DNA of 64,000 nucleotides, taken from positions 279,907,015 through 279,971,014 of the forward strand of contig OW240913.1 of the NCBI GenBank assembly GCA_933207985.1, written 5' to 3'. A model generated the notes under the pieces. The model was not told where the DNA came from. It searched no databases and saw nothing but the letters and a program-made list of their open reading frames with translations. The stretch comes from Pelobates cultripes (taxonomy: Eukaryota > Chordata > Amphibia > Anura > Pelobatidae). A program made the position numbers and the translations under genes. Of this stretch, positions 1-64,000 are shown in pieces (positions within the stretch are counted from its first letter, which is position 1; every line of letters begins with the position of its first letter).

Positions 1-1
1 C

Positions 2-2644
2 GAATACCTCGACTCTATCACCCCACCCTCACTAACACCCGAAGGGGCTAGCCGACTGTCCGAAGAAATTACTACAGACGAAATAGCAAAAGCACTCAAA
101 ACACTAAAACCAAACAAATGCCCGGGCCCAGACGGATTCTCGGGATTATATTACAAAACCTTCGCGTCGACCCTACTCCCGCAACTAAGCAAACTCTACA
201 ACTCACTCCTACAGGGGGACCCCCTGCCCCCTGACATGCTGCAGGCGAACATCTGCCTCCTGCTGAAACCTGGCAAGACCCACCTCGATCCCGGACATTA
301 CAGACCAATATCCCTACTAAACGTAGACGTCAAACTATTCACGAAGGTGATGGCGGAAAGACTTAACCCCCTACTCCCTCGACTTATCCACCCAGACCAA
401 GTAGGCTTTATCCCACACAGACAAGCCAGTGATAACACTAGGCGCACCTTCGACCTTATCTGGTACGCCAACCGCAGACGCATACCGACCTTGCTGATAT
501 CCCTAGACGCCGAAAAGGCATTTGACAGATTGCTATGGCCCTTTCTTTTCGCAACCTTACAGAAATTCGGTTTCCCACCACCCTTCCTGGACGCACTGAA
601 GACCCTCTACTCCTCCCCCATGGCCACTCTTCTCCTACAATCGACGACAGCCCCTTCCTTCCAAATTAAGAATGGAACGCGACAGGGGTGCCCACTCTCC
701 CACATCCTTTTCGCCATTTCCCTCGAACCACTACTCCAAGTCCTGCGTAACCACAATGAGATCCAAGGAGTTCGAATTAGGGATGAAACCTATAAGATTG
801 CGGCATATGCAGATGATGTACTTTTGTCAATAACAGACCCGCTGAACTCCCTGCCACCTCTGTCCATGGAGCTCACGAAATACGCACAACTTTCGGGATA
901 CAAACTCAACCTAGGAAAAACCGAGGTCCTTCCGATCCACGTAGATCAAACCACTCTCCAAAACCTTCAAATGAGGCACCCGTTCACATATCAGACCACA
1001 GCCCTGAAATACCTAGGTATCACGCTCCCAGCGGACCTAACACAAACCTACAGCTTAAACTACACACCCCTGCTAACAACGGCCTCACAAGACTTAGCAA
1101 AATGGAAAAACATGTCGATCTCGTGGATCGGTCGCACGACCTCAATCAAAACGAACCTCCTCCCGAGGTTCCTATACCTCTTTCAGACCCTTCCAATACC
1201 GATCCTGACCTCTGACTTTAAAAAACTTCAAACTCATATAGACAAGTTTATATGGGCTGGAAAAAGGGCGCGTATAGCCCGACGCACACTGTACATACCA
1301 AATAGGCAGGGCGGACTAGGCCTTCCCAATCTCACCCAATACTTCTACGCGGCACAAATAGCACAGACAATCCAACTCCACGCGGCCCCAGGCCTTAAGA
1401 GATGGGTAGACCTAGAACATAATATATTTGGTTCAGACTTTCCCTCTCTCTTCATCTGGTTCCCAAAAGACGCCAGGCCACCGACTCCCATCACCTCCTC
1501 AGCTATCCTCACCATGATAAACATTTGGGATAAAATCACCCAAAAACATGACCTTATCTCCCAGCCCTCCCCACTAATGCCCATCCTCCGGAACACTAAA
1601 TTCACGCCAGGTATGCACCCGAAGGACTTCGTCCGCTATGAAGACAACGACTTGATCCGCATTCACCAATTTTACAAACACCAAACAATCATACCCTTCG
1701 CGGAACTCCCTCAACAGACCCCCTTCATGGCCCGCGACCTCTTCCGTTACCTACAGATCCACAGCTACATAGAAAAACCAGCCATAGCGAAAGCGAGCAA
1801 CACCCCTCTCACACCGCTGGAAAAAGCGTGCAACACACATCCACTAGGCACGGGACAAATATCAATCTTATACTCCTTACTAAGCAGACAACCACGGGAT
1901 GGATCTCTGCCCTACACTGCCGCCTGGGAGAGAGACCTGGGCCCCATAGGGGACCAGAGCGACTGGGCAGACATATGGGAAGCCACAGCAACGGTATCGA
2001 TATGCGTTAATCACAAAGAACAAGCATACAAAACCCTCCTCCAATGGTACGTCACCCCACTACGCCTGAAACAAATGAAACAATCAGATAATGATCTGTG
2101 CTGGAAGGGTTGCGGGAACAGAGGTACATACACTCACATGTGGTGGGAGTGCCCCCGGGTAACCACTCTTTGGCAACATATGGCGCGACTCGCCACACAG
2201 GCTCTACACACCACAATCCCTTTGGACTCTTGGCTGTGGCTCCTATCCAGACCACTTAAAAACACCCCAAGGGCACAAAACAAACTACTGGCCAAGCTAG
2301 CTTTGGCCACCAGACGAGCGATCGCGGAGAAATGGGGGAGCCCAGACATCCCGTCCACTACACTCATAAAACAGAAAATTAACGATGCCATGCAAATGGA
2401 CAAACTAACTGCCTTAATACATGACACTACCAAACACTTCGACAAAATATGGGAGCCATGGATCTTCGAATTCCCCACCCTGCCAAGCGTCCCATCGGGG
2501 GGGATTGACCAGGTGGGAGGGAGCACCCAAGGACCTCCAACACGGCCAACTAACCCAACCACACAGAGCGATGCTCGAACTCGTGCTAACACACTTCAGA
2601 CCAGACCACACTGTCAAGCAGACCCCAGAGCACATCTAAAGTAG
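2..2644 (+). CDS. L1/Tx1 ORF2 protein, RT and C-terminal part (5' partial)
   Basis: The frame is open from base 2 to the TAG at 2642-2644, about 880 codons; the ATG at 236 is internal. The reverse transcriptase copies element RNA at the target site. Visible RT blocks are NKCPGPDGF (near base 115), GHYRPISLLN (near 290), LDAEKAFDR (near 505), GTRQGCPLS (near 676) and the catalytic YADD (near 808). A Cys/His motif near 2095-2155 (C-x3-C-x7-H-x4-C) is the zinc-knuckle-like C-terminal motif usual in L1 ORF2. The apurinic endonuclease domain that should precede the RT lies off-window. No stop or frameshift is seen across 2.6 kb, so this copy is either young or recently active. Its GTRQGCPLSHILF block contrasts with the deleted one in the other L1 at 49-57 kb. 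Confidence 0.93.
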   Translation, partial: EYLDSITPPSLTPEGASRLSEEITTDEIAKALKTLKPNKCPGPDGFSGLYYKTFASTLLPQLSKLYNSLLQGDPLPPDMLQANICLLLKPGKTHLDPGHYRPISLLNVDVKLFTKVMAERLNPLLPRLIHPDQVGFIPHRQASDNTRRTFDLIWYANRRRIPTLLISLDAEKAFDRLLWPFLFATLQKFGFPPPFLDALKTLYSSPMATLLLQSTTAPSFQIKNGTRQGCPLSHILFAISLEPLLQVLRNHNEIQGVRIRDETYKIAAYADDVLLSITDPLNSLPPLSMELTKYAQLSGYKLNLGKTEVLPIHVDQTTLQNLQMRHPFTYQTTALKYLGITLPADLTQTYSLNYTPLLTTASQDLAKWKNMSISWIGRTTSIKTNLLPRFLYLFQTLPIPILTSDFKKLQTHIDKFIWAGKRARIARRTLYIPNRQGGLGLPNLTQYFYAAQIAQTIQLHAAPGLKRWVDLEHNIFGSDFPSLFIWFPKDARPPTPITSSAILTMINIWDKITQKHDLISQPSPLMPILRNTKFTPGMHPKDFVRYEDNDLIRIHQFYKHQTIIPFAELPQQTPFMARDLFRYLQIHSYIEKPAIAKASNTPLTPLEKACNTHPLGTGQISILYSLLSRQPRDGSLPYTAAWERDLGPIGDQSDWADIWEATATVSICVNHKEQAYKTLLQWYVTPLRLKQMKQSDNDLCWKGCGNRGTYTHMWWECPRVTTLWQHMARLATQALHTTIPLDSWLWLLSRPLKNTPRAQNKLLAKLALATRRAIAEKWGSPDIPSTTLIKQKINDAMQMDKLTALIHDTTKHFDKIWEPWIFEFPTLPSVPSGGIDQVGGSTQGPPTRPTNPTTQSDARTRANTLQTRPHCQADPRAHLK

Positions 2645-3753
2645 AGATGACAAAAATGTCACAGGTAAACAAACCACAATCCCATAATACTCTAGACGTA
2701 AAAAGCACCTCAGGAACAAACCAAACAAACCACACATCCACAATCCCATAATACTCTAGACGCAAAAAGCACCTCAGGAACAAACCAAACAGACCACACA
2801 TCTTAGCACCGTTAGAGGCAGCCCACCAGTCATGGCGGGTGGCACTCGACCTGGGCAAAAACACTTGGCCTAACACTCCCCACCTTTCAACTATAACCCA
2901 AGGACAGGCACACACATAGACCATGGATAGAGCTATAGCCTGCCTAAACGTATAACCACCCAACCCCAGAATACTCAACCCCACGGCATATCCCAGCCTG
3001 GAAAGGGGTCGCAACACATCTATAGGCCCACCAACAAATCTCATACACCAGCCTCACGGAGTGACAGACCCCCCCCCTTCCTGTACACACCCCAGATGGA
3101 GACTCACAAACACACACCACCTCCTATCTGGGAAACTAAACACGCCACACACACAACAACACGTCACATAAACCAAACGTAACATACGTGAAACCACGGT
3201 AAACTGTTACGCGATGTAATATAGTTCACCCCACCCCAAGAGTTACTTCCTGGAGCCCCCCTCACACCAAATACAGAGTCAAACGAAAGCAATTATAAAC
3301 AGCAGCAGCAACTAGAACCACCGCACACACTAGATCATAGCTCAAGCATCTGTCCAGCTACAAACTAAGCCAGCAATAAACAGGAACTCTGTGTACCCGA
3401 CCTTCTACCCAAGCCCCCCTATTTTGTGTACCCCACCGCGGCTACTATGTACAAGCAACGACGAAGAAACTCTATAAAAATAAGACTAGGAAGGCTACTG
3501 TGCCAGGCACACATGAGGTACAATGTTATCAGCAGGCTCAACCTTGCTTTGCTAACTGCCAAAGATGCACAATATGACGGTCATATTAATCCATGTCAAT
3601 GTATGATACTCTGTCATAACAATAATCACAAGGACGACTGGTCCTAAAACCCTGTTACCCTCCTCCCCCCACCCCTTCTTCCTTTCTGTACCCCTATAAC
3701 CCCCTTTTTTATGGCTTGAAAACAATAAAAATCTTGAATTAAAAAAAAAAAAA
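2645..3753 (+). other. 3' UTR of the L1/Tx1 LINE
   Basis: Noncoding, C- and A-rich sequence between the ORF2 stop and the poly(A) tail. It holds a 64-bp tandem duplication near its start and ends with AATAAA 12 bases before the A tract. Short open frames inside it show no family signal. Confidence 0.85.
2674..2801 (+). repeat. 64-bp tandem duplication in the L1 3' UTR
   Basis: Two adjacent copies, 2674-2737 and 2738-2801, each starting CCACAATCCCATAATACTC, differ by only a few bases. The duplication lies 30 bp after the ORF2 stop. Confidence 0.9.
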
Positions 3754-5234
3754 TTCTGTGACCAGCAAATCAATAAACAACAAAAAGTCAGTGGCCAACT
3801 TGATGACACTCACACAACTGAATAGAAGTCCTATTATTAGTTCTGATACATGAAAATATGAACCCAGCAGTAATGAATTGTTAAAGCATAGTAAGCTGTA
3901 TTTTATTAAAGTAAATATAAATGTGTAAAAACATGCTAATGCTACACATGCTTAGAATAATTTTGTTCTTGTAAGCGTGCCAAAAAATGAATTAGTTAAC
4001 AGTAAACGCAACACTTAAGTCCACAAATGTAGCTTTCTTATGATCATTCGGTATAATAACTCATGCTCCATCTGCACAAAAGACATTTTGGAGCTCATAA
4101 AGCTAGTATATGGCTTCATCTTTTAGATCTTTCACATTTTAGATCCATTTCCCAGACTTCATATGGAACTCATATGCTCAAAGAGAGCAGGTAATGCACT
4201 AGAAGAACATGAATTAGTGTAATAAATTGTACAATAAATGAAATCAATATGATGGCTAGTTGTTTTCTTGTTACTTAGATTTCCTAATATTTTTCATTTG
4301 AAAGTATCATATTTACTAAAAAGACCACATAGATAATGTAATATATGGATCCACTACACATAAAAATACCATAATATAGGGCTGGAGCTTGCAGAAATAT
4401 GTTAACCAACCTTAGAACCACCAAAGTATCAGCTTATTTTCATTGAGATTATATTATTTTCTTCACTTTGAATCCAACATATTTTTTCCTTCAGAGATTG
4501 GTAGAAAGTGAAAGACGTTTTCATTCACCAGGAACTTGGGATCTCAAAATACTGGAGATGATATTTCAATTGCCTAAGATAATTTTAAAATAGCTTCCAC
4601 ACAAAATAACAAGAGAATACTTTGTATACCCTTCCCAATGAAAGGTGACCATGATACTTAGATGAGTACAACATGATACGTTTAACATAAGGTTATTACA
4701 GTATGATCTTGTGCATGAGTGCAAGTTCTCTGGCTGATATAGTGGAAGTGGGGACTATTGAGGGGCTGTACATGTCTTATGTTGGGATTCTCCCAAGATG
4801 CCTCACAGACAGAGGTGGCACAACTTCCAAAACAAAGAATAGCAAACAAAAGAAGGTCTGTGCAGTCAATGGTTAATCCAAAACAGCTCTTTTTGAAAAT
4901 GAAAAAGAAGTGGGGAGCAGTGTCCAGTAAATCCTAAGTAAGACGTAAAATCATTCAAAAATGATTTAGGTACTAACAATGGATTGTCGCTGGGTCAGGT
5001 ACAATAACCACTACAGAGCGTTTTAGTGGTTATGGTGCTTCGCGTGTACCTTTAAACTTGTTTTACATGTTGCTCTCAAGAAATAAGTGGAACTAAATCT
5101 GTGACATCAATTATTTTTCTTTCCTGTTGAAGGAACCCTCAAAGGTTAAAACAAATATATTGATTCTTGGTTCTGCAGCCACTGCTTTTCTTCTGAGATC
5201 ATCACAAGCACTCAGCACAATCAGTTATCATGAG
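3754..5234. other. AT-rich unique DNA, no gene seen
   Basis: No convincing coding frame, RNA gene or transposon end was recognised. A short hairpin near 4995-5045 (complementary CCACTA/TAGTGG arms) resembles a degraded MITE end. Confidence 0.5.
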
Positions 5235-5522
5235 CAGAGGCATAACTAGAAATCACAGAACACGGTGCAAGAATGGCCCCCTTTACACTCTTATTGATAC
5301 TCATACATTGGCATACACTCACTGACAGTCAATGGTTTAACCAACACACACTTTCACTGACAGACACACACTCACTGACAACCACACACTCTCACTGATT
5401 TGACACACACTGACAGACACACATAAAATGAGAGTCAAACACATTCTCATTAACAGGCACACACTCTCACTGATTTGACACACTGACAAACACACTGTCA
5501 CTGATATGACCCAAACTTATCT

Positions 5523-5571
<49 letters not shown>

Positions 5572-5755
5572 GTTTTACACACTCACTGAAAGACACAAAC
5601 TGATCTGTCTTACACACACATTTTCTCAAACACAAAGTAGTTTTATTTAGGACAGACACACACACTCACTGACACACACACACACACTCACATTCAGACA
5701 CTAACTGATCTGACACACATAAACACATAAACACATTCTCTCACACACACAAAGT
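5235..5755. repeat. hAT-type end followed by CA-rich minisatellite
   Basis: The sequence CAGAGGCATAACTAGAAA at 5235 is the reverse complement of the right terminus of the hAT-type element that ends at 41187. It is followed by a CA-rich minisatellite with recurring CACTGACA and ACTGACAGACAC units and a pure (CA)n run at 5525-5568. The opposite terminus was not found, so the outer limit of the element is unknown. Confidence 0.6.
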
Positions 5756-5759
5756 AGTT

Positions 5760-6792
5760 TTATTTATAGTGTATTTTTAAACCAACCCAACTGGTCTCGA
5801 TCTTCTCCCTGGGGTTTAGTGTGGCTGCTGTAGTCTTCCTCTTCTTCCTCACTGCTTGCTTGTGCACCATTTAATGATGCCAGGGGCAAAGAGTGAATGT
5901 ATTGGCTCCTGACATGACCTCAAAGTGAAGGATAAAGCAGTGAGGAAGAGCAGGAAGATTACAGCTCCCGTGCTGCTCATCTACAGCCCACCCGGGCACA
6001 GTATATATCAGCAGAGTAGGCCCTTGAGGTGCCTACTCTGCCTTAGTGGATAGCTGACCACCTTGGGAGGGGGACCTAAAGTGGCCAACAGTCAGCTCAT
6101 GCGCCACCTGTGACAGGTGGAATGCAGAGAGCCCAGTCTCACTCGCGACCTCATTGATCATTAGAATGTATGGTGTCAAAATCCCTTGATACACTTTGCA
6201 TACTAAAAGGTTTAGACTGAACTGCATACATAACATTTTCTAAAAGAGAAAACCTTAAAATGCACATGACCAGACAATGATTCTGCCTTTTATTTAACAC
6301 GTTTTTCAAACTGAAGTTTACTTATGGGCAATTAACCTTTTTGTTTGGATATAATAACCAACTCAAGAACTGGAAGAAATATTGATGCATGGAAGACTTA
6401 GGCAAAATGAATGTCAAGGTTCACAATGTCAGAAGGTGGCTGAACAGTCAATTAACTAAGTCCTGCACTGCCAGGTTTGGTTTCGACAGAGCTTTGAGCT
6501 CTCTGTTGGATGCAGTGGGACAGCAAAACTACGCACAGTAGGCAAGAAGTCAAAAAAGTCATGGCACCATAAATAGTGCAGCTGTTCCTTTAAAGGAATG
6601 TAGAAATATTCTGTAGCAAATATGGGCATTCATTATAGACTGCTATTTGGACCAAAGTCAGAAGAATGAATAAGGCTGTAAGTTTTGCCACAAGTCACTT
6701 TAATTTTGTTTAATATTTTGTGACTATTATCAAATATTCTTTTGTCTATTAAAAACTTAGAAACAGTGTTATAAATATTACTGTACGTTAAA
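5760..6792. other. Unique DNA without recognised genes
   Basis: No gene or clear repeat boundary is visible. The 6025-6110 part is GC-richer than its surroundings, but no family is recognisable. Confidence 0.4.
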
Positions 6793-6797
6793 ACCAC

Positions 6798-7784
6798 TGT
6801 GACGAAGTGCCTTTCGCCACTTGGTCCTGGAGAAGCCTGCTTGCCAGCCTTCTCCCCTGTGACTATGACTCTTTGATGTATTTGGATTTAAAGCCCCTAT
6901 TCTACCTCCAGGCAGACTATTTATGTAGGTTGCTTTATTTCTCTTATGTTTTAGTCACCCTGTACCCATTATAGGTGCAGGGTGTGTGTAATGTAATTGT
7001 TTATAGTGTGCGTGTGTGCTGTGTAATGTATTGCCTGCTCTCCTGTACTGCTGAGGTTTGCTACCAACTAGATGGGTTTGGCGATGGAGCTTGTCTAGTG
7101 CCCTCTGTTGGTAGCAACAGCAATATGCACTTCCTGAATAGCAAGACTGGTTCATTTGCATATTCAGGTAGATTTGCATATTGCTAATTCTGCAGACACG
7201 TGAGATATTTTCTGTTAAATATTGCCTCCCCCACCCCTTTAAAAATGTGCCATTGTGTTGTGATAAGTCACTGTGTATTGCCTGCTATGGTTTGACTGTT
7301 TGTGATTTTATTGAGTTTTCACAGCAATGTTAATGTTGTGACCCTATGGGCTGGTCCCAAGGGAAATAAATGTTTAGACAGTTCTTCTTGATCTCACTAA
7401 ACGTAGCCTTGTCTCGTTATTGGAGGGAGCTGTTATAATCGCACTGGGGATTGCTATGCTCTGTATACTCCCCTGAGCTTGAATTACTTAGCTCTTTTAA
7501 GAGCTTGTTCCTGACACGCTCTCCTTGGAGGAGAGGTCTTCACCACACAGTCCTGGATGCTGGAGGTTCATACAGGGTGGAAGGAAGAGATCTTTCCCAC
7601 ACGGTCCTGAAGGACAGAAGCTGATCCAGGGTGGAAGGAAGACGGCGAGACTCCAGTCAAGCTACAGCGGTTGCGGAGTCTGCGGTGGTTGTGGTGTCTG
7701 CTGCAGTGCTTGGAGTCCTCAGGAAGCGCTAGGAGCATGCTTCAACGGAGGGTACTCGGTCGGAGTACGGGGAGCTCCATTACA
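6798..7784 (+). mobile_element. Solo LTR 1 (987 bp, 5-bp TSD)
   Basis: The block begins TGTGACGAAG and ends CCATTACA, so it has the TG...CA ends of an LTR. It is flanked by perfect 5-bp duplications ACCAC at 6793-6797 and 7785-7789. A polyadenylation signal AATAAA at 7365-7370 fits the U3-R-U5 order on the plus strand. No internal retrotransposon coding sequence adjoins it, so it is a solo LTR left by recombination between two LTRs. It shares start, end and several internal blocks with the LTR at 26287-27335. Superfamily is undecided: a 5-bp TSD fits Gypsy or ERV-type elements. Confidence 0.88.
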
Positions 7785-7864
7785 ACCACCCTGAAAAAAA
7801 ACTATATCCACAAGAATCTATGGAAAGGAACGAAATCTCAATTAATTCACTAAGGTGCAATGTG

Positions 7865-7916
7865 TTATTTAAAAAAAAAAAATAAAAAAAAAAAGGAAGG
7901 AAGGAAGGAAGGAAAC
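7865..7916. repeat. A-rich tract and (GGAA)n microsatellite
   Basis: An interrupted A tract is followed by GGAA repeats, about 50 bp after the right LTR duplication. It is low-complexity sequence with no further signal. Confidence 0.85.
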
Positions 7917-7949
7917 ACACTGTATTTCTATACCAGTTTAAAAAGGCAA

Positions 7950-8433
7950 TCAAAGGGACACTGTAGACACCCAGACCATTTCAGTCCATTGAAATGGTCT
8001 GGGTGTCAACTTATATCACCCTTAACCCTGCAAGTGTAATTATTGCAGTTTTTATAACCAGACAGCCACTAGAGGGACTTCGGATTCTTAGACGACTTTT
8101 GGTTGTCTAAACAATGCTGGACGTCCTCACGCTATGCATGAGGACCTCCAGCGGTCCTATGCTTTCCTCTGGGGAGGAATATTGCATGCGTGCGGCCATT
8201 GCTGCACATGCGCATTAGGTCTCTCCCTGCTGGCAGACGTCGGCGGGGAGGAGCACGGGATGAGCCTGACCCAGTGCCGAGGGACCTCGGTGCTGGATTC
8301 AGGTAAGTGTCAGAAGGGGTTTTAACCCCTTCAGCGTCGTGGGATGGAAGGCAGGAGGAAGGGGAAGGGGCTCCAGGATTTTGCAGTGCCAGGAAAATGG
8401 GTTTGTTTTCCTGGCACTGGAGAATCCCTTTCA
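7950..8433. mobile_element. T2-like MITE
   Basis: The ends are inverted: CAAAGGGACAC on the left and ATCCCTTTCAA on the right. The inside carries blocks shared by the other MITEs in this window: an internal palindrome around CAGACCATTTCAG, CTTAACCCTGCAAGTGTAA, and ACAGCCACTAGAGGGACTTC. The layout fits the T2/Kolobok-type MITEs of frogs. It has no coding capacity. Confidence 0.75.
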
Positions 8434-9319
8434 ACGCTACAGTATGCTACCTGTATTTTGGATACAAAATTAACCCTTAATAACTGTATCAGTATGGAGA
8501 CGGTATCAGTACTGAGGCAAACAAAAACAAAAAATGCTGTAAGAAAAGAAACATTACTTAGTAACTTACTTCCACTAGTTGCTAGGTCAAGGTCTAACAA
8601 ACTGGGAATCACTCTCTCACAGCTAAAAACTGGGAAAGAAAGTTTCTCATTTCTCACAAAATAAGTCTACCCCTGAATCTAAGTAGAAGTTAGTTCCAGG
8701 TGATATAGAACACCATCATTCTTACATTTGCATTCTCAGTACTCGATTCTATTTGTTGGAGATATAACAATGCAACAGTTTCATAAAAATATATCTGAAG
8801 GGAATGGAGCCTAGTATATGGATACTGATCCAGGTGCTTTCTGCCATAAGCCTTATTGCCAACAAACTCAAACATCTTTATATCATTATTTTTACATCAT
8901 ACATATATGTCTCAGGCAGAGAAAAAGGTGGACGTGGTGAGTGTAGAATTGTGAGGACATGTCACACTGTTAGAGAGACCAAAGCAGCATCTTCATTTGC
9001 ACAGTGTGCAAAGTAAGCTTTACCTTAACTTCCTTATGGTCAGCCAGTCCACACAAGTTTTATTCCTCTACATCCCTCCTATTCCCTCTGCACAAAGCAA
9101 GGGCATGTGAAAATTCTTGATAAATACATTAATTCATAAATGCATATTTTATAATCAATGGACAAGGGCCTGTAGCTTTGGCTCCATTAGCCCCTATGTT
9201 AATCTGGCCTTGTGTATGATTGGTGGATGAAGGATTGACGACAAGTCTATTTACAGTAACCTTAGATTAATGAAAAAACAACAAAAAAAGTTATCTGCTC
9301 CAGAATAAAATACCTAATG
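8434..9319. other. Unique DNA, no gene seen
   Basis: AT-rich sequence. Open frames here are short, overlap on both strands and lack domain motifs. Confidence 0.4.
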
Positions 9320-9720
9320 TTAAATGGACAGTGTAGACACTATAACCATTTAACCTCATTGAACTGGTTGTAGTACTTGTAGTCCCCTGGTGCTGTCTCT
9401 CCATTCAGTAAAGTATAACACTAAATAAGGGCCCCACAGACCAGTTCCTACTGGAGGTACGACTAAGGCACAGTTTACACACTCCCTTATAGCAATGCTT
9501 ATTCATACAAACAGTGGACACTGTGATAGGCTGAAAGCGGTCAACTGGCACTCTCAGCCAATCGCGGCCAACCATTGCTGCTCAGGTCAATGCTTCCTTA
9601 TTAGCCATAGCTGTGCAGAGGGTATGAGCTGATGGATACTCTTGTCTAGCATTACAAAATTAAAAATGGTTTAATGCTGAATGGAAGTATGGTGGCAGGG
9701 GACTCTAGACACTATAAACA
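9320..9720. mobile_element. T2-like MITE or fragment
   Basis: It starts at TTAA (9320) followed by a AAATGGACAGTGTAGACACTATAA end, here given only in part, and closes near CTAGACACTATAAACATCC. The exact right end is blurred by the adjoining CR1 fragment. Confidence 0.5.
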
Positions 9721-9789
9721 TCCAAAATTAAATTTAGTAGGGATAGTACCTACAGTGCCTGTATATGTATAAAGAACTGTCAACGAAAG

Positions 9790-12718
9790 CATAACAACTA
9801 AACAATATGATATAATAGGCATAACTGAAACATGGTGGGATGAGACACATGACTGGGCAGCTAACTTAAATGGGTACATGTTATTTAGGAAGGATAGGAA
9901 AAACAAGAAGGGTGGTGGGGTATGTTTGTATGTCAAACATGATTTAAAGCCAAATGTTAAGCAAATGGAATGCGAGGAGGATAATGTGGAAGCTTTATGG
10001 GTAAATATCTGCTTGGGGGAAAAGAAGGGAAACCAACTATTGGTTGGGATATGTTATAAACCACCTAATGTTAATATTGACGAGGAACAACAGCTGTTTG
10101 AGCAAATTGAGAAAGCTGCAAATCTGGGTAACACTTTAATTATTGGAGATTTTAATTACCCGGATATAAATTGGGACAGAGGGACTAGTGCCTCAGCAAA
10201 GGGAATTAGGTTTTTAAACTTGTTAAATGACACCTTCATGTCACAACTTGTACAAGCACCAACTAGAATGGATGCTTGTCTGGACCTGGTTTTAACAAAC
10301 AACGTTGATCTTTTGACCAACATTCAAGTAGGTGAGCACTTGGGAAATAGTGATCACAATATAGTGTCCTTTGAAATAAACTCAAAAAAACAAAAGCACA
10401 TGGGAATACTAAAACATATAATTTTAAAAAGGCCAATTTCAATAAGTTAAGGGAAGCTTTACAATATATTGACTGGCATAAACTCTTTAGTGAAAAGAAC
10501 ACTGAGGATAAATGGATCATCTTCCAACAAATATTACAAAGGTACATTTCTCAGTATGTACCATTGGGAAATAAATATAAAAGAAACAAATTAAAACCAA
10601 CATGGCTTAGTAGAGAAGTAAAACAAGAGATTACAACTAAGAGAAGGGCATTTAAAGCATTTAAATCGGACAAATCAGATGCATCTTATAAAAGATATAA
10701 GGATGCAAATAATGCGTGCAAAAAGGCAATTAGACTTGCTAAACTTCAAAATGAAATAATGATAGCTGAAGAGAGCAAAACCAACCCCAAAGCATTTTTT
10801 AAGTACATAAATTCTAAAAACCCCCAAAATGAAAGTGTAGTACACTAAAAACTGAAACGGGGGTGTTAATTAATGAAGACCAGGAAAAGGCAGGAATTTT
10901 AAATAACTTTTTCTCCTCCGTATATATTAAGGAAGAACCCATGGCAATAGATGTGCAAATGATTGCTACTAAAAACTTGCAGAATAATTGTAATTGGTTA
11001 ACTCAAGACAAGGTGCTGCAGCAACTAAAGAAAGTTAATATAAACAAAGCTCCAGGGCCTGACGGTATCCATCCACGTGTACTTAAGGAACTAAGTGCAG
11101 AAATAAGTGAACCTCTGTTTTTAATCTTTCAAGATTCTTTTCTTTCAGGAAGTGTTCCGGAGGATTGGAGGAAGGCAGATGTGGTTCCTATATTCAAAAA
11201 GGGTTCAAAATCCTTGCCTGGAAATTATAGACCTGTGAGCTTAACTTCTGTAGCTGGTAAAATATTTGAAAGGTTATTAAGGGATAATATTCAAGAATTC
11301 CTTGAGAAGAACATGGTTATCAGCAAAAATCAGCATGGTTTTATGAAGCACAGGTCATGTCAAACTAACTTGATTGCGTTCTACGAAGAAGTAAGTAGAA
11401 GTATAGATCAGGGTGTTGCCGTGGATGTGATCTTTTTGGATTTTGCCAAGGCATTTGATACAGTTCCACACAATAGATTAGTGTTCAAACTCAAGGAAAT
11501 CGGTCTAGATGAAAATGCTTGTTCTTGGGTAGAACATTGGCTTAAAAACAGAGTACAAAGAGTTGTCATTAATGGTAAATTTTCAAGCTGGACAGAGGTG
11601 GCAAGTGGTGTCCCTCAGGGGTGTTCTGGGACCCCTTCTATTTAACATGTTTATAAATGATCTTGAAGACCGCATTGAAAGTCATGTTTCAGTGTTTGCA
11701 GATGACACAAACTTTGTAAAACAATACAATGTGAGCAAGATATTACTTTGCTGCAGAGGGATTTAGATAGACTGGGAGACTGGGCACTCAAATGGCAGAT
11801 GAAATTTAATGTTGAAAAATGCAAAGTTATGCACTTCGGCGTAAAGAATACACAAGCAATGTATACCCTTAATGGAGGCGAATTAGGGATAACAACACAC
11901 AAAAAGGACTTGAGAATTGTTATAGACAACAAACTATGCAACAATGTGCAATGTCATTCAGCAGTGGCCAAGGCCAGTAAGGTATTGTCATGCATGAAAA
12001 AGGGCATTCATTCTCAGGACAAGAATATCATTTTGCCTCTTTATAAATCACTGGGTAAGACCACATATTGAATATGCTGGTACAATTTTGGGGCACCTGT
12101 TCTAAAAGAAGGATATTATAGCGCATAGAGAAAGTGCAGAAGCGGGCTACAAAATTAATAAAAGAGAATGGAACATATAAAGCTATGAAGAAAAGGTTAA
12201 CAAATTTAAACTATTTGAAAGCATTAAATACAAGGGGGGATATATTAACATTATACAAATATATTGGGGCCAATACAAACCATTGTGTGAAATCTATTCA
12301 CAAACCGGACTTTACATAGGACACAAGGCCATCCGTTTAGACTGGAAGAAAGAAGATTTCGTCTAAGGCAAAGGAAAGGTTTTTTTACTGTAAGAACAAT
12401 CAGGATGTGGAATTCTCTGCCTGAAGAAGTGGTTTTATCAGAGTCCATACAGATGTTCAAACAGCTACTAGATGCATACTTGCAAGAACAAATATTCAAG
12501 GATATAATCTTTCAATGTAGGGTAATAACTGCTTGATCCAAGGATAAATCTGACTGCCATTCTGGGGTCAAGAAGGAATTTTTTTCCTAGCTTGTTGCAA
12601 AATTGTGCTTCAAGCTGGGTTTTTTTGCCTTCTTTTGGATCAACAGCAAAAAACAAATGTGAGGAAGGCTGAACTTGATGGACGCAAGTCTCTTTTCAGC
12701 TATGTAACTATGTAACTA
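9790..12718 (+). mobile_element. CR1-clade LINE, copy A (5'-truncated)
   Basis: A non-LTR retrotransposon of the CR1 clade. It enters the endonuclease domain at about 9800 (DIIGITETWWDE), runs through the RT and ends in a short tandem repeat of CTATGTAA at 12700-12718, the type of 3' end expected for CR1 rather than poly(A). From 10241 on it is almost identical to copy C at 18435-20922. It differs mainly by single-base gains and losses. Confidence 0.9.
9800..12310 (+). pseudogene. CR1 ORF2 (endonuclease-RT), frameshifted
   Basis: The protein would nick the target and reverse-transcribe the element RNA. The endonuclease part (9800-10450) shows YKPPN, GDFNYPDINW and GNSDHNIVSFE, the last being the catalytic SDH block. 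The RT part shows NKAPGPDGIHPRVLKE (near 11045), FLDFAKAFDTVPHNRL (near 11437) and FADD (near 11697). The frame breaks near 10405, 10838, 11622, 11712 and repeatedly at 12050-12240. At most of these places copy C reads through, and many differences are one base in a homopolymer. The breaks could be real decay or consensus errors next to the assembly gap. Confidence 0.88.
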
Positions 12719-12815
12719 AGTGAAATGTTCTAAAATGGTTTGACTGCTTACAATGGGGAGATGCCAGGCCCAGGACACTTTTGGCATCATAAGCACTGCA
12801 GCATCATGTACCTAT

Positions 12816-12920
12816 TAAAGAAGCACTAGAGTCACAGAGACCACTTCATCTCAATAAAGTTGTCAGGGTGCAGTGTCCTCTTAACCCTGCAATGTAAATC
12901 ACTGCATATTTTTTATATGT
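12816..12920. mobile_element. T2-like MITE, left part, cut by the gap
   Basis: It begins TTAAAGAAGCACTAGAGTCAC and contains the family block CTTAACCCTGCAATGTAAAT before running into the N tract. Confidence 0.55.
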
Positions 12921-13020
12921 NNNNNNNNNNNNNNNNNNNNNNNNNNNNNNNNNNNNNNNNNNNNNNNNNNNNNNNNNNNNNNNNNNNNNNNNNNNNNNNN
13001 NNNNNNNNNNNNNNNNNNNN
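12921..13020. other. Assembly gap (100 N)
   Basis: Exactly 100 N, the conventional placeholder for a gap of unknown size. Confidence 0.99.
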
Positions 13021-13189
13021 ATGTTTAAAAAAAATACTGTTGTCATTAGGTTTGTTCAATAAAATTTGAATTGTACTCTTAATAGTTCATAACATGAGAA
13101 TTATGCTGACTTATTTACATCAATTATTTAGGTAAATGAGAAAAATATCATTTGCATAATAATTTGGAACAGGGTGTATATTTATATAT

Positions 13190-14570
13190 GAGATATGGTA
13201 TGTAATGGGGTGAAGCATGTATGTATGTAGGCATGTGTGTGTGGGGGTAAAGGTATGTGGGGAAGAAGTGTGTATGTGGGTGATGAGATGATGTGTGTGA
13301 GGGGTGCACTGTGTGTGTATGCGAAGGTGTACTCTGTGTTGGTGGGAGTGTACTGTATGTGGGAGATTCACTGTCTGTGAGGGTGTACTGTGTTCAGGGG
13401 GGTGTAGAGAGTGGGACAGTAAAGAGCTTTACAATTTTTACTTTAAGAATTGTAAAAAAAAAAAAAAAGAAGAATATTCCCATTGCCCATTGACCCATAC
13501 ACGCACACAGACTGCTCCCTTACACAGACTGACCAATACACACACACAGACTGACCCCCCCAAACAGACTGACAGCTCCCACACACACTGACTGGCCCCC
13601 CCCCACACAGACTGACCCATACACACACACAGACTGATCTCCCCCACTCAGACTGACATCCCCCCCACACAGACTTACCCACACATACAGACTGACCCAC
13701 CCCACACAGATTGACCCAAGCATACACCCACACAGACTGACCCCCCCACACTTTCAGAATGACCCATACACACTCAGACTGACCAACCCCACACATAATG
13801 GCCCATACACACACAGACTGACCCACCCCACACAGATTGATCGATGCACACACCCACACAGACTGGCCCATACACACACAGATTGACCCATGTACACACC
13901 CGCACAGACTGACCCCCACACACAGAATGACCCATACACACACAGACTGACCAACCCCACACAGAGTGGCCCATACACACAAACTGACCCCCCACACACA
14001 CAGACTGACCCACCCACCTCACACAGACTGACCCACCCCACACAGACTGACCCATGCACACACTCACACTGACTGACCCCCCACACACAGACTGACCCAT
14101 GCACACTCACACAGACTGACCCCCACACACACAGACTGACCCCTCACACACAGTGACCCCACCACAGACGGCCATGCACACACTCACTGGGCCCGGCCCC
14201 CACACAGACTGACCCCCACATACTGACCCCCCACTACACAGACTGACCAGTCCCACACAGAATGACCCAGCCCACACAAAACGGCTTCACACACAAGCTG
14301 GACCCCCACACCCCACACACACAGACCCAGTCCCCCATACGCACACAGACGAAGCCCCACATCCATACGCACAAACTGAACCCCACATGGGCCTGACCCC
14401 CACCCCCACACACACAGACTGATCCCCATACACACACAAACTGACCCCACCACACCAATAAACACACAGACTGCCCACCCCCACACACAGACTAATCCAC
14501 ACACACACACAGACACAGCATACAGACCCGAAGCCCCCACACACACACACAGACTGATTAACACTTACCA
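13190..14570. repeat. GT- then CA-rich minisatellite
   Basis: A GT-rich stretch (13190-13400) is followed, after a short unique spacer with an A tract, by about 1.07 kb of degenerate units close to CACACAGACTGACCC. All open frames read through it are low-complexity artefacts. The array sits just inside the hAT-type terminus at 14806. Confidence 0.9.
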
Positions 14571-14806
14571 GCAGCTGCCTGGATGCTTCTGTACAGAGCT
14601 GAGCTTCCTCTCCCTGTCTCTCCCCTGCACTGCTCTCTATGACCCAGGAGGAAGTCCTCCCAGCACAGCACCCCCGCTGGCTGCACATGGGAAAAGTCCA
14701 CCAGTAACAGTGCTGCTGGAGCTTGTGAAGGAAGATGCAGTGCTCCCGACTTCAATTTCAGTTGGGGGGCCATGGCCCCCTATGTCCCCTCCCCCTAGTG
14801 ACGCCA
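14571..14806. mobile_element. Right end of a hAT-like non-autonomous element
   Basis: Non-repetitive sequence after the minisatellite ends AGTGACGCCACTG, the inverse of the CAGTGGCG start used by the element at 40583. The left end was not found and may lie in or beside the gap. The call rests on the terminus and the shared minisatellite-plus-terminus layout. Confidence 0.45.
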
Positions 14807-16025
14807 CTGCCACCTATCATGCACTGCTAAAGCAAAAATACCACTCAACCTGGTTTAGCTGTAATACCCCATCACTTTCTCACTGGGTGGCTAGAGTGAA
14901 TGAGCTTAGGCAATCCACTGGTTTTATTTGAGCATTGAGCCTCCAGAAGGACGTTTTAATTTGCTTTTATTTCCTTTTATGTGATATATTACAATACTAT
15001 TTTGTTTTTACCCTCAAAATTTTATGTGTTTTATTTTACTATCTGAAAAAAAGCCTCTCCAGGGACCATCACAACATCTACCTCCACTCAGATATATCCT
15101 CGGTGGGGATCATTCCACTCAAGAATTTATCATTGAGCATACGATGCTCTTGAATTTGTGAGTAATTTTTATACTTTTCCACACACTTTTATTGGTTTGA
15201 AACAGTGAGCACCATATCCTGTTTTTATTATTTCATATGCTGCTTCCAATGTGAACACTCAAAGAGAAAAATTCCAGTTTCATCCCTGAGTGGGGATTAT
15301 ACCACTCAGAGCTGCTTGGAGGCTCTATCCTTGTGGGTGTATTAGTTTTCTTCACATAATTGAGATATTGAACACACTGGGTTGCACTATTGGTATTTCT
15401 TTTCTGTTTATATTTTACATGCAATGTCAATAACAGAACTCCCTACCTCAATCAAAACCTAATTTATTTGAATGCCAAGGAGGACTTTTGACTTAATTAC
15501 ACTAAAGCATCTACTCCTCAAAGGCCTTTAGAAGACCCCTTTTTTGGGCTTTTTAAGTATATATAGGTTATTTCTATTTAGTTTTACTGTATGTATTTAT
15601 TTTATATATATAATTAATACAATGTTAAACAAAAATCTGCACATCAGTCAAGCCATAAGACTTGCTTTTCCCACAGAAATCCCATAACTGCAGCGATGTT
15701 ACAACCACAAAGGATTCTGGGTGGGCATATGCAAATTAGTTTAACAAAGAATCACATTTTATATAATTAATGAGAGCACTTCCTGTCAGTCTGGCCGGGT
15801 ACAAGAAACAGAGTGGGGAGGTAGATGACCACCACTAAGGGAGAGGAGGGGGGAGAGGTAGGACCACTAAAGGGGAGAGGGGGGAGAGAGACAGGACCAC
15901 TAAAGGGGAGGGGGTGAGTCAAAACACCTTTTTAGTGGAGAAGGACACCTAAACAGCGGTTTTACTACTGTAGTGTCAAGAATACATGTTTTTATTCCTG
16001 ACACTATAGTGTTTTTTTAAACAAG
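14807..16025. other. Unique DNA, no gene; possible MITE-like end near 15985
   Basis: No coding signal. The block at 15960-16015 (CAAGAATACATG ... CCTGACACTATAG) resembles a MITE arm seen again near 47580 and 62635, so a short non-autonomous element may end here. Confidence 0.4.
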
Positions 16026-16062
16026 TTAAAGGAACATTCCGGCCACCACAACAACTTCATCA
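16026..16062. mobile_element. T2-like MITE left-end fragment
   Basis: TTAAAGGAACATTCCGG and the following ACCACAACAACTTCATCA are the start of a T2-like MITE. It is cut off abruptly by CR1 copy B. Confidence 0.5.
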
Positions 16063-18434
16063 TGGGGCAAATGAAGGGAAATCAATTATTGGTTGGGATA
16101 TGTTATAATCCACCCAATGTAAATATTAATGAAGAAGAACAGCTGCTAAAGCAAATTGGGAAAGCTGCAAATCTGGGTAACATGTTAATTATTGGAGATT
16201 TTAATTACCCGGACAAAAATTAGGATAGAGGGACTAGTACTTCAGCAAAGGCAATCAGGTTTTTGAATGTGTTAAAATATACCTTCACTGGTACAAGCAC
16301 CAACTAGAAAGGATGCTTGTCTGGATCTCGTTATAACAAACAATGTTGATCTTTTGACCAACATTCAAGTAGGGAGCATTTGGGAAATAGTGATCACAAT
16401 AGGGTAATTTTTAAAATAAACTCAAAAAAGCAAAAGCACGTGAGACATACTAAAACGTGTAATTTTTAAAAAGTCAATTTCAATAAGATTAGGGCAGCTC
16501 TACAACATATCGACTGGCATAAACTCCTTAGTGAAAAAAAACCCACTGAGGATAAATGGAAACTCTTCAAATAAATATTAGAAAGGTACATTTCTCAGTA
16601 TGTATCATTGGGTAATAGACATAAAAGAAACAAATTTAAACCAATGTGACTTAGTAGAGAAGTAAAATAAGAGATTAAAAATAAGAAAAGGGCATTTAAA
16701 GCATTTAAAACAGACAAATCAGAGGCATCCTATATAAGATATAAAGAAGCCAATAATGCTTGCAAAAAGGCAATTAAAGTGGCTAAACTAGAAAATGAGA
16801 AATTTACAGCCAAAGAATGCAAAACCAACCCCAAACATTTTTTTCAAGTACATCAGAAATTTTAAATAACTATTTTTCTTCAGTAAATATTAATGAGGAT
16901 CCTATGGCAAGAGACATGCAAATGATTGCTGAAAAAAAACTTGCAGATAACTTGTGATTGTATGACTCGAGACAAGGTGCTTCAGTAGTTAAAGAAAATT
17001 AGTGTAAATAAAACTCCGGGGCCTGAACGTATTCACCCAGGAGTACTTATGGAGCTATGTAAGGAAATAAGTGAACCTCTGTATTTAATCTCTGTATTTC
17101 AAGATTAGTTTGTTTCAGGTATTGAACCGGAGGATTGGAGGAAGGCAGATGTCGTTCCTACATTTTAAAAGGGTTCAAAATCCTTGCCTGGAAATTATAG
17201 ACCTGTGAGCTTAACTTATGTGACTGGGAAAATATTGAAGGGCTATTAAAGGATAATATTCAGGAATTAATTGGGAAGAACTTTGTTATTAGCAATAATC
17301 AGCATGGTTTTATGAAACATAGGTCATGTCAAAGCAACCTAATTGCATTCTACGAAGAAGTAAGGAAAGGTATAGATCAGGCAGTTGCAGTGGATGTGAT
17401 CTACTTGGATTTTGCCAAGGCATTTGATACGGTTCCTCAGAATAGGTTAGTCTTCAAACCAAAAGAAATTGGTCTAGATTAATATTCTTGTTCTTGGATA
17501 GAACATTGGCTTAAGGTTAGACGAGTTGACATTAATGGTAAATTTTCAGGCTGGACAAAAGTGGTAAGTGGTGTCCCTCAGGGTTCTGTTTTGGGACCGC
17601 TTCTATATTACATATTTATAAATGATCTTGAAATAGGCATTAAAAGCCATGTTTTAGTGTTTGCAGAGGACACAAAACATTGTAAAGTAATAAAATGTGA
17701 GCAGGATATAACTTTGCTGCAGAGGGATTTAGATAATTTCGGGGACTGGGCAGATGAAATTTAATGTAGAGAAATGCAAGTTATGCACTTTGGGGTCAAG
17801 AATGCACAAGCAACTCACACTCTAAATGGTAGTGAATTAAGGATAACCACACACGAGAAGGATTTGGCAATTGTTATAGACAACAAATTAGGCAGCAATA
17901 TGCAATGTCAATCTGCAGTTGTTAAGGCCAGTAAGGTTTTGTCATGGATAAATAGGGGCATAAATTCTCGGATGAAAATATAATTTTGCCTCTTTATAAA
18001 TCGCTGGTAAGACCACACCTTGAATATGCTGTGCAATTTTGGGCACCTGTTCTAAAGAAGGATATTATGGCACTAGAAAAAGTGCAGAGACAAGGTACAA
18101 AATTGAAAAAAAGGAATGGAGCATTTTAGCTACGAGAAAGAATAAAAAAGAAAAATTTCTTTAGTTTGAAAAAACGGCACCTCAGAGGGTATATGATAAC
18201 ATTATAGAAATATATTCGGGTCCAGTACAAACCATTATCTGGAAATCTATTCATAGACAGGGCTATACATAGGACCTGAGGTCACACATTTAGGCTGGAA
18301 GAAAGGAGATTTAATCTAAGGCAAAGAAAATATTTTTTTTTACAGTAAGAGCTATAAGGATATGGAATTATCTTCCTGAAGAGCTAGTTTTATCACAGTC
18401 CATACAGATGTTTAAACAGCAATTGTATAGGCAG
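16063..18434 (+). pseudogene. CR1-clade LINE, copy B (old, both ends truncated)
   Basis: The same CR1 family as copies A and C but far more diverged. It covers endonuclease blocks (GWDML-like start, GDFNYPD), the RT region (APGP-like block near 17015, FAKAFDTVP near 17413, SGVPQGSVLGPLLY near 17567) and the C-terminal region, with many stops and indels. A short intact stretch runs 17561-17983. The copy stops about 270 bp before the expected 3' end, exactly where copy C begins. Confidence 0.85.
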
Positions 18435-20922
18435 CAACTTGTACAAGCACCAACTAGAATGGATGCTTGTCTGGACCTGGTTTTAACAAACAACGTTGAT
18501 CTTTTGACCAACATTCAAGTAGGTTAGCACTTGGGAAATAGTGATCACAATATAGTGTCCTTTGAAATAAACTCAAAAAAACAAAAGCACATGGGGAATA
18601 CTAAAACATATAATTTTAAAAAGGCCAATTTCAATAAGTTAAGGGAAGCTTTACAATATATTGACTGGCATAAACTCTTTAGTGAAAAGAACACTGAGGA
18701 TAAATGGATCATCTTCCAACAAATATTACAAAGGTACATTTCTCAGTATGTACCATTGGGAAATAAATATAAAAGAAACAAATTAAAACCAACATGGCTT
18801 AGTAGAGAAGTAAAACAAGAGATTACAACTAAGAGAAGGGCATTTAAAGCATTTAAATCGGACAAATCAGATGCATCTTATAAAAGATATAAGGATGCAA
18901 ATAATGCGTGCAAAAAGGCAATTAGACTTGCTAAACTTCAAAATGAAATAATGATAGCTGAAGAGAGCAAAACCAACCCCAAAGCATTTTTTAAGTACAT
19001 AAATTCTAAAAAACCCCAAAATGAAAGTGTAGGTACACTAAAAACTGAAACGGGGGTGTTAATTAATGAAGACCAGGAAAAGGCAGGAATTTTAAATAAC
19101 TTTTTCTCCTCCGTATATATTAAGGAAGAACCCATGGCAATAGATGTGCAAATGATTGCTACTAAAAACTTGCAGAATAATTGTAATTGGTTAACTCAAG
19201 ACAAGGTGCTGCAGCAACTAAAGAAAGTTAATATAAACAAAGCTCCAGGGCCTGACGGTATCCATCCACGTGTACTTAAGGAACTAAGTGCAGAAATAAG
19301 TGAACCTCTGTTTTTAATCTTTCAAGATTCTTTTCTTTCAGGAAGTGTTCCGGAGGATTGGAGGAAGGCAGATGTGGTTCCTATATTCAAAAAGGGTTCA
19401 AAATCCTTGCCTGGAAATTATAGACCTGTGAGCTTAACTTCTGTGGCTGGTAAAATATTTGAAAGTTTATTAAGGGATAATATTCAAGAATTCCTTGAGA
19501 AGAACATGGTTATCAGCAAAAATCAGCATGGTTTTATGAAGCACAGGTCATGTCAAACTAACTTGATTGCGTTCTACGAAGAAGTAAGTAGAAGTATAGA
19601 TCAGGGTGTTGCCGTGGATGTGATCTTTTTGGATTTTGCCAAGGCATTTGATACAGTTCCACACAATAGATTAGTGTTCAAACTCAAGGAAATCGGTCTA
19701 GATGAAAATGCTTGTTCTTGGGTAGAACATTGGCTTAAAAACAGAGTACAAAGAGTTGTCATTAATGGTAAATTTTCAAGCTGGACAGAGGTGGCAAGTG
19801 GTGTCCCTCAGGGGTCTGTTCTGGGACCCCTTCTATTTAACATGTTTATAAATGATCTTGAAGACCGCATTGAAAGTCATGTTTCAGTGTTTGCAGATGA
19901 CACAAAACTTTGTAAAACAATACAATGTGAGCAAGATATTACTTTGCTGCAGAGGGATTTAGATAGACTGGGAGACTGGGCACTCAAATGGCAGATGAAA
20001 TTTAATGTTGAAAAATGCAAAGTTATGCACTTCGGCGTAAAGAATACACAAGCAACGTATACCCTTAATGGAAGCGAATTAGGGATAACAACACATGAAA
20101 AGGACTTGGGAATTGTTATAGACAACAAACTATGCAACAATGTGCAATGTCAATCAGCAGTGGCCAAGGCCAGTAAGGTATTGTCATGCATGAAAAAGGG
20201 CATTCATTCTCGGGACAAGAATATAATTTTGCCTCTTTATAAATCACTGGTAAGACCCCATATTGAATATGCTGTGCAATTTTGGGCACCTGTTCTAAAG
20301 AAGGATATTATGGCACTAGAAAAAGTGCAGAGGCGGGCTACAAAATTAATAAAAGGAATGGAACATATCGGCTATGAAGAAAGGTTAACAAATTTAAACC
20401 TATTTAGTTTAGAAAAACGTCGCCTGAGAGGGGATATGATAACATTATACAAATATATTCGGGGCCAATACAAACCATTGTGTGGAAATCTATTCACAAA
20501 CCGGACTTTACATAGGACACGAGGCCATGCGTTTAGACTGGAAGAAAGAAGATTTCGCCTAAGGCAAAGGAAAGGTTTTTTTACTGTAAGAACAATCAGG
20601 ATGTGGAATTCTCTGCCTGAGGAAGTGGTTTTATCAGAGTCCATACAGATGTTCAAACGGCTACTAGATGCATACTTGCAAGAACAGAATATTCAAGGAT
20701 ATAATCTTTCAATGTAGGGTAATAACTGCTTGATCCAAGGATAAATCTGACTGCCATTCTGGGGTCAAGAAGGAATTTTTTTCCTAGCTTGTTGCAAAAT
20801 TGTGCTTCAAACTGGTTTTTTTTGCCTTCTTTTGGATCAACAGCAAAAAAACAAATGTGAGGAAGGCTGAACTTGATGGACGCAAGTCTCTTTTCAGCTA
20901 TGTAACTATGTAACTATGTAAC
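18435..20922 (+). mobile_element. CR1-clade LINE, copy C (young, 5'-truncated)
   Basis: It starts inside the endonuclease domain (coding LVQAPTRMDACLDLVL) and runs to a CTATGTAA tandem 3' end at about 20896-20922. The 3' UTR is about 200 bp. 5' truncation is the usual outcome of target-primed reverse transcription. It abuts copy B with no spacer and a shared CAACTTG at the joint. Confidence 0.92.
18526..20717 (+). CDS. CR1 ORF2 RT region, intact 728-codon frame (5' partial)
   Basis: The frame is open from just after a TAG near 18525 to the TAG ending at 20717. That TAG replaces a Glu codon present in copy A (VGEHLGNSDH reads VG-stop-HLGNSDH), so the endonuclease tail is cut from the RT. There is no ATG at the 5' end; the frame begins with TTG at 18531. 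RT blocks in order, counted from 18531: NKAPGPDGIHPRVLKE (about residue 236), FLDFAKAFDTVPHNRL (about 366), SGVPQGSVLGPLLF (about 422) and catalytic FADD (about 454), then the CR1 C-terminal region with [20 protein letters not shown] and RTIRMWNSLPEEVV. As a 5'-truncated copy it cannot encode a full protein, but the lack of breaks over 2.2 kb shows a recent insertion. Confidence 0.92.
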
Positions 20923-22184
20923 AAATAATTTCCCCTCATTTTATGACACTAATGGTCAACCATCCGTAACTTAATATAAGACCTGAGAACATTATCTTCC
21001 TAATTTAATGTTATGCTGCCGACAGCTACTGTTGTAGTTTATTAGTTAAGCAAAAACTCAGTTTTAACGATAATCTTAAAACCAGATGGCTACCTTGTGT
21101 CATTCATAACAAGCTGGTGTAATTGGGTAAGGACAAAGACATGAGAACCTAATTTGAGCCACAATTGTGACCTTTTCTTCACCCATAAAAGTATTAAGTT
21201 GGTTATGACTAAGCTCATTTCTGTCATCTGACAAATCCACCTCTTTAATAATCATTGCAATATCAAAGTATTGTTTGCATGGGCATGAATATTTGAGATT
21301 ATGATGTAAGTTAATACAAAGTCAGCATTTTAACACTTTTCCAACTGAGAATGTCCTGATGGAATTATGGGTTTTATCCCAGAGGAGTCATTCACCAAAA
21401 TAATAGTTTAAAGTGGGAGTGTATAAATAAATGAATAGTTCTGATAATTATTTTAAGTGAAGCTATACTATTTAGAAAGGAAACATTTTGTTTCTGATTT
21501 GCATTGCACTAAATTAATACATTCATATAAACATAATTAAAATAGTTGATGTCATTAAATTAACAGTGGAGAAATAGCTGCACCACACAAACCAAAGAAT
21601 CAAAGTATAATAATTAAATTTTAAATTGTAGTAATTAATTGTGGCAAAACACTCGTTTTTTTAAAAATGATTTTTACATTGAAGATAAAGTCTGATATTC
21701 TAATTTATATTGGTTGCTTAGTCCTCTTTGCTACTTTTGTCTATGCAGGGAACCATTATTACCAACACCTACATTAAAAACAATGGTAATTGGTGGCACA
21801 CCCAGATAATAGATGTGCTGTGGTAAAGACCACCATTCATGTAAAATGTACATAAAGCAAACAGTGTCCAAGTAAGTGATTCTCCAAGGGCCAAAACAAC
21901 TTTAGCTATATATGATGTGGTTTTGGTGTACAGATCATGCCTCTGCAGTCAAACTGATACATTCCATCTGGCAGAGACTCATGCAGCTTCCCTAAACAGT
22001 TCCAGAAACAGAGATTGAAAATTGTAGAAATATAGATAATTTGGCACACAGTGTGCAATTCCTTGTCATTTCTCCACAGTGCCCACATTCTATGAGCAAA
22101 CTCATGTGCACATTAGCATGTGTGCATTTAATGTGTGGACATGTGTGTGAATGCATTTTGATTGTGTGTATTGTCAGAGTAAGC
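20923..22184. other. AT-rich unique DNA, no gene seen
   Basis: No transposon terminus or coding region was recognised in this stretch. Confidence 0.45.
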
Positions 22185-22226
22185 ACAGTGCCAGTGCAAA
22201 TACAAAAGGCCGATCGTGGGGTTAAT

Positions 22227-22389
22227 GGTGCTCCGGTCTGCCTCTGTATTAGAGGCAGACCGGGAGCACCTAATAGTGCTGCCCCAGCACATGTGCTCGC
22301 TCTGACAGCATGTCAAAGCGAGCACATGTGCTTAGTATACTTACCTTCCGCCTCCCTGCACTTCCTGGTTCTGTGTGAAGTGCAGGGAG
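22227..22389. repeat. Three consecutive GC-rich hairpins
   Basis: Hairpin 1 (22227-22270) has arms GGTCTGCCTCT and AGAGGCAGACC, extended by GGTGCTCC/GGGAGCACC. Hairpin 2 (22286-22332) has perfect 16-bp arms AGCACATGTGCTCGCT. Hairpin 3 (22352-22389) has perfect 12-bp arms CTCCCTGCACTT. They lie within 165 bp, at the left edge of the tandem-repeat region that follows. Confidence 0.85.
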
Positions 22390-22439
22390 CCGGAACAGTG
22401 CTAATCCTGCCCCCTGTTAAAAAAATAAAATAAAGTTTA

Positions 22440-23165
22440 TTTAAAATCCCACCCCCCTTTACTAATTTTAATTAAAAATTAACCCCTTCCCTGTCAATTG
22501 ATCACTTACTACAGTGATCAATTGTCAGGGATTACATTTTACTGTCATCTGATTTTTTGTTTTAACCTCTGAGGGTTAATTCTTTTTTTTTTTTTAACCC
22601 TCAGGGGTTAAATTTATTTAATTAATTAATTTTAAATATTTTAAAATTATATATTTAGATAGCTGGGGTGGGTGGAAGTTAGTGGGGAATTGGGGGATTT
22701 GGTGTTAGGCTAACTAGGGGTTAATGTTAAAAAAAGTTTTAAAATAAACTTTAAAAAGTTAAAAATTAAGCTAAAAAAAGTTGTAATAACATTTAAGTAA
22801 AAAATAAAAAAAACACCCCCCTTTACCCAGTCCAAATAAAAATTAACCCCTTCCCTGCCAGTCGATCACTGCCTTCAGTGATCAAAATACAGATCACTGT
22901 ATTATACTGTGATCTAATTTTTTTTAACCCCTGAGGATTAACTTTTATTTATTTTTTAACCCTCAGGGGTTCAATTTATTTAATTAATTAATTTAAATAT
23001 TTTATAATTATATACTTTGCTAGCTGGGGTGGGTGGGAGTTATGGGAAAATGGGGAATTTACTGTTAGTGCTGCTTACTGCTAGTTAGGGGTTAACGGTA
23101 AAAAAAAAAGCTTAGAAAAATTTTAAATCAGTAAAAAAAGTTTTAGCAAAGTTTAAAAAACATTA
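22440..23165. repeat. Two tandem ~364-bp units
   Basis: The block TTAACCCCTTCCCTG starts each unit region (22480 and 22844, 364 bp apart). Both copies also carry CAGTGATCA, TTAACCCTCAGGGGTT, ATTTAATTAATTAATTT and AGCTGGGGTGGGTGG in the same order. The block TTAACCCCTTCCCTGCCAG recurs in inverse orientation near 39490 inside the piggyBac element, so the array may be a piggyBac-derived non-autonomous sequence. Confidence 0.85.
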
Positions 23166-23289
23166 ATAAGCAAAACAAAAGTTTAAAAACTAGATTTTAA
23201 AAGTAAAAAAAGTAAAAAAAGTAAAAAAAGTAAAAAAAATACATTTAAAAACGCTCATTACCACTACACATGGAACAAACTAGAGAAAA

Positions 23290-24880
23290 AATGATCCCAC
23301 GCTAAGGTTCAAAATATGCCTTTTGAATTACCCCAGGGTGTTTTCTTTAATAAATAGTTTGTGTTTCTGGGGAAGTTTCAATAACCAACCATCTAAACTA
23401 CTCCAAATTGGAACATGGACACAGCATAAAACTTCAAAGTTAGAAAAAAACTGAATGGCTGCGTCTCAAATGCGCCCCTTCAGCATCCACATATACCTGG
23501 CAAAGGTAAATACGGTGGTATTGCTGTACTCAGATGACATAGCTGAGCAACATATGAAGTATTATACAGTCGTAGCACACATAAGGTTTGCAAAATATAC
23601 TGTGCAAACTCACTTTGTGTGTCAAAAAGGCAGTAAAAACACTTATTACCATTACACTTGGTACAAGCTAGCGGAAAAATGATCCCTTGCTGAGGTTCAA
23701 AATATGCCCTTTGAAATACCCTGGGATGTCTTCTTTAAGAAATGGTATGGCTTTATGGGGTATTTGGATTATATAGCGTGGTAAAATACTCTATAATGGG
23801 ACATGGGCATAGCGTAAAAATGTAAAGTTTGAAAAAAACTGGAATGGCTGTGTCCCAAATGTGCCCCTCCGATGTCCACATATACCTGGCAAACGTACAT
23901 ACGGGGGTATTGCTGTACTCAGCCGACATAGCTGAGCAACATATGAAGTATTATACACTGGTAGCACACATAAGCTTTGCAAAATATACTGTGCAAACTC
24001 ACTTTGTGTGTCAAAAAGGCAGAAAAAAAACACTACACCACTACACTTGGTACAAGCTAGCGGAAAAATGATCCCACGCTAAGGTTCAAAATATACCTTT
24101 TGAAATACCCTGGGGTGTCTTCTTTAAGAAATGGTAGGCCTTTGTGGGGTAGTTTGAATTTAAACCCTGCTAAAATGCTTGGAAATTGCACATAGGCCCA
24201 GCCTCAAAATTCAAAGTTCGGTTAAAACTGATATGGCTTGGTCTCCTATATGGCACTGTAGCTTCACGAAATAGTGCCAAAGACATTAATTGGGGGTGTC
24301 GTTTTACTCAGAAGACTTAGCCGAGCATAATATGGGGGGTTTGAACTTAGTGGCACATGTGAAATATACAAAATGCCCAGCAAAAATGCAATCCATAAGT
24401 AAAAAACGCACAAAATTATTTTTTATCACATACTTTAGCATATATTGGTGAAAAAATGGGGGCATGTTAAGGCACAATATGCACCTTATGAGATACCGTG
24501 GAGTGTCTTCTTTTACAAATGGTAGGCCTTTGTGGGGTTTTTTTTGAACAGTTAAACTGGTATAATACCCCAAATGGAAGCATAGGCCCATTAAATCCGT
24601 CTCAAAATTATACTGTGAATACTGAAAAGAACAGGCCTCCCTTTATGGCACTGTAACTCCACGAAATAGTGCCAAAGACATACACAAAATAAAACTTTAT
24701 ACAGGAATAGCACACACCAACTTTACAAAATACACATGAGAATTCTTTGTTATAAGTTGTGTGCCAAAAACCAAAAAAACACAATTTTACTCCAATATTT
24801 AGCAGAGGTTGGCGGTGAAGTGTCAAAACAACCCTAGGTAAATAGCCCGTGATGTCTACTTTATATAAATATATACTTTT
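23290..24880. repeat. ~388-bp tandem array, four or more units
   Basis: GATCCCACGCTAAGG-like unit starts occur at 23293, 23681 and 24070, giving periods of 388 and 389 bp, and a diverged one near 24458. A weak fifth start near 24818 is shorter. Each unit contains TACCTGGCAAAGGTA-like, GTATTGCTGTACTCAG and GACATAGCTGAGCAACATAT blocks. The last two match, inverted, the CTGAGTACAG/TGTTCAGCAACAT blocks at 36540-36580 and 37095-37130 in the piggyBac element. Divergence rises to the right. Short open frames repeated in phase are artefacts of the repetition. Confidence 0.85.
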
Positions 24881-25238
24881 GTGTGGCAATTTTGTTTTCT
24901 TTTATGGCTATTAAGCTTACAAGACAAACGTACCAAATTCTAAAATCGCTCCACATTAAAAGTTTATTTTACTTCTTGTGCTTTGTGACCTGTGACTACC
25001 AAAAAAAAACCTTAAAATGCCAGACACATTATATATTCTTTAAATCAGAACAACTAAATGAATTTATTTTTAATTACTTTCCTCAACCTGCACAAATTAT
25101 GCACACATTATTATTGCAAAAACTGTATTATGCTTTCTCTTTCTTTATTTTCCCTCAGCAGCAAAGAGAAAATATGTACACTTGATTGAAATGTGAATAA
25201 AAGAATAAATAAAAGAATTCTGCCTAGAAACAGAGCAG

Positions 25239-25268
25239 CCAATCAGGATACAGGAACAGTCTATAAAA
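25239..25268 (+). promoter_or_regulatory. CCAAT box and TATA box pair
   Basis: CCAAT at 25239-25243 is followed 19 bp later by TATAAAA at 25262-25268, in an otherwise AT-rich block. This is core-promoter-like spacing, but no coding region follows on the plus strand. It may be an element terminal region. Confidence 0.35.
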
Positions 25269-25569
25269 GGTCTTGAACTAGCCATCCACTTCCTCTTCTT
25301 TGCCTGTACGACCGAAGACCAGAAAGCAAACCTAAAACTTCAAACAGGAACCACGGTCACATAGGAAAACCATACGGTTCGAAAATCAGGCTGTGAAGAA
25401 ACAAAAAATATGATAAAATCCAAACTCTGGACCTGTCATAATATCAGCTTAATCTGAAAGCTACAGGAATATAGCAAAGTTATAATGATACACAAGCATC
25501 ATACAATGATATCTGAATAAAACATCACAAATGACACTTACCGCCTCTTACCTTGCAGATAATTAAACA

Positions 25570-25740
25570 TAATAACCAAGTAGTGTCCGACAACCCACCG
25601 GGATGGCGGGTGGGTATAATACTAGCCTCCGTGTCATTAATAAAATCATGACTTTAAGTCATGTTAATAGTAAAATCTTGGAATTTTATTAATGACACAG
25701 AGGCTCCTATTATGCTAAAAATATAAAATGGTCAATCGGG
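25570..25740 (-). repeat. DIRS terminal repeat region
   Basis: CCTCCGTGTCATTAATAAAATC at the left is mirrored by GAATTTTATTAATGACACAGAGG at the right with about 35 bp between. A nearby palindromic ATGACTTTAAGTCAT forms a smaller hairpin. Such nested inverted repeats are expected at DIRS ends. Confidence 0.6.
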
Positions 25741-25939
25741 CGGAAATAGAAATCCCGAAACGTAGATTCATGGGATCAATCCACCGCTCTTAGAATATCG
25801 TCAAGGGGGCTGTGCCTGTAAAAGGGTAGAAATCAGGTCGAGACGAAAGCCCCTGACAGTGCGTAACACCCATGAATCTGTGGTGATCAAAGCCAGTCTG
25901 CCCCAACGCTTAATAGGGAAGAAAGTGGAGTCAGTGTAC

Positions 25940-26281
25940 TCACTGTAGGGGTGTCTGTTGGAACGTTGTCCCCAACCCCCACGACTTGACCAGGGTCATC
26001 TCCGGGACAGGAAGAAGGGTGCTGGCATATAATCTGACTAGGGCGTGGAGCAGCGTAGGAACCTCCGTGGGCCTGTGATGGACCTCGAAATCCTCAGCCG
26101 GATGGACGGCTCCAATATCTCCCGGCCCCAGTGAAAAAACCTCATTGTCAAAATCCTGTTTAAAGTTTGATTGTGTCTTATGCAAGGCTGCAAAGGTCTC
26201 AACAAAAGACCCGAGGTCCTTCACAAAGAAATCCACGAACAGCATGCCCTTCGCTGCGGTACCGGTTCAATACCTGCTAAA
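25940..26281 (-). pseudogene. DIRS ORF1, C-terminal part beyond the LTR insertions
   Basis: It continues the ORF1 that stops at 28429: with both LTRs and their duplicated bases left out, KIAPKL is followed by VNLAGIEPV and, after one frameshift, AAKGMLFVDFFVKDLGSFVE. That continuity is the proof that the two LTRs lie inside this gene. The 101-codon open stretch from the Met at 26245 is only the tail of the protein. Confidence 0.78.
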
Positions 26282-26286
26282 TTAAC

Positions 26287-27335
26287 TGTGACGAAATGCC
26301 ATTTGTCACTGGATTGTTAGGTGACAAACTGCCCTTTGCCCTCGGTTGTTGGAGGAGCCTGATTGCCAGCCTCCTCCCTCATAACTATGGCCCTGGGGTG
26401 TATTGCCATTTAAAAAGACTATTTGGGGCTTATTGGCTTCTAAAGACTGTTTCTGCCCATTTGAATCCATGGGAAGGTGTGTCTCTTCCCCTCCCCCGTT
26501 TCCTGTCTATTGTTCTCCTGCAGGGCGTTGTCCCAGGCACACTGCCAGACCAGTTGGAACTGACTGCTTTTGTCCCTCCTTGGTCACTCAACAGCACTTG
26601 CTATGCTTTACCCCATGGCAAATTTACTCTGTTCATGGGATCTGAGTGCTGTTCACCTATATTGGGTGCTCAGATCTGAGGTATCTGAGGATAGTTTAAA
26701 CGTGGGGGTTCGGGGTAATATAATAAGAATTATGTATTTTTATGTACTTTTACGTATTTTTGCTGTTAGTGTAAAATGTAGATATTTTCTGTACCTGGAG
26801 ATAATTGAGTTTACTGCAGTGCCTTAAGCCAATTATCTCCAGGATGGAGAGGAGGGATTTCATGTTTCATGTTAATTAGTGTTCACATTGGTTTGTGTCC
26901 CTATTGTCACAGTTTACCACCAGGTCCAGGGGGTGTGCCTCTGGCCTGAAAACTTGTATATAAGGAGAAATAAACGCTCATTGGAGTCAGATCATCTTGT
27001 ACCTTCATGAAGTTTCGACTCATGTTTGGGGAATTGGAGAACTACACTCTGGGGATTGCTATAATCACTTTACTCCCCAGGGTATAATCACTAAGCTCTG
27101 CTAAGAGCTTGTTCCTGTTCCTGCTCTCTGGAATTCGGAGAGGTCGACCTACTGGAAGCTGGACCTGGGTCTTGGGTTCAGAGTGGGTGGAGACGGCGAG
27201 ACCCCAACCAAGCTGCGGTGGTTCGTGGGGTCTGCAGTGGTTATGGTGTCTGGTGGAGTGCTTGGAGACCTCGGAAAGCACTAGGAGCATCCGTCAACGG
27301 AAGGTACCTGGTCGGGTGCCAGCGATTCCGTTACA
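26287..27335 (+). mobile_element. Solo LTR 2 (1049 bp, 5-bp TSD TTAAC)
   Basis: It starts TGTGACGAAATGCC and ends CCGTTACA. Perfect TTAAC duplications lie at 26282-26286 and 27336-27340. It has a TATA-like GTATATAAGG near 26957 and AATAAA at 26969-26974. It shares both ends and internal blocks (AAGAGCTTGTTCCTG, GTCTG-rich 3' part) with solo LTR 1, so both belong to one family or to sister families. It is inserted in DIRS ORF1. Confidence 0.9.
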
Positions 27336-27343
27336 TTAACTAG

Positions 27344-28423
27344 TGTAACAGATACCCTGTTCCTGGACATTATTTTTATAAATTTCACCTAAATCGGTAT
27401 ACAAACTCAACTGAACAGATTTTGCCCCAGCTGGTTCGTTTACCGAACGCTCTACAGAACCCTTGGACCACCCAAAGCAGTCGTGTGCCACAAATTGACC
27501 CAATTGACCTTATTGACACTTGCTATAACCGCAACTCTAAAGGTTCTAAGTGGTTCACTAGGTGGCCGTTGATTCGTATGCAAGAACACATGGCGGCGGC
27601 CATCTTGTTTTGTCGAATGCATCCAGCGGGGTTTGGTCCGACGGCCCGAACACTGCTGAGACTTCCAGGACCACTTAGTTTCGTTCCAATCCATCCAAAA
27701 GAGGCGTTGTTCGGTGAAAACCATCTCCTGAACAAGGGGCACATGGCTAGCTTTCCCACGAACTATATTCGAGACATTTTGAAGTTCATGTAAGAGACCG
27801 GCTGCACAGTCTAATTTGATGGAACCATTCTGGGCAGGGGCTTTGTGTGTGCTCAGTCAGAAATAAGACTTCCATACGAATCCCGAACCCCTGATTTTTG
27901 GATATGTTGCTCACCCAGATTGGGGCTATCAGGGGATATATTTTTTATGGGGTTCATGTGTGATTTTGGGGTATTTTCAGAATGTCGATAAAATATGTTC
28001 TTTTTTGCCTGGAGATAATTGAGTTCATACAGTAATTGACTAAATTATCTCCCAGGCAGAGGGGAGGGATTGTATGCCATGTGTGCAAGTGCCTTATATA
28101 GTATCACTGTTGTTATTGGTGTATACGTTTTTGTCTCAGTCCCCAACAAGGTCCATGTGGGTGTCACCCTTGCATGGGGACTTGCATAAAAGGCCAGTGT
28201 GGCTACCAATAAACCATTCCTGGTTAACCCTCAACACATAGCCTCGTCTCGTGATTGTAGTGTAGTGTAGCTATACCATTTGCTCTTGTAAGAGCTCAAC
28301 AGCTATATGGGATTCGTGGTCAGCTGGAATGTCAACTGGAGAACACTGCAGTGCTGCTCAAGACTAGGGGAAAAGGACATCTCTGGCAGTATATACCCCT
28401 CCTCACACTGGATAACCGTCACA
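27344..28423 (+). mobile_element. Solo LTR 3 (1080 bp, 5-bp TSD ACTAG)
   Basis: It starts TGTAACAGATACC and ends CCGTCACA, flanked by perfect ACTAG at 27339-27343 and 28424-28428. It carries TATA-like CATAAAAGG near 28185 and AATAAA at 28208-28213. Internal blocks such as GGAGATAATTGAGTT and CCTCGTCTCG recur in LTR 1 or 2, so it is a related but distinct subfamily. Only three bases (27341-27343) separate its left end from the right duplication of LTR 2. Confidence 0.87.
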
Positions 28424-28428
28424 ACTAG

Positions 28429-29482
28429 CTTTGGCGCAATTTCAAGCAAGAGTGCCTTACAGCGTTATGTTGACAACGTAGTGTTCACATTGCCCAAGAG
28501 ACATATCAGTCTCTGGACCCAGCCAATGGCCTCATCATTGTCAAGAGGGGCCCACACCACCTTATTAGTTCAAAAAACTTGGAAGCTGGCCCCAGAGTGT
28601 CCAGGATCTTATCCTGACAATTGTGCAGGGAGATCTCCAACCCCTTCCTGGGCTTCCACCCAGTCTAGGTCAGAAACTGGAAGATCTGAGGATCAAACTC
28701 TGGCGTCTTACACGCCGCATCAAGGACAGAAGGCCTGGGGAATTCAGCCCACACTTTGCTGTGGCCTTCTTTGGAGAGGGGAGTAAGCATACGCAAGGCC
28801 AGATATTTAGCAATATGTTCCAGTGGGTCCCACACTGCCGAACGAGGATGACGGAGGTCGTCCAGGTCAAACAGGGGGTATCCCTGTGGGTCCCAGATAA
28901 CAACCCCCATCCCAGCCGACATATCGGTAGGACCAGCAGACACAACCACGGGTGGCTGTGAGGGTGACTTGCCAGAACCCATCCCTGGGTCGGCGTCATC
29001 CTCCCATAGGAGGCATAATCTTGGTCAATCGACCCCGTATTCCCACTCTGGTTGGAATCTGACCCATCATCATCTAGAACACATGCCTGTTTTCAGTTTC
29101 TGGACGATTTTGCCTTGCCAGTGGCTCTCTTGCATGGTGGCAACTTGCCATCTTGGACTGCCAGAGGCAAGTCTGTCAAATCAGGTAAAACCTGCGTCAT
29201 GGGTAGAGGGGTTGTATGCCTGGTTTTAGCCCTCGCCTTATGGCTCACTGGGGCCACTAGATCAGTGCGAGTCGGGAGCGCAGGCAGTGAAACCTGGGTA
29301 TGTAATAGGGCCTGCGCAAAGGACTGTGAAATGGAGGAGGACATAGTCCCCATCACAGAAGCCAGAGCCTTTTTAATGTAGCCCAGGATGGCCTGGAATT
29401 CTTGGGAGAGCATTAAACTCCACTGAAAGAGGCAATAATGGCTCAGGGTTGGGTTAATTCGGACCTTAAACCCCATCACCAC
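28429..29482 (-). pseudogene. DIRS ORF1 (gag-like), N-terminal and central part
   Basis: ORF1 of DIRS elements is thought to package element RNA. Fragments in order on the minus strand: the stretch from Met at 29482 to 29093 (KALASVMGTMSSSISQSF); 28982-28665 containing FDLDDLRHPRSAVWDPLEHI and PLSKEGHSKVWAEFPRPSV; then, after a TAG, TGWKPRKGLEISLHNCQDKI; then GWVQRLICLLGNVNTTLST and KALLLKIAPKL ending at the LTR junction near 28429. Frameshifts join these fragments and at least two in-frame stops occur. The order and motifs match my memory of frog DIRS ORF1, but no alignment was run. Confidence 0.75.
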
Positions 29483-29889
29483 GGGATTGTATACAGGAGT
29501 AGAGCTGTTTAGCTCCGCCCTCCCTCCCTATAGTTCAATTGTTGTGGTCTCTCATTGGGGTTGAGGTCATCTGCCTAATTTAAATGGGGGGTGTGGACCA
29601 GCTGAGTTTTTTTATCATTTTGTTTAAGTTCTGGCTAATAGGGCGGAACTCTGGTGAGTTATGTGTTAAATCTCTGGGGGTTTAAAGACCGGAGATGTTT
29701 GGTTACAAATTATGTGTTTTAAAGTAAATAAGTTACGTTTGTAAAATTTGTAAACTAAATACAAGACCACGGCCTTTTAAGCACAGATCTGAGTCTGTGT
29801 TTTATTATTATGTTTCTGTGCCTTACTATGTCATGTATTACCTGCTGTTCTGTGTTGGTCTGCTAAGCACAAGCATTAAAACAATGTGC
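29483..29889. other. Unassigned sequence next to the DIRS ORF1 start
   Basis: It may hold the 5' terminal region of the DIRS element, but I could not match it to the terminal repeat at 25570-25740. No coding signal is seen. Confidence 0.35.
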
Positions 29890-30325
29890 TTAAAGGACCA
29901 CTATAGTGCCAGGAAAACATACTCGCCGGGCTCTAGGGGGTGAAAGGGGTTACACTTACCTCTTTCTCCAGCGCCAGGCAGGGGACTCTCCACTTCCTCT
30001 CCGCCTCCTCTCCTCCGCCTCGGCTGAATGCGCATGTTCGTCAAGAGCCGCGCGCGCATTCAGCCAGTCTCATAGCAAAGCATTCATAATGCTTTCCTAT
30101 GGACGCTGGCGTCTTCTCACTGATTTTCGCAGTGAGAAGCGCGGAAGCACCTCTAGCGGCTGTCAATGAGACAGCCACTAGAGGCTGGATTAACCCTATT
30201 ATAAACATAGCAGTTTCTGTGAAACTGCTATTTTTATAGAAAAAAGGGTTAACCCTAGCTGGACCTGGCACCAAGACCACTTCATTAAGCTGAAGTGGTC
30301 TGGGTGCCTATAGTGGTCCTTTATA
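29890..30325. mobile_element. T2-like MITE, near complete
   Basis: TTAAAGGACCACTATAGTGCC on the left (given only to 20 bases: TTAAAGGACCACTATAGTGC) is matched by CTATAGTGGTCCTTTATAA on the right. It contains an internal palindrome around CACTTCA and TGAAGTGGTC and the usual GACAGCCACTAGAGG block. Confidence 0.85.
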
Positions 30326-30935
30326 AGACACGACACCTGCCATCAAGATTTCAGTATTTTTTATTTAAGTTCATTAAATTTAATTAAATGTTATGATATA
30401 TTTTTATTAATGATGCATATTGCTTATTTATTTTTATTTTTGCTTTTTTTTAAATCTGGATGATTTTGAGTAGGACTCTACTGTTAACTGATCAACTGTT
30501 GCACAGCCTAACTTGTCTGCTGCTACAGTTTATACAATCATAATAATAAGCATTTAGGTTGAGTAGCAGATGGTCCAACATGGCTGCTTAGACAGATAAA
30601 GGTGAAATTAAAAAAAAAATAGAAAATTATACTTCATAAAAAATATATATAATTACGTTTATTAAATGTAATAAAGTTTTAAAAAATGAGAAGTGAAAAG
30701 TTGTTGACAGTTGTCTCGTAAGTGAATATCTAGCAGTATAAAGGTGTTTTATTTGACCTAAGACTGTGCTGCAATGTGCCTTGTCAGTGAAAGATTTTCG
30801 AATTTGTCCCATATTGTGCTCCTATTAAAAAAAAAAAAAGGAATTCTGGGCTAGCGCTGGGAACTGATTTTGTTCCTTTGGCTGCCATCTGACAAACGAC
30901 TTAAAAGATTTTGTCTCAAATGAGATCCATCAGAC

Positions 30936-31549
30936 TTAAAAGGATTCTATAGTGTAAGGCAGGGGTTCCCAACCCAGTCCTCAGGTACCCCCTACCAGTC
31001 CAGGATTTAGGGATTATCCTATTGTGTCTAAAGTGTTGTTTTTTTATTTCTTCTAAAAACACCTTATACACAACTGGGTAATCTATAAATCCTGGACTGT
31101 TAGGGAATATTTGAGGACTGGGTTGGGAACCACTGGTGTAAGGGATACAAACCTGCAAGTGTTAATAAACCCTTTTAACATTTAACCAATTCCAGCGCCG
31201 ATGTCCCTCTGCCTCGTCCGACGTCATCCGATGGGGGGGCTAATGTGCATGCACAGCGAGTGCTGCTAGCACATTAGGCTCTCCCCTTAGGAAAACATTG
31301 CTCCGAAGCTTTACTCTGGGGATTTTACTGATGCTGGATGTCCTCATGCAGAGTATCAGGTAGTCAAAGCACGCAGGAAGTGGCTGCCTGATTGACAGTC
31401 ACTAGAGGCGGTCTTAGTCTTGCAATGTAATCATTGCAGTTTCTCTAAAAGCGCAATGATTTACATTGCAGGACTAAGGGGGACAGGGGCACTGGTCCCA
31501 GACCACTTCAATGAGCTGAGGTAATCTGTGTGTTTATAGTGTCCCTTTG
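30936..31549. mobile_element. T2-like MITE interrupted by a hAT MITE
   Basis: The left end TTAAAAGGATTCTATAG at 30936 and right end TATAGTGTCCCTTTGA at 31549 are inverted. The inside carries CAGCGCCGATGTCCCTCTGCC and AGTCACTAGAGGCGG blocks of this MITE group. A hAT-type MITE is inserted just inside the left end. Confidence 0.8.
30960..31135. mobile_element. hAT-type MITE, 176 bp, 8-bp TSD
   Basis: Terminal repeats CAGGGGTTCCCAACCCAGTC and GACTGGGTTGGGAACCACTG are inverted. Perfect 8-bp duplications GTGTAAGG lie at 30952-30959 and 31136-31143. An 8-bp duplication and CAGGG ends define the hAT superfamily. Confidence 0.92.
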
Positions 31550-32439
31550 ACAATCTGCAGCATGTCTGCCAAACTGAAAAAGCCAGAATCTAGTCTCCAC
31601 TGTGAACTCATAATTTCTTCTATAATAAAACCGTAACAAAAAGGTGATACATCTCTCAATTTCCTTATAGAAATTCTCAGTTATTTGTTCTTAGTTCATA
31701 CATAATTATGTTTTTCATCTATAACATTAGCAGCAGCTACTGAAATATTTACAAAAACTTTTTATTTTTTTAAGACGGGTCAGTCATTTGTAAAATCACA
31801 TCTCTATTGATCCAATGCTGTAATTTTTTCCCCTTTCTCCTTACAATTTGATTAAATAACTTCAATAATCTTCTCTACAGGTTCCTGAATTATCTCCATG
31901 GATATTCATAATGATTGCTATTTATTCTACAAAAAAAAAAAAAGACTTGGTTGGTTTAATATTTTTACAGAGCAGTATCTGCCGTATAAAAAGTAAAATC
32001 TTTATCAACATTGTATAGCTCATTATACATCAATTATTTTTATAATAATACTATGTGCATGTGTATTAGTAGCAACAGGTGAGGGTTGGAGGGGGACATT
32101 AGGTTCCCCTCCATTTATTTTAGTAGTCCCCACTTGCACTGCAAAGGTAGGGGCACGAGGGGGGGGATGGCACTATGTTCCTCCCCCTTTATAAACCATG
32201 GGAGACCTGTTTCAGTTCCCCATTTTTCGGATTAGTGGCTTTGAAGCAATAGCTGCCCAGTTGCTAGTCTTTTTTTAAAACAGCAAGCAGCCACTGTCTG
32301 TTTGCGCTTTAGTAGACATGGCCCTTCTCGCAGCAAGGCAGGTAGAGGCAGGAGGTAGGATTTACTCTCCCTTATTTACTAATTCCAAAAAGAGAGATTT
32401 TCATAATTTTGGTCTTTCAGTTTTAAATAGAAAGAAAAG
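31550..32439. other. AT-rich unique DNA, no gene seen
   Basis: A run of A near 31930 and a G-rich patch near 32070-32170 are the only notable features. Confidence 0.4.
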
Positions 32440-33085
32440 TATCTATCTGCTAAAAAGCTCCCTATTTTGATACCTTAAATAGGGCAATCCTACAATTATG
32501 CCAATTTAGGGAGTTACCTACTAAAAAGCTACAAGAAACATAATGGCTAAATTCAATCCGAAAACAAATGCACAAATTATCAAAATTTTGTTCGGTCAAA
32601 ATTAAAAAAAAAATTTAATCGGAGCCTAATCCTAAATAGGGCAATCCTACGTAGGAGTACCATATTAGGGGAGCTATCTACTAAACAGTGACCTAAGTAG
32701 GTATCCTAAGTATGGCAATCTAACATAAGGATAGCAAATTAGGTAAGCTATCTGCTAAACAGTTGCCTAATTTGGTATCCCAAGTAGAGCAATCCAGCAT
32801 AAAGATATGAAATTAGAGGAGCTATCTACCAAACAACACTGTAATTTGGTATCCTAAGTATGGCAATCCCACATAAGGGTAACAAATTAGGTAAGCTATC
32901 TACTAAACAGTACCACAATTTGATATCCTAAGTAGGGGACATTTCACATAAGGTTAACAAATTAGGGTAGCTATTTACTAAACTGCGTACTAGATTTGTA
33001 TCCCTAAATATGAAATCCCAAATATGGGTACCAAATTAGGGTAGTTATCTACTAAAAAAAGCCTTATTTGGTATCCTTATGTAGG
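32440..33085. repeat. 74-bp minisatellite, about eight units
   Basis: The block AGCTATCTACTAAACAGT recurs at 32672, 32746, 32820, 32894, 32969 and 33043, giving periods of 74, 74, 74, 75 and 74 bp. Earlier, more diverged units start near 32445 and 32512. Each unit has GGTATCCTAAGTA, GGCAATC and AAATTAGG blocks. There is no coding potential. Confidence 0.92.
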
Positions 33086-33089
33086 CAAT

Positions 33090-33570
33090 CAGGGCTGCCA
33101 TCAGGGGGTGACAGCCAGTACTCCTGTGTGTGTAGTGTTGTCATTTGATTGCAGTGGTGTATTTGTATTTAGTTTGGGGTTAGAAGGCAGGGGTGTTGGC
33201 ATTTCAATGTTCTAATATATGCACACGTACACATACACTGACCTATACTGACAAATACACTGCCACATGAACATAAATGCACACACACATACTGACACAC
33301 CTAGATACACACACTGCCACACAAATCAGATACACACATTTGCTCACTGACACATATACAAAACTCAACAAATATAAATACATACAGAGCCAACATAGAA
33401 GGATTTACATATTATAGCTACCCTGCTGGCTCTATACATTTTGGCTGATGGGAGACTGAGGCTGGTCAAGGCTCTGTGTTCCTCCTCCTACCCATGCAGT
33501 GCTCAGTGAGCTGGGAGGAAGCTCCATGACCTGAACTTACTTCTTCTCAGTACTTCTGATCTGACAGGTG
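33090..33570. mobile_element. hAT-like non-autonomous fragment with CA-rich middle
   Basis: CAGGGCTGCCATCAGGGGG at about 33091 looks like a hAT-type left end. It is followed by a CA-rich part with ACTGACACAC units (33230-33360) and a GC-richer tail. No matching right end was found. Confidence 0.4.
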
Positions 33571-35040
33571 CCTGGTCTCATTGTTAAAGGGTCGCAGTAC
33601 CCAACAGAGCCTATGATAAAAGATACCCATCGGGAGGCCCCAAGTGTGAAGGCCACCAAATGTCCTCACCAACTTGTGGGCCCTGCTAGATCTAGATCTG
33701 AAACATGTGGTGGACTTAAGGAGAAAACTGTAATTTACATTTTCATGTTCATAGTGTGTGACTTATATCACACCTACTACTAAACCAGGCTCGACACCCG
33801 GTACAGGCTGAGTACTGGAAGCCATTAGTAAAGAAAAAAGACAGCTTGACACAAGTCGACGATCACTGTAGTGACAGTAGCCTATATTACAATAAGTGAA
33901 TGCAAAAAAATAACTGAACAATTACATTGTGGATGCGTTTGACCTCTGTCAAAGCATTGGCTACCACTCCCCTATATTAATCTGGACATGATTTTAGATG
34001 ATTTACATCCCACACTGTGTGATGTCATAGAACACTGCTTGCTTTTTGTTACTGTGTCTGTGCATATTATTAGTTATAATGATCTTGGGATTCACCTTTA
34101 TAATCCAGATTCCATTTAAAAGAAAATTAACTGGCTGTGGTGCTGAATGCTATAAGAAGACTAGCAATCCGGTCTCTCGCAGTATAGAGGTCAACCACTC
34201 TGTTTAGAAGGACAGAATAAATGTGTTTGTTGAACTTTCATAGCTGGACTGGGAAAAAAAAGTAGTCCCAAGTTTAATACCAGCCCTAAGATACATTGTG
34301 TCAGGACAATGCACAGATATAAAAGTGGCTATGTAAAACATTATAGTCACTAGAACAACTACAGCTTAATGTAGATGTTCTGGTGAGTATAGTATGTCCC
34401 TGCAGACATTTTAATGTAAACACGGTTCTTAGCACGTATTCATTTTTTTAGAATCTAACAGTAATCACTATGGAAGCTAGAATTTACAGGCATTTACCTG
34501 CTGCTTCCTAATGTCATGTTTTCTTGGCATTTTTGTTATGAAAATAAACTTTCCGCATTGTGCTTCTAGAACCCAGTCTGTGACACATGATAGGGAATCT
34601 CAAAGATGTTTAAACTGACTTTCAAGTATAACTGATTTCAGCAGCAACACAAATATTTACATGACTTGGTAAATTAATGTGAATGTCTGACTTGGGCTTG
34701 AAGGAGAATATTGTAAATAAAGCAATATTTGTAAAAAGTGTGTATTTTTATATACACAAATTCACACGGAATTGATACAGCGAGACTATTCTCAACGTTT
34801 CGTAAATTTTCTTTCTGAAAAGGTGGTTGGGTGCATCTCCTGGAGCCAGGTGAACTGTTAAAAAATTATTTTACTTGTACGTTGCCAGGTAAGCTTGCAC
34901 TTTGATGGCAATTACATTGGGATTTGGGATAGTACAGGTGTATTTTTTTTTCTGTTTAAACATTAGGGATGTATAACATAGCCAGTGTTGCCACTCAAGA
35001 GTATAGTGAGTTTAAGTGCAAGGCGAATACATGTGTGTTT
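33571..35040. other. Unique DNA with one MITE scrap
   Basis: No gene seen. At about 34340-34430 the sequence TATAGTCACTAGAACAAC ... GTTCTGGTGAGTATAG is an inverted arm pair of a T2-like MITE fragment. Confidence 0.45.
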
Positions 35041-35046
35041 AAAAGA

Positions 35047-35405
35047 ATGTTTAAAAGAATTCTCCGGCAACATAATTTCATCTCAGTAAAGTTGTTATAG
35101 TGCCAAGAGTTTCCTAGCACCATCTTACTTTTAAGAGTTAAACCATTCTCTTGGTGTCCCAATCCTCTTGTTTTCCAGGCTAATGCAGAAGCACTAGCAC
35201 AAGCAGTGAGGGGGCAGCAGTGATTGGATGAGAGCATCAGATTATGCTCCGAGGTTATCACTGCCTGGACATCACAAGTGAAGACTGACTATTGGGGATA
35301 CATCTCAATTGTTAAACCATTCAAGAAAACTGTGGCAATGGTCTACAGGGACCATAACAACTTAATAGAGTTGAAGTTGATACAGTGCCTAGAGTATTCC
35401 TTTAA
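35047..35405. mobile_element. T2-like MITE, degraded
   Basis: The left arm TTTAAAAGAATTCTCCGGC and right arm AGAGTATTCCTTTAAG are roughly inverted, with AACATAATTTCATCTC/ATAACAACTTAATAGAG internal complements. Confidence 0.6.
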
Positions 35406-36654
35406 GTATTTTTTTCTTACTTCACATGCTATATTTTGTAGCTACATACCTGTGAGTAATGTAGTAAAATCCCCATTTGTTGCATTGTTCTAATTTGTGC
35501 TCTCTTTAAAAGACATGCAAATGATTTAAAGCTGATTTTACAGAAGCCAAACTATACTAATTTGCATTGTGTAGAACACTTTTAGGGTTTTAATTGAAGC
35601 TGAAATGTTCTTTTTGCTGACTGATATAATTTAAAGACTGTAATTTGTCTGTAAAGTAGTAGACTGTTATTGTGAATGTCACATTGTTATACTGGCGAAT
35701 TTTTGAGATCCGATGTATACAGAATGTACTTCGCAGAATGTCCGTGTAATTACACCACTGGGATTCTTTGCACCTGGAATGCAACTTTCTACAATGAAAT
35801 TCACTAAATTATATTTTGTTTGGAATGGAACGGACTTTGCAATTGTTAATCAGCCTTTCTTTAACCCCTTCAGGACCGGACTGTTTTTGCGATGTTTGTA
35901 CGATAAGGACCAGAGCTATTTTAACACTTTTGTGGTGTTTGTGTTTAGCTGTAATTTTCCACTCTCTCATTTACTGTTCCGATACAAATTATATATTGTT
36001 TTTTTTCAGGACAAAAAGGGCTTTCTTTACATACTATTATTTTTATCATGTCATGTAATTTAATTTTAATAAAATATGGTGAAAAATTAAAAAAAAGTTT
36101 TTTGACTTCTACTTAAAAAATCTTTTACTGATCTACAAAATCGAATGAAACAAACTGCTAAATAGATTCAAAATTGTGTCCTGAGTTTAAAAACACCCAA
36201 TGTTTACGTGTTTTTTTGCTTTTATTTGCAAGTTATAGGGCTATAAGTACAAGTAGGAAATTGCTGTTTCAAATGTACATTTTTCAAATGTATCAATAGT
36301 GACATTGTACCAATGTTATGTCATAAATCTCCAAAAAACACCCCACTTGTGTATATTTTTCTTAAACTAGATAACCCAGGGTATTCATCTAAGAATATTT
36401 TGATACTTTCTATGCTGCCATTTTACCACAAACCTTTGCCAAACTTTGCATAGGTAGTTTATATTTTTAATTTTTTTCACATACATTGCAATTCAGGTAT
36501 AAATTCACAGATTCTGTTAGGTGTCACTGCCAAACAACACCCCAATATGTGTTCAGCAACATCTCCTGAGTACAGTGTACATGTATAGGTGTGTCGGTTT
36601 GTTGGGGGGCTAAAAGGCCAAAAGGCCCAGCTTGAAATTTTGACATGTAGTCAA

Positions 36655-36834
36655 TAGAGATGTCGCGAACCGTTCGCGAACTTCACCGGGAAGGGCTCGC
36701 CGCGGTTCGCCACGAACAGTTTGCGGCAAGCTCCGGTCAGCTGACACATCCCGTCCAATCTCCAGCAGACCCTCCCTCCCAGACCCTCCCACCTCCTGGA
36801 CAGCATCCATGTTGAAGCCTTCGCGACATCACTA
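36655..36834. mobile_element. hAT-type MITE, 180 bp, inside piggyBac
   Basis: Ends TAGAGATGTCGCGAA and TTCGCGACATCACTA are inverted, with perfect 8-bp duplications GTAGTCAA at 36647-36654 and 36835-36842. It interrupts one copy of the internal piggyBac duplication. Confidence 0.9.
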
Positions 36835-37629
36835 GTAGTCAAGCTGCATGCATGTCCTATTATGGACATCTTTGAAGCCGGCCAATGTATTTTACCCCCA
36901 TCAAACCATATATTTTTGAAAAGTAGACACCCTAGGGTATTTCACATGGTGGTATTTTAACACTTTCCATGCACTAATTCTACCACCAGGCTTTGTCAAA
37001 CATTGAGGTAGTAATTTTTTTCTGTTTTTCCACAGACAATGTACTTTAGGCATGAATTAACAGATCCTGTTATGTGTCACTTCCAAACAACACCCCAATA
37101 TGTTCAGCAACATCTCCCGAGTACAGTGATACCCCCCATGTATAGGGTTGCTGGGTTGTTTGGGGGCCAAAACAATCAGAACTTGTACATGTCAGTTTTT
37201 CAACTTGATATATAGGAATGCTTGGTCTATCTTCAGTTTGACATATTTTTGCACCCCCCAGTTAATGTTACCATCATGAAGTATATATTTTTATAAAGTA
37301 GACATAAAGGTTATAGAAGATGATGTGTTTTGACTTCTTTCCCCCAACCATTTTGCCCCCCCAAAAAACAGAGAAAGTGTGGTGGTAATTTGTAAATTCT
37401 GGGTTTTATGCACATGTCATCTGGTTTTGGCCAGCTGGTTATGTGTTACTGCCAGAAAACTTGTTAGACCAAATGTGCAGGTAGCAAATGTACATTTAGC
37501 AGCAATCTTTAAACTGACTCCTGCAAATAGAATCTAACAGGAGATTTGAGGGAAGGAAACTGACTAACAAAAAATGGCTGTTTTCCAAAGAAACAAAAAA
37601 TAAAATAAAAATTCAGGAACACTTCTTAC

Positions 37630-39249
37630 AACTGTTCTGTGTGGTACAGCTTGAAACATGTTCCTACACACAGTCCTGGTTTCGAAGGGCAATCAGGACA
37701 GTGAAAAGGGGTGTCTGTCCTTTTCCCATTTTAAAAACAGACCCGACAATGTTTCTGGGGGGTTTTTCTTCTAGCAGTTGGCGGTACTTGTCCATCTCCA
37801 TAAATTGTTAAAGAAATTATTTCCAACTGAAATTGGAGAAAGGTGGTTTTCCCCGGATAATTTTTTTTAAAAAGCATAAATGAGTTGTGGGTTGCTATTT
37901 GCATCAGATAGATAGCCACCTTTTTATACCATGCTTTTGTTTTTCGTAAAATAAGATATGGCTGCATCAGCTGATCAGCCAAATCAACACCCCCCATGTA
38001 CTTATTATATGCCCTGATGCAAACCGGTTTAGACTCTACTCTGCCCCGGACAGAGACGTCTGACATGCGTTCATCATGGATGGTGGTTAGCATGTTGACA
38101 TCCTTCCTGTCCCTAAATTTTAGTGCAAGCACTTCAGCTTTGCGAAGTGCTTTACATTCGCCTTTTTTTAATTTTGCCTCTATGAGAGATTGAGGAAAGT
38201 CTTTGGAATTTTTTCTGCAGTGCCGCAGGCCAGTGTCTGTAAACCATAAAGTGTTTTAAACAGACGGACATTACTATAAAAATTATCCACATAAAGGTGG
38301 TAACCTTTATTAAACAAGGGGTTTAGTAGGTCCCATGCAAGTTTCCCACTTGTCCCCAGGGAGTCAGGACAGCCAGGAGGGTCCAGTTGACCATCTTTTC
38401 CCTCATATACACAAAAGGCAAACGTGTATCCACTTTTGCTCTTGCACAGTTTTTACAGTTTTATGCCATACCTAGAGCGCTTTAAAGGGATGTATTGTCT
38501 GAACCCTAATCTCCCTTTGTATTTCATTAGCGATTCATCTATGGATACATTTTGTTGGGGGTATAAACATCCGAAAATTTGTCCTGAAAATGGTCTAGCA
38601 GTGGGCATATTTTATGAAGCTTATCGTATTGGGGGTGATCTCTAGGGTGAAAGAGGGTATTGTCACTGAAATGTAAAAATCTCAGCAGTAACTCGTATCT
38701 GGCTCTAGACATGGTTTGGGAGAATACTGGACTAGACATTATTGGGTTGGTGCTCCAGTATGAGTGAATCATTGGCTTCTTTATAATCCCCATGAGCATT
38801 GTAAGAGCCCAGAGTTTTTTAAGTTCTGGGACATCTGTGGGATGCCAGTCATGCTCCCTGACTGTATAGCTACCTGGATTATTATCAATAAATTGGGTAG
38901 CATTCAAGTTAGTCTGGGAAGCAATCTCCTCCCAGATGGTATCCCCTAAAAATAGTTCTACATACTGCATTGGGGAGAAGCCATCCACATTAACATTAAT
39001 GTCTGCGTTGGCACTAAAAGGGGGGACATTGGGCTCGGCTAACTGTGGCGGTACCCAGTCCTCCTCCACATTCGGCGTAGCAGAGGAAGCACAGCTTCTT
39101 TCTTCAGCCAGCTCACACACAGATGACATGTCGTCTTGACTAGACATGTCAGAAAACTGACCTGGGTCAAAATCTGACGCAGTGTCAGTGGCGTCAGAGT
39201 CTGACGCCAAGAAGGCATATGCCTCCTGCAAGTTATACATACGCTGCAT
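37630..39249 (-). pseudogene. piggyBac transposase, inactivated
   Basis: A DDE-type transposase that cuts and pastes at TTAA. The N-terminal part (39249-38539, 236 codons from MQRMYNLQEAYAF) has the acidic head and the FLGDTIWEEIASQTN and WALTMLMGIIKKP regions. The three expected catalytic aspartates are still readable: VSIDESLMKYKG (near 38530), HLYVDNFYSN (near 38290) and YMGGVDLADQ (near 37980). The C-terminal Cys-rich domain (HCRVCF, then HCPDCPSKPGLC in another frame, about 37750-37640) is present. Breaks: a frameshift near 38543, a TAA near 38454, a frameshift near 38225 and one near 37735. Length without breaks would be about 540 residues, normal for the family. It cannot make active protein as it stands. 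Confidence 0.93.
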
Positions 39250-39883
39250 GTTTTACCCACGACTAAAACAAATTACAAACACACAATTTTTTTTTTTTAT
39301 ACTTTTTTTTTTATTACTAAAACAGACTAAACTAACTCCTGTCACAAAAATCTAATGGATATTTGGGGGAAGGAAACTGACTGACTAAAACAGACCAAGA
39401 CAGACCACGACAGACCAAGACAGACCAAGACACCGATTTTCAAAACAAATTCAAATACAGACAGTACAACTGCACTGCTGTAACAGATCTGGCAGGGAAG
39501 GGGTTAAAAGGTGATTTTTTAAATAACATACTGATACTTTCTGATGGTCACTGAACACTGCTGCAACAAACTATCACGATCTCTCTCTCTCTCGCCTTAC
39601 AAAACGCTACAGAGGAGAGAGATCACTGTCAAAGTGAATGTTTGTAACACCAACTTTGACAGCAGCCAATTGTGAGCGATTGCGGATTGCTCACACGCCG
39701 CAATTGGCTGTTACTATCTGCCTGGGATGTCTGACAGATAGTTACAGTGTTATACCAGCAGGAGCAATCTTTGATCGCTTCCCGCAGCCCGTTTTTCGCT
39801 ATGACAGCTCAGGACCGTCAATGGTCCAAATGCACGTTTTACCGCTGACGGTCCTGAACCATCAGCGGTCCTGAAGGGGTTAA

Positions 39884-40564
39884 ACACTGAGACTGCAATG
39901 CAATTTATAGTTCTGTAGGACAACAATAACGAGGCACCTGTGTGGTGGAAAGGAATGCTACAACACAAATTTTAGCAAACCTTGTTTTTTTCATTCATTA
40001 AGAATAAGCGAGCAATTTCTGCATATATGAAGACTAATGTTGGCAGCCAATATGGCTTATATGAAGAAAGGAGAATCAATTCAAATCCATATAAACCACA
40101 TTTTATTTCAATAGACAAATTTTACTGATTATAAAAACACCTGCTTAAAATAAAAATGAGGACAATTCATAAACATTTATTGATTAAAAATGTCTAAAAT
40201 AAAGTTTTTCATTATGTTTTATAGCAGACTATTAAATGTTACATAATTTTTACACTTATACTGCCCTCTGCTGTTCACTAGTAGTGTACCATCAGTTATT
40301 TTCACAATGATTTTTAATGTCCTTAATTCAACTATATTATTTACTTGTATTAGTTTTACTTTTTCCATTGGGACTTACCTTATAAAAATACTTAACACTG
40401 CTTCTATATGTTCTAAAATGCAATTTTTAAAGTTGTGTTTTATAGTTTGCATGTTCATTACTAAAATATACTTTTTTGAACGATTATGCAATTATATTAC
40501 AACTATAAAGTATACTATGCAATTAATATCAGGTTAGACCACAAGAACATGAGGCAAGGTAATG
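39884..40564. other. AT-rich unique DNA, no gene seen
   Basis: Nothing recognisable beyond short A/T tracts. Confidence 0.4.
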
Positions 40565-41480
40565 TTAAAGGGACAATATAGGCAGTGGCGGAACTACCGC
40601 GGTCGCAGGGGGCCCGGCCGCTCTACGGACCCCTGCGACCTGGAGCCCGCCGCCATGTGTTGCGGACCCGGCCAGTGTGGTAGAACCGCCGGAGCTGCAT
40701 GTCCAGGGGCCCATCGGGTGGTCCATGCTGTTAGGGCCACCCAATGGAAATTTATTTCCAGGGGGGCCCGGTCAGCGCTGCGGCGACTTAACAGGGCGAC
40801 CTGTGATGACATCAGACGCTGGTAGGAAGTGACAGCTCCGGTCACTTCCTCCCAGCAGTCAGAGAGAGCCATGCGGGAGGAACGAGAGGAGGGAGTCAGA
40901 GTGGGAACTCTGACTCCCATCAGGCTATACCACCACTGGACCCCAGAGAAAGTCACCCTCCTGCATCTAAAAAGTAGGAAACAGGAGGGTGACTTAAACA
41001 TTTTGTATATGTCTCTGTATGTATATGTATGTGTGTTTCTGTATGTATGTATCTACATGTCTGTATGTGTGTGTGTGTGTGTATGTATGGGACTGTGTGT
41101 GTGTATCTGTTTGTCCACATGTGTGGGGGGGATGGGGCCCAGGGCAATTTTCATACCGGGGCCATGTGGTTTCTAGTTATGCCTCTGAATACAGGCACCC
41201 AGACAACTTCATCATCTTATTGAAGTGGTCTAGGTGCTTTGTCCCTATGTCCTTAACCCTGCAATGTAAACATTGCAGTTTTAGACTGCCTCTAGTGGCT
41301 GTCTTCCAGACATTAATAAATTAATAAATTCCATTAATAAATTTCACCAAAAAGCATTGATTCAATGCTTTCCTATAGGGTAGGCCAAATGTAAGTGTGG
41401 CACATGCACATTAGGTTGTCCCATCGCTGAGATTTCACAGTTGGAGGAGCCTCATTGCTGGAATCAGAACTATCTATCAT
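40565..41480. mobile_element. T2-like MITE with nested hAT, right end lost
   Basis: TTAAAGGGACAATATAGG at 40565 is interrupted by a hAT element and resumes at 41188 with CAGGCACCCAGACAACTTCATCATC and the family blocks TTAACCCTGCAATGTAAAC and CTCTAGTGGCTGTCTTCC (each shown only in part). The right end is replaced by the 3' end of CR1 copy D at about 41486. Confidence 0.7.
40583..41187. mobile_element. hAT-type non-autonomous element, 605 bp
   Basis: It starts CAGTGGCGGAACTACCGCGG and ends CTAGTTATGCCTCTG. The 8-bp duplications AATATAGG (40575-40582) and AATACAGG (41188-41195) differ at one base. The middle is GC-rich, then GT-rich (41010-41130). No transposase is encoded. Confidence 0.8.
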
Positions 41481-41485
41481 ATATT

Positions 41486-42606
41486 GTTACATAGTTGAAA
41501 AGAAACATGCTTCCATCAAGTTCAGCCTTTCTCACATTTATTTTTGGGGTTGTGCCAGAATAAGACAAAAAAATCCAGTTTGAAGCGCCTCCATTTTTGT
41601 AGAAAACAAGGGAAAAAAATCCTACTTGACCCAAGAATGGCAGTTAGATATTTTCTTGAGTATATAAGCTATTACCTCACTGATTCAAAATAATATGCCT
41701 GAATATTATGTTTTTGCAAGTATTTATCCAATTGCTGTTTAAACATCTGTATAGACTCTGATAAAACCACCTTTTCAGGCAGAGAATTCCACATCCTTAT
41801 TGTTCTTACTGTAAAATACAATTTCATTTTCCTTAGACTAAATCTCCTTTCTTTCAGTCTAAATGGTGGACCTTGTCCTATTTATAGTCCTGTTCATGCA
41901 TACATTTCCAGACAATGGTTTTCATTGGTCCTGAATAAATTTGTATAATGCTATCATATCCCGAGGTGTGTTTTTTCCAAACTAAAGATATTTCAATTTG
42001 TTAACCTTTCTTTATAACTAAAATGCTCCATTCCTTTTATTAATTTTGTATCCCGCCTCTGTACTTTTTCTAGTGTTATGATATCCTTTTTTAGAACAGG
42101 TGCCCAAAATTGCACATTATATTCAAGGTGTGATCTTACCAGTGATTTATAAGAGGAAAAATGTATATTTTCATCCCAAGAATTAATGACCCTATTTATA
42201 CATGACAATAACTTGCTGGACTTAGCAACTGTCTAGAGACATATTGTTGCCTATTTTGTTGTCTATAACAATTCCCAAATCCTTCTCGTGCGTTGTTATC
42301 CCTAATTCACTACCATTTAGAGTGTAAGTTGATTGTGCATTCTTTACCTCGAAGTGCAAAAATGTGCATTTTAACATTAAATTTCATCTGCCATTTGAGT
42401 GCCCAGCCCCCCAATCTATCTAACTGCCTATGCTGCAAAGCAATATCCTGCATTGTATAACTTTATTTTTTGTATAATCTGCAAACACTAAAACATGGCT
42501 TTCAATGCCTATTTCAAGATTTATAAATATGTTAAAAATAAGTGGTTCCACAATAGTACCTTGAGGGACACCACTTTCCATTTTTGTCTAGCTTAAAAAT
42601 TGACCA
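41486..42606 (-). pseudogene. CR1-clade LINE, copy D, 3' part
   Basis: On the minus strand this is CR1 from the RT to the 3' end. Recognisable blocks are ESGVPQGT (near 42590), VFADYTK (near 42490, where the second catalytic Asp of FADD has become Tyr), [20 protein letters not shown] (near 42140) and the 3' end pairing with copies A and C (GCTGAACTTGATGGA, then AACTATGTAAC at 41486). Many stops and indels show age. It is cut at 42606 by a T2-like MITE and an older deletion. Confidence 0.85.
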
Positions 42607-43070
42607 TTAAAGGGACTTTCCATGCCAGTAAAACAAACCGTTTTCCTGGCACTGCAGGTCCCCTCTCACTCCAACCCCCCATCCCAGGTTGCTGAAGGGG
42701 TTAAAACCCCTTCAGTGACTTACCTGTATTCAGCGCCGATGTCCCTCGGCGCTGGGTCAGGCTCTGACTACGCTCCTCCCCATAGTAATAATGCTTTCAA
42801 TGCTTTCCTATGGGGATTTCGGCAATGCTGGAGGTCCTCACATAGCGTGAGGACATCCAGCATCGTTATAACACACTTTTCGTGTTCTATGAACACGCAA
42901 GTGTCCTCTAGTGGCTGTCTAGTAGACAGCCACTAGAGGAGGATTTAACCCTGCAAGGCAAATATTGCAGTTTATGAAAAGTGCAATAATTACACTTGCA
43001 GGGTTAAGGGTAGTGGGAGTTGGCACCCAGACCACTCCAATGGGCAGAAGTGGTCTTGGAGTATCCCTAA
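42607..43070. mobile_element. T2-like MITE inserted beside CR1 copy D
   Basis: TTAAAGGGACTTTCCATGCC on the left and GGAGTATCCCTAA on the right. The inside holds CAGCGCCGATGTCCCTCGGC, ACAGCCACTAGAGGAGG and the palindromic CACTTGCAGGGTTAAGG block of the group. Confidence 0.8.
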
Positions 43071-43074
43071 TGAC

Positions 43075-43910
43075 AATTAGCTTGTATACCAATCAAAGGT
43101 TGCCTCTTTTTACAGAGGAGTGTGTATAACAAAAGTGCTCAAAAGAGTCAAAAAGTGATTTACAGGCAGCTCAATACACTAGTGTGGAAATATCCTCTAT
43201 TCCACTGAATAAATTTAGTAGATATTGGTGCGGTGTAAGTGACAAGGACCTACACCTATAAGTGGAGCGCTCAAACACAGATAAATCTTACCAAAACGTA
43301 GTCTCATTCAATGGTAAAATATGGGGTACATGTCAAAATAAAATACAGAAAATACAATATAGTGTAGACGGTACTAAAAAATGGCTTCACAGTGATTATA
43401 ATAATATCGTGTTGAATATTACACTCACATTTCAAGGAGCCTGTATATAGAAAACACTGGCTCCGTATAAAGGCTTGTGTGCTGTTATGGTAGCACCACC
43501 CTCCTACTTCGGCTTGAAGAATTTCTCGGGAACACGAAAAAAAGAGAAGAAAGCAAACCAATGTATAGACTTATGGTGATAAATGACACAGATATGTGTT
43601 CAATAAATGGGGTGCTCACCTGGTCCTGAGCCTACGAATCCCGGCTCTAGGTATGTGGATTTTGTGCCAATTTGAATGGGGATGGCACTACCCCTGTGAG
43701 GATTCCTTGGAGGCTCCAAAAAGAACTTGGATGAGGTATTGAATGAAAATGGTGAATTTATTAGTTTAAAATAAACATAAACACAAAGATGATAAAAGTC
43801 CTCAAATAAAAGTCCTTTAAAAGTGGCCAATACGCGTTTCACTCTCAAATAGAGCTGACTGAAGAAGCTCTATTTGAGAGTGAAACGCGTATTGGCCATT
43901 TTAGTTGAAT
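43075..43910 (-). mobile_element. Penelope-like element terminal-repeat relic
   Basis: No RT or GIY-YIG coding remains. The assignment rests on a hammerhead-type core with GAAACGCGT at 43854-43896, as in the PLE at 50-53 kb, and on the layout: a sequence resembling the PLE terminal repeat, read on the minus strand, running into that hairpin. Confidence in the outer limits is low. Confidence 0.45.
43854..43896 (+). ncRNA. Hammerhead ribozyme motif in palindrome
   Basis: In order: stem I strand GCTGA, core CTGAAGA (fits CUGANGA), stem II GCTCT/AGAGT with a short loop, core GAAAC, a very short stem III GCG, cleavage-type triplet GTA, and stem I strand TTGGC (pairs with GCTGA using two G-U pairs). 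This is the type I, minimal-stem-III form reported for Penelope-like elements. The motif lies in a larger perfect palindrome, 43818-43902, whose arms include ACGCGTTTCACTCTCAAATA. That palindrome would compete with ribozyme folding. Confidence 0.65.
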
Positions 43911-44235
43911 ACCAGTACTTTTAGTTGAATACCATGAGATTTCAGAGCTTTTCCAATCACAATTTTTCTGCAAGTCTTTTTTTGCAGCAATCATATGCAT
44001 ATCTCTTGCCATATGATCCTCCTTAATAAATACTGAGGAAAAAGTAAAACATTTTGCCTTTTTAAAAATTTTTTTTTTATTTATGTACTTAAAACTGTAT
44101 TGATATTGGGTTTGCTCTTTTTGGCTATCCCTTTCTCATTTTCTAGTTCAGCCACTCTAATTGCCTTTCTGCATGCATTATTGGCTTCCTTATATCTAAT
44201 ACAGGATCTATTGATCCATCAATCCATCCATTGTG
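43911..44235 (-). pseudogene. CR1-clade LINE, copy D, linker part
   Basis: Minus-strand CR1 sequence between endonuclease and RT: coding traces match the NACKKAIRLAKLQNE and NNFFSSVYIKEEPMA regions of copies A and C. It shows that the MITE and PLE relic at 42607-43910 sit inside one CR1 copy, which has also lost about 0.6-0.8 kb of RT. Confidence 0.7.
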
Positions 44236-45743
44236 TTTACTTTCATAATGAATTATAAAATGCACTGACAATTATCATTATCTTGTGTATGTATTATTAT
44301 TGAGCTTAATTTGATATATAGTATAATGGAAAGGCAATATGACTAAAATAATAAATGTTAAAGAACATACTTGAGTTATAGAATGTTTAGATTGAGTTAA
44401 AAAACAAATGAAAAAGTTATAGTAATTACTTAATAAATATATTAAACCATCTTTACAATTTATCTTCGATTGATTAGAAAGTATTTTACAAGGAACACTA
44501 CTTTGCGATTTCTCTCGGATTCATATATATCTAGGAAAACATGTGCTATACAAAACAAGCTTACACATTTTGAATTTGCTTTTTAAAAAAAGCCCTGTTA
44601 GTTACAAGTTATTATTACAAGTTATTATTAGAATATTATTATTTTACTTAGTTTGAATTCACCAACATGATTCATTGAGCTGTACAACAGTAAATAATAA
44701 TTACAAATAATTGTGACAAACAAGGTAGATAAATATGAACAAGGGGTAGTAAGGGTCTTTCTCAAACAAGCTTGCAGTCTAGAGGAAGTGAAATATAATC
44801 ACTGTACTAGGCTACACAAGATTTAAAAATGTCTGTCCAAATTGATTCAACCCAAAAGATAATTTTATTGTGTGTGTGTTTGGTTTCATCCGTGTGGTCT
44901 TTCGGTTGAAACAAAATAATGAAATAATTTTGGGAAAAATTATTTGAAAATCAGCCAGTGTACTGCACAATATATACATAATATAAGTACATTTATAATA
45001 TAAATATTATTTATATATTTTTCTATACACTGATATATTAAATTTTTATTCATAGATCAAGTAAACGCTCAAGTAACCAACAGAGTTGAAAATGGGGGAT
45101 CAGTGAAAAATCTATATGTTATTACTGGCATTTATAAAGAGCCAACATATTCCACGTTGCAAGGGTGGCTTGTCCATAGGGGCACTTGTCCACCAGTTTT
45201 TATGTGGGAGAAAAAGTTATTTGCAATAGTTTAGAAACACTAATAAATAATAATAATAATAATAACAAACACTTTTTCTGGAAGGGAATGTGGAAAGCCA
45301 AAAAATATGTGAAAAAAAATGTTTCTCTTTAACTATGTAATAGGTTTAAATGCTGTAGAGCCCCTCTCCCCTCATTGGTAGCTGCTCGGAGAAGCTTATT
45401 TGAGAGAATCTAGTCATGTAAAAAAATGGGTCAGGTGTGAAATCTGCCCTGTTTCACAAGGTTTTACACATGCCTAGTGTCATTTAAGTATGAATTTAAT
45501 TTCCATTTGGGCAGCAGAGTCAGATGCCCATGAGTGAAGGCATGCTATTACCCTCTTTATTCAGGGGCCATCATTGGCTGATAGCACCAGGGGGTGGAGT
45601 TACAGTTCCCACAGGAGAGATAATCCATCTTTGAGGTAACACAGAGATAGCATAGCAGCATCTCCTGACTACTGCCAAATGTAAGTGTATAATAATATAT
45701 TGCCAGTGACTGTCTGAGGGCTGATCAAGATAGGGAATTTACA

Positions 45744-45777
<34 letters not shown>

Positions 45778-45880
45778 AAATCTAGGGAAGCCTAGTGGAG
45801 ACAAGGGAGGGGGGAATTTCTAAGCACTGTGCTGCCTGTTACTAATAGTTTTAATAACTTTTACTCCACATACCCACTGT
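44236..45880. other. AT-rich DNA with L2-type 3' scraps
   Basis: No gene. 44670-44815 (GAGCTGTACAACAGTAAAT ... CAAGCTTGCAGTCTAGAGGAA) and 45133-45165 (TTTATAAAGAGCCAACATATTC) resemble the 3' UTR end of the L2 element at 58-60 kb on the minus strand. A (TA)n run lies at 45750-45778. Confidence 0.5.
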
Positions 45881-45884
45881 CTAT

Positions 45885-46936
45885 ACCGTTTTCCTGGCAC
45901 TATAGGCTCCTACAGTGCCCCCCCTCTTGTGCATCCCCCCCCCCACGCGGTGCTGAAGGGGTTAAAACCCCTTCAGTCACTTACCTGAATCCAGCGCGGA
46001 GGGTCAGGCTGTGCCCACTCTCCTCCCCCGCCGATGTCAGACGACAGGGGAGACCTAATACGCATTCAATGCTTTCCTATGGCGAAAAAAATCGTATGCT
46101 GGAGATCTTGCAGAGCATTAGGATGTCCAGTGTCAGATAACAGACCAAAGATCCGTTTCAATTCCAGAAGTCCCTCTAGTGGATGACTAGTAGACAGCCA
46201 CTAGAGAAGGAGTTAACACTCAGAGTGTCAGGGTTCTTACCTGAGATGGGAGTCTGTAGTGCAGATATGTTTGCTCACCCTTGCAGATAGACACAGTCCA
46301 AGGTGACCAGATAAGAAGCCACCCGGACTGTGAATCTGTGCACGGGGGTTGTGCAGTCTAGGTGATTCCAATGCAGTACTGACAAGGATACAAACAGCAG
46401 GTCAGGATTAACGAAGTGTAGCCAAAGTCAAGGAATGCCAGAGATCAGAATAAATAAAGACAGAAGCAAGGTTCGATATGGAGTTTAAGTTCCAGAGACA
46501 GGAACTGAACACACACACAACAGGATCAAAGACTTGATAAAGTTCCCTGGGTGAGGCTGTGTTTATATACCCTGCTGATGACTGATCCGAGTCAGGTGAA
46601 GCACTTGCAATGACCACAGACGAAGTCCAGCCCACAGTGCTGCAGACATAGCCAGGAATAATAGGGCTAGAACAGCTTTAAATAAACAGAACTGCTGTGG
46701 CTCAAAGGCAGATAGCAGACCCAGAACAGCAAAGTAACCATGTTTAAATCCCCTGTCGGGTACCCATGGGGCGGCCAAGCTTGGCCGTCTGTATGGTATG
46801 GTGAGAACCCTGACACAGTGGTAATTATTGCAGTTTTTCAGAAACTGCAATAATTACCACTGTAGAGTTAAGGGACAAGGGACATGGGATATTGCAATGA
46901 GCTGAAGTGGTCTGGGTTCCTACAGTTTCCTTTTAA
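45885..46936. mobile_element. T2-like MITE interrupted by another element
   Basis: The left part has CCGTTTTCCTGGCACTATAGG and TTCAGTCACTTACCTGAATCC blocks shared with the MITE at 42607. The right part, from 46814, resumes GTGGTAATTATTGCAGTTTT and ends CAGTTTCCTTTTAA at 46936. The leftmost terminus is missing. Confidence 0.7.
46228..46813. mobile_element. Non-autonomous DNA transposon, 586 bp
   Basis: Ends TCAGGGTTCTTACC and GGTGAGAACCCTGA are inverted (one mismatch). The flanks CAGAGTG and CACAGTG form an imperfect 7-bp duplication. The superfamily is not certain; hAT is possible. Confidence 0.65.
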
Positions 46937-48268
46937 AGTGCTCATTCACATTACAACTGAAACCTGTGACTCTCATGCTGTGGCTAGTTGAAAAGTTGTG
47001 ATTGTGTAGCTTCAAACTAGGGCTGTGACTCTGAGGACTGATCTGGTTCTGATTTCAATCTGTCTTAATCTGTTATGATTGTTAATTCTGTTAATAAATG
47101 TCAGTTACTTCTTGGCTCCATATTACTACAGCAGATTAATTATATTGACTGCTTCAAAGGTATTAAGGAGCCTATCAGTATCCTGCTGCTTTAAGCACTT
47201 CTCAGATGGCTATTATAGATGCTTCCTGGGGCAGTGCAGTACCCATTCTGCATGGAGATACTGAACTTTCCTCATTGAGATGCATTGATCTAATGCACCT
47301 TTATGAGGAGATGTTGATCGGCCAAGGTGGCGTTTGGCTCCACCCCACAGTCCGCCTCCTTGGCTGAGGTAATCAGAATTGACAATTTCAGCCAATCCAA
47401 AGCTTTCCTATGGGAAAACATTGTGATTGGCTGAGATCATCACTTCTGATGATGTCATCCAAGAAGGCAGATCAGGGGCAGAGCCAGCACCAGTTGACTG
47501 GAATAAAGGTAAGATTTTACTATATTTAGGGGGAACAAGGAGGGCCTGGGGGGCAAGATAAGGATTTTAACACTATAGGGTCAGAAATACATATTTGTGT
47601 TTCTGCCACCATAATGTTCCTTTAAGCAAACTTAAGCCATAGAAGGTCACTAATATTTATGTGGACTGGAAGAGCCCTGAATAGGTACAGTTGTAATCAC
47701 AATAATTAGATTGCCATTGAATATCAGATTTATTGTTAACATTCACAGAATTTCAGCTGTTTGCAATGAACAAATCAAATAAAGCAATTTAAATAGCTCA
47801 ACACAACGACTGATTAAAGTGATTTCCCCAAATTCAACTGAAAATGCTACTTATAATGACTACTCCAGTCCCAAATGATTTAATCCCTCACAACAGCACA
47901 AATATGCAAAACAGGAGTGGTCTCAAGCACACCTGATGCAACTCAGGGCTTCAAGGGCTTCATTAGTTGCACCAGGTGTGCTTGAGCTGGAACACTTGAT
48001 ATTATTCAGCGCCCCCTGTAGTTGCAGCTGTGTAGTCCAGTCAGGTAGTGATGTGACAATCCGGCTCTGTTAAACTTATTCAACAAATCTCAAGATCACA
48101 GGTAAAGTGAGCTGCACACACCAGAGGTACTGATTTACATTCTTTTTTCAGAAAATAATGATTTATTAGTCAATTAGGGGTGATCTTTTCATCTCCATAC
48201 CATTGATTGCTCTGGGCTAAATAGACTTCTAGATCTGTAGCTTTACACAATCCCCCTAAACATGCACA

Positions 48269-48320
<52 letters not shown>

Positions 48321-48359
48321 TGTGAATAAATATTTTATGTACAATACTATCCAATGGCT
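46937..48359. other. Mixed unique DNA, MITE arm and (TA)n
   Basis: A MITE-like arm ending GTTCCTTTAA at 47625 (inverse AAAGGAACATTATGG) is seen. A (TA)n run lies at 48273-48318. No gene recognised. Confidence 0.45.
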
Positions 48360-48439
48360 TTAACCCCTTAAGGACCAAACTTCTGAAATAAAAGGGAATC
48401 ATGGCATGTCACACATATCATGTGTCCTTAAGGGTTTAA
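48360..48439. mobile_element. Small palindromic TTAA MITE (80 bp)
   Basis: TTAACCCCTTAAGGACCA on the left and GTGTCCTTAAGGGTTTAA on the right, with TTAA at both edges (48360-48363 and 48436-48439). It resembles piggyBac-type ends. Confidence 0.75.
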
Positions 48440-49105
48440 ATATAGATAATATTTACAAAACATTTTGTGCACATCCCATTTTGTGAATTTCAACACACAA
48501 CATAAAACACATAATTTAACAGAAATCAAAAACTTGGAGAGCATTAAACATTATTAAATAACTTTCACAATGACACAAAATCACCAAATCCAAAGCTATA
48601 AGCAGAAACAAAGTGTACCTTTTACTTTATAGTGCTCATGCCATCTAGTGGCCTGACATTAAAACAACACAAGGTCTGTTAGAAGAAAAATTATTTAAAA
48701 TTATTGTGATCTAGCACAAATCATGTATCTTATTATGAAAAAAAAAACACTACTTAGAATCATTCATATTATTTTTTTGCTAATCAATTATTCAAATCTT
48801 TAAATTCAAACCCAACAGTAAAAATTCCATACCCAATTCACATATTCTAATACAAAATAAAAATAATTAAAAAAACAAAAAAAAGCTTTTCAAATCACTT
48901 AAATTACTAAATATCAACATGTCTTTACACATATGCCATCTAAATAGTTTTTCTCATGGAACTGTATACTTTCCAAGTAGAAGTGTTCATCTCTGAGTGA
49001 GAGGTCCACTGTGGAAAACACACTGATTTGAGACCCGACATTTAAATATGTAGGACATATCCATTTTATGATCTATCAAATTAAGCTTTATTGGAGGGTA
49101 TATTA
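48440..49105. other. AT-rich unique DNA, no gene seen
   Basis: No recognised feature up to the L1 target duplication. Confidence 0.4.
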
Positions 49106-49119
49106 ACAGTCACAGATTT

Positions 49120-49439
49120 TTTTTTTTTTTTTATTTAAAGTTTTTTTATTTTGAGACGGCAAAGAGAAATGGGGTTACAGAAAGTAGAAAAGGGGGGTTA
49201 CAAAATGATCCCAGCATCTGATTTTATCACACTATATAATATGCTTTACAGTGTTGAATATACATGCATTGTTAATTACAGCCAACCATCCTGAATTTAT
49301 TGTTAAGCATTGTTTTAAAAACAATCCGTCTCTGTGTGTGTACCTGTGAGTGTAATGCCTTAGGAGATTTCGTGGATTGGCTCTCTACGAGAGCACTGGC
49401 TTCTTTGGTTTATGCTTTATGGTGTGAGCGGGGGCTCAT
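49120..49439 (-). other. 3' UTR and poly(A) of the minus-strand L1
   Basis: Noncoding 3' UTR ending in the T tract (49117-49131), which is the reverse-read poly(A) tail. Confidence 0.8.
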
Positions 49440-49869
49440 CTAGGATTTTGGGGGGTATAATAAAGTGAGCCAAGGTTTCCACATTTGTTTCGTTCTTCTT
49501 GCTTTCTGATGGGAATCTGAAGAAAGAATCTTGTATTTATAATATTGGTATAATTTGTCTAGTAGTTCCTTACGTGAGGGACAGTATGTGCTTTTCCAAT
49601 GTTGGGCTAAAAGGTTCCTAGCTGCTAGTATGACAAGGGAGGTTAATTTCTTAGCCTCTTTCTTCCACGTGTTTGGTAAGAGTAACATGAGTGCCACTAA
49701 TGGTGTGAGAGGTGCCGAGTAGCATATTGTTTTTTTGTTTAGTATTTGTTGGACCTGTGACCAAAGGGGTCTAATCGCGTCACACTCCCACCAAATATGG
49801 GTCATAGTACCACTTTCTGAGCCACATCTCCAACACTTGGGGTCTACTGCTGGATATATTTGATGGAGC
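49440..49869 (-). pseudogene. L1/Tx1 ORF2 C-terminus beyond the PLE
   Basis: It resumes exactly after the PLE duplication with YPAVDPKCWRCGSESG and THIWWECD, the Cys/His motif C-x2-C-x7-H-x4-C of L1-type ORF2, and stops at 49440. Before the PLE the protein reads WYLTPQRLHQI, so the PLE split the C-terminal domain just upstream of the motif. This part shows no internal stop. Confidence 0.88.
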
Positions 49870-50681
49870 AGAAAAAGTGTGCAGCGCATGAACCAAACCC
49901 ACAAATCTTATAGGAGTATAAACACAATCAGTGCATAAAAATACAAAGAGAGATAAATACCCCAGTATTTTAAGATCTTTAAGGGTCATAAGTTTTTGTC
50001 AGATCCCATATAGAAACTGGTTCAAGTAGTATCACTTTAAGATGTCTCAGATCAAATCTTGAAGTTACTCTCAGGGGTGTAGCTTGATCCTCAGAATATG
50101 TAAATTGTAGAACAAGCAAACATCAAATTAAAAGAGTATAAAAAACAAATTTATTATAAGTAAATAAAAACCTTACATTGAGGTCTTATAAAATCAGCAA
50201 AAGATGACAGCATAAATAGCAGCACAACGCGTTTCAACGATCAATCTCGTCTTCCTCAGGTGCAGTTCACATTGTTACATAAAATTCATACATTTAAAAG
50301 CCTTTTGGCGCGGAAAATCGGGTACTTAGGACCCGCCCCCTTTGCCATCGGACCAATCAGCAGAGACTAGATGACTTCCTCTTCACAGTCTGTGATTTCC
50401 GGATTCATGCGTTCCATTCCTTTTACTTCCGGTATCGCATGCGTTCCAATATGCGTCTCACAGGGGGCACTTCCGGTTTCACTTGCGGTCCGGTTTACCC
50501 AGCGAAAGAGTTCCTTACCAAGTTCATATGGCTGCTAAACCTCAAGTCCACATAAACATAATGGAATAATATACATGTGCACATAGGTGCTCATGTATAT
50601 GTGTACAAAACATGTACATGGGGAACAGGGAAATAAATAGAAAAGGCAAAAGTTAATAATAGCCACAAATAACAAATTATC

Positions 50682-50712
<31 letters not shown>

Positions 50713-51076
50713 ATCTAGATATATATAGAATAAATATATAAATATATAAAATATATAATAAAAGAGTAAGGTGGAACCAATAAAAGTGTATTCACCAGGT
50801 GTGCAGAAAATTAGATATAATTGTACATTTAAAAATCAATGTTTAAAACACATGGAGAGAGGGTTTCCAGCTCAAAGATCCATTTCATTTCTGTTTTGTT
50901 CAGGATCTTGAGATGGTCCCCCCCTCTCCATGGTTTTTGAACCTTTTGGATTCCCAGGAAATGTAAGCATTTAGTGTCCCCATTATGTTTTTGATAGACA
51001 TGTGCTGATACTGAATGATTAAGAACTCCCTTTTGTACATTCCTAAAATGTTCACAGATCCTGACTTTTAGGGGTT
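49870..51076 (-). repeat. Left inverted arm of the PLE
   Basis: Reverse complement of 51938-53176: it contains, inverted, the end of the GIY-YIG frame, the 3' UTR and the hammerhead motif. It has a TCTCTA-type microsatellite at about 50680-50725 where the right arm has a longer CTATAT-type one. Confidence 0.9.
50222..50263 (-). ncRNA. Hammerhead ribozyme motif in PLE left arm
   Basis: The inverse copy of the motif at 52780-52821, with the same core and stems, on the minus strand. The two motifs therefore point away from each other. Confidence 0.75.
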
Positions 51077-51120
51077 TTTAATATGGAAGGGAAGTAAGAC
51101 ATCACTGGATAACTTTTTAA

Positions 51121-52182
51121 TTAATTTTTTTAAATTCTAATTCTTGGGGTATTAAGCTTACCTCGGAAATAAGTAATCAAGAAGTACACTTCTTAGATTT
51201 AAAGATCTTTATTGATAATGGAGTTGTTAAGACTAGTATTACTTTTTTTAAAACTGTTGATGTCAATAGTTACATCAACAGTGAGAGTTGCCATTTTAAA
51301 TCTTGGCTTTCAAACATCCCTAAAAGCCAATTCATGAGAATAAAAAGGAACTGTACGGAAGAAAAAACATTTTTAGAACAAACTGATATGTTAAAAGAAC
51401 AATTTTGTCAGAAAGGATACAAAAAAGTTGATGTAGAGGCACAATTGGAGGAAGTTTTAACTAAGCCCAGAAAAGACTTACTAATGTATAAAAAGAGAAA
51501 AGAATGCACACAAACAAAACAAGTGTCTTTTATATGTGACTATAACTCACAGAGTCATATTTTTCACAAAGTTTTAAAAAAACATTGGTATATTCTTAAG
51601 CAAAATGAAGATCTTTGCGAATATATAGGAGAAAAGCCGAAAATAATTTATAGAGGCGCCAATAATTTTAAAGATATATTGACCACTAGTTATATCCCTA
51701 AAAGACCCCTTAGAGATAATGATCTACAAGGAAAAAAATTACAAGGGTTTTTTAACTGTGGGAACTGTAGGGCGTGTAGTATGAGTAAAATCATAAATAA
51801 AAAAACTGAGAAATTTATTTCAAATAAAACACAAAAAGAATATACAGTTAAAGACTTTATAACATGTAACTCAAACAATGTTATTTATTTATTAACGTGT
51901 ATCTGTGGACTGCAGTACATAGGGCGTACCACTAGACCCCTAAAAGTCAGGATCTGTGAACATTTTAGGAATGTACAAAAGGGAGTTCTTAATCATTCAG
52001 TATCAGCACATGTCTATCAAAAACATAATGGGGACACTAAATGCTTACATTTCCTGGGAATCCAAAAGGTTCAAAAACCATGGAGAGGGGGGGACCATCT
52101 CAAGATCCTGAACAAAACAGAAATGAAATGGATCTTTGAGCTGGAAACCCTCTCTCCATGTGTTTTAAACATTGATTTTTAA
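51121..52182 (+). CDS. PLE protein: RT C-terminal part and GIY-YIG endonuclease (5'-truncated)
   Basis: PLEs encode a telomerase-related RT fused to a GIY-YIG nuclease that nicks the target. The frame is open from 51121 to the TAA at 52182 (about 353 codons); the first Met is at 51334. EVHFLDLKIFIDNG (about residues 22-35) is the last RT block. A Cys motif CGNCRACS lies near residues 214-221. The GIY-YIG domain follows from about residue 252: NVIYLLTC, LQYIGRT with its conserved Arg in TRPLKVRICEH, and a Glu-containing NKTEMKWIFELETL near the end. The catalytic RT part (YxDD) is missing because of the 5' truncation, so this copy cannot retrotranspose by itself. The open frame fits a young insertion. 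Confidence 0.92.
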   Translation, partial: LIFLNSNSWGIKLTSEISNQEVHFLDLKIFIDNGVVKTSITFFKTVDVNSYINSESCHFKSWLSNIPKSQFMRIKRNCTEEKTFLEQTDMLKEQFCQKGYKKVDVEAQLEEVLTKPRKDLLMYKKRKECTQTKQVSFICDYNSQSHIFHKVLKKHWYILKQNEDLCEYIGEKPKIIYRGANNFKDILTTSYIPKRPLRDNDLQGKKLQGFFNCGNCRACSMSKIINKKTEKFISNKTQKEYTVKDFITCNSNNVIYLLTCICGLQYIGRTTRPLKVRICEHFRNVQKGVLNHSVSAHVYQKHNGDTKCLHFLGIQKVQKPWRGGDHLKILNKTEMKWIFELETLSPCVLNIDF

Positions 52183-53176
52183 ATGTACAATTATATCTAA
52201 TTTTCTGCACACCTGGTGAATACACTTTTATTGGTTCCACCTTACTCTTTTATTATATATTTTATATATTTATATATTTATTCTATATATATCTATATCT
52301 ATATCTATATCTATATCTATATCTATATCTATATCTATATCTATATCTAGATAGAGATAGAGATAATTTGTTATTTGTGGCTATTATTAACTTTTGCCTT
52401 TTCTATTTATTTCCCTGTTCCCCATGTACATGTTTTGTACACATATACATGAGCACCTATGTGCACATGTATATTATTCCATTATGTTTATGTGGACTTG
52501 AGGTTTAGCAGCCATATGAACTTGGTAAGGAACTCTTTCGCTGGGTAAACCGGACCGCAAGTGGAACCGGAAGTGCCCCCTGTGAGACGCATATTGGAAC
52601 GCATGCGATACCGGAAGTAAAAGGAATGGAACGCATGAATCCGGAAATCACAGACTGTGAAGAGGAAATCATCTAGTCTCTGCTGATTGGTCCGATGGCA
52701 AAGGGGGCGGGTCCTAAGTACCTGATTTTCCGCGCCAAAAGGCTTTTAAATGTATGAATTTTATGTAACAATGTGAACTGCACCTGAGGAAGACGAGATT
52801 GATCGTTGAAACGCGTTGTGCTGCTATTTATGCTGTCATCTTTTGCTGATTTTATAAGACCTCAATGTAAGGTTTTTATTTACTTATAATAAATTTGTTT
52901 TTTATACTCTTTTAATTTGATGTTTGCTTGTTCTACAATTTACATATTCTGAGGATCAAGCTACATCCCTGAGAGTAACTTCAAGATTTGATCTGAGACA
53001 TCTTAAAGTGATACTACTTGAACCAGTTTCTATATGGGATCTGACAAAAACTTATGACCCTTAAAGATCTTAAAATACTGGGGTATTTATCTCTCTTTGT
53101 ATTTTTATGCACTGATTGTGTTTATACTCCTATAAGATTTGTGGGTTTGGTTCATGCGCTGCACACTTTTTCTGTT
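51938..53176 (+). repeat. Right inverted arm of the PLE
   Basis: Sense arm with the GIY-YIG C-terminus, 3' UTR, a (TCTATA)n tract at about 52280-52350 and the hammerhead motif at 52780-52821. Confidence 0.9.
52780..52821 (+). ncRNA. Hammerhead ribozyme motif in PLE right arm
   Basis: In order: stem I strand GCAC, core CTGAGGA (fits CUGANGA), stem II GACGA/TCGTT around a GATTGA loop, core GAAAC, minimal stem III GCG, cleavage-type triplet GTT, and stem I strand GTGC, which pairs fully with GCAC. Type I order with a nearly absent stem III and a palindromic ACGCGT is the form reported for animal PLE ribozymes, which may act as dimers. Activity cannot be judged from sequence. Confidence 0.78.
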
Positions 53177-53287
53177 TTGTACACTATTTTTGTGGGATTA
53201 TTGTGATTGTACCCACTAGTGTGTTCTAGCTGCTATTTATTTTAGCGCCGCAAATTGTATTTTTTCTGTTTTAATATTTGATGGAGC

Positions 53288-55800
53288 CTCTGTGGTGTCA
53301 GGTACCACCTGTAAATTACTTTTTTGTGAGCTTCTATATGTGAGAAGCAAGATGTGAGACCTTTAAGAGCGTTCAATGATTGGAGCCATTGGTCGTCTGT
53401 AAGTTTGAGTATACCTTCTTTTTCCCATTAAGTTACATATTTGAAGGAATGCGGTGGTGTGTGGCCTAAGAGGATCTTGTAGCACAAGGATAAGACCTTG
53501 GGTTTAGTCGGTGAAGATAGACACCTGGTGACAATAGCTAGTGTGTGGTTCGCTCGTGGTAATGTTAATTGAGGCTGTATTGTTACCTTATTTTGCACCA
53601 TACCTTTTAATTGTAAGTATCGGAATATAAAAAAAGGCAGGTTATATTTTGTCTGCAGTTCGGGGAAGGTCAATACATTCGCATGGGAGCAAAAATCTTT
53701 GATGTGGGTGATACCATAAGTGTACCAAGGTTTCAACGTCTGCCACGTTGACACCCCTTCCAGTGCCCCCAACGGGGTATATATACAAAATTACCCTTTT
53801 TCAGACATGGCGGCTAAAACTTTATGCCAGATTTTCATGGTCAGCTTGGTGGGGGGGTATAGCTGAAGTTTCAGCAATCTATATATTTTTGGGGAGCACA
53901 AAGCATGTAACAGCTGGTGTGGGAGTGTTTTGTCGTGTTCCATGTCGACCCATTGCAATGTGTGTCTGGGAGCATGGATGCATATAACGGATTCAAGGAT
54001 GGCGGCCTCATAGTAGGTAGCTATTTTTAGGAAGCCCAAACCTCCCGACAACATTCAAAATATATACAGAATCTTGGGCAGTAGTACCATCTCGATAGAG
54101 TTGAGTTTACCCAGCTACGATAGTTGGACGTGCCTCCATGTCTGAAAATATGATGTGCATATGTGGTGTAGCGGTCCATAGTTGAGGGACACCATTTTTG
54201 GGGCATGTAGGGCTAGCTTCACTCCTAAATATGCAATGTATTTTTGTCTCCAATAAAATTTGAAGCCTTGACGTAGTTGGTTTACTTGTGCTGTTGGTAT
54301 GTGTAGTGGTAGAGCTTGTGTTTTAGTGCTATTAAGTTTATAATATGATATACGTCCGTAGTCTTGTAATATATCCATGAGTTGAGGCAGAGATACCTCT
54401 GGTTTGCTAAGAGAAAGTAAAATATCATCAGCAAACATGGATAATGTGTAGTTAGTGGCTTTTATGTGTATTCCAGTAATAAGTGGATATTGTCAAAGTT
54501 TGTGGGCTAGGGGCTCTAATGCCTGTCTGGTACCATTGGTGAGGCCAAATGGCGATGACAGGAATCCCGATTGGTATCTATAGAGTGTCATGATCCCTTG
54601 TATGAGTTTTTGTGGGAAGCCATATTTAATCAGTACTGATGTCATGTATGCCCAGTTGAGCCTATCAAAGGCTTTTTTGGCATCTAGAGCTAAAAGGAGG
54701 CTTTCAGTCCTTTCCGCTGTGACGTGGGATAGTATATTAAGATTCTTCATAGCATTATCGGAAACCTTGCCTCCCTTTTATGAAGCCTGATTGAACGTTA
54801 TGTAGAATGTGTGGTAAAATGGGGGCTATTCTGTTGGCTAATAGTTTGGCATATATTTTAGTGATGCAGTTTAGGAGGGAAATGGGTTTAACGTTTGAGC
54901 ATTGAGTCGGGTGTTTTCCTGGTTTTGGAAGTGTTGTTATGTGGGCTTGGAGCATATCTGTGGGCATGACACCTGTTTGGAAACAGCAATTAAATAATAA
55001 AGTCATGTGAGGTGCCAGGATATCTTTGAATGTGCGATTTCTATTAGTGGGGTATTGTGTGGTTATGGAAATTGTTATTGGTGCGTGTTCAGACCAGGAG
55101 ATATTGCCTATATCGGTTTTGGATATTTGTAGTGTTGGAACTAAAAAACGGTCTATCCGTGAGTATGTGTCATGTACCAAGGAGTGGTGTGTGTGTGTGT
55201 GTGTGTGTGTGTGTAGTCCTTTTCAAGAGGGTGTAGATTTCTCCAGATATTGGAATATCCATGGGAGAACAGTACATTCTCTATGAGGGAGGTAGATAGT
55301 GTGCTTCGTTGTGTCATTGTATGTGAGATCTTGGAAGTTGAGGTGGTGTCCATGGATGGGTCTACTATAAAGTTAGTATCTCCTCCTATGATGACCTCAC
55401 CAAGCTTATGCACTTTCGTTAGAGTAAGGACATGGTCTAAAAAAACGTGTTGATCATTGTGTGGGCTGTAGATGTTGACTAGTGTGTATTGGGTATTATT
55501 AATATTACATTGTAGGAGAAGATATCGTCCCTTTTTGTTTCTTAGTTTTTTTATAAATTGGAATGACACGTAGTTGCTAATTAAAATTGAGACTTCTCTT
55601 TTCTTTTTTTTTGTATGTGCTATGGTAACCTATCGGATATTGTCTGGAGGAAAGTTTGGGATGTCGTGCAGTTTGGAAATGTTTCTTGGAAGAATGCTAT
55701 GTGTGCTCTGTGTTTTTTTTTGCTTCTACCAGGGCCATGCGTCTTTTATGGGGTGAGTTGAGTCCCTTAGTGTTCAATGAAAATACATTAAGTGACATAG
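53288..55800 (-). pseudogene. L1/Tx1 ORF2, endonuclease and RT part, with deletions
   Basis: Endonuclease: SLNTKGLNSPHKRRMALVEA (near 55770), an FFQET-type block (near 55690), NIYSPHNDQ, GGDTNF (near 55390) and SRIDRFLV ... SEHAPI (near 55150-55080). An expanded (GT)n at 55188-55216 lies in the coding region and shifts the frame. After TNRNR the frame passes directly to TFKDILAPHMTLLFN, skipping roughly 200 residues including the NKCPGPDG block. RT: TLPKPGKHPTQCSNVKPISL, LDAKKAFDRLNW (near 54680) and FADDILL (near 54430). Motif B reads GTRQ directly followed by ALEPLAHK, so GCPLSP is gone. More frameshifts occur before 53288, where the PLE begins. Confidence 0.88.
55188..55216. repeat. (GT)n microsatellite inside L1 endonuclease
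   Basis: About 14 GT units. On the coding (minus) strand it gives a run of Thr-His between KDYT and the PWYMTHTHG sequence. Confidence 0.9.
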
Positions 55801-56490
55801 GAGGGTATCTCTGGTGTATATGTATATTGATGATCTTCTTGGAGGATTGCTATGTGTCTCAAGGTGCTGATATATGGTTCACAATTGTGGGTCTGTAGCT
55901 GTGGCTGTGGCTGGGTGTTCGTGTTGTTGATTCATAGACTTGTGGTATTGGTATATTCATATTGCGGTAGCAATGGGTCATTTTGGTATGGGGGGGGGGG
56001 GACCAGGTTGAGAAGAATAACAGAATAAGGGCTTTTAGTATTTGCTTTTGCTTGTTTACCTATAGCGTGTGTGTCCCCTGCAGCATCATACATTGTTTGC
56101 AGTATGTGTGATGTCTATCAGAACCTATTAGCGGTTTATAATAGGTATGTTGCTAGATTGGTCATTTGCGTTGCCGGTCTTGTGGTATTTATCGGCATGA
56201 TAGGGGGGTTAGGTATGTATGTCTTTCTGGAGGAGCATATAACGATTATGTACTGGTCTCATAGTACATTAGTGTCCTCGCTATATTGCGATATAACTAT
56301 CCTAGATATTTTAAATTAACCCAGTGCTAGTACATATGACCATCAGTGTAACCAAATGAAAATTATAAACTTCAGAACTAACATGTAAATCATAAATAAT
56401 GTATACGGTGCATATAAGTTTGTGCAACTCTTTTTACACCACATTCGTGTAAGCGTGATTATATTAAGCCTGCGGTGCTTGCATATAGAG

Positions 56491-57442
56491 TCACTTATCT
56501 GCAGTCGTGGTATTCCAATCTGGGGTAAGTTTCATCGATGACTTTGCAGCTTCTTGTCCGGTGGAGGGTTCTTGCGCATTTGAGTCTATTGGTATATTCC
56601 AGTCTGCCAGGGCCTTTCTTCCGTCCTCTGGGGTAAGGAGATGTCTCTCGGCGCCATTACGTTTAATGATAAGACGTGCCGGGAATCCCCATTTGTAAGG
56701 TACGTCCGCTGTGAGCAGGGCCTTGGTAATCGGCATAAAGGTCTTCCTCGCTGCCAGCATGGACGCCTAGAGGTCCGTGAAGAGTTGGAGCTTGCCATAG
56801 GCCTCAGGTAGGGTAGGCTGTTTTCTTGATGCCTGCATTATGGCCTCTTTGGTGGTATAGTAGTGGACTCTTGTAATAGTGTCCCGCGGGGTAGTTGCCG
56901 GGACATTTTTAGGCTTTGGCAATCTGTGTGTCTTATCGAGGAGCAAGGCTTCTTCTTTGAGGTCTGGTACCAATAGATGGAATAGCGCCTTGATGTGAGT
57001 TCCCAGGTTTTTAGAATTAACCTCTTCGGGGATGCCGCGTATGCGAATATTATTTCGCCTATCTCTATCTTCATGGTCGGCAAGTTTTGTGAGGATGGAT
57101 TGGATTTTTACCTCCATGTTCTCGTAGGCCATAGCCACATTGTTGTGCGCAGAGATAATTTCCTCTGTTTTGTTTTCATCTGCTCTTATTTCTTTTGCCA
57201 ATTTAGCGAAATAAGCTTGTAGGGATGTTTGTAATCCATTTAGCATTTATTTTTTGAATGGAGGATTCCGTGGCTGGGAGGTCGTTAGTGGAGATGGAGG
57301 TAATGTCGTTCCTGTCTGAGCTCGAAGCCGGTGATAGTGGTTCACCGGTGCCATCTGGGGCGCGGCGTTGCGGCGAGGACATTGCAGTAATCTGCAGGGA
57401 AGGCGTCTTCAGTTTAGCCTTTTTTGTGGAACCTTGTGCCAT
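56491..57442 (-). pseudogene. L1/Tx1 ORF1 protein, broken
   Basis: ORF1 binds element RNA. The start Met at 57442 (MAQGSTKKAKLKTPS) opens a 79-codon head. A frameshift near 57220 moves to the frame with the coiled-coil-like stretch (AKEIRADENKTEEI) and the RRM-type core RDRRNNIRIRGIPE (near 57060). An in-frame TAG at 56767-56769 follows LQLFTDL; the C-terminal domain continues in the same frame as ASMLAARKTFMPITKAL to 56491. Order and motifs match L1 ORF1. Confidence 0.85.
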
Positions 57443-57605
57443 TGTGTCGGGTATGGTTCCCGGTAGTTGTAGGTGGCTTGTAGGGGTAGAATATTGTTAA
57501 TAATTCTTTGCTATTTGCTGTATTTTGGGATTCTCGTGTGGAGCTGATCGCTCACATGTCCATTTCCTCGAGCAGTCAGGCCACGCCCCCCACAGTCACA
57601 GATTT

Positions 57606-58321
57606 ATGAGTTTGTCTCTTAAATTATTTGCCTTGTGCCACTGTAGGTAGAACACAACTATTATAACTAGAGGTTACTAAAAAATGAATATTTTAAAAAT
57701 TCTCACTGTAACACAAGCTAATACTGTGATGAATTTTATTCAATTCATTTTGTCAAAGTACATCCAAATATCATTCATTATATCTTCCACAACAGTATAA
57801 CTCTACATATTTACTGCTTCTCCTCTACCTATGTACTCATTATTACTTTCTCTATAGCAAATTAAAATGACTGTATTCCAGTGTTCCCCTTTCTTCCAAA
57901 CCCCTTTCTTAGCTTCTGTGAACATTTTCTTAGAACGTTAATAATCTCAATGTAAACTGTTGTATATAATCTAGAACTCTGTAATTTTTCTGTGCATTAA
58001 GTCAATAAATATTTACACTGGAAAAATTTGGATCATTCTTCAACACAAAGAATGATAATGACATTAGTAAAATTGTACTAAGTATTGCTATAGATTTTTC
58101 TCTATAGAGAGACATTTGCACATATTTTAATGTTAAAATTTCAATGTGTTCCAAAGCTTTACCGGTACAATTTCCCTGCAGACATATATACTAAATTTTT
58201 GATGCATTCATCTGCCAGGAGTCGCCGTCACTATTGAATTCTTGCTCATGAGCGAGAGCAGAAAACAAGGAACTAAACAGCCTTGTGTTGCACTTTGTCA
58301 AAGGTTACCTAGTTATTATTA
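57606..58321. other. AT-rich unique DNA, no gene seen
   Basis: No transposon end or coding region recognised. Confidence 0.4.
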
Positions 58322-58371
58322 TTTTTAATTATTTATAAAGCATCAACAAGTTCCGTAGCACTGTACAATGA

Positions 58372-59162
58372 TGTGATAATGATATTCCATTTTTATTAAG
58401 CATGATTGATTGATCACTATTGAGCAAGTTAAACTATTATAGATAGCTAAGATGTCAATTGTCTTAAACTGTGTCGCACAGAAATTCAACTTAGAAAAAC
58501 AAGATGAAACAGCATAGAATGTTCTATAACATATCTTGCCAATATCCAAAGTGGCCCATGTGCGTAAAAGTGGGATTTGGTGCCAGGAATGTTTAGAAAG
58601 ATAAGAGCAAAGGGACACCGCTTTATAGAAAAGGTACCGCATGTGTTTGGCATGGGCCTTGGGTGGCCATGACTGGCCTGATCAACCATAAAGATTACTT
58701 AATGCACATGACACATGCATGTTGGGCAGCACTAATAAGAACGTATAAAAGACGGAGAAACTTGGCACTCAGTTTGGAGAACTACCCACCTGTAATAAGG
58801 ACGCGTGTTGCTGGTCTCTGCTGTTCCCAGAAGAGAGGGTCCCTCCAAGTCTGACTGCCGGAGTTCCCGCAGTCGTGTGCAGTGGAGTGACAACTAAGCC
58901 CCTCTAATGGTCATGTATACTTAAGCTGATATATCTAGATACTAAGCTGCTTGAAGTGAATGCATGCAATAACTTAAATGAGTACGACTTACTTTGTATT
59001 GGGTCCCTTTGTGGACAATAAAGTGTGGTGTGAATTCTTATATTCAACTTGGTCTCTGTGTGATTTCTCTTTCCTATAGTTCAAGATACTCATCCCGAAC
59101 TGGGTTGTGTGCCCGCCAATATCATTTTAAACCTTATTAGGTATTGATTATTACTTGACGTT
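58372..59162 (+). mobile_element. LTR-like insertion with TATA box and poly(A) signal
   Basis: It interrupts the L2 3' UTR. TATAAAA at 58744-58750 and AATAAA at 59017-59022 stand in the order and spacing of U3-R-U5. The flanks are AATGA at 58367-58371 and 59163-59167. It starts TGTGAT, but its right edge (GACGTT) is not CA, so the boundaries or the LTR nature are uncertain. An alternative pair of TTAAAC flanks at 58465-58470 and 59128-59133 would give a shorter block. It is unlike LTRs 1-3. Confidence 0.5.
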
Positions 59163-59485
59163 AATGATTAGGCACAACAAATGGGTAGACTAGCAGACAT
59201 GTATTTGTAACCAGATGAGTTAGACACACAGGAACAGAGCGATTGAGGGCCCTGTTTAATGAGCTTACAAGCTAGAGGGAGTGGGGTATAGTTACATGAA
59301 AGGTAATGGTATGGTAGAAAAGTATGTTGCTAGGATTGTAACAGTTGCAGGAGAGGAATCAGGGTGCGGGGAGGGAAAGCTGTTCATAGTTTAATTGATA
59401 TGCTTTCCTGAAGAACTAAGTTTTCAAAGATTTTTTTGAAGGAGTGGAGATTTGGTGAAAGTCTAACAGAGAGGGAAAGGGCGTA

Positions 59486-59860
59486 CTATGAGAACAGTGC
59501 AGCCCAAGAGAAGTCTTTAAGGTGAGCATCAGAGGTAGGAGTACGAACAGAGGTTAGACGTAGGTCTCCGGCAGAGCATAGGGGCCTAGATGGGACATAT
59601 TTGTGTATTAGTGAGGATAAGTAGGTCGGAGCAGCATTGTGTAGAGATTGGTAAGTAAGTATCAGGGGGAGGTGTGAGAGGTACGGGCACACAGGAAGAT
59701 GAGACTCACTGCCGCATTCATTATAGACTGTAACGGGGCAAGTTGGGAGCACTTAACACCACTGAGAAACAGATTACAGTAGTCAAGGCGAGAGAGGACA
59801 GTGGCATGGACAAGCACCTTTGCCGTATCAGGTGTTAAATAGTCAGATGCGCGCAATGTT
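59486..59860 (-). pseudogene. L2-type RT C-terminal region
   Basis: Minus-strand fragments read LTPDTAKVLVHATVLSRLDY, CNLFLSGV and LAPLQSIMNAAVSLI, then, after a frameshift, LILTYQSLHNAAPTYLSSLI and VPSRPLCSAGDLRLTSVRTP. This order (SRLDYCN ... LQ..NAA ... YQSLH..AP.YLSSLI) is the region after the RT palm in L2 and related LINEs. Catalytic blocks lie further upstream and are not seen. It is broken by frameshifts and stops. Confidence 0.8.
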
Positions 59861-60110
59861 TTTGAGATGGAAGTGGCAGGATTGGGGCGATTGATTAGTC
59901 ATGAGGAGTTAGACCCTATTGTGTCTATTTTGTGTTGAATTACCATTTTCCTAGTGCATTACTATTGTATTACTGGAGAGCCAAAAAGATACCTCAGACA
60001 GCGATGAATTACATACAGCAATGATGTGCGTGACATAGACAAAGGTGAGTGAAGAGGGGTAGCCAGGCAAGTATAATTGGGAAGCTCATGAGGCACACTA
60101 TCAAATGTGA

Positions 60111-60383
60111 AGGAAAATGCCTTGTTGATGGTGTCTGAAGATCTATAATTATGGGTCAAGGAATTGAAAGTGGTAAAGGAACTAGATAAGGGCTTAGCAA
60201 AGAAAAACAGTCATATATACAGCTTTTGAGTATTTGTATGGACATGATGGCGATTTGGAGAGGCTACATGAACTAATCTACACTGATCAATAAAAAGTAA
60301 CAGCTAGTGTAATAACATGCTTTCTGTATCAAAAATATTCTTCATTATTTATGCATTTGTCTCTATTGGCACTGTTATAAGCA
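60111..60383. other. Unique DNA
   Basis: No feature recognised between the L2 remains and the next MITE. Confidence 0.35.
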
Positions 60384-60401
60384 TTAAAGTGACACTATAG
60401 G

Positions 60402-60801
60402 CAGGGCCGGCCTTAGGGGTGTGCGAGCTGTGCGGCCGCACAGGGCGCCATGGAGCAGTGGGTGCCATGCGGCCAACACAGCTCACACATGGCCAGATGA
60501 CAGCTGTGCAGGGGGAGCTAAAACAGGTACCCAGTTGGTGGATTTCACTATTCTCCACAAGGGTATATGAAAAAAAAATAGCGAGGCAGCAGGGGTGGGG
60601 CTTAGCGGAGGGTGGGGGCGGAGCGTAATGAGAGGAAGAGGCGGGGCTAATATGCCAGCGGAGGTGAGGCTAAAACCTACCAGAAGCCCCTGTTAATAAC
60701 TGCTGCACAGGATGGGGAAGCAGGGAGGAATCCCTGCTTCCCCAACAACTAGAATACAGGAACTGCATTGCCTCCATTCTTCCCTGCCAGCCCATAATGG
60801 T

Positions 60802-60843
<42 letters not shown>

Positions 60844-62071
60844 CTGTCTGCCTGTGTGTATGACTATGTGTGTGTGTATGACTGTCTGCCTGTGTTTGTG
60901 TGGCTGCCTGTGCGTGTGTGTGTGTGTGTGACTGTCTGCCTGTGTGTGTGTGTGTGTGTATTTGGCTGGCTGGCTGACTGTCTGCATGAGTGTGTGTGAC
61001 TTTCTGCCTGTGTTTGTGTATGTGTGTGTGTGTGACTTTCTGCCTATGTGTGTGTGACTGTCTGCCTGTGTGTGACTTTATCTGTGTGTGACTTTATCTG
61101 TGTGTGACTTTAACTGTGCATGACTGTACTGTGTGTGTGTGTGATGGTCTGCCTGTGTGTGACTGTAACCGTGTGAGTAACTGTGTGTAACTGTACTATG
61201 TGTGTGTAATTTTCTGCCTGTGTGTGACTGTAACTGTGTGGGTGTGTGACTGTACTGTGTGCGACTGCAACGGTGTGCGACTGTAACAGTGTGTGTGACT
61301 GCCTGTGTGTACCTGTGTGTGACTTTGCCTGTGTGTGTGACTTTGCCTGTGTGTTGTGACTGCAACTGTGTGTGGCTGTCTCTGCCTGTGTGCGTGTCTG
61401 TGCCTGTCTGTCTCTGCCTGTGTGCTTAAGTGTCTACCTGTAACTGAGTGTGTGTGACTGTATGCTTGTAACTATGTGTGTGTGACTGCATGCCTGTAAC
61501 AGTGGGACTGTCTGCCTTTAACTGAGCATGCGTGACTGTCTGCTTGTAACTGTGTAGCTGTCTGCTAGTAACTGAGCATGTGTGACTGTTTTCATGTAAC
61601 TGTGTGTGACTGTCTGCCTGTAACTGTGTGTATGACTGTGTGTGACTGTCTGCTTGTAACTGTGTGACTGTATGCCAGCAACTGAGTGTGTGTGACTGTC
61701 TGCCTGTAATTGGGTATTACAGTAATATCTGTGACATACTTAGTCTGCCCCTCTGTAATGCATGGGAGGCTGTCTGATATCTCTGGCCTGCACTTCTATT
61801 GGCTGCAAACCATAAGTAGCTGTCTTCCAAGCTCCAACCAATCAGTGCGTTGCTGCAAATAGAAGCCTTGACACTGTAAATGCCTGAGCTAACGAGACAG
61901 TTACTCATAGTCTGCACCTGGTGAAGGGTGCAGACCAGATTCCCAACACACTGGAACACCAGAGATCAACATTCCCCCCTCACTGCAAGGTAACTGGAAA
62001 GGGGGAATGAATATTTGTTTTTAAATCATTATTAGTTTAATAAATCCCATATAAAAACACTACACCCCTAT

Positions 62072-62110
<39 letters not shown>

Positions 62111-62154
62111 TGGATGAAGGTGTATGACCGGGGAGGATGGGAAGGCCGGCCCTG
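60402..62154. mobile_element. hAT-type non-autonomous element, 1753 bp
   Basis: Inverted ends CAGGGCCGGCCTTAGG and AAGGCCGGCCCTG, with perfect 8-bp duplications ACTATAGG at 60394-60401 and 62155-62162. It has no transposase. The middle (about 60800-61720) is a GT-rich minisatellite; the right part has a (CA)n at 62073-62105. Confidence 0.92.
60800..61720. repeat. GT-rich minisatellite inside the hAT
   Basis: Degenerate units near TGTGTGACTGTCTGCC, with a pure (GT)n run at 60806-60840. All open frames across it are low-complexity. Confidence 0.92.
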
Positions 62155-62600
62155 ACTATAGGCACCAGACCACTACAGCTTAAAGTAGTGGTTCTTGGAA
62201 AAATAACCTGTCTCTACAGACTGAGCTGCCTTTTTTGAAAAAAAAATACTCCTATCACCACCTCTAGTGGCTGTAAGTCGGACAGTCACTAGAGGGACTT
62301 CCAAGATGAGGTCCTACAAGAATTGGAAAACCTACATTCATTATTTCCACACTCTGTATGGAGAAGCTGAATGCTCCCCATTGAGATGCCAACTGTTTTA
62401 GGATAGCAATGGCCATACATGCATACACCTCCCCCCCCCCAAAAAAAAAAAAACCTACTCTATGGCTTGATGGATTGATGATCTCCAGCATATTTGGGAT
62501 GGCTGCAGTGAGACCAGCATATGAGGTCTTTTCATTTTTTTTCTTTTTAATTAATTTTGGTGAAAGTGGGGCTTTATCTATTAGCATATATTAAAAATGT

Positions 62601-64000
62601 AAAGTACATTATAGTAGATATTAACACACTATAGTGTGAGGAATACATGTTGGTACATAACACAAATTAATTTTAAAAAATGCACTTATTTTTATACACA
62701 CTGGCCAATATAGCCAATTTATTTTTCTTAGTTCACATTTTTTTTGTAAAAACTTCCTCTTGTGGTTATTGTAACTTTGTTCTCATGAAAGTTGTGAACC
62801 TTCATGTCCATCATTTATCAATCTTAAAGTAAAACATAACTTGCTTGGTTCCACAAAGAACACTTTCTTCCCATACTTATTTCATCCTTCAATAAAATGT
62901 GTGTTTATGTTCATAATGCATCATCCCTGTATGAACTATACTATTCTAGAAACTCTGTGTAACTCAATAAATGACAAAGCCCAGTGATTAATATTGAAGT
63001 TGAATGTTTAATCTTTGATATCTTGTCAATTCATGTAATCTTGCAACAACATTTCTTTAATTTATATAACTAGCATCCAATTGTGGTCAGTTTTTATTAT
63101 CATGTTTATTCTGTTCGAAGAATAAATAAATGACTACAATGCTAAGTTTAATTTATGTTTCTAGAGTTGTAGTATTATCATAAGAGTATACAAGTTGGAC
63201 TCCTGTCACTATGTGATTTGTTATGGAAATATTTTTATTGCAGTTTTGAAACCATTAAAAGTGATTTGCAATAGTAAGTAGAGCAGTGGTGACAATGCAT
63301 CAAAAGATGGAAAAAGGTGAAAGAGGGTATCTGTAAATAGTAGAAAAAGCTAAGGACTTCCAAGGGTTCATAACAGCCGAACTGCACAAGGTTAGTTATT
63401 TCATGGCTATTAACTTGGTGAAGTATGTAAAACACATGTCATAAATGACAGCATTTTTTTCAGTCAGGACCCTTTCCTACTTGTGACAGGCTTACCTGTC
63501 TAGAAAAGGGTTAATCATCCTTTGTTTGATGGCAGGAAGCTCTGTTATCTGGGATAACTATGTTATATAGTGATAGATAACGTTAAGTAGGTATCTGTCT
63601 ATTACCTATTGGGCCAGTTCCTCAATCTGAAAAAAAGCATTTCACTATTCTGTGCTTGTAGGAGGGTATGCATTTTCACATTGAACAGTTACGAGTGCTA
63701 TGGCTACTTTTAGTAAATGTTAAAGTTCTTGTATGATTTTGACATAATGGGAGGCTGATTAAGTAGCTTAACAGCTTGTGGGCAGGCAGGGACTTGGGAA
63801 ATCTGTTCTTGTACTTAGATGGTATCTATTCTCCACCAGATATAAATTAGTGTAGGATGCCTTTACTAGCAAGTGAGACATTGTTTGAGTTTTTTTGGAA
63901 TTTGATAATACAGTAGTTACTGAAACAGAATATTTTTTCCAGTTTCCCAGAGTAAGTCTTTAGCCTAGGTCTTGCATCGGGTTAGTGGATTAGGAATGGC
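62601..64000. other. AT-rich unique DNA, no gene seen
   Basis: No coding frame of interest or transposon terminus was identified. Confidence 0.4.

What the first reader, a model, noticed from the sequence alone, without database searches (positions are those of the whole stretch)
49856..53287. Young Penelope-like element with long inverted arms, outward-facing hammerheads and a perfect 14-bp TSD
Seen: perfect flanking ATATTTGATGGAGC, two ~1.2-kb arms that are near-perfect inverses, an open RT-tail/GIY-YIG frame, and hammerhead cores in both arms (52780-52821 plus, 50222-50263 minus). Known: PLEs carry minimal hammerheads in their flanking repeats, usually discussed as direct repeats. Inference: here the terminal repeat copy is inverted, so a transcript across the locus could form a 1.2-kb duplex that masks both ribozymes or feeds small-RNA production.
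Basis: partly seen in the sequence, partly recalled or inferred. Interest (0 to 1): 0.85.

Follow-up and report, generated by a model that had tools for sequence, protein, structure and literature searches.

The report
Frog-type Penelope retroelement with inverted arms
This is a fairly young, broken copy of a Penelope-type jumping gene that landed in an older jumping gene; its mirror-image layout is a form already known for this class, and the best reading is that both cut ends of the target DNA were used to copy its RNA.

Summary
A perfect 14-bp target-site duplication (TSD) flanks a 3,404-bp insert: a truncated Penelope-like element (PLE, 51076-53273) preceded by an inverted second copy of its last ~1.2 kb (49870-51075). 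The arms differ by 4 substitutions in 1,185 aligned bases plus a microsatellite. Joining the flanks gives a 189-codon stop-free frame of an L1-like LINE, so this looks like one real insertion. The 353-codon frame is a PLE RT-tail/GIY-YIG end; the seven database relatives with a named organism, of twelve, are frogs.

The inverted layout is not new: PMC3846280 describes an inverted pLTR, a TSD and a one-sided "tail" as the typical Penelope insert. The right copy has such a tail (~100 bp). The best mechanism is reverse transcription from both target-strand ends at two internal RNA sites, then joining of truncated cDNAs; it fits in-vitro data (PMC11167929) but is inferred.

The hammerhead-like motifs are real patterns, but no Rfam model matches, the core has an extra A, and cleavage is untested. 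Only one is sense in any transcript. The duplex/small-RNA idea has no evidence here. A second hammerhead-like palindrome lies ~6 kb away. Other genomic copies could not be searched.

The parts
49856..49869 (+). left copy of the 14-bp target-site duplication
   Evidence: exact direct repeat; no other match with 0-1 mismatch in the window
49870..51075 (-). inverted arm: second PLE copy, 5'-truncated at the equivalent of 51936 (in the GIY-YIG region), starting at the equivalent of 53173, without tail
50222..50263 (-). hammerhead-like motif in the left arm
   Evidence: identical to 52780-52821
50695..50715 (-). GA/GATA-rich microsatellite of the left arm, differing from the right arm
51075..51076 (.). 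junction of the two copies, about 1 nt of possible microhomology (T); right copy resumes just after the YIDD box
   Evidence: reading of sequence
51076..53273 (+). direct PLE copy, 5'-truncated; RT catalytic part missing
51121..52182 (+). open frame, 353 codons: RT tail, Cys-rich linker, GIY-YIG endonuclease
   Evidence: relative P0006 matches PF01541; the window protein itself has no meaningful Pfam match
51936..53173 (+). part of the direct copy that is duplicated as the inverted arm
52780..52821 (+). hammerhead-like motif: stem I GCAC/GTGC, CTGAGGA plus extra A, stem II GACGA/TCGTT, GAA, ACGCGT, T, predicted cut before GTGC
   Evidence: stem II pair probability 0.80-0.99 but stem I only ~0.018 in a 401-nt context
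53174..53273 (+). one-sided 3' extension ('tail') present only on the right copy
   Evidence: compared with PMC3846280 and PMC11167929
53274..53287 (+). right copy of the 14-bp target-site duplication

Best explanation
This is a single insertion of a GIY-YIG Penelope-like element, of a kind found in frogs, into an older L1-like LINE on the minus strand. Shown: two copies of the element's 3' end lie 3'-outward (head to head), one 14-bp TSD flanks the pair, their inner ends are truncated at different points (51936 and 51076), and their outer ends lie ~100 nt apart on the element. Inferred: the PLE protein cut both target strands 14 nt apart, and each 3' end primed reverse transcription of element RNA. 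The right (bottom-strand) end started at 53273 and ran to 51076. The left (top-strand) end started at 53173 and ran to the equivalent of 51936. The two unfinished antisense cDNAs were then joined with almost no homology, and second strands were filled in. The result is a dead copy with no 5' half. It has no demonstrated function.
For: One shared TSD outside both copies and no copy of it at the inner junction. Joining the flanks gives a 189-codon stop-free frame across the site, 46 codons on one side and 143 on the other, reading like L1 ORF2 by eye. Head-to-head arrangement with unequal inner truncations and a junction of about 1 nt microhomology (reading of sequence). The outer ends differ by ~100 nt, matching the published one-sided 'tail' in kind. 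In vitro, a Poseidon PLE protein from Anolis cleaves and extends both target strands and starts reverse transcription internally at two adjacent RNA sites, which explain the tail (PMC11167929, parts 1-2 of 4 read; whole text searched by term). Seven of 12 protein relatives carry an organism name and all seven are frogs.
Against: No other copy of this family could be examined, so it is not known whether 53173 and 53273 are recurrent start sites (genome search did not complete). The ~100-nt tail is longer than the 30-40 bp reported. Folding around the two presumed start sites is not better than shuffles (z -0.53 and -1.04). Both-strand priming was shown in vitro for another PLE (Anolis Poseidon), not this family. 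The Anolis paper found no difference in start site between top and bottom strands, so it does not predict that the two ends should differ. The LINE call rests on reading: Pfam has no match for the frame at the site.
Confidence: 0.65

Rival explanations
1. Self-priming (snap-back): the first cDNA folded back and copied itself, making the inverted arm, as proposed for rotifer Penelope elements.
For: Proposed in PMC3846280 for inverted junctions with palindromes (Discussion read; there on an antisense template). Near-identity of the arms fits. The second locus at 43820-43902 has a near-palindromic centre.
Against: No palindrome at this junction: 860 bases lie between the arms, and the cDNA end has about 1 nt of homology to the place where copying would resume (reading). 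A snap-back copy should run to the template's end and into flank; this arm stops ~100 nt short, exactly at the TSD.
Confidence: 0.2
2. Two separate PLE insertions in opposite orientation, or a later inversion or recombination between tandem copies.
For: PLEs often lie as tandem or partial-tandem copies.
Against: Only one TSD, at the outermost ends; none at the inner junction. The flanks rejoin to an open frame.
Confidence: 0.06
3. Assembly palindrome: one arm is a mis-joined copy of the other.
For: Long near-identical inverted arms are a typical misassembly; no reads were available.
Against: The arms differ at 4 sites and in the microsatellite, end differently, and sit inside a perfect TSD whose flanks rejoin to an open frame.
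Confidence: 0.04
4. The inverted arms are functional: transcripts form a duplex that hides the ribozyme or feeds small RNAs.
For: Sequence would allow a ~1.2-kb duplex. Rotifer Penelope copies give small RNAs, mostly antisense, with polarity switching in permuted inverted Pen3 copies (PMC3846280).
Against: No transcription or small-RNA data here; the layout is explained by the insertion process alone.
Confidence: 0.05

Closest known systems
Penelope Pen2a_Av and relatives of Adineta vaga, with inverted pLTR, TSD and tail (PMC3846280)
   Same: 3'-outward inverted repeat closing the insert, TSD, tail on one side only, shortened inverted copy, insertion into another retroelement
   Different: pLTRs quoted there are 181-218 bp and TSDs 8-10 bp; here the arms are ~1.2 kb, reach into the endonuclease frame, there is no direct 5' pLTR, the tail is ~100 bp rather than 31 bp and the TSD 14 bp. 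Long inverted structures as such are not unique: the paper also reports them for Pen3 and Pen4
Poseidon of Anolis carolinensis (PAc; PMC11167929)
   Same: GIY-YIG PLE with hammerhead motif; internal start of reverse transcription at two sites; both target strands cleaved and extended in vitro
   Different: start sites lie 111-118 bases into the ORF and close together (tail 30-40 bp); the paper does not discuss inverted genomic copies (term 'inverted' occurs once, for inverted dT)
L1 twin priming (recalled, not looked up)
   Same: a second primer on the other target strand gives a 5' inversion within one TSD
   Different: in twin priming the inverted part is the neighbouring upstream stretch; here it is a second copy of the 3' end itself

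Membership tests
Penelope-like elements with GIY-YIG endonuclease | RT of PLE type joined to a GIY-YIG endonuclease in one frame | tested here: inconclusive
   Only the RT tail and endonuclease part are present. They align to frog ORFs; P0011 matches RVT_1 above its cut-off, P0009 slightly and P0001 well below. The RT catalytic part is missing here and the window protein has no meaningful Pfam match.
Penelope-like elements with GIY-YIG endonuclease | GIY-YIG motif | tested here: met
   VIYLLTC...QYIGRT...R..EH aligned with relatives; P0006 matches PF01541 above its cut-off over that region. By alignment, not by a direct Pfam match.
Penelope-like elements with GIY-YIG endonuclease | pseudo-LTR type repeats, direct or inverted, with TSD | tested here: met
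   Inverted copy and 14-bp TSD; compared with PMC3846280.
Penelope-like elements with GIY-YIG endonuclease | subgroup (Neptune, Poseidon or Penelope) | not tested
   No tree was built; Neptune would be a guess from memory for amphibians.
Type I minimal hammerhead ribozyme | core CUGANGA / GAA with stems I and II and cleavable H17 | tested here: inconclusive
   Pattern found at 52780 (+), its mirror 50222-50263 (-) and 43854 (+), each with an extra A after CUGANGA; no Rfam hammerhead up to E=10 in 49800-53400; stem I weak in context; fold z-scores -1.11, -0.08 and 0.18.
Type I minimal hammerhead ribozyme | self-cleavage | not testable with these tools
   needs an assay; PAc's motif needed its protein to cleave in vitro, and its loss did not affect insertion there.
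Target-primed insertion from both strands | two 3'-outward copies inside one TSD with separate outer start sites | tested here: met
   single locus only, and the layout is consistent with the process rather than proof of it.

The most novel reading that the evidence does not exclude
Head-to-head PLE inserts such as this one are the genomic footprint of routine two-ended target-primed reverse transcription: each target strand primes its own element RNA at one of two internal start sites, so the one-sided tail and the inverted arm come from the same reaction, and self-priming on an antisense template is not needed.
Probability: 0.45. Interest if true: 0.55.

Novelty: new member of a known kind. 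Interest (0 to 1): 0.33.

Why it matters
How PLEs insert is still unsettled, and their inverted copies have been explained by self-priming. This copy is clean enough (one TSD, an open target frame, long arms, unequal outer and inner ends) to serve as a worked example separating self-priming from priming on both target strands, a question other copies in amphibian genomes could answer by counting end positions. The locus itself is a dead, ordinary-kind insertion.

Tried and rejected
Other genomic copies: the genome search 'own' was asked eight times in the same form and never answered. The viral-contig scan with the ORF matched 3 stretches, none a relative.

Rfam: no hammerhead; the 13 weak hits (E 0.023-7.5, far below gathering) were taken as chance. 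One viral contigs match to a hammerhead-like DNA pattern (L001) shows no stem II by eye in the 100 bases printed and was taken as chance.

Start-site structure: stretches 53120-53259 and 53130-53262 fold no better than shuffles (55 and 28 of 200 shuffles as good); of 95 windows of 134 nt scanned, the ten most stable all start at 52400-52530. The shared TTTTTCTGTTTT at 53167 and 53261, near both outer ends, occurs 3 times in the window and is kept only as a lead.

Microsatellite difference as proof of two template RNAs: rejected, since such arrays change fast enough after insertion (inference).

PDB sequence search and Pfam of the window ORF: nothing of use (0 hits; one sub-cut-off FlgO hit, E 0.22). 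Pfam of the LINE pieces: no match for 49440-49907, 55153-55629 and 56767-57246; RVT_1 below its cut-off for 54755-55222. So 'L1-like' is by eye.

Second locus 43820-43902: no shared flanking word longer than 8 bp between 42900-43750 and 43885-43990 and no PLE protein there, so it is only a probable PLE remnant.

Papers seen but not used: PMC12910113 (passages), nothing on the layout in those passages.

Full report
What is there. The window holds a 3,404-bp insert (49870-53273) between two exact copies of a 14-bp word. The left part (49870-51075) is the reverse complement of 51936-53173. Outside a microsatellite, which I left out of the count, 4 of 1,185 aligned bases differ, all transitions, with no indels. 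The microsatellite is a TATATC array on the right and a GA/GATA array on the left. The right copy runs on for ~100 bp (53174-53273) beyond the point where the left arm stops.

It is one insertion. With the two flanks joined, a minus-strand frame reads stop-free for 189 codons across the site, 46 on one side and 143 on the other. By eye it is the end of an L1-type ORF2; Pfam has no match for this frame and only a sub-cut-off RVT_1 match (E 3.5e-5) for a minus-strand piece at 54755-55222. So the 14-bp word is very probably a true target-site duplication. Apart from its two copies no place in the window matches it with fewer than 2 mismatches, which speaks against two nested insertions. The four substitutions, the different arrays and the different outer ends speak against an assembly palindrome, though no reads were available.

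The protein. The 353-codon frame 51121-52182 has 12 database relatives at E<=0.001. I aligned 11 of them: 35-50% identity; the twelfth, P0012, is 27%. Seven carry an organism name, all frogs: Xenopus laevis, Pelobates cultripes, Leptobrachium leishanense. The frame ends in a GIY-YIG domain by alignment; a relative (P0006) matches PF01541, but the window protein itself has no PDB match and no meaningful Pfam match. In relatives (for example RYIDDIFLIWKG in P0009) the RT active-site box spans the point where this copy begins with FLIWKG, so the copy starts just after that box. That first stretch (51075-51119 by tblastn with P0008, E 0.006) reads in a different frame from the rest. It cannot encode a working RT.

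The hammerhead-like motif. A pattern scan (core CUGANGA, optional extra base, stem II of at least 3 bp, GAA, short A...T stem III, stem I of at least 4 bp) hit three places in the window: the two arms, which are identical there, and 43854-43896; 60 first-order Markov copies, both strands, gave none. I wrote the pattern after seeing the motif. All hits use the extra A, so there are two independent sequences. Between them, 4 of 5 stem II pairs differ on both sides and stay paired (read), which favours a real structure, though the pattern demanded at least 3 paired. Against: no Rfam hammerhead match; stem I forms with probability ~0.018 in a 401-nt context; folded alone, z is -1.11 (44 nt), -0.08 (61 nt) and 0.18 (left arm, 62 nt). 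An extra nucleotide at this place is known from a viroid hammerhead (recalled). Animal PLE hammerheads are described as minimal and atypical (PMC7229834, 12 of 19 passages shown). The Anolis motif cleaved only with its protein, mutating it did not affect insertion, and no RNA-seq reads were found that began or ended at its cut site. The two motifs of this locus point outward, so any transcript carries one sense and one antisense copy; they cannot both be ribozymes in one RNA or release a unit between them.

How it probably arose. In the layout, each target-strand 3' end is followed by an antisense copy of the element's 3' region: the top strand by the left arm, the bottom strand by the right copy. 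That is what one expects if both strand ends primed reverse transcription. In vitro, the Anolis Poseidon protein cleaves and extends both target strands and starts inside the RNA at two adjacent sites; the stretch between them is the genomic tail (PMC11167929, parts 1-2 of 4 read, whole text searched by term). That paper saw no difference in start site between the strands, so the use of two different sites here is not predicted by it, only allowed. Here the right copy would start at 53273 and the left at 53173. The inner junction (51075/51076) shares about 1 nt, as in end joining of two unfinished cDNAs. The self-priming model of PMC3846280 (Discussion read) rests on palindromes at the junction, and none is present here. 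The two-ended mechanism is inferred from one locus.

Known or new. The inverted layout is known: an inverted pLTR with TSD and a one-sided 31-bp tail is called typical in PMC3846280, and inverted pLTRs are mentioned in PMC8969392 (passages). The rotifer paper also reports long tandem/inverted structures in Pen3 and Pen4, and that Pen1 mostly has direct pLTRs only. What differs here from the Pen2-type inserts is size: arms of ~1.2 kb reaching into the endonuclease frame, a ~100-bp tail and a 14-bp TSD. I did not find a paper that explains inverted PLE copies by priming from both target strands, in searches (listings, and the papers named above) of an open-licence library that lacks most subscription journals.

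Recurrence. Whole-genome copies could not be searched: eight identical requests did not complete. Inside the window, 43820-43902 shows a second head-to-head pair around a hammerhead-like motif (37-nt arms, 97% complementary, 9-nt centre), of different sequence. No PLE protein was found there, nor a shared flanking word longer than 8 bp, so it is only suggestive. Its near-palindromic centre would fit self-priming better than the main locus does.

Verdict. It is a clean new example of a known kind.

Noticed in passing
window 43820-43902: A second hammerhead-like motif (43854-43896, +) mirrored on the minus strand, a 37-nt palindrome with 9-nt centre; probable inverted PLE remnant of another family, boundaries unclear.
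   Followed up: partly
window 10244-12718 and 18435-20916: Two LINE copies 97.5% identical over ~2.49 kb, with further 81-85% copies at 16063-18429 and 80-82% at 41480-42610 (minus); a 729-codon open frame at 18528-20717 matches RVT_1 (E 1.3e-37).
   Followed up: partly
window 49440-57246: The PLE sits in what reads by eye as a minus-strand L1-type LINE whose pieces continue to about 57.2 kb (ORF1-like frame at 56767-57246); Pfam supports only a weak RVT_1 match at 54755-55222.
   Followed up: partly
window 37731-39252: Two minus-strand frames match DDE_Tnp_1_7 (E 1e-18 and 1.4e-29), a transposase in pieces; piggyBac-type by recall.
   Followed up: partly
window 53167 and 53261: TTTTTCTGTTTT occurs at both presumed reverse-transcription start regions; only one further copy (37017) in the window.
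   Followed up: partly
window 42637-42957 and 45885-46220: Two copies of a short repeat with internal palindromes (such as CTGAAGGGGTTAAAACCCCTTCAG), probably a miniature transposon.
   Followed up: no
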